A stretch of DNA of 64,000 nucleotides. Origin: Tachypleus tridentatus. Its lineage: Eukaryota; Arthropoda; Merostomata; Xiphosura; Limulidae. The DNA is taken from NCBI RefSeq assembly GCF_004210375.1, contig NC_134825.1:66889558-66953557 (forward strand), given 5' to 3'. Shown in pieces: positions 1 through 64,000 of the stretch (position 1 is its first letter; each line of letters opens with the position of its first letter). Position numbers and translations under genes: made by a program. The notes beneath the pieces are model-generated. The model saw nothing but the letters and a program-made list of their open reading frames with translations, ran no database searches and was not told where the DNA came from.

Positions 1-216
1 CTTCCTTCCATGACCTTCATGGTCTTCAAGATTTTCATCTCCATGTCAAAATCTTTAGAATCAATGCTGAACTGTATGTTCAGTAACAGATCCATGGCCG
101 AATGCCTGGTTGATGTTCCGTGTAGTTTCGGTAGCTTTTCGTCCAAGTTTGAAGTCGTAGAAGAGAATCAGACGAAAGTCTTTCTTGTCAATGGGGGTTG
201 CGAAACTTACTCTGAA
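1..216 (-). pseudogene. mariner transposase N-terminal fragment (SETMAR/Mos1-HTH type), cut by window edge
   Basis: Read on the minus strand, about 70 codons resemble the N-terminal helix-turn-helix of mariner transposases, the domain that binds the terminal repeats. Visible pieces are ATPIDKKDFRLILFYDFKLG, then a stretch with ARNINQ-like TRNINQAFGHGSVTEHTVQ, then HGDENLEDHEGHG. Family proteins continue WFxKFRxGDxxLEDxxRxGRPS at this point; here the corresponding codons include three in-frame stops (the Trp codon and two shortly after). The copy is therefore dead. The rest of the element, including the catalytic domain, would lie left of base 1. Assignment to mariner is by pattern recognition of family motifs. 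Confidence 0.75.
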
Positions 217-219
217 TAG

Positions 220-605
220 AGTTGAAACAAATAAGACTTGTAAACGACAAACGTTGGATTAAACCGACCAAACAACGATAAATTACTCAATATTCAGCTT
301 CTAAATGTCATCGCAAGAATTCCAACATTTATTTCTTGGCAAAGTAATAGTTACTATAATAATTTTATAAAATTATAAAAGTACAGTATAAAAGATGGCC
401 ATTATACTTGACAAGGTTACTAATAACTTTCATTGCATGAATTACGTTTTCAAATATAAGTTTATATCTACTGAGAAACTGTTCATGTTGTTTGATAAAA
501 ATAATTAAAATGTCTTTGTGAATTCTTGAAAATTACATATCAATACAATGTAGCACATAATTATTCATACTTTTCATTGAAGTAAGATTCATTTAGTCCT
601 CTAGT
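220..605. other. AT-rich spacer, no gene seen
   Basis: I see no coding region, RNA gene or clear repeat here. It lies between the mariner fragment and the C-terminal end of the hAT transposase, and may include the untranslated end of either element. Confidence 0.5.
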
Positions 606-2907
606 CTACATGTTCCCAAACGTAGACCTCCTTTGTGATGATCTCTTTATGAATTCTTTCATAAGCTCTTCTATATTTATCTTGTCGACCTCATCTTTGT
701 GAGTATGACAAACTGCCACATGGTTGAGGCGGTACTGAGACATAGTTGACCGTCTTCAACCGTCTTAATACAGAAAAGTTGCGTTCACATTTGCAGCTGG
801 ATACTGGACATACAAGCAAAATTTTTATGAGAAGAAACACTTCACTAAACATCTGCTGGCTTGTTTCATGCATTTTACAGTAAGCATCCTTTGCACCTTT
901 TAGAGACACTGCTTTTGATGTTCCTTTGAACATGGGCAACTGAAACTCGAGCCGTTGTGCAGAGATTTCTGGATAGAAGTTTATAACCGAGTTGTCAATC
1001 TTGCCAAATGTGATAATGTTCTCAAGTGCCAGATATTGCACTTGTCATTGTTGTCTGCATTTAATCTAGTGGTTAGATGTTCTATGACTATGTCCACAAA
1101 TTCAAAATATTGGCTTCTGTAGTAATCTCTAGCTGTTGCAGAATGGTGTGCTGAGCCATCACCTGTGCTCCTTCTGGGAGGGTCTGCGAAAGCGTGGTAG
1201 TTCAATAGGCACCAGATCTAGAGAAGTTACCTTTTTCTCAGCTTCATCAAATATCTTGTTGTAATTTTTCTCTGATCGCAATACCCGCAATTGCTCAACT
1301 ATCATTGCAGATGCTTCAATCATGCCAGATACTGTTGCTGATTTTGCTTGGAATGCACGGTTTAGTTCCTCTAATCCTAAAACTGTCTTTCCTTTGTCAA
1401 ATCTGTCCAACAGACCTTGTGCTTTCACTGCTACATCTGATTTTTCATTTGCTAATTCAGACAAAGAATCAACAATGTCACTGCAGTAATCATTAGCACA
1501 TATAATTGCAGATAGGCGGCACAACCAGCGTGTTGGACACAGTGGATGGATGTATTTAACTGGACCATTGTAGCTGTCTGACGATACAATATTTTCCAAG
1601 ATTGTCTTGTATTTGCTGACCTCTGAAGCAAGACACCAAGTTCATGTACCCACTGAATAGAATCTCGAACACATTCACAAGCTTCAACTGCATGTTGCAT
1701 TATTAAATTAGCCTTGTGTGCTCCGCAGTGAAAAAACAAAGCTGACGGTTGCTTCTCTTTTATTTTTGCCTGGCATCTACTGTACGCACCACTCATGTTA
1801 GCGGCTCCATCATAAGTTTGTGCTCTTAATCCTGACAGTGGTAAATTGAGTCTAGTCAGTACATCAAGTATAGTCGAGAATATTGTTTCACCATTTGTAT
1901 TGGAAACACTGTACAAACCAAGAAATTGTTCATGGACGTCAAGGTTCTCATCTACGTATCGTAGACATTTGCTTCCTGTTTGGCACTTGTAACATCTTGA
2001 GTGCCATCAACCATTAATGCAAAGATTTTACTTTGCTGCACTTCGTGCGCTATGTTCCTTAGTATTTGATGGATGAACATCTCCATTATTTCATTCTGAT
2101 CCTGGGGTGATGTGAATGTGGTTTTCTTTGATATGTAGGCCGTCAACTCAGGATCTTCCTCTTCCAGGAGCTTCATTAACTGCAGGAAGTTCCCCTCCGT
2201 ATCAGTATATCCGCGTAATGCTAAACCTTGACGCAGTAAGAAACGTAAACTTCCGAATATTTTGGCTAGACTTCTTTTGCATTCTTCCTGCTGCTTCTTT
2301 TTTCCATCATGTAGCTGGACAGTCACTGGAGTTACATCAAGTGAACCTTCTAAAGATATAGCAAATCTATGCTGAGAGGAGAATTGGTGTTAGTTGAATT
2401 TCTGTTTTGCCTTTTTCCAGTTGCAAAAACCGGTAGATATGAAGGTATACTCCACTGGCCTCTCCAATTTCCCTGTAAAAAGGCCTCTATTTTCCGCCTT
2501 GGCACAATGAAAGCATATGACTTTTTGAGTCTGATTTTCGAAGTGCAGTTATGGGAACTCATCAAACCACTTGCCCTGGAAGTTGATATTTTGAGATTTT
2601 GCTTTCTGTCGTGGTATTAGTTGTGAGTCTGGATGATATGGCTTTCCACACTGTATCTGTGGAGTGTCAGATTTTTCATTACTGCACAAACTTGTTTCAC
2701 AATTATCTGGTGGTTCATGAAGTGCAATAGTTGCACAAGCATTTTCAGACTCGTCCTCTGATGAACATGGTTTTTCCTCTGTATGACAAGTTTCTATTCC
2801 TTTGCTGAAGTTGTTGGATTATCTGCATCTGCATTGCCACTTGTAGTACTAGTAACTGGCTTGCAGAACTGTCTAATATCGGAAAGTTTCAAACGTTTGC
2901 TTGTCAT
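606..2907 (-). pseudogene. hAT-superfamily transposase, ZMYM1-like (TTF zinc finger, DUF4371, dimerisation domain), frameshifted
   Basis: A cut-and-paste transposase relic read right to left. The likely start at 2907 gives MTSKRLKLSDIRQFCKPV, typical of this family's N-terminus. Around 2430-2600 a TTF-type zinc finger is visible (GKWFDEFP, then KVICFHCAK). At 1952-2326 and 1452-1916 lies the DUF4371/catalytic region, with FALMVDGTQDV (catalytic-Asp region), LSGLRAQTYDGAANMSG and FFHCGAHKANL. 1159-1599 contains PTRW. The hAT C-terminal dimerisation domain follows (CKCERNFSVLRRLKT near 760, then LNHVAVCHTHKDEVDKI), ending at a stop at 606-608. The parts sit in different frames with internal stops near 1160, 1500, 1950 and 2800, so it is inactive. 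Domesticated ZMYM1-like genes exist, but the breaks argue against that here. Confidence 0.85.
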
Positions 2908-3466
2908 AATTGGAATCTGTTTCCCAGATGACTCAACAGGCTAAAATACAGTCTTTATTGAAAAACTCTAACGTATAACGAACGAAGATCGAACAAAATT
3001 GAAATAGGACTGAACTGTACAATGTATTTAAGTCGAACGCGCGAACCTCACAGTGACTACCGAGCCGACTGACCGCCTGGACATCGCTGGGACAATAATG
3101 TGTGCTAGTTACAACACAAGTAATTGCAAGTTTCTCGAAAAATACTTAAACAATCACAAATATATTATATTCCTGTTAAAGCTCATCAAAAAACAAACAC
3201 GTTGTGATATAATGTCTATAAGCACGTCTATTAAATAAAAACACCTAAACAAAAACTATCAATACAATTCGAGTTGAGGCTTCAGGCCGTTGAAATCGCT
3301 CCTTTTGTGTTCTAATTATACAAGAAAATACAATATTTTTACTATCTATGATAAGAAAATATATTGTTCTTTTACTATAAAGCAAAAGCACTTTATTAGA
3401 GAGCGGTGATGATTTGAAATTTCGTAGATTAATGAGGATCAAAAACACAGGTCTAATCGAGGCTCA
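2908..3466. other. Spacer between two hAT elements, no gene seen
   Basis: Probably includes the 5' flank of the hAT transposase. A short plus-strand ORF at 3053-3238 has no recognisable motif. I could not define a terminal inverted repeat for the 606-2907 element here. Confidence 0.4.
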
Positions 3467-3474
3467 GACTAAAG
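3467..3474. repeat. 8-bp target site duplication, left copy (GACTAAAG)
   Basis: GACTAAAG immediately precedes the hAT element and recurs at 4151-4158 directly after it. Eight base pairs is the standard hAT duplication length. Confidence 0.9.
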
Positions 3475-4150
3475 CATGGGTTCCCAACCGGTAGGTCGCG
3501 ACCCCCTTGGGGGTCGCGTAGCCTTGTTAGAAGTAGCTTGGGATAACATTAATTTTATTTCATCAATTACATGTTCATGCTCTTACATTTTTTTTGTTTC
3601 GGTGCAAAGCGAAACGTGTGCTACGTCAGTTCAATGTCATTAGGTGATATTATGGGTGTATGTATGCGTGCCTGTGAACATAGCATTCTCGAAAGTCAGC
3701 ATGATAGCTTTACGTGTCCTTGTTCCATTCGCTTCTACCTACTTGTGTGAGGCAGGATTTTACACTCTTGTCAATATAAAAACAAAGAATAGGAACAGAT
3801 TGGATGTTGGAAATGACATGAGACTGGCTCTAACAAACGCTCGGCCACGAATTTCAAAGCTTGCTGCTGAAATGCAACATCAGGCATCTCACTAGCTGGG
3901 TTCAAACCAATGTTAATATTATTTTAAGAAATATATGTTCTTTTTGTGAATTCAGGTTGGACCAATGTGATTTAATTTGCTAATAAATAATTACAGAATT
4001 TTTAAATATTGTTTAGATGTTTCTTTCCCTCTCATTCACAGAAAATAAAAGAAAAATTAAGCTGCTGATATTAAGCCCTAAGTAGGGGGCCACATGGGTT
4101 TCAAACTTTTAGGTAATGGGTCGCGAGTGCCAAAAGGTTGGGAATCCCTG
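3475..4150 (+). mobile_element. Internally deleted hAT element with terminal inverted repeats
   Basis: A 676-bp element bounded by near-inverted termini: left end CATGGGTTCCCAACC; the reverse complement of the right end is CAGGGATTCCCAACC (13 of 15 match). It is flanked by the 8-bp duplication GACTAAAG. The interior keeps only the transposase C-terminus (3644-3895), so the element is non-autonomous. Subterminal GTCGCGACC- and GGGTCGCGAG-like blocks may be transposase-binding sites. It differs in sequence from the ZMYM1-like hAT at 606-2907 and represents another hAT lineage. Confidence 0.9.
3644..3895 (+). pseudogene. hAT transposase C-terminal dimerisation fragment (ZBED5/FAM200-like)
   Basis: The final 83 codons of a hAT transposase remain in frame. 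Diagnostic residues are LVPFASTYLCEAGF (family: LPFxTTYLCExGFS), then KTKNRNRLDV, DMRLAL and PRISKLA near the C-terminus, followed by a stop. This is the hATC dimerisation region. The catalytic domain is missing, so it cannot act alone. It lies inside the element at 3475-4150 and is a remnant of internal deletion rather than a host gene. Confidence 0.85.
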
Positions 4151-4158
4151 GACTAAAG
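4151..4158. repeat. 8-bp target site duplication, right copy (GACTAAAG)
   Basis: Perfect match to 3467-3474, flanking the hAT element on its right. Confidence 0.9.
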
Positions 4159-5590
4159 GGAGCGGAGGGAGTGATGTTGGGCGCGTCTGAATCCGAGCGG
4201 CCTGAACCTGTCTTTAACTGTACACTAAACGTACACTAAGGTCAGCGACTTCGGCAGCTAAGGAGAGTAAAGCATTCTACAATAAAACCGGCTCGACATG
4301 TATTAGAACAAATGGCGTAGAAAAACCGCACAATATACACATAAGATTGATGCAGCTACAAGCTACAAATTGCCTGCCAGATCTAGATCACAGGAGTTTA
4401 CGCTTGGGAGTAATATTTTCGAATTTCATGCTCTGTTCAATCTGTTGTGATGAAAATTTGACTTAATCTTACACTACGTACAAGACGTAGGTAGATTATG
4501 TGATAGTGCTTGCAAGCCTTGCATGTATACTTAGGCCTACTGACTGATACGAACTATTGCTTAGATCGAGAAGCTTAGAAGCACGCCTATATTAAAGATG
4601 TACATTTCGGCTACTGAAAAAGCCTCCATCTAGGCCTAATTATGTAATTCGATTGGTAAGAACACGAGAATCACAAAAACAAACACACAATATGTAGGCC
4701 TGTGATGCAATAAAACAATTCAACAGAACAAACTGTAGGGGGGGGGATGATTGTATGCACCACACCTCCCACCTAAAATGAATGGGGATGTATTCCCCAT
4801 CCCCCCAGGATCTACGCCCCTGCATGTAATCATCTATTGTCACTGCCTGTTTCGTATCGAACTATAATTTCAACACTTTATAAGTTTAGATGCGCCATCA
4901 GGTAACACTTTGTTAAACTATGATATAGTGGCATTCTGTCATGACGGCCTATCAATGTGTCCCTAACAGCATTTGGAACTATGACGTCTTCATTTTTGGT
5001 GACATCACCCTTCTACTCCCTCTTTCCCTGAGACAGCAAGTCAGCGTGAAGTGGCATCCTTTCCCAGCTATAGTGCGAATCTTACTACTGAAGTCCGTTC
5101 ACTGCATAACCGGGTTTTTGTAACTCACACCATAATTGGCTCTCACTCAACTTCAGAAGCTGTCACTCTAGTTCAAAGTTTATAAACGTACAGGTAGTAA
5201 TACTATACTCAGTAGCAGTAGTATGTATTTAGTCTAGACTCCCAGGACTGAAATACCGTATGTTAACTATGTGGCAATCAAACTTTTGACTGGTTAAGCA
5301 TACTCCATGCGAAAAAGTGAGGCAAAAACTCAATATTTCAGCAGAATTGTTTTGGATTTTGGTGCAATGCTGAAAAAGGGTTGTCTGCGTTAGCCATTCC
5401 TGATTTTGACCTGACAGACTAAATGGAACACAGCTAGCCAAAAGCATCCACAGCCAATCTTTGGGCTATTCTAATTAAATATTGAGATTTTAGCTCACTC
5501 TTGTAATACATCCTTGACTTCAAAGTGTGAAGTAAGAATTTGCAGTAATGAAATTGGTCTTGTTTATCACACAGAAATAGATATGATGTG
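4159..5590. other. Non-coding stretch with a small G-run/C-run fold-back (4738-4822)
   Basis: No gene is supported. Within it, 4738-4822 has a G9 run followed by ATG at the left, its inverse CATCCCCCC near 4798-4806, and an end reading GATCTACGCCCCTG. The arrangement suggests the end of an unidentified repeat. Short ORFs at 4640-4843, 4941-5123 and 5229-5447 have no recognisable motifs. Confidence 0.35.
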
Positions 5591-5592
5591 TC

Positions 5593-5825
5593 TTTGTTTT
5601 TGTTCGTTTTTTAATTTCGCGCAAAGCTACTCTAGGGCTATCTGCGATAGTCGTCCCTAATTTAGCAGTGTAATACTAGAGAGAAGGCAGTTAGTCATCA
5701 CCATCCATTGCCCACTCTTGGGTTACTCTTTTACCAACGAATAGTGAGATTGATCGTGACATTATAACGTCCCCACGGCTGAAAGGGCGAACATGTTTGG
5801 TGTTACGGGGATTCTAACCCCTTCC
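5593..5825 (-). mobile_element. tRNA-derived SINE (family A), 5'-truncated
   Basis: Shares with the copies at 8863, 10843, 18851 and 49751 the central blocks GCGCAAAGCTAC, GGGCTATCTGCG, TCCCTAATTTAGCAG and CCCCACGGCTGAAAGGGCGA. On the minus strand these follow a tRNA-like head. This copy stops within the tRNA part, near the B-box (GGGGATTCTAACCCC), as expected of 5' truncation. Confidence 0.85.
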
Positions 5826-5904
5826 TGATGTTTGTCTCTTTATCATCATTCCGCTGATACACGTTCAGAATCCTTATCCTTATATAAGAAGCCAATCATG
5901 CTTG

Positions 5905-6322
5905 TTACATGGGCTATCTATCTTCCAACAGGACAAAGCACCACCCTACTTTTCCAGAATTATTAAAGTGATTTTAAATCAAACTCTTCCAGAGCATTGG
6001 ATTGGAAAGGTCCTATCAAATAGCCTCTTGTTCGCCTGATTTAACACCTTTAGATTTTCATCATAACAAACCAAAAGATCTTGAAGGACTGAAACATTAG
6101 ATTCGTGATGCTATCTTATCCATCAATACTGCTGTGTTGGAAAATGTTTTCACAGAAGTTGAACGCAGAATTAAATTAATTATAGCGAATGATGAAAGAT
6201 AAGTAGGAATCCATTAATTATTAAAACTAATACTTACAAGCCTACTACTTGTATTTATATCAATTTTTGTTGTTGTCTCAAATCGTAATAAAGTTATTCA
6301 AATTTATTTCGGACAGCCTGTA
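5905..6322 (+). pseudogene. Mariner-like transposase C-terminal fragment with terminal inverted repeat
   Basis: The plus strand reads IFQQDKAPPYFSRIIKVILN (second catalytic Asp in QQD), then HWIG. After a frameshift it continues SCSPDLTPLDF (third catalytic acidic residue, Asp), IRDAILSINTAVLENVF and TEVERRIKLIIAND, close to the usual C-terminus. The right end, ATTTCGGACAGCCTGTA, looks like a mariner terminal repeat. The acidic residues are roughly 40 apart, so this is not the classical DD34D mariner. The N-terminal half is missing, and the frame is broken between HWIG and SCSPD and by a stop before IRDA. Confidence 0.8.
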
Positions 6323-7010
6323 TTTTGTATCTTTAATAAATTCGTCATTTAGTTGCCACTACTCATTGTTTGTGGTTTCTTTATGTGTACATTTGTGACT
6401 GTTCCAGTAATTAATTACATTACTATATATTCACATATTCATGCATGATATTAAAACGTCCAAAAACTGCATAATAAATCTGTGGAATTCGAAATTATTT
6501 ATATAACCGAGGGTTACTATAGTAATGTATTTGTTTGTTTGTTTGTTTCGTGCATCCAATAAATCATCAAATTTTATAGCCCTGTGTTATTCACAGGTAC
6601 AACTGTATTCGACTTGACCGTTTAGTCTATTGTATGTTACATAAGGTGTTGTTCGGGTTGAAAATATTAAACAAAGAATTAACGTTTTATATTCAACTCT
6701 ATTCGAATTTCTGAACCATCATATCACATGTTTGTATTGTATTGCCACTGTTAAAAACCTGAAGCAAACAGCCAGAAATTGACAGTAACACTTTAAGCTA
6801 TATATTTATAAGTTCTATAATGCAGAGGATTGTTCAAAACGGCTAAAGATATTGTACAACAAAACACGCGTTGAAAATCGTGATTACATCTTACAACTAG
6901 AATTAATTTCCTTTACACGATATATGCGGGAAAACAATTCCCACATATTTAGTATAATGTCTCAACATAAACTTCAAGAGGGGCATAATGATACAGCTAA
7001 ACAATTCTAC
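6323..7010. other. AT-rich spacer, no gene seen
   Basis: Contains a short TTTG repeat near 6531-6547. No coding or RNA feature recognised. Confidence 0.5.
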
Positions 7011-7208
7011 CTAACACTAGAACAATGAGACTCGGTAGCTTAAAGATATAGCAAAATATTCCAATATAACATTACAGCAACGAAATTCGGTAAAATAAGG
7101 ATATAATAAAATATTACAGCATAACCAGGACAGAAAACTAAGTAGAATATTCCAGTATAACACTAGAGAGCAATAAAACTGTGTAGCACACTGACAGGGC
7201 AAAATATT
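7011..7208. repeat. Degenerate minisatellite, unit about 55 bp
   Basis: About four diverged copies share TAACACTAGAGCAA-, ACTCGGTAG-, GATATAGCAAAATATT- and CCAGTATAA-like blocks. One copy is shortened by about 20 bp. Confidence 0.7.
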
Positions 7209-8077
7209 AAATGCATTATTTCAATTATTTATCACAAATATAGTTCAAGGTTTTCTGCTTTACTTTCTGTTATCTTTTTTTATTAATTTGCATAAATATA
7301 CTTTATTTAATGGCCATTATTCGTATTTATATTGTTAACACTAAAATGAATTATACTTTTCTTTCAGTATGTATTTTAAATAAACAGGTAGTTCGAATTG
7401 GTAGTTTTAAATATAAAGAACTGGTAAAAACCACGTGTAAAAGTTTTGACAGTGACTTAAATCTGCTTCCTATTTGAAAAACATGGACTCAGCGTTTTGT
7501 GAGAATTTACAGTTCGGACTGATGTTGGTTGTTTATCTAGATTAAATACTGGATCTGGAAAAGTGCAGTTTTTTATATCGGACCAAGACAGTGTTATGTT
7601 TGTTATGCTTTGATTCAGTTTAAACTTTAGAGTTTTACCTAGTAGGTTCTGTTAAGTTATAATAGAAAACTGATCTACACGATTATTTCTCTGTTTGCCT
7701 ATCCATCTGTTTTTTCTATATTTGTTTTATTTAAATTGTTTAATGTAATTTACATGTAGAAGTAAAATTTTTATAAGATTGATTATTATGTTAAAATTGA
7801 AATTGTTACCGAATCGTGTATGTGTTAAGCAAAGTTGAGTACTGCTCTTTAGGTTGAATCTGAAAACTGTTGATTTTTAAGTAGAAAATTTAGGTGTCGA
7901 ACCGTTTTGGTTTTCTGCAGGTTAGCATAAGATTCAAGATTTGATCCTTGCGGTGAACACAGAATAGGATACTTCATTATGTAACTTTATGTTTATTGAC
8001 CAAAAATAAACTTAGATGTTTTGTAACAATGTCCACGTTTATAAAAAATGTTGTGTCAAAATTGAACTTGTATAAAT
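7209..8077. other. AT-rich spacer, no gene seen
   Basis: No supportable coding or structural feature. 7915-7965 weakly resembles a SINE B-box region but is too diverged to call. Confidence 0.4.
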
Positions 8078-8310
8078 AGATCATGATTAGTTGATTGATG
8101 AATGATGTTAAGTTTATTGTTGGATGAAGGTTAGCTTATTGATGAATGAGAATTAATTGTTGATAGGATGGTCAGTCTATTGGTGTATCATAGTTAGCTC
8201 AGTGATGGATGATGATTTGTTTATTTACAGACAAGGGTTTATTTATTGGTGAATGAAGCTTGGTTTAACGATTAATGAGGGTAGATTATTGATGGGTGAA
8301 GTATGGTTTT
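8078..8310. repeat. Degenerate GAT-rich tandem repeat
   Basis: Repeated TTATTGATGAATGA-like words recur every 25 bases or so, with substitutions and length changes. Probably an old minisatellite. Confidence 0.55.
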
Positions 8311-8502
8311 CATAGCTTACTACTGGGTACTGTTTATCTAGAACATATTCCTAATAGCCATAATTATTTCCCCGAATTTTAAATCCCACACGTCATTAAA
8401 CTAGTCTCGTGATAGAAAAAATATAAATACCCGAATTCTCACGTTACCAATTTATATAACGTCAGTTTGGTACCTGGACAACAGCAGACATTACGTAAAT
8501 AA

Positions 8503-8594
8503 TGAGCTATACGTGTTCTGTCGAACACGGGTATCGAAACTCGGTTGTTAGAGTTGTAAGTCCCTAGACATGCCGCTGGGCCACTGAGGGCAAG
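8503..8594 (-). mobile_element. tRNA-derived SINE fragment (family B)
   Basis: The minus strand gives a tRNA-like head with an A-box-like GTGGCCCAGCGGCATG and a B-box-like GTTTCGATACCCG. Related to copies at 10541-10634 (minus) and 18412-18528 (plus). Confidence 0.65.
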
Positions 8595-8862
8595 TTAAGC
8601 GAACCCCTTAAATCTCTAGATCTTTGTAATAATTCTCCATAAAAATACAAATTCTTGTTCACTTCTTAGTTTTACTAGGGGTAGATCAAAGTGCGCATGT
8701 CCTGACCTTTTATGAAGTTACATTGAAAACTTAATCAAAGTGTATTATTACTAACGAATATGAATAAATCTGGCATCAGAACGAAGTTGATAAGTCATAT
8801 TTTTATTTTAATATAATTAATAAACATTTCTATGTCATGCGATTTACGGGAAGCACAACAAG

Positions 8863-9137
8863 GTTTTTTTTTTTTTTTAATTTTGCTCAAAGTTACACAA
8901 GAACTATCTGCTCTAGCTGAACCTAATTTACCAGTGTAAAACAAGAAAGAAGGCAACTAGTTATCACCACCCACCACGAACTCTTGGGCCACTCTTTTAC
9001 CAATGAGCGGTGGCATTGACAGTCACATTATAACGCCCCCATGGCTAAAAGGGCAAACATATATGGTGGAACGTACATTCTAATCCACGACCCTCGTATT
9101 ACGAGTCGAGCACCTTAAACGCTGGCCATGCCGAGCG
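8863..9137 (-). mobile_element. tRNA-derived SINE (family A), near full length
   Basis: Shares the family blocks with 10843-11118, including the tRNA-like head at the right end (GGCCATGCCGAGCG) and an A/T-rich tail at the left (T12 run). Diverged from the other copies, so probably older. Confidence 0.85.
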
Positions 9138-9642
9138 CACTACAATGACATCTGCCATTTTGGGCGTTAATCCATCCAGTGTTTTATGACTATGATAGCG
9201 TTCAAGCTGAGTGAATATACTGTGAATTTTGAAAATTGAGATAACTTCAAACAGACAATTCCATGCCTGGACGACTATTAATATCGAATACTTGTTTGAT
9301 CATAATGCGAAATCGGAAAACAATCATCTCCCCTATGTGGTGATATTTGTGTGTATTTTATTGAATCTACCAGTAGACAAACCCACAAAATTATGAAAGA
9401 CTGTAAAGAGTATGGATGGTTATAAATTATCCTCCTAAACAGGGTGAGTCTCAGTCATAAAATTAAGAAATTGAGGCTTGTAGTCCTTGCAACAGTTAAG
9501 ATTAGTTTTTGTTTTTTATGTAGCTTTCACTTTTTTGCTGTTCGTAGAATAGTCACTACTACGAGCTTGAAACTTTTTATCACCATTATCGATAGTAACA
9601 ATGTTTATTCATTATTATTTTACCTGTACTCCTTATGAGCTT
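9138..9642. other. Spacer, no gene seen
   Basis: Short ORF at 9444-9638 has no recognisable motif. Nothing else supported. Confidence 0.4.
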
Positions 9643-9702
9643 ATTAGGGACGGCTAACGCAGATAGCCCTCGTGTAGCTTTGCGCGAAATTTCAACCAAA
9701 TC
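9643..9702 (+). mobile_element. SINE family A 3'-end fragment, plus orientation
   Basis: TTAGGGACGGCTAACGCAGA and AGCTTTGCGCGAAATTTCAA are the reverse complement of the tail half of the other family A copies. This is the only family A copy in the window on the plus strand, and it lacks the tRNA-like head. Confidence 0.8.
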
Positions 9703-10540
9703 GCACAAACTAAATGTAGAAATAGTGATATCAACACACTTAATACAGTATTACTATAATTGCTCATGCATGGGCATGGCCTTGATAGTGGTCAGGGTAT
9801 GTGCCCGGAAAACAGTGCACAATCAGTGGCCTTCATGTTATAACAACGTTAGTATTTTCCCATTGAAATCAAAAAGTGAAAGCACATAAACTAACCGCCA
9901 ACGACGAAGGAAGAGGTTAGCATCGGTCGTGACCCACCCAGATCTAAAATGACTTAAATCCAGACCAGAAAGAAAGGTTGATACTTGTACAACCCTGTGA
10001 TATGTACAAGTTTAACTTTATGAAAGTAATGTAACACGTGGCACTAAGCAATACAAAGTAATTCCCGCGGGTACATTTAGTTGTTTTTAAAGGTATGACG
10101 ACATTGTTAGTGTTTAATAACGGCAAAAGATTTAAGTAGGCGTATATCTAATTCAGTGATAGATCGAATAATGTTAGTATTAAATAGTAAGGCTACAACT
10201 AGTATGTTAGAACTAGATTTATTGTGTCAATATGAAATTTGACGTTTAGGCTTTAAGGTTACTGGATCAGTTATAGCAGTGTTAACCGTCAATATTCTGC
10301 TGTCGTATTGTTTCGTTTGATAGAAAGCCGAACTAGTTACACAGATTAATAAGTAACATAGTAGTACTTAAAAAATCTTTAACGATAACGTATCCAACAG
10401 GATTTGATAAATATCTACAGGGGTTTGAGACCGTGTTACTTCACTGTATAGTAACCTAAATAAATTAGGTATATAAATAAAGTTATGACGTTTTGTCAAA
10501 TTCATTATCCGAAATTATTTGTTTGTCATTAAGCATAAAA
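9703..10540. other. Spacer, no gene seen
   Basis: No coding or RNA feature supported; ORF at 9944-10126 (minus) has no recognisable motif. Confidence 0.4.
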
Positions 10541-10634
10541 CTACAGAAAGAGCTATCTGTGCTCTGCGCACCATTGGTATAGAAACGCAGTTTTTTGCAA
10601 TATAAGTCCGCAGACATACTACTGTACCACCAGG
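10541..10634 (-). mobile_element. tRNA-derived SINE fragment (family B)
   Basis: Contains GAGCTATCTGTGCTCTGCGC, a B-box-like stretch (GGTATAGAAACGCAG) and TAAGTCCGCAGACAT. The arrangement parallels 8503-8594 in the same orientation. Confidence 0.6.
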
Positions 10635-10842
10635 TTCATTCGAAATTATAGAGCAGACCAATTGTTTAATGATCTATATATGTGTTAAAGATTTCTTATT
10701 TTTTCACCAGAAGTGAAACTGAAAAAACAACAACAACAAACAAACTGTAATCTGGGCACTACAGATTCGCCTATTCAAGGCTCATCCATACAGCTTGGGT
10801 CAGCTAACAAAAAAAAAAAAACATTAGGCTTCTTATAATGAT

Positions 10843-11118
10843 TATTTTTGTTTGTTTTGAATTTCACGCAAAGCTACACGAGGGCTATCTGCGCTAGCCG
10901 TCCCTAATTTATCAGTGTAAGACTAGAGGGAAGGCAGCTAGTCTACACCACCCACCGCCAACTTGTGGGCTACCCTTTTACCAACGAATAGTGAGATTGA
11001 CCGTCACATTTAACGCCCCCACCGCTGAAAGGGTGAGCATGTTTGGTGCGACGGGGATTCGAATCCCTGACCCTCAGATTACGAGTCGATTGCTTTAACC
11101 ACCTGGCCATGCCTGGCC
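10843..11118 (-). mobile_element. tRNA-derived SINE (family A), full length with target duplication
   Basis: Best-preserved copy. Read on the minus strand it starts GGCCAGGCATGGCCAGGTGG (A-box), has B-box GGGATTCGAATCCCC-like sequence, a conserved body, and ends AAACAAACAAAAA. It is flanked by TATAATGAT at 10834-10842 and 11119-11127, a 9-bp target duplication consistent with LINE-driven retroposition. Confidence 0.9.
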
Positions 11119-11127
11119 TATAATGAT

Positions 11128-11985
11128 GAATAGGCCTAACGGTATTTCTTTGGTTTGCTAGTCTCTTGTAAAAAAGAAAACAAAAACAAATACTTCAACG
11201 TATGTATGAAAGTATTCAGAACCTGGAAAGTACTAAAGACCACAGGAGGACGTACATATGACGCATGCTAAGTTTAAGGCCTTCAGATTTTACAAAAACA
11301 TAATTTACTTCATTGTAAGTGAACAAGGAGATATAATCGGTTCAACGCATTAGTTAATTCTATTGAAATGCCTTGTATACTCGAGTTGAGTGATATGCCA
11401 AAATACAGTTTCTAGGCAGTTATAGTCTATAGGCCTGTGGGGCAGATAAGATAAGTTTCAGGGTATTATAACAATTGTTCATTAATTAAAAAAAAACAAC
11501 TGTACGTTGCATAAATACTCTGTGTATAATCCTACTAGTACTGTTGAGATTATTATCTCAGACTTACTGATAGTAGTAATGTAGCTTGAAAAACTCAATG
11601 GTGTGACTTTGTGCGTTGTAATACATGAAATCAGTATTACAAAGTGTTGCAAGTAAGTTTAGTGTAGGTCTTATAAACATTGCAGCTTTTAGACCTAGTA
11701 GATATTTTGTTACAAGTAAGCGTTGAATGATCTTGGATCAAGTATTTAATGTTAGAAGAGTGGATCCAATAATTAGCTTTTATATAGCAATTATAAAGGA
11801 CTTTATTCAAGAAAGCAGTACAAAAGTACTGTAAATAAGACGTTTTTGATCAACAAGTAAGAACCATCTTGTGAATTGCTATAAAAAGAATACTGTTGTT
11901 TTACCATTTGTTTGTGAATAATTTACAACATAGCAAGCGTAGAGAGTATGACATTGTTAAAAATTGCCACAGTGTCTTTTCTTTT
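11128..11985. other. Spacer upstream of the putative promoter, no gene seen
   Basis: AT-rich with no coding or RNA feature recognised. Confidence 0.4.
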
Positions 11986-12163
11986 AAGATGGCGCGTAAT
12001 GAAAATACAACTCATTGTAGTATGACGTCATGCGCATCCCAGTCTGTTATACTAGTGTTGTTTCGATATGAGAGCGTTGCAAATACAGCAATTGAGAGAG
12101 TGGAATTGTTGGCGTGGAGTGAGCAGGCGTTTTCATTGGCAAGATTTAATATATGGTATAGAG
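11986..12163 (+). promoter_or_regulatory. Candidate promoter and 5' non-coding exon of the Golgi gene
   Basis: A cluster of promoter-type motifs: AAGATGGCG at 11986 (YY1-like, often near start sites), a perfect cAMP-response element TGACGTCA at 12023-12030, and overlapping TGCGCAT (NRF1-like half-site). About 130 bases on, TATAGAG/GTAAAG at 12163/12164 is a good splice donor, which could pair with the acceptor at 13725-13727 just before the start codon. Local GC is higher than the surroundings. No transcript evidence was available, so the start site and exon bounds are inferred. Confidence 0.4.
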
Positions 12164-13727
12164 GTAAAGTGTTCATTTTATATTTGAGTTTTTGTTTCAC
12201 GGTACGTTTCACAAAATGTATAATATGAACCATAAGAGTATAACATTTAGTTGGTAGGATTCGGTTTTTATGATAAATAAAATAAAAAAGGTAACAATAA
12301 TAAACAAACTCAGCAATTTTACAAGGTAAAATAACATTAATATTAAGTAAATAGGAGTATCGACTCTTCAGAGAGATTATGCTGATAATACTAGCCCTTC
12401 TATTTGACAGTTGAAGTTATGCATATACAATAAAAATATATTAGATAATTAAAGTATTCATTATTATTATTACATTTACTGTAATTATCATATTAATTAT
12501 TAATAATTGGAACATGTTTAAAAGAAAATAGTTTAATTCGTTATTTACCTTACTATCTTCCACTTATTTTTGTTTGCATAAAGTTTCTCACTTTTCACCG
12601 TATTTGAGCCTTTTTTTTACTTGAGCAAGCTAAAAGTGATAACGCTAAATATTTTTTTTAAGTTAATGTTAGCATACATTATTTCTGTTGCAACTAAACC
12701 TCTGTCACGTACAGTAAATGTTGTTTACTTTATTTCACAAAAGTGATTTTCATTATGTCCAAGTTCCTAAAACATTTGCCCCATTGTACGTATGTTTTAA
12801 AACTATTTTCTTACACACTTACTGGCCAGAATGTGTGTCAAGTGTATTGTAAAAAGTAAGTAACGTTTACATCTATTATTTGCAGGTAACATCAACAGAA
12901 GCACTGAGGAAGGTTATACCTACTGGTGATGTTTATTGAATGGAGTGTTAACATTGGCAGAAAGGATTTTCGTACCTGAAACCTAAAATCGGTGATTTAT
13001 GGTAAAATTTTAAATTTCAGATCATTGCATCTAATTTTGTGTAATAGTATGTTGATTGAAAAAAAGACAACTGATAAATTTACTCTGTGATTTATAGTTT
13101 CGGGCCTATTTTATCCATTGTCTATATAGATGTCCAATGTGGATGTAGATGCTTGTAGCATTGTTTACAAACTTGCATTCAGTGCATCCAGAATGACATT
13201 ACTTGTTTAGATGTATGTTAAAAATTTGCTCATCCTTAACACACTTTGATAAATGTTTTCCTACTATTTATAGCTGTTGGTTAATTTTAGAATTTAGTAT
13301 TAATCTCAGTATGTATTTTTTGTTCCCTATACCCTTTTCTTCACTTCATCTTAATATGTTGTTCATTAAATAGGATAAAATAAATAAGTAAATCATCATA
13401 AAAATTGTTAATGTACTGTTTGAAACCACAAATATTCATTTTAATCATAGGCTGACTCTGCCAGTATTATTTACAAATCCAAGATTATCCTATATACGAG
13501 ATATATTATTACTCTGATTATTTAGCAGTATTATGGTTTTAAGCTTAACAGAACTAATCATATCATAGTTGTTACAACAACCAAACTTTAACCTATTATA
13601 CAGGTTTCTTATTTTCTTTGTTGAAAATTGGTGGTTTTATTATTTTAATCTGTTCACAAAGTTTATATCATTTTGTTTGTTTTCTGTAACTACATGTTAC
13701 AAATTTGTAAATGTCCTTTTTTTTCAG
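12164..13727 (+). other. Probable first intron (5' leader) of the Golgi gene
   Basis: AT-rich, no repeat recognised. Ends in a T-rich tract and CAG at 13725-13727. A second possible non-coding exon near 12887 (TATTTGCAG acceptor) cannot be confirmed. Confidence 0.35.
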
Positions 13728-13921
13728 TTTCTTTTGCAACATGAATAGTGGGTCAGCTATGAGGAATTCTAAAGCAAGAAGCATTCTTTATGCTCTAGCA
13801 GTTTGTGGCATGTGTTTGACTGCATACCTTCTTAGTAGAACTCACTCAGAACTTAAAACCATAGAGAAATCGCATAATAGGTGTATTCAACAGCGAGATT
13901 CCTTATCAGCACAGCTACAGG
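13728..13921 (+). CDS. GOLIM4: GOLIM4-like exon 1: start codon, membrane anchor
   Basis: Acceptor CAG at 13725-13727 and ATG at 13741, so this is the first coding exon but probably not the first transcribed one. An in-frame ATG at 13711 lies before the acceptor and is not used. Encodes a short tail with basic residues (RNSKAR), the signal anchor and the start of the stem, ending phase 1 at a weak donor (G/GTTTGT). Confidence 0.85.
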
Positions 13922-16900
13922 GTTTGTACTGAAATTCTGTATGATTTGTTGAATTACTACTTGTAATCTCTCATTATTAACAGAAAGCTTGCAGAAATAA
14001 TCATTTATTATAGCCTTTTACTAAAGTTGCATTTAATGAATTGTACTGTTCCTTAACAATAGTATGGTCAAGTTCTCATTTAAAAAATCAGGTGAATAAC
14101 ATTTGGCATAGGAGAGTTTAGTATGTACACTTTAATAGACTTGATTGATATAGCTTAAAACAAAAATTCAGTTTTTTAACTTAACATTAATCAAAACTTT
14201 TTATAACCTGATCTTCATAACTGATGGGAGGAAAAGCTATATATTTTAGTTTTGAACCTACTTAGTGTGTACTGAACACTTAATTAATGTAGACTTATAG
14301 AATATTCCTTTCTGAATTTTGTAAAATTGCTTATTATTTATATAGGTATAGTTTCAGCTTAATATCTTCCCTTACATTTTTGTGATGATGTGTAGTTTTG
14401 AAATTACCTTTTATATAATTTATATAAACAAAAAACAAAATGAATCAGTAATGTTCTTAAAAAATCATAAAGTTTCCATATTAGTGCTAATATGTTAGAG
14501 AAATCTGAACTAGTAATTAATCTTTAGTTCCCATTAACCTGTATACAAATGAGTGTGTGGGTACAAACTTTTGTACTTTGTAGTAAATATATGGTAAGAT
14601 TTCTGTGAGAATGTTGCTCTTACATGTGAAGTAGGCTTAATTGACATAACTCTAATTTTCCTTGCCCTGTGAATATAGATAATTGCTTTGTAAACTCTTA
14701 ATGATGTTATATTGAGTTTATAATTTATTTTATATATATTCTGGTAATTAGGAAATATTTTTAAATTACTAATATATGGATTTTATATGCAAACATATAT
14801 TAGGCTTCAGTGACCTCAGTTTTATTAAACAAAAGATGGTAAATTTTTCCATGTTTGTTTTAATTGTAATTTATTGCATACTTGTGTTAAAACACTAGTA
14901 AATTAACTGGTATGAGAAATAAAGTATAATAAATTCAATAACCATCTTGTGGTGATTTTGTACAAGTCTGAAAGAAGTTTAAGGTTTATAATCAGACAAA
15001 TCACTGAATTTCAAGGGTAAATGAGATACTGTATTTTATGCCTGTTTGATAAAAGCAGGGATATTGAAATCAGTCCTTTTATATTTATTTACAACATGAC
15101 ATAACAGAACAGTTAATATGCTAATAGTGTTTTAAAATTTATTAAAACTACTTCACAATATTTTTGATCCTCTCAATGTTTTCACTGTGTAACGAAATGC
15201 TCTAATTGCATTCCTGTAAACTTATAATAGCATGAAGATTGCAAAGATAGAAATACAAAAGTATTCACTCATCTGTTTATATTTTAGCTTGTTTCAAGAT
15301 ATATAAAAAAAAGTTTTTAGAAGACCAGGTGTACATGAACATGGTAAACTGCTGTGAATGAGGCTCCAGATATACACAGTTCTATTTTTGCAGGAAATAT
15401 CAGGTGTTTCTCTTAAGGTAGTAGTCTTGTATCTATTTTAGGTAGCAAACTGACAAGTGGCTGTTGGTGATATGTGGTGATTCTGTTGTAGAGATATCTA
15501 ATAATTATGTTTTATGCTTTAAATACACAGTTTTATAAAAGCATTTTGGACAAATTTATATAAGAGAGAGTTGAATAAATATATACAAAGTAATTATGAC
15601 TCCTTTCCCCATATTTACAATGATATGTCAAAACCACTTAAAGGCACATTGAGAATTATACATTTTACTCTGGAAGTTTTGGATGTGATACAACTGCTTT
15701 TAAGAGCTGTTTCAAGAAGTGTTCAGTATACCTTTCATCATTGTCTATCACTATATTAAGTGTGTTTCTAAATTAGGCAAGTATCATCTAGTGTTCATTA
15801 ATAGTTGCATTATTATTTCTAATGGCAATTTTTCAAATCTTCTAAACTTCATTTTCTATTTCAATACACATCCCGTTTGAGGAACTCCTTGAGACAAACG
15901 TCTGGTGTTTGAATATTTGATATATTACCATTAATAAAATACTTGATATCACTATCTGTTTTTATCTGAATGATTGGCTTATAGTGTTGTATTCATTAAA
16001 AATATTAGAATCATTTTAATAAGTTGAAAATATGAGGGGTTGTCCTGCCTTGTTGGATAGTGATGTCACTCTTCCAGGTGTGGAATAACATGACCATTCA
16101 ACATTTTCTGAAAATGGGCTTCCTGTATCAAAACATTTTGGGCACAATAAGTTTCATAAGCAACTTCTCAAGAAATGAAAGGACTGGACCAGTGATAAAA
16201 ATACTGGTGAAGCCATACCATGTGACAATGTATAAGGATCAAAACTAGATGCAGAGGCTTTTCATGGTTACATATAACAGCATTTATCGAGTTGACATAT
16301 TCAATAAAATGAAAGTGGGCCTAACTATGTTTTGCTAATCATCAACAATGCCAAAACACAGTATGCAAAATCAAGTCACAAAAGTGCATCACAAATCATA
16401 AGAATAAAGATACTTGTAAAGTGATATGTATTGGAGTTTAGTATTTGATTATTTATTACACTTCAGTTTGTAGCAGATCAAGTTGTGAGGTCCTCTTTAA
16501 TTTTCTGCTTCAAAAGGATTTGTCTTCATTATCCTGAACAACCTTGACTTCTCTCTCTCTCTCTCTCTGTTTTACATATACAATTGGCTGCCTAAAAAAG
16601 GAAGACATTTTGTAGAGATCCAGTTGCCACAAACAAAATATTAGTTTTGTAACATCCTTTAGGGCCCTTTGTGAAGAAATAGCTGCTCGTATTCTTTTTG
16701 AAGTTACCTTTAGACCAAAGTAAAACTATGTTTGTTTTGATTACACATTTAAACAGCATATCCATGATCCTACACAGTGACACAAATGTTATTCATTTGA
16801 CCAGTCTCATATTGTTGGAAGAAAGAGAGAAGGAAGATAAAGCAGTTTTAATATGTAACAAGTGGCTTATGTATTATACAAGTTTGATTGTGCCAGTTTT

Positions 16901-19900
16901 TATATGTGCATTAAGGTGTTTTATAGTACAGGTGCTTGACAAAACTAGGTGTCAGTTTACCCAGTGCAGAAAAACAGTTTCAGTGAAAGTAATATTCCTG
17001 TTCTAGGAATACTTCCTATTTCCCTATTTATCTCAGATTGAAGTAATTTATATGAATGCAATGCTTTTTTGTTATTTATCTATTTCTAATTATAAATATA
17101 TATTCTGTTTCAAATTTAGTTGTTTATGAACATAAGAATCGACTGGAAAAGTCTCTACAAGAAGAAAAAGCATCTTATAAAAATTTTAGACTTGGTAAGT
17201 TGATTTGACATATTTTTGAATAGTTTTCTGGTTAATTATTCTATTTACTGAAGATATGGTTAGACTTTGCTTATGGTATTGATTAACAAACTCAAGTGTG
17301 TATTATAATCAGTTTATTATTTGATTGTATACATTTATTGTAGTCGGTGAAATATTAAAGCATTGTGTGACCTTTTTCTTCCATATAATGCTTTAATTTG
17401 AAAACTATAAGATTATTTCTTGTATGTAAATGTCAAACATCCTAACTATGCCACTTCCTCACATTTTTAAATTGTGTACAAGGAAAACATGCATACAGCT
17501 TAATGCAGTTAAGCCAATGGAAGTAGTAATTGTCCATATAAATTTCATTGGTAATTTTAAGATTACATTGTTAAAATAGGTAGTAAGATAATAGAAGAAT
17601 CACTGAATTTTGAAAATAGTTCAAATATGCAGAAATTCTTTTAGATAACATGAGAGAATAATTGACTAAAAAAGGGGTCAGACTGGTCAAATGCCTGAAG
17701 AGATTTTTATCCATTTTTATAAAAACATAATTTATAGATTTAATCCATTCACTTGCTACTAGTAATCATGTTTATGGGTCTTTTTTTTTCATCTGTAAAC
17801 TGCAATGGTACCATATGTGTGATTTTGTTGACTTTTTAAGGGGTACTGAGAAAGTATAGCCTAAAAATAATTGATCTGTCCTTTGATAAAAATGCTTTGG
17901 TGGATAGAGAGTGCCTCATCACTCATAAGTTTCCCTTACCTGTTCAAGTAGGAAACTTAAACAAAAAAATCCCATAACAGCACAGCCCCAGTATACAGAA
18001 AGCAAAGCCTGACACCTGGAGTGAAAGGGTTAATGTTTGTCTTGTTACTGAGGTAAATAATTCAAGGAGGTTTATGGAACATTCTTGTTTATTTTTAATG
18101 AGCCTCAGAGGGAGTTAATAAACAGTATCTTATTATATACAGTGAAGAGTTTGTAGCGACAAATAGACTTTATTGTGCTTGCTACAACATTTTATGTTGT
18201 GAAGGATTAACCAGTGGAAAAAGTTGTAAAAAAGGAAAACTTTCTTTTTTTTAATGTGAGATTTCTTTTTCTTAAGCAGTGCATTTGAAATACATTTGGT
18301 CATTTGAAATAGCAAATATCATGTAATTGGTTATTCTCTGCTTTAAATTGTATGTGTCATGTTATTTATTGATCTTGCATGTAAAATTTTGTTGAGCATT
18401 ATCCATTTTTAAGTCCCCTGCTAGTACAGTCGTAAGTCTATAGAGTTACAATGCTAAAATCAGGGATTTGATTCCTTGCAGTGGACACAGCAGATAGCCT
18501 GACTTTACTATAAGAAAACACACACACTCCATTGCTAAATTGTTAAACATAGCTGATTATAAAATGTAGAAACTGAAAAACAAAAACTCTCATTATAATG
18601 TTCATGTATGGAATTTATTAGACGATGTTGGTTTAATTGTCTTAAATGTACAAATTTCTAAATTGGTATTTCTATTAGCTAGAGCCCTTGACATAAAATG
18701 TAAAACAATTCATAGACCATTATTCCTAGGTGAAGGTGTATTATTCATATTAAAAGTAGCAGATTATAAGATGTGTTAAACCAAGACTACATATTCTTTT
18801 TTATAACAGTAATATATTCATAATGTTCAGTTTCACTCAGAAAAAGTGATTGTTTGGTTTGTTTTGTTTTGAATTTCATGCAAAGCTGCTCAAGGGCTAT
18901 CTGTGCTAGCCGTCCCTAATTTAGCAGTATAAGACTAGAGGGAAGGCAGCTAGTCATCACCACCCACCACCAACTCTTGGGCTACTCTTTTATCAATAAA
19001 TAGTGGGATTGACCGTCCCATTATAAAGCCCCCACGGCTGAAAGGGCAAGCATGTTTGGTGAGACGGGGATTCAAACCCGTGGCCCTCAGATTATGAGTC
19101 GAACTCTTTAACTCACCTGGCCATGCCGGGCCATCAGAAAGCAGTGAATAACAACTTTCAGAAGATTTTTCGTTTTTTTATGTTTGGAGTGTAAATTTTC
19201 TACGCTATTCAGAACAGTTTTGAATACAAGCAGATTTAGGATTGCAATGTTTAACGTTTGTGAAAGGAAAAGAAAGTGTTTTTCATTGGTTTTTCTCTTC
19301 AGTTTTGTTGGTTTTTTTGCTTTTTTTATTGTCTAAGGTAAATAAAAAATCATATATTTTTTGTTGTTCAGGAATGGGTAGTCTTTATTCTTAATGCCAT
19401 AATAAAATAAAACCAATTATTAATCTAGCTAGAAATAACAATAACAAAAATAAATGAAAAACGATTACAAGAATATCTTGTATTTATGTATTAAGCTATT
19501 GTATTACAGTAAATTTTCATTGTTTGTTTTAGATTCACAAAAATCTATTGTTTCTCTTCAAAGTCAGATGGGAACAGAAAAGGTAAAAAAGTTGAAATAT
19601 AATTTGTATAAACTCTTCCCTTTCATTTTTGTTTAAATCAACTATAATATGTTAATATTAATACTTTAGTGTCAGTTCTCATTTGACACAATGAGCAACA
19701 AGGGTTAGATATTTCATATAAGAAATGCAGGGGAGGCATTTTGAAAAATTAATGCTGTTATGGATATTTGTTTTGGTTTATATGCTACAGGATTCTTTAT
19801 AAGGCAACAATGCCAAAATTAATTTAAATTCTGATAGATACCTTACCTCCTCTCACATAGCTTTCCTTGATTTGTGTCTCCCTCTATTTACACAAGTTTT

Positions 19901-22900
19901 GCTTACCACTAACCTTGAAGATCCCACCTAACATAACATCTTTATGTATAGTATAGCTTCATTGTAGCATGGAAATCAGCTTGTGACAATCCTCCACAAA
20001 TTGGAGTGCAACACATCCTTCTGGTAAAGCTGACTCTATTTATACTGTCTAGCACAATTATTACTTCTCAGTTTTGCACATGTATATAAGAATGTGTATT
20101 TATTTTTTTCTCATAAAAGTTTCAGTGGAAGTAACTATAAAACTTTGTTCCATAAGTGTCAGAAACTTCTGCTTTGTCTGGTGTGAAACAATACTACTTT
20201 GTTCTTGCTAACCAACCAACTTTTCCTATTTATTTATATTGGTATTGGGATTGTTTTCATATGTTTGGAGAGGTGACAGCTTTTGTAAGACATGCAGATT
20301 GAGCTTTCTTTTGTCTCTGAGATACTTCTGCCTATGCTTATCAATTGTGATGGAAGAGATCTTGCATGTTTTTTTGTCAAGCTTTTGCCTCACCTTATAC
20401 TCATGTTATTTTGATTCTACCTCATCCATTTTGTGTGATTTCATAATGGGTTTTTCAAGTATGTTTTTTTACATATTCAGTTATTTTTATCACTACTTTA
20501 GGACTATACATACTTCGTCTTCCTTCCTTTTGTTACCTCATAACTAGGCATGATTGTGTTACTGAATTGCTTTTCTTTGACTCCTAAACTATGGAGTCCT
20601 TCTTCACATGTAAACACCAGTCTGTCTTTTGTTCATCCTCCTTAGGCTTAGGTTTTTCTACTTTTGTCTTATACATACATATTAGCCTTTTTTGTTATTT
20701 TTCTCCCTTTTTGTGGTAATTTACCATTTTCTTTTGGAATTTTTAATTGATACTCATTCATGTTTCTATTGGTTCAGTGTCATTAGGTCAGTTTCATTTA
20801 ACTTATAAGCCTTTGCCTTATGTTTATGGCCAATTGTTGAGTATTCGATTTCTGTCAGACAGTCTTAACCTTCATTTTTCCCTCTCTTTCTCTAGTGTCT
20901 CATGTTCCCATTACTTTACATCTTTCAAGGTATATATTTCTTGCCAACATTGGATCATGGCAGTGGCGGTCCTAATGACTACAATCATGGTTAGATAGGT
21001 TTCCCATCCTATTCCAAGTTTTTCTTCCTGTTGTTTTGTGGTTCAAAAGGAGTCTTGCATCTTTCAAGTCTCAGTCTATTTCTCATTTTCCTTTACTTTC
21101 CCATGGGGGGTCTTCTCACCTTACTATAAGACAGTCTTAACCTGAGAGTATTGGTCCTTGTCCATAGTCCTTGGGATAACCAAGGTGGGCATCTCAAATG
21201 CTTTTCTCATTTGGCTCTATCCCAACAAGCCTCTTACAGCCACCCTCTTCTTCTCCTTTAAGAAACAGTGCATCTTGGTTGGTTGGTTCATTTTGAGGAG
21301 TCACACCTCACTCTCTCGCACCTATTTCGTTTCTCATTCATTTGGGTTTTTTTTTGTTTTGATTTTCCATGCTATATCTTTTCTTTTTCTTACTATGTGG
21401 GAGGTTTTCTCTCTTTAGGGACTTGGACTTCCATGAAATCCTGTATCTCCTTGGGTCATGCTAATTTGAGACATCTGCAATAGATTGCACATTCTATAAA
21501 TTGTTACTTGTGAATCTCTTGTTCTCAACCTTACATGAAGATTTCTCTTCCCCTTGTTTCGGTCTTCTTTTTCCAGTTGCCACCTTGAGAAGGTGGGAAG
21601 CATTTCTCAACTTCATGTGGATTCAGGTCATTAGTACCATGACATATTGCCCCTTTCATATCTATTTTTAAATATTTTTGGCAATATATCCAAATTTGGA
21701 ACGTTTTTTTAAGATTATAGATGTCTCTTTTTTGTATATAGATGACTTTATCAAACATCAGCAGGACATTTCATCTCACTTTCCTTGTTTTCTTATTATT
21801 ACCCTACTTTTCTATGCCCATTTTGTGCAAGAACACCTAATAGTTTATTCTACATTGGATGCACTGTGTCCCATTGTGGGCCATCTTTTGAGGCCTCTTA
21901 AGATTCCACCTACAGTTGTGCTCTCATCTGGACACACTTCTCAATGTTTAAGCAACTTTTCCCAACACCCTACTTCCTATTTTTGTGTCCCCTGTTCCTA
22001 ATTTTTTAGTTATAATTGGGGATACTTTTCATCAGGACTACAACTCTTTTTTTCCATATTGACTCTCCTTACTCATCTTTTCCCTTGTGTTTTTCCTCAT
22101 TCTGGACACTCCATGTTGAATTTTCCTGATGCTCCTTCCTGCTGGCTAAGCCATGGTTTCCTCTATTGGAACTTCTCCTACAATCTCGCTCCTCTTTTTT
22201 CCATTCAGCAGTGTCATCACTACGACTTCACGTGTGGATTTCATCCAGTCCCTTGTGAGACATTCCCTCCTTCCATCTTTATTCAGTTAATGTGTCCTCC
22301 CTCTTTTTCTATCCACGACAAAGGTACACAGTCCATAGTTGGTCTCTGCATCATGCTTTCTTCCATTCTCTTCCTTCTATCTCCCAATTTTTCTGAATTT
22401 TTTGTTGGTTTTTATATGAGGCTTATTGCTTTTGACCATGGATGGCTAACAGGCAGTTATTGTTTTACTTCTTGTCTTGCAGTCCTTCCTGATTTTGACC
22501 TGAATACTGTTCTTCATACCCTTTTCCTTCCTATGATGTGTGTCATTGCTGCTTCCCATATTTTGTCCCTTTAATTTCTCAGTATTCTTATTGACCCTTT
22601 TGTCTGTTGTTTTTTGTGTTGTTCTCTATGTAGGTCCTACTTCTTGTTCTTTGCTCATGATCATAGATATGATGTGTATGTCCTTGCTGCTTCCCATATT
22701 TTGTCCCTTTAATTTTTCAGTATTCTTATTTTGTTCCATATTGTTTTCTTTGACCTATTCACAGACTTCATTTTCTTCAGCCTGTTCCCTTCCTTTTCAT
22801 GGTTTGTGTTCCTCGTCTGCTTGTTCCTTGGAATTTCTCATCTCGCCAAAGTACTTATCCTTTTTACTTTCCAGGTATGGCTACAGCAACTCATCTGTAT

Positions 22901-25900
22901 AGTCTATGCTCCATTAGATATAGACTCACTAGATTCACATTAACTCTTTCAAGTCTCCTCACCAAATCTGACTTCTTACTCTTTCCTTCTCTGGCTTTTC
23001 ACTTCCATCTTCTGTTGGAGGAGTTCAGGCAAACTGGCATGTGGACTTACTCATTTAAATTTGCTGCTCATTTTCTTCCTCTCACCATACTACATACCCC
23101 TTACTGGCTCTGAATGGATATGTTCTCTTTTTACATATCTTACCTATACAATGGCCTATCTAGATTTTATTCAATGGTGAGTGGTTCCCATTCAGTTATA
23201 CAGAATTATATTTGCACATATGAACTTAAAGGTCCATAATGTTCACTGATGAAATAGGGTGTTCTTCAAGACTTCTAGAGGGTTCCTCCTGTTATCTTGC
23301 TTCATAAGTGGGAACCATACCAGACTGTACTAAATCATGGATTATCATAAATAAAGTAGCATTGGGAGTGCTGCTCTTTCCTCTGGTCCTAACTGGATAA
23401 ACAGGACTGGCTTGCTTTTCAAGATAGGGTCTTTTTTGGTTACCCATAGCACTTTCTCATAGTGTTACATTCTTCTGGACACCCCACCACTTTGTTTTCC
23501 CTTTTTGTCTTTTTTTATCTCTGGGTTTATTTGTAGTACTTCCAAAATATGGAAGTCCTTGCCACTGGGTTGGAAGACCACAGAGGCTTCCTCCTAAGTG
23601 TGACTGTTTCCACTCATTTGAGAGTGTGCAGGGTGGTATTCTGTCAGTGCAAATGGTAAGTACTCTCCTACTTTTGCAGACCACATTGTATACCTTTTGC
23701 AGCTTGGTTCTAGACTTGAGTTTATCCACTGATTATAGTCTTATGTGTCTTAGCCACTGTACATCATCTGGTGCATCCTATTACTCTTTGGACTAGTATC
23801 TTTTCTACCCAATTTTGCAACATTTTATCTCTACATTCTCCCATGAGTGTGACTATACACCAGGGTATCTCACTCCATGGGTTTTATTTTGGTGCTTTCC
23901 CAAGATTGCTCATCTAGGTAACTTTTGAACTGGTCTCTCCCATTTTCACTGTGGGATTTTAGCTATTATATGAGTAGAGGTAAGGTGTTGTTTCTTATGT
24001 TAACATTTTTCTGCACCCAAAATGCATTTACAATAGATACTTTTCTCCCCCAATCCTATCTACTTCCAGTTCTTAATGTTTTACCTAATCTCGAAGTAAT
24101 GATTGTACTGTACAGTATAGAAGATATTGGCTGTACCATAAAGATGTGCCATACTTCTGTTAGTGGAGGTTTGTTGTATATTTGTTTGTATGCTATAACA
24201 TAGCTATGCCATGTGCAAATGTATGATGTTGGATTGAGGTCCGTAAGATTAGTGCAAGTGAAAATTGTGCATATAAAGGACAGCTCAAATAGAGGAGAAC
24301 TATTATGTGAAAGAAGGCAAGTATCTATCCAAAATACATTTTCAGTGTAGAAAAATGTTAATTTTTATATCACTTTTACTGAGCCAGTCAAGTCGAAGAG
24401 CCACATAGACTGTAATACCAATTATCATTAACATAATCTGTGTGTTTAAACTCATGAGGTTGCTTGTTAAGCTTAAAGATAATTACTAAATGGGAAAAAG
24501 AAATTATCTGAACCAAAATATCCAAAACTTGATAAATTTTATTTGCTTCATTATCAGAGAGATAAAAAATAAATCTATGAAAATTACTGTTTTGAAGATT
24601 AATTTGATGCTTAGGTTTCTATTGCTTTATGTTTTTTGACAGTAAGTGATTAAAAATGTATCAAAACAACAAATAAAACTTGAATATTTGTAAAATATGA
24701 AAATAATTATTAAAAACAGTTAAATGTTATTATTGACATATATTAATTGCTAAATTTTGAATGAAGAATGATTAGCAAAATTCAGAAATGTACTATTTTT
24801 GGTAATTGCTAGTACTGTAGTAATAAATATTTATCTCTCTCTCATTTGTCTTTTTTCTCTTAGCCAGTTAGTTCAAGATCACATGAAAGTTTAAAATAAA
24901 CATTCATGAAAGGAGTTGTAGGAGTCATAGCAAAATCATAAAAAATTGTTTCAGTTTCATTTTAAAAGTATCTAGAATAATTTATGTCATGTATGTAACA
25001 AAATTGCAAAATATTAAGAAGTTAATTTAACTGAATACTGATTTTGTGAGGGGTAGACATGTTCCTGGATTCCTTCTACCAAAATGTTATGCTGCATGAT
25101 GGAGAACTACTTATTGTTTTTAATTAAGTTTTTGTTTTTTTTAGAAGTTTAACAGTTATGAAACTGGATTTATATCCCCTTTTATTTGTAGTTTTTTTTT
25201 CTGATGCAGTAGATAAAGCATTAATAAAATGTTATTGCTTCACAATCACTCATCTGAATGTGATTTCAGAAGCTGAAAAAAATCTAGAAACACACAGAAG
25301 TAAACTTTCATATAAATAACATTTTTGATTATGTAAAAGGAGTAAGTTTAACAGAGATGTATAGATCACGTTTACAACAACATTAATATTTACTATTGTG
25401 GTGAATGCAGAATAAAAATAATAAATGGAAGTTTGAGTGGTTGTAAAATATACTTCTAAATATAGGCTATGTGGTTATTCACCTGAGTAGTTTTGTATAG
25501 TGATTGACATCAGAGTATAATGAATTGTTATATGTTTTGTAAAATCTTTTTGTAGAAATTAGCACAAGAGAAGCTAGATTCTATAAATAAAGAACATGAG
25601 GAACTTCAGGTAAATATATACATGTAGTTGTATTTCATTACCAGTTGTTAGAGACTAATTGTGGTTCTAAAGACAAAAAGCTAAGGAAGATGTAGTTCTT
25701 TAACTGAGATCATTTAGTTATCAATAGTGACATACTTCTCTGGGTTTAAATCTATTCAAACAATGAGAGGTGTGAGAAATTGTAGCTCATTTATATTTTA
25801 AACATCGAATATAAAGATGTGTTAACAACAGTCATGAACTACAAAGCATTGGCTTTGTATATTAAGACAATCCAGTATCTGAATGCATTTGAGGTTTTGA

Positions 25901-28900
25901 CTGTAATATTGGGTTTATTGTTAAAAAAGCAGGCCAACTTCCTTAATTTTTTGTATAACATTTAAGCATTTCATTAAGGTAAAACCCACAGAATATTATG
26001 TTTTTATCCCAGTAGTATGTTTTCATTTTGCATTTTAAACTTTTTTACAAAATTAAAGCTAAATGTGCTTAATTCACTAACTTTTTTTTCTGTAAAACAT
26101 ATTTCATCTTGAATGATCACCTATTACCCATATCCACCCAGGTATTCTTTGCTGTGCATGACACAAGGTTTCAGTGTCTTACATTCAAAGTTTATTAAAC
26201 TACTTTTTGTTAAGGTTATACAAATTAAAATAGCATAAATTTTAGCTACTAATCCATATTTTAATAGTATACAAGTTTTAGGTGTTTAATTCTACAAAGT
26301 AATATTTTAAAAAATCCTGAATTCCACCTAGTGTCAGTTTTGCTCAGAGTACAAACCTCATTCCAATGAGTTTACTTGCTTGGATGAATTTGTAACAACT
26401 CTTGTCACAGAGTTAGAAAACCAAAAAGCCAAATTTGTCTACTTTTTGCATGTTATTAGTGTATGTCGTTTGGAGCATTATTTAATTAAATAAAAATTAT
26501 TAATTGCAATACTATGAGTATTATTAAAAAACAAAATTAGGGTTAACTCTTCAACAACCAAGAGCAAGAAAAAAAGATTTGAAAAAATATTTTAGTTCTT
26601 GGTTTTCATGTTTATTCTTTATGTATAATAGTAAAGGCAACTAAAATATAAAAATAAGGATATTTTTTTGGTTTGCTTAAGATTAGATTAAGTAAAATAA
26701 ATAATAATATAATAAAAATGTTTCATGAGGCACATGCACAAGCTACTTGTACTAGTTGTAATAGCTCATGTGTAATGTAATTCAATAGTGTAACATGAGC
26801 TGCACACATCCCAGGTGATTTACAACGTAGTGGTATGGACAGCAGTTAGTCATGGTTTAAAGAACAATAGAAAGAGTAATAAAACAATAACATTCAATAA
26901 TAAATAGATGTATACTGTTAAGAGCTTGAAGTAACTTAGGATAAATGAATGTGATTTCATATTAAAATATGAAGTCATTCTAAAATATAAAATAGGGTAA
27001 TTTAGATTTATTTCCATTTTATTTTGGTAGTGACAAGATTGGTCAAATTTACTGTTCCTGTTTTGAGTTAGATTAGAGAAAATAATATTTTACCAAAAAA
27101 ACATTAGTAATGTATTTAGGAGGTCTTAAAGATTACACAAAGGAAGTTTGGGATGTTTTGAGGTAAGGAAAAATATTATTAATTTTAACATGAAAATTAC
27201 TTTGCACATGGAACATTCAAAACAAATACTATATTTAATGCCTTCTAAAACACACCCTAATTTTGAAAAGACAATTCTAAGAAAAAAGGTATTTTGACTC
27301 AGCAACCAACACCTTGATGCAGCCTTGACTTTTTTGCAACCTCCTGATTCAGTACAATCAAATACATCACATTCTTTGCAGTATATTGACAATATTAGTT
27401 AAATTGAATGTTTTATGTTATTGAAAGTGCTTGTACATCGTAAGTAATGAAATTACGATCTGTATGAAAGGCCATTTTGAGTAGACCCTAAGCTAACCTC
27501 TTACCTTAACCCATCACTTTTGTCTTGGAAGACGCATGGGAATTTTCAAAGTATTTTTAAAGAAACAAAGTGCATCTTACAATTTTTTGTATGTTAAAGA
27601 TTTATAATATTAAGTGAAATACTAAGAAGTCTTAAACAGGGTAGGAAATGCCCAACAAGAAGTCTCAGTAGTGAGTTACACGACTGTCATTGCAAATAAC
27701 TTCAAACATTTACTTTGGCATGGTCGATACAAGCATTTGCAGAAGGCTGGCACTGCACTGATCATGCACTGTTTGGAATTGACATCCATTTCTATAGACT
27801 TCCCTTGCCATCCAACCCCAAAACATTTTCAATGGGGTTCAGTTTGGGTGAATATGCTGGATGGTCCAAAAGAACCACGTTATTCGCCATGAAAAAGTCC
27901 TTTGTCCTGTGGGCATTGTGGATTGCAGTGTTGTCCTGCTGAAAGGTCCAGTCATTTCCACACAAGCGAGGGCCTTCAGTCAATAAGGATGCTCTCTCCA
28001 ACATGCTAATGTAGCCAGCTGCTGTTTGATGCCCCTGTATAACCTGAAGCTCCATTGTTTCAAGGAAGGAGAAAGCATCCCAGATCATGATGGAACCTCC
28101 TCCACTGTGTCATGTAGAAAATGTTTCCAGTGGGATATCCTTATCATGCCAGTAACATTGGAAGCCATCTGGACCATCCATATTAAATTTTTTTACATCA
28201 GAGAACAAAACCTTCTTCCACTTTTCTCCGTCCCATGTTTGGTGCTTCTCAGTAAAGTTTAACCAAGCTGTTTCGTGATATGGAAGGAGGTGTGTCCTTT
28301 GAAGATGTTTACGGTTTTTAAAGCCTTTATCTCTTAGATGCCGTCTTATTGTTCTTGAGCTGCATTCTTTGTCCGTAAGGGGCTTAATCTGGTTCAACGA
28401 TTGACTTGTGTCTTGCCGGACAACCTGTCGAATCCTCCTGCTTAATGCCGGCAAAATTTTCTTGGGCTGACGACCACTTGAAACTCTCATTCCGTATTCC
28501 TCAGGGTCTTTTAAGAAATTTGCAACAGCAGTTTAACTACGCCCAATCTCACCAGCGATGGCATTTTGAGATCTTGCTTTTGCAGCTCGACAATTCTGCC
28601 ACATTCAAACTCTGTCAACTCTTTAGCCTTTGCCATGTTTTTACCCAGTGTAACACAAGTGATGTCAGTGGGAGATGTTGACAATGCTAATGCTTGAACA
28701 AAAATGACTGAATTTCGTTATGTGTTTACCGATTGTTTCATTTCAGTATGGTCTTAAAATTTTGACCAGCTAGTATTTAGGCTAATTTCATAGTGTTCAC
28801 ATTTTCCTTATTAAATTCTTTAAAAAAAATATATATATTTTCCCTTTTCTTATTTTCATCTTTCGAAGCTCTACTCAAATGAGTGGTTGAGTCGAACAAT

Positions 28901-31900
28901 ACAAAATGCATATTTTTTCTTTATGTTCATTGGCCTTAAGTTTTGGCCAGCAGTGTATATAGTTATTCTTAGATAATAGTAACACTTTTTACTGAATATT
29001 CAAGTGGAACTATTTTTGTTGTGAACATTGAATTTTAGGAGCAATTTGATGAGTCTGACAGAAAAGTTAACATGATGAAGGATTTAGTAGAACGTTTAAA
29101 GCAGAACCTGACGCAAGCAGAAGAGGCTAGGATGCAGTCACAGTCAGAGTTTAATAATCAAATACAGACAATAAGACAGCAGAAGGAGGAACAGATTAGT
29201 AAATTAGAAGGTAGGAACATCAAAAAATAGATCAATTATCCATGATATAGCTTTACATAGACAACTGAAATTGTTAGGTTAAAGTTTGTTCTATTCATGC
29301 AATATAACTTTAGTCATCTAGTAACAAGCATTTTCAAAGCTTAGCTTGTGTTATTTAATACTTCCTTCCTCAACTGAACGATAATCTGTTTTTGGTCTTC
29401 AGAATTGAACATTTCACTTATTTTGAAAAATATACCATTTCTGAAACTAAAAAATATCAATAGAATTTGGCTCAACTGAAGCTGTTTTAAGGCACACAAG
29501 TGCTACAGAGTTTTTAGAACTTCATTACATATCTTGACATCATCAGTACAGTAGTAGTAATGTGTGAACTCTGATCTATTTCAATTGGTATTTAATTGAA
29601 CATCTTTTCTTGAGACCCCTTTCAAGCTCAAAAGAAAACAAAAAGCAATGATCATATTGCCTAATTGCATGCATTATATAAATATCTTGGACAACATGAT
29701 CCACCACATATTAAATTGTATTTGGATGTAGCTGGACATAAAGTTTTGCCATGTATTATTTATTGAACAATCTATTGTTTGTGGTCACCTTTCATCTAAC
29801 CAAACCTGTTGCTAATTTCAGCTAGTATTAAGGATGTACAATGTATTTCAGGAATGTGATTTGGTAATTTAGTGTACATACACTTCTGGACCCCATTCTT
29901 TAGTATTGGTTTTTACAAAATATTGTATTCATCCAAATTAATGCAGTTTAAACAGGTCACCTCAAGCAATTACTAGTGAATTTTAAACACCCACAAACAA
30001 AACAGTCAATTACTGTACATTTTTACTATATTCATAATCAAAGTTAATTCTGTAGTGTTGGTTTTTACAAGTAATTGACTGTTGTTGTTTTTTTTGTGAG
30101 TGTTTAAAATTCACTAGTAATTGCCTGAGGTGACCTGTTTAAACTGCATTACTATTTGATGATGACATGTTAACTTGTCTTTAAATAGGTTTAATTTTTT
30201 TTTGTATTTTTCAGAAAGTATCTAATATACTTAAACTATTTTCTTGTTTTCTTATCCCTTATAGAAGTTATCAGAGAACTTCAAAAAAATGAGAGAGACT
30301 TGACCCACAACAACTTAAGCCTGGCATTAAAGATACAAGAAAAAACTGTAAGTTTGTGTTTTTTATTGTTATTAATCAACTAGTTTAGTAATAATTTTCA
30401 TGTAAGAATTTTCTCTAACTGTTTTCCAGAGTTTCTCAGAAACATTATTCTTCTAATTTCAAGTCTTAATGGTTCTCTAACCCTGTGATGTTATACTGGC
30501 CATTTCTTTATTTACTTTTATAAAAAATTTAAAAATATCCATCTGAAACATAAACACATCATACATAAAGCAAGATAACCATTACATATTTATGAATAAG
30601 ATTTTTAGTAAATATAAAACTTATAATTAAATAAAAAAAATATAGCATCCAGTATGTGTGGCTCAGTGGCTCCATGTCTATGAGTTGTAGTCAGATGGTT
30701 GTGAGTTTGAGGCTGGCCTACATCATGTTGTTGTGTCCTTGAGTGAAACACTTTACGTATTTCGATCCAACCAGCTGTATGATAAGTATCTGATGTTTGC
30801 TGGAGGTTAATCAGTAAAGGACTGTCATCATGTCTCGGAGGAATGGACCATCATTCTCATCCACTTTTGCCACTTGAAACTGCAATTTGAAAACACTGCC
30901 CTTCTGTGTCTTGTCAACACATAGCAAAGATTTAAACTGAAGTAACATTCATGCAATATGCCCATAATCAGCAACCTAAAATCTCAATCTTTACACATGC
31001 TTATTAGCAATAATACAGTTGTGGGCTTAATGGATTTATGCACTAGCTCTCTTTCTTAACACAAATTGTCTGTGAAATATATATATATATTATTAAAATT
31101 AATATAGGTATTTGTCTTACTTTATATTATTTATAAATGTTACCTCTGCATTTCATTTAGAAAACCCTATACTTCAAATATTTAATGTTTTTCAAATTAT
31201 TTGAGCTAGAAGTAAGTTATAAACAGGTACAAAGGTCATAGATATATAGAAATATTTCATATGTTGACAAGTTTTATCTATGCAGATGAGAACTTTAGGT
31301 GTTTGTACTCACCAAATAAAAATTGCTATTGTGGGCAGAAAATGAAAATGAATGTTTATTTTTAATTTTCTCTTTTTTTTCAATTCACCCATACAAAATG
31401 TTGAGAAAATATACATCAAAACAGAATTTCAGAAATAGTTTTCATTTATAGTTTTCTAATAGTTTTGTTTTGAGTTTACTTACTTATTACATATATTTTG
31501 TTATAAATTACAGTTTTAATGGTAAGTAAGATTTGTTTACAGAACAAGCACAACTTTTTGATCATTGGTGCAATAATTCCTAAGTACAAAAGTTTTCAAA
31601 ATTGTTCTTGACTGTTAAAATATGGTTACTTGAGAATGACTGCCCTAGTAATCAAAACATTGTACCTGTTCTAAATATAAATCTTACTTACTGTATAATC
31701 TATAACTGTAATAAAATAGTTTTATTTTGTAAGAGATTTAAAAAGAGAATTTTTCAAAACTTAATGAGGTCATTTTCCTTCATTTAAAAAAAACACACAT
31801 GAGGTACTAGGCGGGAAACAAAATTCTTGTTATTTCTTATGAATTAGTAGTAAGCATTTGACCTCTTTGCCACCAATTTGATAATTTTGGTATATTTGCA

Positions 31901-34900
31901 ATAAAAATTACACTTGCATTCCAGTTAATTCAAAAAAAGACTAAGAGTGGTACAAGACTAGTGGAACAGTTTAGTAGTCTGAAAAGTATGACATGTTTAT
32001 TTAACCATTTTTGTCATGTTGTACATCTCCATCATTATTGAAAATAAAATTAGTGAAATATATCTACATAATTTGTATATACATGTGTAGGATTCCTGTT
32101 TATATTTGAGATCAACATTAGCACATAGTGTATATACATGTCAAGATCTACAAGTACAATTATGTTTGGTTGGGATAAAATGTTTCATATGATTTAGAAT
32201 ACAAATGATCAAGTACTATATGTAATTCCAATAAATACCCCGTACTGGTGCTGTTGATAATTTAACACTCACACTTGTATTTAATTAAAGCTGTTAATAA
32301 GTTTTAAAGAATATTTAAAAGCAAGTCAAATGTGTCCATGTTTTTCTCTTTTTACTTTATTGAGATGTCATTATTTTCCAAATGTTGATTTTATAGGTAA
32401 CATTTTTAGGAAGTAGTTTAAACTTCTTTTTTTATTGTTATTGTGATTATTGAGTTGAGTACAAGGTTACAATCTGAGGGGTTTGTTTCACTGACTCATT
32501 ATGTGGAGACTTGTTGCATTGCAGCACATAGAAGAAAGTTCCTTTATCAATGTTATCAGTGACCTTCTGGCTGTTTATTCTGTTGATTTCCTATCTTTTA
32601 CTTGTACTAAGTGTAATTAAGAAAACTATTATTGTAATTATTTTAGACCATGTCTTGTCTTGAACCATGATTAACATATTACAAAGTTATACACTGAAAC
32701 TGCAGGAGCTTATAAAAAATATGCATATATTTAGTTTTAAATGATGACATGAAAGAACAGGTTTTTAATTCATGTGTGTGTTATATCTCAACTTTATAGG
32801 AATAAACTGCTTTAATGTTTTGCTTACAATGGTTAAATGGGTAATAAAAGTTGTTAACATTATTTAAATAGGAAGAAATTGAGCAATGGCAGAAAAAGTA
32901 TCAAAACGTAGAGATGCAACTTACTGAAGCATTAAAACAGTTGGAAAAAATACAACACCAAAAAGAAAATGTTCAAGGGAGGAGAAATGATGGTTTTTTT
33001 GGTGATGGTGTTGATAAAAATGTTAAAATTGACCAATTGAATAATTTTAAAGAAGATATGGTGGGTAATATGAAACACAAAGAGTATGCTAATCTTGATA
33101 TAAATGAAAGTAAGATAATGGCTTGAGAAGAGATGGTAGAAATATTAAACATTTATAAATCATCAGTGGTTAGTGATGATGACAGAGAAAAATTTATCAA
33201 ATAAGCAGAAGTGTTGAGTACCAACACTAAAACTTCTTTTAGAAATAACTAAGATAAAAATATGATGAAACAATTGCCTCTTGAATAAATCACAAAAATT
33301 CTTTATGGAAGGCAAACTTCATAAGATAAATTTGGAATGAACTTACAATACAAAACAGAAGTTATATCAAAAAAAGTAGTTTCTATTAGTACCTTTACTC
33401 CTAAATAAATCATAACAGAAATTTTCTTAAAACTGAATGATTTGACATTGAAGGTTCATTGTGTTTTCCTAGGTAAGAATGTCCCTATTCAAATTACAAA
33501 AAACTTTTCAGTTATTAAGAACTATTTAACAGTCTCTACCATTTCATCATGTACTACATTTTCCATTAAAGTGTACAAATTATTCAGTTTTCTAAGTATC
33601 ATGATTTTTTTATAAAGTAACACTAAGATATATTGAGGAAATTCTCCCTAGTTCCCACACTTTTTTGTCTAAAAAGATAAATTAGTGTATGCTAATTGTC
33701 ATAATGCAATTCTGAAATGGTATACAATGATTGTGAGAATTACACATGGAAAACATTTTTTACTTCTCTAATATATGTAAAAATAGATTTTTTTCAGTGT
33801 GTTCTGGAATGGGGAAAAATACAAAAAATTAACATTATTGCTTTGCATGTTTCAAATGTTTGATATATTTTGTTATTCTATATCTGGAACTTTTTTTTTT
33901 AATATTTCTATCACAACACTGAATTGTATAGCAATAATGTAGAAGATATTTCCTGCCATTGTGTGTGTTTTCTGTCTCAGCAATTAATTTGCACATTTAA
34001 TTATGAAATTAAATGCAACAGATAAAAATCTGGATTAGAAATATTTTACCTATAGAATTGAGTTTAAGTACTCACGTATAAATTCCAACTTGGTTTATAA
34101 CCCAACGTTAAATGTTGTTAAGGGTGCTCTCAAAATAAAAGTAGTAGTTTGTATTTAGAAAGTTAATCATTTATCTTGACCTTATGTGTTAACTTCATTT
34201 TATTTTGCATTAGATGGTAATAACTAGATGTATCATAACTGAGTAAATAAAACATCTAGACATGCTTAGTAACATGCCTCCTAAAATGTTTAAATATGCT
34301 AGCACAGTTTTTATAGTTTTTTTTTTTTTGAATGATGTTACTATTTTAGAATTATGTAATTATCTACTTTGAAATTTCTAACTATATATCCTGTTAGAAT
34401 TTATTTGAAGCTAGCAGGCATGTTACAAAATAATTATGTTAAATTCAAAAGAAATTGGATATGTGTGTTTTAGATTATAGAGAATTATGTATATCTGGGT
34501 GTTTTTATAAGTATAAGAGTTAAATTATATTATTGACATGTGCCTTTGAAACCAACTAGAAACCTTTGGTGCCTAACTGTGATTTTTGTATTAGTTTTTG
34601 TTTAAAACTATAATCCAAACTGTTTATTTTATTAATATCTTATTTATTTTATTAATATTCCTCCTGTAAAATAATGACAACATTGAATCAACTAGGATCA
34701 TATAAAGTTAGCAAAATTATTTGGATAAAAACATAATTTTTTTTAGATATTTTAATTATTTATACACAGTATATGATAACTTTTAACTTAAGAAGATACT
34801 TATTGATTTCACTTTGTTGAACTTTATCTTCAGTCTGTTGATAAACAAAATATCTCATATGAGGGCTGTTTTCATCAGTGATCTTAATTAAAATTTAAGA

Positions 34901-37900
34901 TAATATGGATAGTTAACTGGGTCATTCACCTAAGGTTTAACTTTCCAGTACATTCCATAACATAAACAAATATTAAAGCACCTGTCACATTGAGTACACA
35001 GGAATACTCGTGAGGTGAACATGGTGAATATAGCTTCCTTATGTGCCTTAGTCAGAAAAGGTTTTAGATTGGTGGGGTGGCTGGTAGGTTACTAACATGT
35101 TTAAAACAAAGGTTAAAAAATTATCTTCTCTGAACTTGTTTTTATTTTTTAAAAAAAGAGTGTAATTGTCATTAGAAAAATTAAGGCTATAGCTTTTCTT
35201 GACAGTTGATCTGCTACTTTCTTTATATTTGTACCTTTTTGCTTAAAGTAAAACTATTGTCTTTAGTGGGATGTGTACATATCATAATTATGTCTGATTT
35301 GATTTGAATGAATGTAAACAAAATATATGTTGCTTATACAATACTTTTTAGAAATCATATCAAATTTAAATTGTTAAAATTAACTAATTCATGATTATTA
35401 TTCATTGTACAATGGGTTCTTACATATATAAAACAATTTGATTGCTCCTTGTAATTAAACATCAACTAATTTTATAAATTATCTTTCATTAAACTTTAAT
35501 TATATTTGGTTGAAGGATCATTGAAAAGCAGGTTAAAATAATACTGTAATACATTTTTACTCTTTCAATATTATGAAATTGTAATATTGTGTCAAATGAA
35601 ATCTAGTCATGAAATTTGCTTCAGTATTAATAACAGCATGCTATAAAATAGTGTGCTGTTTTGGATAAGATCATTTTGAGTGTTTTATGCAAGTTTTATT
35701 TTTATCGTAAATAAACTTTCAGTTCTTATTATCTTTTTATTCATGCGTATAGCTTTAAAACTTTCATAGTAGTAGTAGTAGTATACATAGTATTCAGACA
35801 TTTTGGAAATCTAGACAATACCTGAAATAGGAGTTTGCATAATTGTTGTAATAGTGTAACATAACAGATAATTTAGGAGAATTAGTTTAAGATACAAATT
35901 TATTATGTGCTATAGGCTCTTAATTTTAATAATATAAAAATATAACATCTTTTGCCCTTTTATACAAAAGTAATTCATAAAATAGTCATTTACTAACAGA
36001 CCCGAATAACTGAAAGGTTATATGATGGTAGTATAGAACTGGTTGAGATACAAGTCATGTTTTGTTAAAACAATTGTTATTTTATTACAGACAGTTTATT
36101 ATTTTAATATGCAAAGGAATTTTTTTTCTGAAGTTACCTGAAATAGACAATTATTATAGATAGCTTTTCAGAATTAATTTTGAATTTTACAACAGTAATA
36201 AATTTTGTATCTTGTTCCTTGCTTTTGTATTTGGCTGTTAAATAAATGTTTTCCACCTTGCATGAATAGTTCCTGTGTTGTTTGTTTGTTGTAACGCATG
36301 TGTTCAGAGCTACTAATACCACCACCCCTTTATTTTGATTAATTGCTTACTGAACTTTCTATTATGTTGCTTAATAAGTTTTAAAATAAATTACATGGAA
36401 CATTTTCCATAAGCTTTTAGGTAAAGTTGATTTATGGATTAGTTTATGGTAAGATTAACCCTTAAACTTAAGTGCCACTCTTTTTGTTCTTTACTTTCAT
36501 ATGACAAAAATTCTACCCCTTAATAAAAAGAAAGAATAAATAATTATTTTTTTATCCTGTTATCAATAAGCCTGGCTTTGGCCTACTGGTTAGTGTATCC
36601 AGACTATTAATCTGAGAAATTGTGGTTAATGTTCTGTGCTTTGGGGTCATAGGTGTTATATAAAATGATGATGAAATCACATACAAAGCTAAAATTGTTA
36701 ACAAGCTGTTTGCATGAGAAGTGAAATTCATTATATTGTGTTTGCTTTGTAAGATTCTTATCTCTGAATAATAATTCCAGTATTCATCATTTTCTTTTCC
36801 CTGTAGTTGAGAAAATTACAAGAAGAACCTTGTTTTATTTATGCTTGCAATTTACATTTTCTGAATATGTATATTTAAAATATCCTCAGTATGTTGGAAA
36901 TGAAATTATCTCAAATGCAGAATATCCTCTGGTTTCTTAGTAGCCTGTTTAAAACAAAAGAACAAAGCTGGAACATATTTTTTTCTGGAATTATATATAT
37001 TTTCATTTGAAAAAAAAGACATTGATTGTTAACAGAATAACTAAATATACAAGTTATGTTGAAGATTACCTACTACTTTCTTTACATTTATCCAATCAAA
37101 CACACTTTTGGTGTGAAAAAAATAACTGTGAGAGCAAAAAAGGATTGAGTGTGCAACTTACAGGAATGAAATCAAAATTGGCAGCCAAAATGGTAGATAC
37201 AATTATATAAAATCATTAGTTTACCAGTCTGCATTTTTTGTTTAGTAAAGATGAGGCATGATTCTGAATAAAACAAAATACATGACTTAACTAACAAATA
37301 AATGTATGCTGTAAAATTATTATTCCACATGCTGTACAGGTTTGACGGACTTTCCTGTCCACAATTCTTGGGCAAAGATAACATCATTTTTTTGTTGCTG
37401 GAACATCTTGACCAGCATGCTGTCTTATGTCAAGCAATCCTAGATCTACAAAGTCAGATTTGATGCCTTTCTGCATTGTACAGGGATTATGGAGATTTCT
37501 CTGAAATAGGTTGTGTGCATTACTTCACTTCAGGAGAGATCTAAATATGTAATCACTGTTTATCACAATGGATAACATCTGTGAGTGCATACACACAATG
37601 CCTAATGAAGACATAGAGCTTCAAATCTGTATATTACTTGGGGTCTGCATGGACCCCATGCAACATTTTATTCACAAAAATTATTTGACTGCAAGACATC
37701 AAAAGTTTTACTATATTTGTGTCACATGATGATAATGTGACAAAATATAACTGGTCAACGAAAAATATTAAAAAATATTTATCATTGGGGTCAACATGAT
37801 GAAGGTTAAGTTGTGTGCTTAATCTCATTTTGCTCACACAGATTTTTCACACCTTAGGTTTTCATCATTAGATATGAATTTTTGTCATTACACCCCAACA

Positions 37901-40900
37901 AACCACAATAAGTAATAAAGTTACATATGATAGTAACCAACATTAGTTTTAGGTTTGCAACTTTGTTATTCAGAACAGACTTTTACTTTACACAGTCAAC
38001 CAGATTTTTTAAAATATATGGTGATAGTTTTCATCTGTAAACAACATTAACAATTTCCCTTTATGGTGATGCCATGGAAGCTGACAGTTTCTTGTCATCA
38101 CCCACATGCATTTGGTATAGCTGTATTAAGCATCATTATTTATGCTTATTGCTAAAGCTAATATCATATGATAAATATTAGGAGAATTTCTTAAAATTTA
38201 GCAAATTTGTGCTTGAAAGTTAGCAGTGAATAATTAGTAGTAACCATACACCTGAACATTTAAGCTAGAAACTGTTAATCCAATTTACTTGGCCTAACCA
38301 TTACTTACGTATCTGCACATGCTTTCATCTTACAGTTTTGCTGCTCTAAATCAGCTTTTTTAGTCTGAATGACAGAAAATAAAAATGGTTCACCTTTACT
38401 CTTAAGTTAAAGCTTTAATAAGAATTTCAGTCCAATGACTCATGTTACTTTTTGTGTAGGTGTGTGCAAACATTTTAATCAAAATTTAATGGCTTATAAT
38501 TAGACTATTTGGACCCCTAAATGTATGCTGTAATGATCTATCAGTGTACAAAATTTGAAAAAAAATTCAAGCAAGTTAAGTATATTTTTCCATCAAATAA
38601 ATAAAAAAGGATGTAATTCAATTAAAAAATTAAAGTTTTTATATGTATATCACTCAGTGGATTGACTCAAAATTTGGTATGTGGAGCAATGGTCTAGTAA
38701 TGCATATCCACTGAAAATATGTGATAGTTTGGAATACCACAGTAAGAGCTGCATAATATGGAAAATTACTAATCTGTCACTCCTGTTAATAACACACAGT
38801 TGGGAGCCATATAATCAGTGATAGCAAGAAAACAGTTGCTACAAACAAATATGAAGCTAAATTTGTCCTTCAGTTCATATGTTTCACTGAGTTATACCTG
38901 TTTTGGGGAATTCCACCCTTCCTCAGTAAATCTGCCAGTGAAATAATTTGGAAGAATAAATTAGTAGCATTGCCACATATTTTGAAATATTATATGAGCA
39001 CAGGTTTACTTTGGTGAGTAAAAGAATACTGAAAGAAATCATACTTTTAATGATTTTTAACAATTTAGTTCATGCTACATGTTCATCAACCAATGATAAC
39101 CTACCTACAATCCTATCTAAACACCTTAAAATAAACTTTCCATTTTTATTGTAATATAATAAGTACAGAGTTACAAGTTTCACAATGTTCAAAGGGCACA
39201 CATGTGCTACATGTCATCTTGGAGCAAATGGCAAAAAAAAGAATGTTTCTGGTTCTTGTATAACAGAACTGTGTATAAAGAAACTGTATTTATCTATAGA
39301 AGTTGTAACCTACCTGCAATCCTATCTGAACACCTTACAAGAAACTTTCCATTTTTATTATAATAAGAACAAAGTTAGAAATCCACAATATTCAAAGGGC
39401 ACAGATGTGCTATATGTCATCTTGGAACAAATACCAAAAAAAGAATATCTATTTCTGGTTCTTGTAAAACATAACTGTGTATAAAGAAACTATTCATCTA
39501 TAGAAGCTGTAACTGAAAATACATGCTACCAGCAACATTTCATTTATAAATTACCTTCTGCATGTCATGACCCATTCAATGCAGTTGAAGATAATATAAA
39601 CTGAACTGACCCTGTTTATATTTCCTCTTCACAGTTATGAAGCAGTGTCCCTCACTTCTTTAGTGCAGGGTCTATGAAACTGAACATCATATAAAATACA
39701 GAAGTCATGCCAGATGTGTTCTATGCCATAAACATAAAAAAATTAACTATTATTCCACTTGAAGTCATATGTTTGTAAATCAATGTATTATTATTCCTGC
39801 TGGAGTAAAGTATTGTCACCTTAGTAGAAAATATGTTTTTACAGATGAAGGATCACACATATTTTAATATAACTAAAAACAATTGAATAGCTGCAAAGAA
39901 ATCAGCAAGGATATACCTTGTTCAGGTACACAAACTCACAGTCGAAGGAGTATCTTAATCCTACAAGATTACAAATATCTTGGTTTGATGAGTTATTACA
40001 CAGAATTCCATAACTGGGAAATACTTGTGAGAGTGTGTGGACATGCTAAGCTGAACTAATTAAACTTTGTACTTGCTTGTCAGGTAAGAATCTGGTGGGC
40101 TGAAAGGATTTTTTTTCACACATAAAACAAGCTACACATCTTATGCAAATTTGACCAATGGCTTTGTTCCAGTTTATTCAAATTTGAGTGTGTCAATAAT
40201 ACAGAAATAAGATACACCACCATTTGATCTTTAACAAGGAAACCTATGGCTAATGGAAGAAATAAAGGTGCTGTAATAATTTTTCTTATGTTAAAGAAGG
40301 ATGCTGAAGACATTCAGAGTTGGGTGCAACCACATGTTGCTGCTTGAGACCATGGTTTTATAGATGTTTTCTAACTTTATACATGACCTTAGATTTAAAG
40401 TATAACTTTATATTTTATCTCTCAAAGATGCAAGTTACAACTGAAGATTCCAACCTATCAAAATTGATTACTGTAATACACGTAGTAGTCAAGGCAGTTA
40501 ATGGCTGCATCAAACTATTAAAGTTACTAAATGTGATATTCATTAACTAACAGTTACCCTTCACAGTTGATTGACCCTAAATTGTTAGTGTTCTCTCAGA
40601 TTCATACCATCTTAACTGTGAAAAATGCAGATGAAGACTACTATAGCAAAGCATATGCAAAGTACCAAAAATTGCCCAACAAACTTCAACACATTTTGAA
40701 TTCCTAAGAGCAAGCTTGCAAAAATTACTGATGAAAAGATGGAAGCCCATGATCTAGCTTTAGACATTCCAACATTGACAGAATATGACCTTAATTCTTT
40801 TTTTGAGTGTTTACTAGATTAAACAATTAAAATCTCATGTCCTGAGTATATTAACTAAGATGGAATATATCATATTAAGGTCAGCATGAAAAATGATACT

Positions 40901-43832
40901 ATGTTAAAAGCAAAAATCCAGTCAAAGCATGCATCAAGTAAAAATTATTCTGCCAATTATAATCCGTTTCATCATAGTGCTCTCAATATAATGCTAATGC
41001 AACAGTAGTGGACTATTGTTTTCATATTACATCTGTCATGAAGTGCTTTCAACATTACTTACATGATGAAAATGCCCTCAGGAAACTATCATCCATTCCT
41101 ACAGGCTTACTTAATGCAGCAGACATTATAGATGATACCTCTGATGACTTGGACTGAGTATGCTGATGGAACATAACTCTGTTGGATTTATCAAGATAAA
41201 TGCAGTATTATGACAAAATTTAGTTCTTGTTGAAAGTATTGGACAAGTTCAGTCAAAATTGTAGCAGTCCATTTATACACTTTAATGATATATTATTTAG
41301 TTCTTTAATTTGGTCATGAGTTCATGCATAATTATCTTTAGTGCTTAAATATTACGTTTGGCACTGGTGTTACTTATTGTGTTTGTTTTAAAGTTAAATT
41401 TGATAATAATAACACTTTAACTCAAAGAAAGAAAAAAATCAGAAATTAGTAACTAAAATTAGAAATATCTATACTGCGAGGTTCCAGTTCATTTATACTT
41501 TTAACAGTCATTCTGTTGTATATTTAAAGTAAAACTAACATGACTCATGTTAATAAATTTAAAGAAACTGAGTTTGGACAATAGATTTTCTTGTCAACAA
41601 AACTTCAATACATCATGAATATGTAAACTAATAGAACATCTGTAAAAGAATTTTCTAAAGCTATCTCCACTTTGATTTACCCTCTAAGCATTGTTAAAAT
41701 TTCAACATGTTATTACTCTCCACCAATCACACTGCACCATCTGTACTAGTAGAGGTAGCTCTCTCTAATATTACAGCACATTTCTCATTTTTTCAATATG
41801 CATTCTCGTATCTAGACATATTTTCACTCATTCTGTATGTGACTGCAAAGTGTTGGTTGTGCATGATTACAAATTTACATCAGTTTTGATTTCATATATT
41901 TCATTTCTATCATTTCTCCTTGGCTAAGTAAGAATTAACATGACTTCTCTTTTTATCAACACTTAAGAGACTCTGGGGATTACAATTTTATATATACACC
42001 ACAACAAGAAAAGTTAAACAAAATAGTTTAAAATACAATTACATATAAATCATAGCCACTATGAAACCACTTTATATATAGATATATCTGAAATTATCTG
42101 CTGTATTAAAGTATTGATGTGACTTGATAAAGCTTAAACGTTTAAGAGTTATAATAATAAAAAGGCAATACTTCTTTGAATAACCTGAACATATGCTTTC
42201 CTTTTCTGTTAGCACAAAGAAGGAGAAAAAAACAAACAAGTGGAACCACCACATCTTTCTTCCAAGAATTACTTTTTTAAAAAGAATATATTTCCAGTGC
42301 ACTCTATTAATAACAACAGAGTTAACAATGAGTACTGGTTGAATGTTAACCCCAAACCTCTTTTATTGAGACCCTATAGTCAAGATTTAAAAATCAACAA
42401 AAAACCATGGACTTCAAAATACTCATCAGTACCTCAATGGATAAGAAGAAATGGAAAAGGCATGAAAAACAAAAGAGTTTTCAGAGAGGAGTAAGTACTG
42501 ACAGTAATCAACTCATTCATGAAAATACTTTGGATCATAGTTGGAGAGTAAGCTTAAATCAGAATAACTTTATTATCCAAAATCCATACAACAATGAGAA
42601 ACAAAATAAGGCAATTCATAAAATACACACCAATGGTGACCTGCAGAATGATGTAACTCAAAAACCATACAATAATGGTGTGTTGCAGAATGATGTTTTA
42701 TCATCAAAACTACACAACAATATTGTGTTACCGAATGATGTCCCACATAGACCACACAACAACAATGAGCCACAGAATTATGTGCCACAAAGATCATACA
42801 ACAGTGGTTTACCATAGAATAAATTTGTGTTTCAAAGGCCATACAATAATGGTGTGTTGCAGAATAATGTTTTATCACCAAAACTACACAACAATGTTGT
42901 TTCACAGAATGTTGTACCACATAGACCACACAATAATAACGAGCCACAGAATGATGTGCCACAAAGATCATACAACAATGATCTGCTTCAGAAAGATGTT
43001 GTGATCTAAGAACAATATAACAATGATCAGTCTCAGGATGAGTTTATCCAAAAGCCATACAACAGTGGTGGGCTAGAGAATAACCTTGCAATCCAAAACC
43101 CCTACAACAATAATCAGCCTCAGAATGGCATGTTCCAAAAGCAATATGATAATAGTGGGCCACAAAAAGAAAAGATTAAAATGAACAATATATAAAAATG
43201 CCATATTGAAACCAAAGACATAGAATGTGACTAGGATGATTACAATGGTATGACTAAAAATATGTTAAGGTATCATAAAAAATAATATATCTGTGAAAAA
43301 ATCAGGAACTAAGCCTCTTTCTAAACTGATAGTTTTTCCTCTGATTATTTTAACCATCAGTAATTAATAGTTTATATATAACATAGTTTTTCCTCTGATT
43401 ATTTTAACCATCAGTAATTAATAGTTTATATATAACATCTGTTTTGGAAAGTTTGATTTTATTTCATCAATTATTCAAGAGCACTCAAGTTTATAATTGT
43501 TTTATGTCTTTAGTTTGCTTCTGTAAATTATAGGGCTTATGTCAAAGTCTGTTTCTTTATGAACACTTCCATGCTTTACTAAAATGGTTTTACCACCTTT
43601 TGTACATCACTCAATGAAATATGATTTAGCAAGGAACCTTTATTCCTCAATGGTATGTCTTTATCAGATAAGCAGTATATTTTTTTCAGGAGGTGGAAAT
43701 GAAAGTGATGAACAAGATTTAGGTGGTGGTGATGATAATAATCAGTTGATAGATGTTAACCAAGATGGACTTGATCAAAGGAAAATATTTAAAGATGATG
43801 ACTTTGATGACCAGGTAATGTTCAAAGTGTAA
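13741..43832 (+). CDS. GOLIM4: Golgi integral membrane protein 4-like (GOLIM4/GPP130 family), eight coding exons
   Basis: Joining 13741-13921, 17120-17194, 19533-19582, 25556-25609, 29039-29210, 30265-30347, 32872-33109 and 43690-43814 gives one open frame of 326 codons. Every intron is GT-AG and phases match (1,1,0,0,1,0,1). The protein is a type II Golgi protein: about 13 cytosolic residues, a membrane anchor at about 14-32 ([19 protein letters not shown]), a Lys/Glu/Gln-rich coiled-coil stem (about 35-235) and an acidic tail. The exon 1/2 join gives [19 protein letters not shown], the signature of the GOLIM4/GOLM1/CASC4 family and closest to GOLIM4. In vertebrates GOLIM4 cycles between cis-Golgi and endosomes. 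At about 330 residues it is about half the length of human GOLIM4. The 3' end is uncertain: exon 8 may read through to a stop at 43830-43832 or splice onward. Confidence 0.8.
13922..17119 (+). other. GOLIM4-like intron 1
   Basis: 3.2 kb, AT-rich. Holds a CT microsatellite near 16552-16569. Short ORFs at 15571, 16060 and 16698 have no recognisable motifs. Confidence 0.6.
17120..17194 (+). CDS. GOLIM4: GOLIM4-like exon 2: family signature
   Basis: 75 bases, phase 1 in and out, AATTTAG acceptor and strong G/GTAAGT donor. Encodes [20 protein letters not shown] and a few more residues. The YEHxxRLEKSLQxE core is the most conserved part of the family and identifies the gene. Confidence 0.9.
18412..18528 (+). 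mobile_element. tRNA-derived SINE (family B), plus orientation
   Basis: tRNA-like head with CCCCTGCTAGTACAGTCGTA (A-box region) and GGGATTTGATTCCTTG (B-box region), then GACACAGCAGATAGCC and a CACACAC tail. Confidence 0.75.
18851..19132 (-). mobile_element. tRNA-derived SINE (family A), full length
   Basis: All family blocks present from TTTTGAATTTCATGCAAAGC to the tRNA-like head GGCCATGCCGGGCC. Imperfect flanking CAGAAAAAGTGA / CAGAAAGCAGTGA may be an eroded target duplication. Confidence 0.9.
19533..19582 (+). CDS. GOLIM4: GOLIM4-like exon 3: coiled-coil stem
   Basis: 50 bases, phase 1 in and phase 0 out. TTTTAG acceptor, AAG/GTAAAA donor. Encodes [17 protein letters not shown], where family members have a short heptad-repeat segment. 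Confidence 0.75.
20160..23900. repeat. Unidentified C+T-rich (plus strand) block, probably an old interspersed repeat
   Basis: Its boundaries contrast with the AT-rich intron on both sides: the plus strand is strongly C+T-rich and fairly GC-richer. It has many overlapping plus-strand ORFs, the longest (22059-22574, 171 codons) being Phe/Ser/Leu/His-rich with no known motif. The bias itself predicts such ORFs, so I do not call a protein. An internal direct repeat is present (22532-22594 and 22669-22730). Read on the minus strand it is purine-rich, as in some retroelement gag regions, but no catalytic motif is visible. Confidence 0.4.
22532..22730. repeat. Direct repeat pair, 62-63 bp each, spaced about 137 bp
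   Basis: TATGATGTGT, TTGCTGCTTCCCATATTTTG and CAGTATTCTTATT occur at 22532-22594 and again at 22669-22730 with a few changes. Confidence 0.85.
25556..25609 (+). CDS. GOLIM4: GOLIM4-like exon 4: coiled-coil stem
   Basis: 54 bases, phase 0 on both sides, TTTGTAG acceptor and CAG/GTAAAT donor. Encodes [18 protein letters not shown], close in style to the family segment ending HEELKKQ. Confidence 0.8.
27660..28636 (-). pseudogene. Tc1/mariner transposase, Tc3-like, with frameshifts
   Basis: Starts at 28636 with [20 protein letters not shown] (homeodomain-like DNA-binding half). It then needs a frameshift near 28540 to enter GEIGRS, a stop, [14 protein letters not shown], and continues through 28490-28110 ([34 protein letters not shown], first catalytic Asp). 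Another shift leads to 28088-27792 ([18 protein letters not shown], second Asp; [14 protein letters not shown], third residue Glu). The C-terminus LVSTMPK...[13 protein letters not shown] ends near 27670. The catalytic triad is still readable, but shifts and stops make it inactive. It lies antisense in intron 4 of the Golgi gene. Confidence 0.9.
28749..28957. repeat. Tc3-like terminal region: two related terminal-repeat motifs
   Basis: Near 28752-28777 TGGTCTTAAAATTTTGACCA and at 28930-28957 GGCCTTAAGTTTTGGCCAGC followed by AGTGTA are variants of one motif. Tc3 elements carry two transposase-binding sites per end. The matching left end beyond 27660 was not found. Confidence 0.6.
29039..29210 (+). 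CDS. GOLIM4: GOLIM4-like exon 5: long coiled-coil segment
   Basis: 172 bases, phase 0 in and phase 1 out, TTTTAG acceptor and G/GTAGGA donor. Encodes 57 residues starting [20 protein letters not shown] and ending EEQISKLEG. Glu/Lys/Gln-rich with regular hydrophobic spacing, so a coiled-coil luminal stem is likely. Confidence 0.85.
29211..30264 (+). other. GOLIM4-like intron 5
   Basis: 1.05 kb; contains the fold-back repeat at 29939-30151. Confidence 0.7.
29939..30151. repeat. Fold-back (inverted) repeat, arms about 80 bp
   Basis: TAATGCAGTTTAAACAGGTC at the left end is matched by the reverse complement of GACCTGTTTAAACTGCATTA at the right. Pairing runs inward for about 80 bases with few mismatches to AGTCAATTACT / AGTAATTGACT, around a spacer of about 50 bases. 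Resembles a MITE-like fold-back element; no target duplication was resolved. Confidence 0.85.
30265..30347 (+). CDS. GOLIM4: GOLIM4-like exon 6: coiled-coil stem
   Basis: 83 bases, phase 1 in, phase 0 out, TTATAG acceptor and ACT/GTAAGT donor. Encodes [20 protein letters not shown] followed by ALKIQEKT. It aligns in position with the family's second half of the stem. Confidence 0.8.
30348..32871 (+). other. GOLIM4-like intron 6
   Basis: 2.5 kb; contains a tRNA-derived SINE near 30651-30925 and a TA microsatellite near 31078-31090. No other feature seen. Confidence 0.6.
30651..30925 (+). mobile_element. tRNA-derived SINE (family C)
   Basis: tRNA-like head GTGTGGCTCAGTGGCTCCAT (A-box) and GGTTGTGAGTTTGAGGCTGG (B-box), then TTGTGTCCTTGAGTGAAACA and CACTTTACG, a body found in tRNA SINEs of several invertebrates. 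Distinct from families A and B. Confidence 0.75.
32872..33109 (+). CDS. GOLIM4: GOLIM4-like exon 7: end of stem, start of variable luminal region
   Basis: 238 bases, phase 0 in and phase 1 out. Encodes [20 protein letters not shown], a Gln/Lys-rich coiled coil, then a looser Asn/Asp/Lys-rich stretch (NLDINE). I end it at the strong donor A/GTAAGATA at 33109/33110, because phase 1 there matches exon 8 at 43690. If this donor were not used, translation would stop six codons later at 33124-33126, giving a shorter protein. Confidence 0.8.
36571..36660 (+). mobile_element. Diverged tRNA-derived SINE head
   Basis: GCCTGGCTTTGGCCTACTGG (A-box region) and TTAATCTGAGAAATTGTGGT (degenerate B-box region) parallel the head of family A. 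The body is not recognisable, so this is an old or truncated copy. Confidence 0.5.
39097..39512. repeat. Tandem duplication, unit about 209 bp, two diverged copies
   Basis: TAACCTACCTACAATCCTAT starts copy 1 at 39097, and the similar TAACCTACCTGCAATCCTAT starts copy 2 at 39306. Both continue through TTCAAAGGGCACA, TGTCATCTTGGA and CTGTGTATAAAGAAACT. Copies differ by scattered substitutions and short indels. Confidence 0.85.
42213..42491 (+). CDS. Possible alternative GOLIM4-like exon (basic segment)
   Basis: An open frame of about 90 codons begins after TTTCTGTTAG (acceptor at 42212) or AAAG (42219). Only the 42219 acceptor joins the phase 1 end of exon 7 in this frame, reading [15 protein letters not shown] and then a Lys/Asn-rich stretch ([20 protein letters not shown]). 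It stops at 42492-42494, directly across a donor-like GGA/GTAAGT at 42490/42491. That donor leaves phase 2, which does not fit exon 8. So it is either an alternative C-terminal exon, part of a decayed exon, or chance. No transcript support was available. Confidence 0.3.
42541..43193 (+). pseudogene. Asn-rich 14-residue repeat coding segment, interrupted by stops
   Basis: In one frame (codons starting at 42542) at least twelve repeats of 14-16 codons follow the pattern xPYNNxxxQNDVxx ([51 protein letters not shown]). Four units form a higher-order repeat of 174 bases (42665 and 42839 start equivalent copies). In-frame stops lie at 42816-42818, 43006-43008 and later, so only the first part could be translated. 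The frame differs from the segment at 42213-42491; a candidate 50-base intron (GTAAGT at 42491, ATCATAG ending 42540) would join the two frames. Function unknown; a luminal Asn/Gln-rich repeat of the Golgi protein is an inference from position. Confidence 0.5.
43331..43438. repeat. Perfect 54-bp tandem duplication
   Basis: The 54 bases beginning AGTTTTTCCTCTGATTATTT at 43331 recur immediately at 43385 without a mismatch. A recent slippage or duplication event. Confidence 0.95.
43690..43832 (+). CDS. GOLIM4: GOLIM4-like exon 8: acidic C-terminal segment (3' end ambiguous)
   Basis: TTTTTTCAG acceptor. Phase 1 in joins exon 7 as [20 protein letters not shown]. Strongly acidic (KDDDFDD near the end), like the acidic tails of GOLIM4 and GOLM1. 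Two ends are possible: a donor CAG/GTAATG at 43814/43815 (phase 0), or read-through for VMFKV and a stop at 43830-43832, followed by AATAAA at 43851 and again at about 43876 as polyadenylation signals. If spliced, a small exon at 44634-44654 (TGTATAG acceptor; KEDVLS then stop) fits in phase. Confidence 0.7.
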
Positions 43833-45890
43833 TAAGTCTTGTACTAAGAGAATAAACATTCTGTTTTGTTTGTTAATAAAAATCATATAGTAGCATCTTT
43901 TGAATTACCATCTGTAGGCTTATCTCTAAGATGATAAACAGTAAAATCAAATTGAATTGTCTTAAAAAATACTTTTCAAACAATATGGGTAAGCAATGTG
44001 ATTGATTTAAAGTTATATTTGAATTATTATTTCTCTAAATGTTTTGTAAACATTGTCCTAATTAATAACAGATGTCTTTATGACTGTTAAATTAATTTTT
44101 AGGAAAATATAACAAAAAGTTGAGTCCCAGTTAGTTGGTTTTGTTCTTATTAAAGATATTATTGTTCAGGAAACCACGATGCTGAATATTAAATATCTTT
44201 TATAGAAATGTGAGTAAAAATTATTCTTTTTGTCCATGATGCTATTAGTGACAGTGTTAATTTCCTCCTGTTACTGCAGATTTATTAATAAGATTTACCA
44301 GTGTTTTAAATGGATATTAAAGAATGAAGCCACTAAATATTTATATTGCTGTGTATTCACCATTTAAATACAGATCTTTCCAGAAGAAAGTTTCATTATA
44401 ATGCTCTTAATTTTATTTTGATGTCACATAAGTGAGTTTTGTTGTAGCTACATGTTTGATCAGTTGTCAAAACTTAGAGGTATATCTATGAAATTTTACC
44501 TGAATGAATATGTTGAAATCATGAGTCACAAGACTTCCATACTAAAGGTGTAATTATAGAATTTGCAGTAAGTAAATATGAAATTGTTTAGAGTCAGATT
44601 TTGAATGGCCTATATATGTATTTTTGTGTATAGAAAGAAGATGTGCTGTCATAAAAAAAACAATCATATGGAAGCTTTTTGAATGCTTTGAAGGAGCATA
44701 ACCTCTTCAATAAACTGAAGATTGGTTGTATGCAGAAGATACTGTTGATGGTACTCTTAGTCAGAAAGGTCCATACTTTCAGAATAATTTTATGGATTAC
44801 TTTAAAAAATCCTCTAGTCTTAACATACAATTATGAATAAGTCTTCATCACACAATGTGTTCCAATTAAAAATGTAGAAAATTATTCCAAAAGATGAAAA
44901 ACTTACATGGTTATTAAACGTTTAAACACAAAAATTTTATATTCTGTTAGAAACTTTAATTTTAAGCTCAGTGTTTGTATGCTTGGATGTACAATTTGAA
45001 TCCTTGAATTACAGCATGCTTTGATGTTTGTCAACTTTTGATCTTGCTAATGAATAGACAATTGTGTGAAACAGTGTGTAAAATATGAATAAAAATGAAA
45101 TATTAGAATGCTCCTCATCTACTGTCTTGATAGCTTACACATATACCTGCCTGTTATCCAACCAATCAAACAGTGCTACCAGCATAGAGCCTATAAATGT
45201 AAAGATAGTCATACTATAATTCTCAGTAGTATTGTGATTGAAGTATTTAAGGCATCCAGATAATAAATGTGTAGAAATCAGTTTTGGCTGGCTACATTTT
45301 GTGTTTGAGTAGCAACTCAGAAGAGTGTAAATGGAACTGTAACTTTTAGTATTAGAAGTGGCCAAGGTACAAGACTCTCCAAAAGTGACATTAAGTAAAC
45401 AATACTATAATATTTATATGATTTGTGATAATCTAATATAGGCTACTGGCCATGCCATTTCTTTGGTAAATTGATAAGAATGATTAACCAGGGATTCAAG
45501 GGGATCTGTTACCAATCACAGTGTATGTGTGGAGTATTGGAGGGGAGAGTTCTGAAGTAGTACAGGCTTGTGCATTGCAAGGAAGTCTACCTGGTCCCCT
45601 ATTATTTTGGGCTGCACAGTTTAAATGCTTGTAGATTTTTTTTCATTTTGAAGCTGTTATTTAACAAAACCACCATATGTTTGCAATTTGTTGTGCTTTC
45701 ATAAACATATAACATTACATGAAATATCAAAATAATTCTTTTATGCCATAATAATTTTGCCGATTTTTTCTAAGAGGCAGTTCAACTGATATATCATATC
45801 TTGCACCCTTGTATGTGAAATAACTTTAAATTATGTATTGTAAACATTTCCAATAAGATATAAAAATCCTGTGTGAAATTTCATGTTGAG
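43833..45890. other. 3' UTR/intergenic sequence of the Golgi gene, no further gene seen
   Basis: Early part likely 3' UTR (AATAAA at 43851 and about 43876). The possible terminal micro-exon at 44634 is noted under exon 8. The rest is AT-rich with no recognised feature. Confidence 0.4.
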
Positions 45891-46542
45891 TTTATTTTTG
45901 TAGAATTTTTCTATGGCAGCTCTTCACCTCTAATGACAAAGACTAGGTAACCTAGACATTAAGAACTTGTAAAGGATAATAAAAATTGTAGAACAGAATG
46001 TTGAAAACTGAACATGACTTGCAAATTTTTCTCTTGCAAAATGTATTTCATTTTACTCAATTTATTAAAATCATTGCCAGCTGTAGTAAAATTTCATATT
46101 GTTGTAAAGGTTATAGTCCTGCCATCTCTGTTTAAACTGTGTGGTGTGAATTATGTACATATGCTATGTCTGGACAAACTAGTTCTGTAACCAAGTGTAT
46201 ATTTTACAATTTACTCTAATAAGTACCAACTGGAAATTGCATAATACAGGTATTTCTTCTCATTTGTGGTTTACAGAATTTACACTGATACATTAGCAGT
46301 CAATCCTATAATACCCAAGTTATTTCAAACAAATTAGCTCTACACCTTTGTATTAATTTAATATAACTGTTGCAAAGTTACTGAACCATGTCCTTAATAT
46401 ATATATATGTGTGTGTAAACCTTAAATGTCACAAGACAGATGTTAATAGGCTGGTATTAAGAGCTTTAAGTGAATTATAGCTCATTATTTTATGAATCTG
46501 AAACTACTAAAACATTCTGTACTTGGTTTCTTTGTACCACAG
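45891..46542. repeat. Left arm of large near-perfect inverted repeat (652 bp)
   Basis: Pairs base for base with 46867-47518: positions sum to 93409 at both ends, so there is no net indel. I read the arms against each other and found one mismatch (46480 G versus 46929 T). The arm carries no ORF of note and includes a short (TA)n(TG)n stretch near 46397-46418, itself mirrored. Confidence 0.95.
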
Positions 46543-46866
46543 ATACCTGTGGTATATTGAGATACCTGTTATTACAAGATTTATTTTAGTTACAAATAGT
46601 AGAAAAAAGAAAGAGACTGAAAAGGTCTGCCCTCAATGGCACAGTACCCCTTGTTCTGAGGTGTCAATTATTAATTGAGGTTATACTGTATATGGGTGTG
46701 ATTCCACAAGTGTATTTTGTAAACTTTGTAAGAAGACAGTTATGAACTTTACCCTGAATTCATGGAGGTTTGAGTTAACTGGGCAGAGATCTGATAACTA
46801 CATCAGAATGAACTACTGAAAGCTGCACTGATCTTGCTGCATTATTATAAGGTAATGCAATGGTGA
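46543..46866. other. Spacer of the large inverted repeat (324 bp)
   Basis: Unique sequence between the arms. No coding or RNA feature recognised. Confidence 0.9.
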
Positions 46867-47518
46867 CTGTGGTACAAAGAAACCAAGTACAGAATGTTTT
46901 AGTAGTTTCAGATTCATAAAATAATGAGTTATAATTCACTTAAAGCTCTTAATACCAGCCTATTAACATCTGTCTTGTGACATTTAAGGTTTACACACAC
47001 ATATATATATATTAAGGACATGGTTCAGTAACTTTGCAACAGTTATATTAAATTAATACAAAGGTGTAGAGCTAATTTGTTTGAAATAACTTGGGTATTA
47101 TAGGATTGACTGCTAATGTATCAGTGTAAATTCTGTAAACCACAAATGAGAAGAAATACCTGTATTATGCAATTTCCAGTTGGTACTTATTAGAGTAAAT
47201 TGTAAAATATACACTTGGTTACAGAACTAGTTTGTCCAGACATAGCATATGTACATAATTCACACCACACAGTTTAAACAGAGATGGCAGGACTATAACC
47301 TTTACAACAATATGAAATTTTACTACAGCTGGCAATGATTTTAATAAATTGAGTAAAATGAAATACATTTTGCAAGAGAAAAATTTGCAAGTCATGTTCA
47401 GTTTTCAACATTCTGTTCTACAATTTTTATTATCCTTTACAAGTTCTTAATGTCTAGGTTACCTAGTCTTTGTCATTAGAGGTGAAGAGCTGCCATAGAA
47501 AAATTCTACAAAAATAAA
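46867..47518. repeat. Right arm of large near-perfect inverted repeat (652 bp)
   Basis: Reverse complement of 45891-46542, ending at AAAAATAAA (47518), beyond which the flanks diverge at once. Confidence 0.95.
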
Positions 47519-49740
47519 GAAACAAGAGCACAAACACTCTTGTCCTGTATACACCAAACAAAAGGAGAGATCTTAAAATTCAAAAATTTAGTACTGTTAA
47601 TATGGAATCCAGCCTTAACATGGCTCATTTCTGATACTGAGGGCACCTTGTTATAGGGGGCATTTGGATGAAGTTGGAAGAGTGCCCTTAATATTGAGGT
47701 CCTACTGTAGTTTACAGATGTTTGGCAAAAGAAAGCACATATGCTCACTCAGAACCTGAGAAACATTGTGTATTTGGATAAAATGATTCCTGTCTTAAAA
47801 CTGTGGTACCAAGTGTACTGCAGTACATTAGACACATGGCTGCAACATCTGAATTAGTTCTTCATAGAACTATACATATCTGATGAAAAGTGTATACTAC
47901 AAAATAGAAATTGAAAAACATTTTGGAGCCAATTTCATCATCGTTAGAATTCCAGTTCTAGGACCTATTCCATCAGCACCACACCTACAGCCTTTTTAGG
48001 ATCCTAAAAGTCTTCAGACAGGAAACCCTTCTTTTTAAGGCTAAAACTCTTTTGCCTCTTTTGACACAGTCTCTCATCAGAAAGTCTGCAATACTTGCTT
48101 TGTTCTTGGTATTTGAGAGCATTTTTTGTCATTGTTTGGATAATGAAGTTGTCCTTATTGGATTTTAGATCTTACATAATTGAATGTTTCCTCTTCTGTC
48201 TTTTGTAATCAAGATGGGCAATACTTTTAAAGTATTGAACAGATCTCCAGATGTTTCACAGTTGCTAATCTGTGCAAACCATCCTCAACAAAATCGTGAG
48301 TTATACTACTGCGAATGTTGTACCATAATTTTGAGGAAGTTATGATATAGCATGTTCATTCTAGAGCCATGCCAGGAAAGCTGACTTTTGGCATTTCCTC
48401 ATACTTCCATTGAAACTAAGCAGCATGAATGGCAATAGTACTTGTTTATATGCAAGTAGGTTGCTTACATCTACTAGAGATAAAAGAAATAGGTTGAAAG
48501 TCAATTACAGATATATATATATATATAATGTAATATATCTACTATTATCGATACCATATTTTGGGCAATGTTCTTCGGGTATTGGGGTATTGTTAAACGA
48601 ACAGTAAATCTGTAAATTCCTACACAGTTCTATGCTTACATCTACTAGTTTTGTCTTTCCAATGACAGAATCTGGGTTGCTCATTTGTGATTTGATTTTT
48701 AAAAATCAAAAAATTTTTTTGTGAAAATTTATTTAGTTTACAATTACAAGATACAATTAAACAACTAACCAAATTTTGTTTTTATTGAAGAACTATTTAA
48801 TTCTGCACATTTTGTTACAAGTTTCTCACTGTAGCTGTAAAAAAGTAAAAACATTTTTGTATGTAGTTTGGTATAACATATAATTCTAGTAAGAAAAGTA
48901 GATTTCCATCCATTATAGAAATCTTCACAACCTTTAATAGAAGCCTACATCCCCACTACAGTAGAAAGAAATACAGGACAATATTTCTCAAGGATATGTT
49001 GATAATCTTATGGTAGTGTAAAATAATATACAAAGTGCTAGTGCATTACACAATTTATATAAAACGAAATTATTGTGACACTTGCTTTTGAACAAGGTCT
49101 TAACAAGATTCTTTTATTATTTTCTCTCTTTAATTTAATATCTCATGCTGAGATAGAAATTCTTCCTGTTTTAATAAGTATTAAAAGATACAGTAAAAAC
49201 AGTTATTTATGAATGAAATACTGAGTGATAAACTGTACAGTAATAATTAAATCTAAATGTATTGCATTCTTTTTATTGTTATGTTAGTACAACTTGTACA
49301 AGTCTGCTAAATCAGTTGTGCAACCATAAAACTACAACAGAAATAATGTATTTATTTGCTATATTTTGCCAGAGTTTGGGATGCAGTTTTATCACTATTT
49401 TAAAAAGTACAGAAAATTTTTGGTGGCAGTTTTTAATTAGAAGAAATGAGAAAGAATAAGTATAAGAAAAATCGAGTTCAAGACACACAAGAGATCAAAA
49501 AGCTAGCTACAGTTTTTGAAAAAAGATTTTTTTTTTTTTGCAGTATGTAGAATTATTTGACAAACTTGATAATTTCTAAGTATTTTTTATGCAACTTAGG
49601 ATATAAAAGTACTTATTTTTCACTTCATAATTTGCATATTTTTGAAAAATCTCCCAAAACAATTATGTAGAGAAGTTCAAATATAAAAGTTATACATAAC
49701 TTGAGTTGTGTATATATTATGTTATATTTTACCTGTGGTG
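47519..49740. other. Intergenic sequence, no gene seen
   Basis: Contains an AT microsatellite near 48512-48528. Near 47640-47709, TACTGAGGGCACC and TATTGAGGTCCTACTGTA are vaguely like DNA-transposon ends, but no element could be delimited. Confidence 0.4.
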
Positions 49741-49750
49741 TAATTCTTCT
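49741..49750. repeat. Target duplication of SINE, left copy (TAATTCTTCT)
   Basis: Repeated at 49988-49997 on the other side of the SINE. Confidence 0.85.
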
Positions 49751-49987
49751 ATTGTTTGTTTGTTTTTGAATTTTCGTGCAAAGCTTCATGAGGGCTATCT
49801 GTGATAGCCATCTCTAATTTAGCAGTGTAAGACAAGAGGAAAGGCAGCTAGTCATCACCACCCACTACCAAGTCTTGAACTACTCTTTTACCAATGAATC
49901 TAGGATTGATCGTCACATTATAATGCCCCCACGGCTGAAAGAGCGAGCATGTTTGGTGCAATGGGGATTTGAACTCACGACCCTCAG
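49751..49987 (-). mobile_element. tRNA-derived SINE (family A), 5'-truncated, with target duplication
   Basis: On the minus strand it begins inside the tRNA-like head (CTGAGGGTCGTGAGTTC), lacking the first 40 or so bases including the A-box, then has the whole body and an AAACAAACAAT tail. It is flanked by the 10-base duplication TAATTCTTCT (49741-49750, 49988-49997). The 5' truncation with an intact duplication fits LINE-type target-primed insertion. Confidence 0.9.
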
Positions 49988-49997
49988 TAATTCTTCT
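49988..49997. repeat. Target duplication of SINE, right copy (TAATTCTTCT)
   Basis: Perfect match to 49741-49750. Confidence 0.85.
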
Positions 49998-52900
49998 GAA
50001 AGAAAAATTGTGTGTTTGTTTTACCTTTGTGGAACAGACCATATTAATCAAACAAAGATGTAGCTACAGGTATTAGAGAAAGCATAGTTATGTAATCATA
50101 AGTATGTCGAAGCAAACTTTTTACTGTTTGACACTTTATATTTCCAGAACACAAGCAATAACAGCATGACCTGATCTGATCATTTTGCATATGATTACTG
50201 TGTAATTTTGTACAACATAATAAGTTGATAAGGGGTAGCACTGAATAACAACTCTATAAAACAGTAGTTGACAAAATTCTACATTTGGGTAAAGTTTGCT
50301 TTTCATATTATAAGATTTAAAAAAATTGACTTCAGTATTTATGATTAACTTCTAAACCTTGGGTTGAAAGGCAATTATTTTTAAACATGCTATAATAAAC
50401 CAAGTAAAGTATATGAAAATATAATGTCTAAGATTACTTTATTTGATATTGGTGGCTTAGGCTGCTTCCAGTTACTCTGTTAAATGTGTTACTATAAAAT
50501 CATGTTTGTATTCAGTGTTGAATATTGTACAAGTTTTTGTAGGACCAGTTTCTCTAAAAAAAAATTTAAATTTGCCAATGTATAAGATGACCCTGGATTT
50601 TTAGAACAAATTAAGTGTATTTTGTTTTATGTTTCATGTATAGGATAACACTTATTGTCAAGCAAGTCTAGGATGCTACTTTTATAAAGAAATTCTAGGA
50701 CGTTATTTTTAAACTGTGCTAACTTGCAATCAAGTTGTAATCAATACAACTGCAAGATGTTTATGCTCTTGTAATGCTTTACAGAAAATACAAAACCTTA
50801 ACTGATCTACTATAAAAACATGTTTATGAAATTAATGTACATTGCAAAGAACAACTCTTTTGATATAATATTAGCAATGCCTTGATTAACTGTAACCAGC
50901 ATGTGAGATAAATAGTTTCTAGTTATTAAAAATTGAGAAAAATTATACAATTCCCAATATGACAAAGGTGAACAGCATGGTTTTGGTTAAAATATGTTAT
51001 TAGCTAGAGAGTTCATACTGAGTATAAGGTGAAAGGTAAAAATCAGGCATTGTTTTAAGGGTAAAAAGTATCTTATACACTGGCAAATATTGTATTGTAA
51101 TGTTGGATGTTCAATAAGGACATTCTATTATACAAATAATCTGGTTGCATACTTTAAGGTATTTAAATGGTTTAGATGTATGTTGAAAATAGCAGTTTCC
51201 TGAAATAAATTGATATTCAATTTGTTTCTCATTTTGTATAGTGTGCAATGGAATTATTCTTTTAATCTAGATTACATCAAAACAGTATTTTAGATCATAT
51301 AAATTATTTCCTAAAACAAAACAAGAAAAATCTCTTAGTATTTGATTATGGCTTAAAACATAAATATATATGTGCTTGTGTGTATTTTATATATCTGTAA
51401 CTATATCCTGTAAAATGGATAACACCACCTACACAAAATGTCAGTAAACAACTAATAATTTTAATATACTTGATACGTAAATCCACTGCAGTCAGCGAAA
51501 CTCCATAAGTAAAGGACTGAGGAAAACAAAACAACTGTACATCATTTATTCATGACCATGATTTTGCCAGTGAAGGTATTATCAGGTGTTACTTAAAATT
51601 GGACGGCAAATTAATAATTGCTTAAAAACAATTGTGTATTCAAGGGGCAATTTTCTGGTTTGTTTAAGAATAATCTACAAAGTAATTAGACTTTTTATCT
51701 TGATACTTGTGAAAAAACTAACACATGAATGCATATTTAACCACATTCTTTTCCTTATAATAAGTATAGTTTTGTAACTTGCTGTATTTTGATGTTTATT
51801 TCAGCTAGTTGTTTTTACTGAAATAAATATGTGAACCTTTTTCACTGTATATTTACAGAACATAATATTAGAAGTTATTAAGGATCAAATAACCAAACAA
51901 ACATTTTTAGGTTCAAATAAATTTGTTGGTCTAACAAATACAATGATATAGTAATATTATGTGAATCTACACAAACCTCTTATATTATAAAATATTTTGT
52001 ATATTGGAAGACCATAATATATTTACATTGTATATTATGTTGTGAAATTGTATTTTCTTTATGTATCTAATAGAGTACTTTTACCAGAAGTGATCTTATC
52101 TTATTGGAGAACAGTATATTTCTCTTAGCTTCAGAAAATAATTATCTTAATGTACTAAAATGTTTAAAAACTAGTATATAGCTTTCTTTTGAAGGTAAAT
52201 TTTAATAAAACAAATTATGATGGTGTTAGACTGCTTATGGGCTGCATCTGCCTATAATTTAGAAATAGGTAACATTTCAGTCTCTCTATGGGTGTTAAAA
52301 ATGTCACAATTCTTTACCTCTAGATATGCACAGTTTACAGATGATAAAACAATTAATATACAGTGTGTCGTGACAAACCATTACTAGTATAAAGTAAATT
52401 TTCACCCTGCATTTCTCCACTTCATTCCACATTCACACAAACACATACCTATTCCAATGTACTTTATTATTTTCTACACAGTCTCAAAACAATGTAAACA
52501 ACTTCACTAATATCACACCCAAACATACTTGTAACATTTTGCTAGAATATACTTTGTTGTTTTGGCTGCCACAGTGAAAGTGATTTATAAAATGTAGCTT
52601 AAAGACCAGCTTTATTCAAGTAAAAAGAGCTAGTCTATGGTATACAAGTTTGTGGTTATTACACTGAGGCTGAAATGTTGATTTAAAGACAATTATATAT
52701 GTGCATACTATATATGTTATAGAACATTACTTTACTACTTGTAACATTTTGGAGCCATGTTCTTCACTTATAATGAATTCATAACTATTTTAGCATGAAT
52801 TTCAGGTCATATCATAGTTTAAAAATCTATTACCATACAAATACTTTTTGCAAAGTAATCTTTATTGGATCTTGAAAAGCATTTGAATAGCAGAATCCAG

Positions 52901-55900
52901 TTGTTAAGAGATCCTCTTGTACAACACCATAATTATTACAGATCATGGGCAAGAAGCAGGTAATGGCTACATACATACATAAAGCAGTACACATTTACAT
53001 AATTAAAGACACTGCATGGATGGCAGCTGTTTAATGTAATAGTTCTATTCTGTAACTTTTTTTTAATATACAGTAATCCACTGACCCTGCTGAGACACTG
53101 CAGAATCTTCAGTGGTCAAGAATATCTACACAATAAATATACTACTTAACAAGCTTTCATTACGTACAGTCAAAATTCATTTCACGTATCTGACTTATAA
53201 ATGTCCATGAGAATAGTTTGACAATAACAGTCATAGCAGAGAGTCAGAATATAAACTTATTACCTTACATTTCAAAACTAGTAGCCAAGCATTTGTATTA
53301 CTATAGCTCAAATGATTATGGCAACTTGTTTATTGCCTATGCTTTCTTTCAAAATGTTGAAACGATAATGGATAACAAGTAAGTTTATAAATTGTAGCAG
53401 AATGTGCAATGACCATAAGATAAAAAAATATGTAAGGATATGAAATTCATCTTAAAAATGATTTATAATGTCTGACTAAAAACAACAAAATATTATCATG
53501 CTATTGAAGTACTTCCAGTCTGAAACCAAAGAAGATCAAAGCCATAATAACTGCTTGTTTTAGGAGGTTCAACAAAAACAAATGAGTTGTTTTCCCTTGT
53601 AAAATGAGAGGTATTAGAAATGGTCCATCCTTCTAATTATTCTACAAAATAAAGGATTATAATTTTCTCTTGCATTGTCTCAGCTGGATTATAATATAAG
53701 TAGAACATGAACATATCTTTATCTGGCATATTTTTCCTTTAATACAATGTTGCTAACCATATGTTTTAAGTGCTGGATTTTAGGAAGAATTCACAGAAAC
53801 AGTAATTATTTTTATTATGTTTTACCACATGAAATATGAAACTCAAAATTAGTCAAAAGTGATCAAAAGTTGGCATTGCCATGCCATAATGAACAAGATA
53901 ATGACTGAAATGAAAGCATTTAGATCATGGTTAGCAAAATCAGGGAATTAAAAATAATTTTAATCTTCATTTTGGCAACCACATTTGATTGTAAAGTCAA
54001 TGAAAGATGAATGACTTTTGACACTGTAGTATTAGCATAAGCTTCATAAGGATGAAATATAATAAAACATTTATCATGAGTATCTAAAATGAAAAGTCAT
54101 ATATACATCTGAAATTTTTTTTTATTATTATTTTCCTTAAAATGTTAACTTTCGTTTTTATGTCCACAGTTGACAATTATGTTACCTCCTACTCTAACTT
54201 AAGAATTCTTTGAGCCTATACACCATCTTAGTATTAACTTAAAGCAAAGTTTCAGTAAAACTTATCTGTTGAATGTATCTTTAACATGTTATGAAACAGA
54301 TTAAATTACTGAAATTTAGGGAGAATATCATATATATTTTAAAATAAACTGTTTCATGACAAGGGTCAAACCAGTAAATTCAGAAATAATTACTTTTTAA
54401 AAGTTCAGAATTCATAATAATTAGATATAATGTAAAATATTACATGTGGGTGATTAATGTAGAATGTAGTGTAGCAAGTAATATGTTTTCTATAATTTAC
54501 ATATAAGCCATAAGTCAGCTATTGTTTTCTATTAACAATAATATAAAAGTTGAAATCTTGATTTTTAAAATATATCAAACTTCTGATGACAGAATTTTAT
54601 TTCTTAATTTTATTTTAAAAAATATAATCAGTAAGCCAGCAATAAGATTTTCAAAACATGAATAATGTTGACCATAAATGTTTAAACAGCAAAATCAGTA
54701 TGAACAGGATAAGTAAGGAATCAAGCAAACAAAATAACCCACATCATGAGCTTGATAGTTATCAGGAATGTTATAGAACGATACATGATGTGACAAACTG
54801 TACTACACACCAGTGGCATCACTAGGTGGGCTAGAAGCAACATAATTAATACATATTAAGGTTTACACAAGACAGACTCAAGGCAATGTGAAATACATCT
54901 GGGTAATTATCCTGATAGAGACCTATTTAAAATTTCTTGAATTTCTTTACTTATTGCATGAAGTATGAAACTCATCTCATAATACAAACATTACTAGGTA
55001 TTGTTTCATGTAAGAGTAAACAACTAAAAAAAAACAAATCAAGTCTAGAGATTTAACTTGGAGTTAAGTATATGGGCAATTTATTTTGAAAACCTTAAAC
55101 TGGTGCTATTTCATAAATTTTCCTCTAAATAACATGAGACAGGGTAGAAAAAAATTAAGCATTGACTAGCCCCACTACATGCCACAAGTAAAAGCTAGTT
55201 TATTGTTTATAGAAGTGTAGACTTATGCCAATGAACTTTACAACTAATGTATATATTATTAATGCATCCTTAAGTCTGTGTATTTAGTTTATATATATAT
55301 AATATATTCATGTAAATTGTGTTTTTCAAAACAGCCTGAAAGTTAATGTATTGTGGCAGTAAAATTAATCTACAAAAGTTATTTTACAATACTATCATTA
55401 TTCATCAGTATCAACTATAGAAAACAAACAATAAACAAACTTCAGCATACTTTAACATGTGCTTACTAATTTCTGTGTGTTTCGTTGTCTTTAAAATTAA
55501 ATATTTTCTGCATTTTAACTTTGTTGACAAAGTTAAAGGCTTACTTTAAAAACTTAATTAGTGTTAAGGCTTACTGAAACCTAATTGTATTTGATAAAAT
55601 CATCAATGTTTCAACTTTGTGAAACCTAGTCTTATTTCATAAACACATCAGTATCATGGTTTACTAAAACAATGAGAGCAGATTTATAATATCACATTTA
55701 AATACCTTATACGCACTGAAGGTTTTTTTAACTCTTAAAAACTTAAAGAAAAATAATAATGTTATTTAATCAACTCATATTTTCTCTTCAATCTACATAA
55801 TGTACATTTACTTAGGGTCTTATTTAGTCAAGATTTCCTGTTAACTTGTAATGTGTCCATAAAAAGTTGTCAGGATAATGAAATTCTGTAACCAGTCATA

Positions 55901-56888
55901 TTAAATTAAATCTACAAGTGTAATGAAGATAACGAAATACAGTAAGCACCAATTTATTCATCAAAAACTGATAAAAAGGTTTAAAGAGCTGTAACACACT
56001 TTTCTACAACATTTTTGTAGAACTTAGAACTTTCAGATCCTGTCTCAATTTTGTTCTTTTATTGACAAAGTTTAAAGTTTAATCTAATTAAAAAATATAC
56101 ATAATACTAAAAAGGCTGGTTTTCATATTCTCTGATATACTAGTATAAGATTGAAAACCACCATTATTCCTAAAATTGGTGTGAAATTTCTGCTTTGATG
56201 GTAAACCACTCTATTCTGTATTCTGTTACTTTTACCCTCTCTCTCGATGTATATATATCAGCATGAACTACTAAAAAAGCAGTGGGTTAAGTGCTTGATA
56301 TACACTACTTACCATCTGAATAACTGATATGATTGCATTGTCTACAAGACAAAATGATATGTGTAGAGCCTGTAAGCTTTCTAACCTTAGACAGTTATTA
56401 GCTTTTTTTGTTTATAGACTTGAGCTGATATGTTTTGTTCCACAGCTAGCTGCTTCAAGTCCTGTGGTACTGTTATGGAGCAATCATTTTTGTTTCAAAA
56501 GTTGGTGGCTATGGTAGAATTCCTGAATAACTCACTGAGAATGATCTTGTACACCTGGTTTGAAAGAAGGAACTTTGTTTGTCATGTCACCACCAAATTA
56601 CTCTAGCCATTTCATTTTTCTTTGGCTAGACCACATGTCTTTGCAGTTGAGAACACATATTACCCTAACTACACAGTAAGTAGATGGAATCTTAACAGAA
56701 ATTCTTCATTTGAGTTCATCACAGTTGCTTCAGTTTTGGGTGGCACCCACACATTTAATTTGGCCACTTGTCAAATACTGGTAGTTTGTGTGTGTGTGTG
56801 TGTGTGTGGAGCCATAACTTCCCAAGTCTAGTTCTTTTACATCCAAAGTAAACAAACAAAAACATTTTATCACGTACTTTCAGTTGTT
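49998..56888. other. Intergenic and probable 3' UTR of the Eph receptor gene; no gene seen
   Basis: 6.9 kb of AT-rich sequence without a supportable coding or RNA feature. The right part, up to 56888, should hold the minus-strand 3' UTR of the Eph gene; its poly(A) site could not be fixed. A TG microsatellite lies at about 56789-56809. Confidence 0.45.
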
Positions 56889-57153
56889 TTAAACCAGTAG
56901 TCCTTCAGACATGTTGGCACTCAGTTGAACCCTAAGAGTCTGGATGCTACCAATCATCTTTTTTTGATGGCCTACGAGTGTCACACCAAGTGAAGTGATA
57001 TCAGCAAGGGTAAGCCGAGATACTGACTCCATTGAGTTAATTCCTGCCTGTTGAAAGTTCTCAAGGTACCTCATCATTTTGATACTGTTTAACCATTCTT
57101 CAACTGTCTTATATTTAGTCATGTCTGGAGCATTGGGATCAAGTGGATTTTGT
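56889..57153 (-). CDS. Eph: Eph receptor tyrosine kinase, last coding exon (SAM domain and PDZ-binding tail)
   Basis: Minus-strand exon after acceptor TTACCTAG (57154-57155), entered in phase 2 and ending in a stop at 56889. It encodes QNPLDPNAPDMTKYKTVEEW, then a sterile alpha motif: LNSIKMMRYLENF (conserved Tyr in MRYxENF), NSMESVSRLTLADITSLGVT, LVGHQKKMIGSIQTLR. The GVTLxGHQKKIxxSIQ core is the Eph-family SAM signature. The protein ends EGLLV, a hydrophobic PDZ ligand as in many Eph receptors. Ephrin binding and kinase exons are upstream, beyond 64000 on this strand, so this is partial. Eph receptors are membrane receptors for ephrins in contact guidance. Which paralogue cannot be told from the SAM domain alone. 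Confidence 0.93.
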
Positions 57154-57485
57154 CTAGGTAATAAAAGAAAAAAGAACTTTTTAACAGGGTTTTGAACTTA
57201 TAGTGGTTATTTTAACCCTTGTCATGTCAAGCTGTTTTTTACTTTTGTGGTTAATTACATTTCTGCAGAAAATGTACTCGATAAGTAAATATCTGAATTT
57301 ATGAATAATGTATATTATGTATAATGTATAAGAACAAGAATGCTTTTTCCCACTATTTATGATACATAATTCAGACAAAAAATCTGATAGCAGTATTTCC
57401 AAAGCCACCTGGTTAGCACTGATTCTAATACATGATAACATGCAACATATTTTTAGCAATGAATTAAAAATACAATAAAAACTGG

Positions 57486-57509
57486 TTTGCCTGAATTAAT
57501 TCAGGCAAA
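57486..57509. repeat. Perfect 24-base palindrome
   Basis: TTTGCCTGAATT is followed directly by its reverse complement AATTCAGGCAAA, with no spacer. Confidence 0.95.
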
Positions 57510-57607
57510 TATTTTTTTGAAACATGAAGAATGCCCGAGTTATATTAGTCAAGTCACAGGAGGGGTTAATATATACTGAACTACAACAAATTACTGGGCA
57601 ATGAATT

Positions 57608-57796
57608 GTATCTCAAGACAACTGGTATGGGTATTAAAACTCTTATTAAAATAGAGAACAACATTTTGACCTTCTTAGGTCATCTTCAGGTTGACACAGG
57701 TTTTTTTGTTAACCTGAATATGACCTGGTAAAAACGTTGCTCTCTACTTTATTTTAATAAAAATTTGAATATCCATACCAGCCCTCTTGAGATACA
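57608..57796. repeat. Fold-back (MITE-like) element, arms about 85 bp
   Basis: Left arm TGTATCTCAAGACAACTGGT, CTTATTAAAATAGAGA, AGGTCATCTTCAGGTT. Right arm is its diverged inverse (AACCTGAATATGACCTGG, TTTATTTTAATAAAAA, CTCTTGAGATACA). Spacer is short. Confidence 0.8.
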
Positions 57797-58494
57797 TTTT
57801 TAGTTCAAGTGGATTTTTGTGACCACAAATGAGCAATGAATTAATTTTTTAAGACATTACTTGTACAAAATTATTATGGACATCAAAACATGTTTGAGCA
57901 GTGAAATACACTGAAAAGATTCAAGCACTTTTAAAGTGTGAGCTGTTTCTTAAAATAATAAATTACAATATTTGTGATTGATTTAGCTATTAATTTTATA
58001 CTTTCAGTTTTGCTTCAATCCTTAATGAATATGAATTTATTATTGTCAAATATATTTATTGTAATCCATAAAAACATTTTTTGAATAGTACAGTGTTATA
58101 AGAAAAACCTAGAATATTAGTTAAAGTTAGGACTACTATTTGAAAACATTCAAATAACAACAATAACAATGTTTCTGCTCTGTGTGTACAGCATATTATC
58201 TCAAATATTTCCAATAAGAGGTAGAAGTTTTATATAATATATTAATCATGTCATTATTTCCAATTTTTATTCCAGCATTTAAGTTAAGGTATGGATGCAA
58301 AGCTTATGACTAAATTAAATGGTTCTTTAAAGACAAAGAGGGTTGAGCACATTATTTTCAAATGCTTTTAAAATATAAAAATCAGCAGTTCATATGACAA
58401 TTACAGCTTATGAAGTCGTGGTGGACCATCATTACCAGAACTATATTTTGATACTGTTTGGCTTTTCATAGCTAATGCTATACTAACAAAACCT

Positions 58495-58702
58495 AATCAG
58501 TTCTTAAGAGGTATGTAACAGCCCTTTTCAATGCAAAAGATTTTTCAAACACTCAAATCATAAAGGTGATTCTCCTGATAGAAGTTCTATCTCCTGTACT
58601 TAATGGAATTGGAAAACAACGAAACACAGATAAACTTGGAGCATCAGGATCATCCAGAAAGAAACCCACAACAAGTTGTACCCCAGCTGAAGTCATTTTA
58701 AA
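58495..58702 (-). mobile_element. LINE 3'-tail copy, 5'-truncated
   Basis: Nearly identical to 60086-60296 (shared: TATGTAACAGCCCTTTTCAA, AATCATAAAGGTGAT, CAACAAGTTGTACCCCAGCT). Both begin at the same base after AATCAG, which marks the LINE 3' end. This copy stops at about 58702, so it is a short truncated insertion of the same family. Confidence 0.85.
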
Positions 58703-60764
58703 ACAGGTGAGAATCCACAAACATAAAAATCAGTGGTAAAAGCCATCCACATGTCCCACACACCAGCATGCAACATTATCAAAAAGGATTTCCTATTGGA
58801 AAAGCAATGCAAATCAAATGTAAACAAGTTGCTTCTAGAAAATATCTGTCAGGTATATATATATATATATATATATCTTTTATATTTAGTGTAATGTTAG
58901 CATTATGATTTAGATAATTTACATAGCTGAAGTACAAAACTTAAGTTATTTTTAAAAATGAAAGTTACTTCTAGTTTCTTTACTTAATTTGTCACAAATA
59001 ATTCATTATGTAGTTCAGTTGTTGTAAACTGACATCATGTTACTTGAACCTTCTGAATGTTTCTCATTGTTTTAGTATTGTTGCATCATACTATCTAGTA
59101 ATGTGAAACCTTCTAGATAGCTTTCAGGTGTGTGTGTATAATTATCAGATTGTATTGTAACAACAAAGTAGAGAAGAATAATTTGTCTTGTTAATTGTGT
59201 TCTCAAAGTAACTGAGCCTGCCTTTGTGAACTCATGAAGAGAGACATTTATTTAAAGCTCTGTGGTAATCAACAGTGAGGTAAGCTTTTGTATGTATATG
59301 TTTAACTTTCTTTTAATATTTTATTTTAAAACAAGCAGTCTGTACTGTTTGTTTATTGTGGAAATTTATTGTCAACAAGTCACAGACACCTACTGAAAGG
59401 AATCAAGCTCATACACATGTAAAAACCTCACAGTATCCTTTAAATCATTGCATATATACATTAAGTAGCTGGAGAATGAAAGGGGTGTTCATGATATTCC
59501 TTACAAAGAAATACTGATCAGGTTACTGGCCACAGTTCTCATGGTTTTCTATTTGATCGAACTGTAGAAGCAGCCATTGGGTAACCACTGCAAATGCACA
59601 CAAGATGGATCACATAAAGCTGTCAGGTGAGAATTGGTGTACTGTGGAACATGACAGATTTACAACTGAGATTTTTGCACTGGAGACTATGCTGCAGGGC
59701 TACTGTTAAGATGCACAGTCATAAAATACAGCATGGCTGGATGTGGAAATAGAGTATGCAGGTGTACCATATATTTTTTACCTTGTTATTATAACATTCA
59801 AATTTTCAAAATTTGTTATTCTCAGTATATATGAAGTTTTGGCATAATATGTGGTCAAGAAAACTGTTAAGTTGGCTTTGTTTTAGCTGCCTTTACTCCT
59901 TTGTTTTTCTCCAGAGAAAATAACTTATCCACCCATGGATGGTAATAGCATAAAAATCAAAGAAGTGGAAAAATATAGATAATAGTAACAGCCTCTCTTA
60001 AGCTGATCAAGAATGGCTAGCCACATGGATAACGCTGGTCACTATGAATAAATCTGTTCTTAACATAACATAATATTTAGGGACAAATCAGTTCTTAAGG
60101 GGTATGTAACAGCCCTTTTCAATGCAAAAGATTTTTCAAACACTCAAATCATAAAGGTGATACTCCTTATGGGGATTTACAAGTTCTATCTCCTGTACTT
60201 AATGGAATTGGGAAACAATGAAACATAGATAAACTTGAAGTAACAGGATCATCCGGAAAGAAACCCACAACAAGTTGTACCCCAGCTAAAGTCATTTGTC
60301 ATCCTCTAAGCCAAACTAAAACTACTGAAAATACATATATTTAAAGCTAGACTTTATCATTCATATATCTATTAAGATTTCTTTTAAACTCATTCAAATT
60401 TACTGCCTCCACAACATCCAAAGGCAACCAACCCATACCATAGACCAACCACCCTATTTGAAAACTAAAACTATCTTAGCTGAAGCTTGCTTCTAACTTG
60501 CCTAAATCTACATTTGTGTACTCTAATTCTGTAATACTCACTGTTAAGAATGAGATAAGTTGACCAACTTCTATGTTTTCAGCTAAATTCTAGCCAGTAT
60601 TTCTGTAGATGCAATCTAAAATCCTATTTTTCCCTACCACTAGCAACAGTACAATGCTTGTATGGCTTAAGAGACTGATGAACCATGACACAAAGATCCT
60701 TTACTTTCATGACACCATTAAAGCTATTTCTGTTCTTACATTTGTCATAATTTAAACCCATCTG

Positions 60765-61700
60765 CTATTTATTTGCCCAACTCACTAAATAATCTAAATC
60801 TATTTGTAAAGCAGCAGCATCCTCTTCACAGGTAGCAACCTCAAAGACTTTAAATTCATTAGCAAACTTAAGTACTTTATTGACCATTCCTTTACCTATG
60901 TCATTAATGTAAATCAGAAAGAGCAACAGTCCTAAGACTTTGTCCAGAGGTACACCACTTGTAAAATTAATCCAGTTTGACTGAACTCTATTTATAACAA
61001 CCTTATGCTTTTTTACTTCAAGCCACTCTTCTATCCAATTAGTTAACTTAACCCCCAAACCTATAGAGATAAGTTTCTTTACAAGCCTTCTATGTGCCAC
61101 TTTATCAAATACTTACTGAAAATCCAGATATACCAAATCCACATCCTTACCCTCATTTTCAAAGCATGTCAAAAGATTAGTAAGCCAAGATTTTCCCACA
61201 GAAACCATGTTGAATATGTAATAAAATTCTAAACTTTGTTAAATGACCTTGCAAAGTATCTTATCAGACTTTCCAAAACTTTTTTCCCATAACTGGTGTA
61301 AAGGTAAGAAGCCTATAGTTACTGGGATAACTTCTGTTACCTCCTTTGAAGACAGGAGTGACATTAGCTAATTTCCAATCTGTTAGTACTTGTCCAATAA
61401 TGAAGGACTTACAAAAACTGTGGCAAGTGGCTCACATATCCAATCCTTTACTTTTGTTTTTAAACCATCATGAAATATTATTTGGATCAGAACATTATCG
61501 TTCTTTAAACCTTCCACTTGTATTTTAACAAGCTTAGAATTTATGCAGTTGACTTGTTCAACATTGCTTTCATCCATCAATTGCTCAAGATGAGGAATAC
61601 TGCTCAAGTCTTTATTTGTCAAAACTGAAGAGAAAAGCAGAATTAATCGCCTAGCCATTTGATAACCATCTAATACAAGCTTTCCCTTATCATCCCTCAA
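60765..61700 (-). pseudogene. LINE reverse transcriptase remnant
   Basis: At 61383-61700: SIPHLEQLMDESNVEQ and related thumb/finger-side sequence. At 61100-60765: AHRRLVKKLISIGLGVKLTNWI (family: KVPHxxLLxKLxxxGI), INRVQSNWINFTSGVP (family: SGVPQGSVLGPLLF; here GVPLDKVLGLLLFLIYINDI), then KFANEFKVF where active elements have FADDTK, so the catalytic Asp pair is lost. The intervening stretch (61100-61380) reads TPVFKGGNRSYPS-like and VDLVYLDFQ in other frames. Inactive. Confidence 0.85.
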
Positions 61701-62099
61701 GGGTCCTATATCCTAGTCCTAACATTTTGTTTACCCCTAATGTACTTTTAAAAAATCTTTACTATTAATATTTGTTTTCAGCCAATTTTTTCATAGATCC
61801 TTTTGGATGTCTTAATTTCCTGTTTAATGAACTTTCTTGATCTCCTATAATTACCAGTCAATTTAAATTTCTTATATTTGTGATGATTTTGATTAATGTT
61901 ATCTCTTATACTCCTTTCTGAGCCAACCTGGCTTTTTTACTTGCAGCTACCCTTTCCTATCTGTAAGGAATATATTTGTTTTGAATATTGAAAAAATTTT
62001 CTCTAAACATTTTCCACATCTGATCAGTGTCTCCAAAAAACAAAGCTGCCCAATTCACAAAAGATAATTCTTGTTTTATGCCTGTAAAATTACTTTTTT

Positions 62100-62850
62100 G
62101 AAATTTGGAATTAAAATGTCATTATTCCTGATTTTCATATGCAACAAAACATCAAATCTAATACAGAAATGATCACTTATATCTAAGTGTTTCCCAATTT
62201 CCACCCTCTTAACTGTTTCTGTATTAGGAAGTGAACAATAAATCTAAAATAGCATTATTTCTAGTATGTTCCTTGACGATATCTATTTTGAAGAGCTTCC
62301 AGAAACATTTCTCCCTCATGGTTTGACTCTAGCATTTCCCAGCCAATATGTTTGAAATTAAAATCACCCATAATTATGAATTCATTAACAGCTGAAATCT
62401 TATTCTCACTGTAAAGCTTCTCATTAATTTCATCAGTTTCATCTGGTGGTCTGTAACAAATTCATACTAAGAGCTTTTTACCTTGACATCCACTAACAGA
62501 GACCCAAACAGATTCAGTCTCCTTGCTATTATCCTTAATATTCTCAAGTTCAACAAGATGTTACTCACATTGTACATATAGAGCCACTCCTCCCCTCTCT
62601 CTTTACTAGTCTGTCCCTATTAATTGACCTATAACCATGTATTTCAAAGAAATTTCTGCAATCAAAATCATCTACGTTTAACCATGCTTCAGTTATTACC
62701 ATTATATCAAAAGCTTCTATTCCTACCAGTGCCATAAAGTCACCTATTTTATTTCTTGTACTAGTATTAAAATTGTAACTATTAAGCCTATCTTTATAAT
62801 TACTTTTGTATTCATTTCCTACACTCAACTTTCCTCTACATCTCAATTTT
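62100..62850 (-). pseudogene. LINE apurinic-type endonuclease remnant
   Basis: 62846-62565 encodes FDIMVITEAWLNVDDFDC (catalytic Glu in TEAWL, as in ITETWL) and HGYRSINRDR. Downstream, EFIIMGDFNFKHIGWE (GDFN motif with catalytic Asp/Asn) lies near 62390-62330, and ISDHFCIRFD (SDH motif) near 62190-62120. These three motifs in order define the LINE endonuclease. Frames shift between them. Confidence 0.88.
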
Positions 62851-62879
62851 GTTTCTTTTAGTTTACATTTGCCATCACT

Positions 62880-63410
62880 ACTATCTAGTTCTAGTTTAAA
62901 ACTTCCCTTAGAGCCGAGTTAATGGCCCTTGCAAACATATACCTTTTCCTAATCAAGTGTAAACTATCCATTCTAAAATGTTTCACCCTCCCACTGAAGT
63001 GATCTCACTAGCCCAACCAATTAACCTGCTCCTCTTTACATAATAATTTTGGCCTAACATTTAGCCCTAGTGACCTAATAAAAATTTTATCTCCATAAAT
63101 AATTCTTAGTAGTATTCCTGACACAATTAATTTATGGCCTTCACCTTTAAATGCTTTTATCAGTCTCTTATATGTATAAATTAGCTCCTTCTGCTTACTC
63201 TTCCCTATGTGGACAACAGACAGCACTGTTGTCAGTTTCCTTCATTATATCTCTTACTCTGTCAGTTACAGCTCCCTACTGCTCCACGGGGTAGCATAAT
63301 CTAACTCTTTTCTCTTTATTTACCCCATAGATTATTTTATCTACATGCCATGTCAAGGAATCAACTATAACTATAACTTCATAGAACACATCCTTCTCTG
63401 TTCGTTTTAC
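62880..63410 (-). pseudogene. SGNH-hydrolase/esterase-like ORF1 remnant of the LINE
   Basis: Near 63375 VIVIVDSLTWHVDKIIYGVN corresponds to the SGNH block I (family: GDSL; here VDSL), followed by RVRLCYP. 63226-63008 reads LSVVHIGKSKQKELIYTYKR (block V, normally GTND, is lost), LIKAFKGEGHKLIVSGIL and NVRPKLLCKEEQVNWLG. An esterase in ORF1 is described for CR1-type LINEs. Stops and shifts and loss of both key motifs mean it is non-functional. Confidence 0.7.
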
Positions 63411-64000
63411 TTTCCCTCCCTCCAGTAGTCCCTTGTCTACCTAAACCAAGAGCAGAAATCTGTTGCTCAATAGAGTAGGGTCTTTACAATAAAGTTCACT
63501 ACTTTTAACACTAATACTACTCTTTCTTACTTCCTGAATGTCATTTTAATCTTGGCTGATGTCTCTCTTGCATGTAAAATCTTAAACTCCTCTTGAAGTC
63601 CTGCTGTCATTTCTCAGTTTATATTCCTCTATCTATTTCCTCAACTTTAACTACAATAGAAGAGTCTCCAACTTTTCCTTCAACCTGCAAATTCTATATA
63701 TATATTGAACATCCTCACTACTAGCTTTCTTAAAGATGAATAATAGTCCAGAGTTCCCAAATAAAACCATTCATTGCACTATCACACCTAACAAACAGGG
63801 AATACTTAACCCCTGAATTAGCCTTAACCATTGTAATATTTGTAGAATTAAGATAAATACTTGATACTATTATTAGATACCAGTAGCCCATTGTTAACAC
63901 TGTTAAGCCTAAGTTTGACAATTAACTAGTTTTTAGACTACTTATCAGATATATTTAAATGTATTTAGTCTTACAATCTCACTGTAAGTAGAATTGTAAC

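Follow-up and report, generated by a model that had tools for sequence, protein, structure and literature searches.

Probable origin of a 652-bp near-perfect inverted repeat of Tachypleus tridentatus in one recent duplication-inversion-deletion

The window, the whole stretch of 64,000 nucleotides of T. tridentatus DNA analysed here, carries a long inverted repeat whose nearest recognisable gene piece is an Eph-receptor-type SAM exon (Table 1). It occupies C1:66889558-66953557 of an assembly of 2.17 Gb in 205 contigs, in which coagulin, a clotting-protein family of horseshoe crabs, occurs at 19 places, against none in 14 control genomes. An earlier note on this DNA had placed the repeat between two convergent genes. 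This description is supported on the right side only, where the Eph-receptor-like exon lies on the minus strand; on the left, a scan of six frames between 30 and 45 kb (as long frames with X at stops) revealed no Pfam domain at E ≤ 0.01. None of the six open reading frames of at least 80 aa in the 40-54 kb region lies within an arm of the repeat; one, on the minus strand at 47506-47748, crosses an arm edge. Transposon remains elsewhere in the window are all on the minus strand and comprise a hAT/DUF4371-type transposase (691-2389), a Tc1-type transposase (27792-28532) and a LINE-type region matching an endonuclease (60765-62918); the hAT, DUF4371 and DDE_3 matches fall just under the Pfam cut-offs, and the reverse-transcriptase label for 60765-61112 was given by eye. 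Repeats of 85-254 bp at 5338-19111 and 49752-49987, present in four to six copies each and 61-86% alike, look tRNA-like and SINE-like by eye, and two head-to-tail 174-bp units at 42573-43043, 85% alike and with several frames open, may represent a repeat-rich exon or chance. The window contains no tRNA and no Rfam family at gathering scores, and an RNA gene or tRNA was rejected as an identity for the repeat.

Table 1. Features of the inverted repeat and its surroundings (window coordinates)
Feature	Position	Strand	Remarks
Left arm	45891-46542	+	652 bp; read as original single-copy host DNA; matched elsewhere in the genome by the right arm alone (E ≤ 0.001) and unrelated in sequence to the transposon family
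Right arm	46867-47518	-	652 bp; read as inverted copy of the left arm, with polarity suggested by the transposon edges
Proposed new junction a	46543-46550	+	8-nt insert repeating 46562-46569, 19 nt away; within an 8-bp hairpin at 46535-46554
End A of a terminal-inverted-repeat DNA transposon	46551-46693	-	Model positions 3-130; nhmmer 5.7e-31 at 46691-46551; BLAST to 46693; flipped relative to end B
DNA presumed to have adjoined the transposon on the left, inverted together with end A	46694-46866	-	In the favoured model the far end, 46866/46867, would be the old continuation of the arm
Proposed new junction c	47519-47528	+	10 nt from arm edge to the end B profile match; 7-bp hairpin at the start of end B
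End B of the same transposon	47529-47709	+	Model positions 714-893; nhmmer 2.1e-46; terminates in the terminal repeat and TA
Eph-receptor-type SAM exon	56889-57194	-	Nearest recognisable gene piece; 9.4 kb right of the repeat

Sequence comparison within the window showed that the two arms, separated by a spacer of 324 bp, are reverse-complementary in register, their coordinates summing to 93409 with zero indels. The sole mismatch is between G at 46480 and T at 46929. The arm length, spacer, single difference and coordinate sum of the giant near-perfect repeat first described from the letters alone were thus all reproduced; an alternative listing with 657-nt arms extends the 652 bp inward by a few matches due to chance. 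At both edges of the arms complementarity stops sharply, and spacer matches at 46545-46547 are discontinuous with the arm. The arm includes a (TA)n(TG)n microsatellite (at 46398), which is of equal length in both copies. The G+C content of the arm is 30% compared with 32% for the window, and the arm contains no CpG.

The arm displays no match in the 2.17-Gb genome beyond itself and its partner at E ≤ 0.001, in a search whose first look skips very common words. Inspection by eye revealed no target-site duplication outside the arms, at flanks 45890 and 47519. The earlier claim that the arms are devoid of a transposon motif and their edges of a target duplication is consistent with these data and with the lack of a match to the transposon family described below. 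A foldback or long-TIR transposon was rejected on the same two grounds, the single locus at this threshold and the lack of a target duplication by eye.

To place the arms against a background, BLAST was applied to 255,020 bp from 29 loci, comprising the window, 20 transposon-family loci, two stretches beside the window and six random 10-kb stretches (the random part is only 60 kb). Apart from the arms, no inverted pair of 100 bp or more reaches 95% identity in this survey, while other inverted pairs of at least 100 bp are common and 74-87% identical, several of them being gapless palindromes of ∼110-590 bp. The window's repeat listing also has a shorter pair (66 nt, 95%), which lies inside a gapless palindrome at 29939-30151. 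The view that all other repeats in the window are clearly decayed is slightly inaccurate in view of the direct repeats D5/D6 (58495-60297, 93-96%) and D7 (39097-39365, 92%). The direct repeats at 58495-60297 are 85 and 120 nt long and ∼1.6 kb apart. Gapless palindromes of 74-83% identity recur at 29939-30151 and 57607-57796 in the window and at L056:2528-3116, L030:903-1011, L032:1845-2034 and L041:2253-2365, and may constitute an old palindromic repeat family.

The DNA around the arms differs in its genomic distribution. Besides itself, the left flank gave eight short, diverged matches in the genome search, all at 45124-45253 and thus >600 bp away from the arm. Spacer and right-flank sequences belong to repeats dispersed through the genome, often at the same loci (the best 40 of 110 and the best 40 of 102 candidates, respectively, were scored). 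All matches listed in the genome searches lie on contigs C1-C13. Among the best 40 of the 110 candidates, no match extends into the spacer beyond position 172 (window 46714). Twenty family loci were fetched from the loci matched by the spacer and right flank. BLAST located both piece A (from the spacer) and piece B (from the right flank) at 15 of the 20, on opposite strands in every one of the 15, whereas in the window both pieces lie on the plus strand in this comparison. The remaining five loci contain a single piece, A in L041 and L044, and B in L035, L037 and L038. A profile of 896 positions, derived from ten copies, found only two family matches in the window (positions 3-130 and 714-893); model positions 131-713 are nowhere in the window at E < 1, showing that ∼580 bp of the transposon middle is absent from this copy. 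At its outer ends the window copy has the family terminal inverted repeat adjoining TA, and by eye TA also borders 11 of the 14 left and 8 of the 14 right ends in other copies. The segments 46551-46693 in the spacer and 47529-47709 in the right flank are thus opposite ends of a single old DNA transposon, newly recognised here. The terminal repeat has what we take to be a pogo-like appearance, and the family looks like a non-autonomous, pogo-like element of the Tc1/mariner group; three forward frames of L033, the single long copy scanned, encode no Pfam domain.

Copies of the family are mostly only ∼64-85% alike, indicating that the transposon is far older than the rearrangement described below. 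The exception is the recently duplicated pair L035 (C4:7204000-7210000) and L037 (C4:7494500-7500500), which are 98-99% identical over several kb in inverse orientation, ∼290 kb apart, and constitute a recent inverted segmental duplication on C4. Within another family copy, L030:2204-3799, a 58-bp unit (model ∼105-160) is arrayed head-to-tail with 27 profile matches, and is a minisatellite born inside a transposon end.

The position at which transposon homology halts relative to the arms bears on which arm is the original. In the profile comparison homology ends 8 bp (end A) and 10 bp (end B) from the arm edges. Pairwise alignments to 18 copy pieces (36 tried, 27 kept and 9 scoring under 60 dropped) support this location. 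For end A, 11 of 13 alignments terminate at 46550-46557 and the other two earlier, at 46571 and 46612, and none (0/13) reaches the arm. For end B, 12 of 14 alignments begin within 47514-47546 and the others at 47483 and 47596, a spread that extends 36 nt into the arm on one side and 78 nt beyond it on the other; two of the 14 overlap the arm, by 5 and 36 nt. The right homology edge is thus less sharp than the left. The arm itself gave no match against the 20 family loci with filters off at E ≤ 10, and the proposal that it is the transposon's own middle was rejected on this result. That homology ends near both arm edges is explained if the arm is host DNA, an inverted copy of which was joined to a broken transposon.

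These data suggest that the inverted repeat is real and young and was probably built by one recent duplication-inversion-deletion. The order before the event, which we infer from the transposon family rather than from an ortholog, would have been left flank, arm (652 bp of host DNA), unique DNA, the transposon (end A, a middle of ∼580 bp and end B) and right flank. Synthesis arriving from the left would have traversed the arm as far as 46542, jumped ahead to the opposite strand inside end A, and then run backward, copying end A, the unique DNA and the entire arm. A second jump ahead, to end B, would have allowed synthesis to continue. In the four-point notation of template switching this corresponds to a short-range switch of order 3-1-2-4. 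The outcome would be a 652-bp arm duplicated inversely, 324 bp inverted between the arms and the loss of the ∼580-bp transposon middle, although the middle might already have been lost before the rearrangement. Replication template switching is the likeliest mechanism, followed by end-joining. By an alternative repair route, a broken fragment could have been reinserted in inverted orientation, with fill-in at one end and trimming at the other, to give the same product.

The single-event history predicts two new junctions, at 46542/46543 and 47518/47519, and their local features were compared with those of 3,000 random chimeric junctions drawn from the window. At the first, AGATACCTGT (46541-46550, including the last two arm bases) is repeated directly at 46560-46569, forming a 10-nt repeat. 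Direct repeats of at least 10 nt were found at 17 of the 3,000 random junctions, and hairpins of at least 8 bp at 45. The 8 nt between the arm and end A are plausibly a templated insert, although they have no unique source, the 8-mer being present also at 38894 and 47156 and, in reversed form, at 46246 and 50066. Such a small insert would be compatible with either replication-based switching or polymerase-theta-type joining. By this measure the first junction is notable and the second weak, with, for the second, a hairpin of at least 7 bp in 156/3,000 and a 6-nt direct repeat in 597/3,000 random junctions. As these features were picked after inspection of the sequence, they count as support only.

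The main competing history reverses the polarity. Here the 652 bp would be the divergent middle of this transposon copy, the right arm would be the original, and a template switch or staggered-break inversion would have flipped end A and the neighbouring DNA, so that an inverted copy of that middle remained on the left side. The new junctions would then be 45890/45891 and 46866/46867, and, as in the favoured history, there are only two. The spacing of end A, arm and end B (670 bp) lies within the family range, and the idea retains some weight because two other copies have unrelated middles, of ∼300 bp in L036 and ∼900 bp in L032, with edges near model positions 192-197 and 731. The two alignments in which end B homology runs into the arm also favour this polarity, as does a 7-bp hairpin near 46866/46867, which is as long as that at junction c. 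The arm, however, has no match in any fetched family copy or at any other locus, and the junctions required by the reversed polarity have direct repeats of only 3 nt (with hairpins of 5 and 7 bp). Furthermore, if the arm were a private middle, both edges of the duplication must have fallen by chance near the edges of that middle (8 and 10 bp in the profile), which is a double coincidence. The reversed polarity is therefore unlikely. Staggered-break inversions, in which an inverted segment is flanked by inverted copies of breakpoint DNA, are known for large inversions in Drosophila. The locus resembles them in having an inverted segment between inverted copies, but its inverted single-copy segment is only 324 bp.

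It is also conceivable, but very unlikely, that the locus arose in two steps, an inverted copy of the arm replacing the transposon middle while the spacer remained unflipped, followed by recombination between the arms that flipped the 324-bp spacer. The same present structure would be produced, and arms of 652 bp with 99.8% identity are good substrates for recombinational flipping. Such a history, however, requires two events, and the 8-nt insert between the arm and end A lies at a junction that the one-event model predicts.

A fold-back or chimeric molecule generated during assembly or library construction would also yield near-perfect arms. Several features argue against such an artefact. 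A fold-back would mirror the flanks, yet the spacer, the left flank and the right flank all differ in sequence; one base distinguishes the arms; the transposon middle is missing exactly there; and the structure lies inside a 187-Mb contig. The assembly fold-back that had been offered as one of three explanations for the repeat consequently fits badly, as the transposon anatomy appears to describe a coherent inversion and deletion, and we consider an artefact highly improbable. Among the same three, a very recent inverted duplication gives the best fit.

The single difference between the arms implies that the repeat is young, unless gene conversion has reset the arms. Arm divergence is K = 0.0015 (95% interval 0.00004-0.0085), which at an assumed rate of 1-3e-9 per site per year corresponds to an age of ∼0.3-0.8 My (interval 0.006 to 4.3 My). 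Homogenisation of the arms by gene conversion, the third explanation offered, could be a later addition that makes the repeat look younger than it is. Arms so long and similar should also permit flipping of the spacer by recombination.

The proposed event corresponds to a known class of structural variant. In variants labelled dupINVdel a segment is inverted between two junctions, and one breakpoint bears a duplication and the other a deletion. The present locus is similar in all three respects, with a segment inverted relative to the family-inferred order (A and B on the same strand here, on opposite strands in 15/15 family loci), an inverted duplication at one breakpoint (the 652-bp arms) and a deletion at the other (model 131-713, absent from the window at E < 1). 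In a study of human genomes, dupINVdel is listed among the CNV-flanked inversions (PMC5338099). The variants of that study are large, whereas the rearrangement reported here spans hundreds of bases in one assembly, with the prior order taken from a transposon family and not from the genomes of other people.

The event also resembles short-range template-switch mutations. According to the four-point description, a reverse-complement copy made between two jumps leaves an inverted repeat, and an arrangement in which point 2 is ahead of point 1 requires an inter-strand switch (PMC7954356). The history proposed for T. tridentatus likewise has a reverse-complement copy between two jumps and an inverted repeat left behind, but the backward copy would be 976 bp, compared with a template vicinity of tens to hundreds of bases in that description. 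Template switching has further been described as creating hairpins with a perfect stem through one mutation (PMC8794818). The examples there are RNA genes with short helices, while the stem here is 652 bp and nothing marks it as an RNA gene.

If transcribed together, the arms could pair into a duplex of 652 bp, and essential roles have been reported for hairpin-RNA loci in Drosophila simulans (PMC10292708). That the repeat is a selected hairpin-RNA locus, whose transcript is diced into small RNAs, is nevertheless extremely improbable. The arm has no second genomic match at E ≤ 0.001, the Rfam search was negative, and the structure is accounted for without selection; no evidence indicates a function for the repeat. 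A more speculative idea, to which we attach very little credence, is that one template switch has just made a 652-bp hairpin from single-copy DNA that is transcribed and diced, and thus that the locus is a hairpin-RNA gene at birth. If true, the founding mutation of such a gene would be readable base by base.

The type of mutation proposed here is already known and is ordinary in kind. The locus illustrates how an old transposon can serve as a ruler for the order and orientation of DNA before a rearrangement where no outgroup is at hand. It also provides a probable single-event origin for a long near-perfect inverted repeat, a structure for which foldback elements, gene conversion or errors of assembly are readily invoked.
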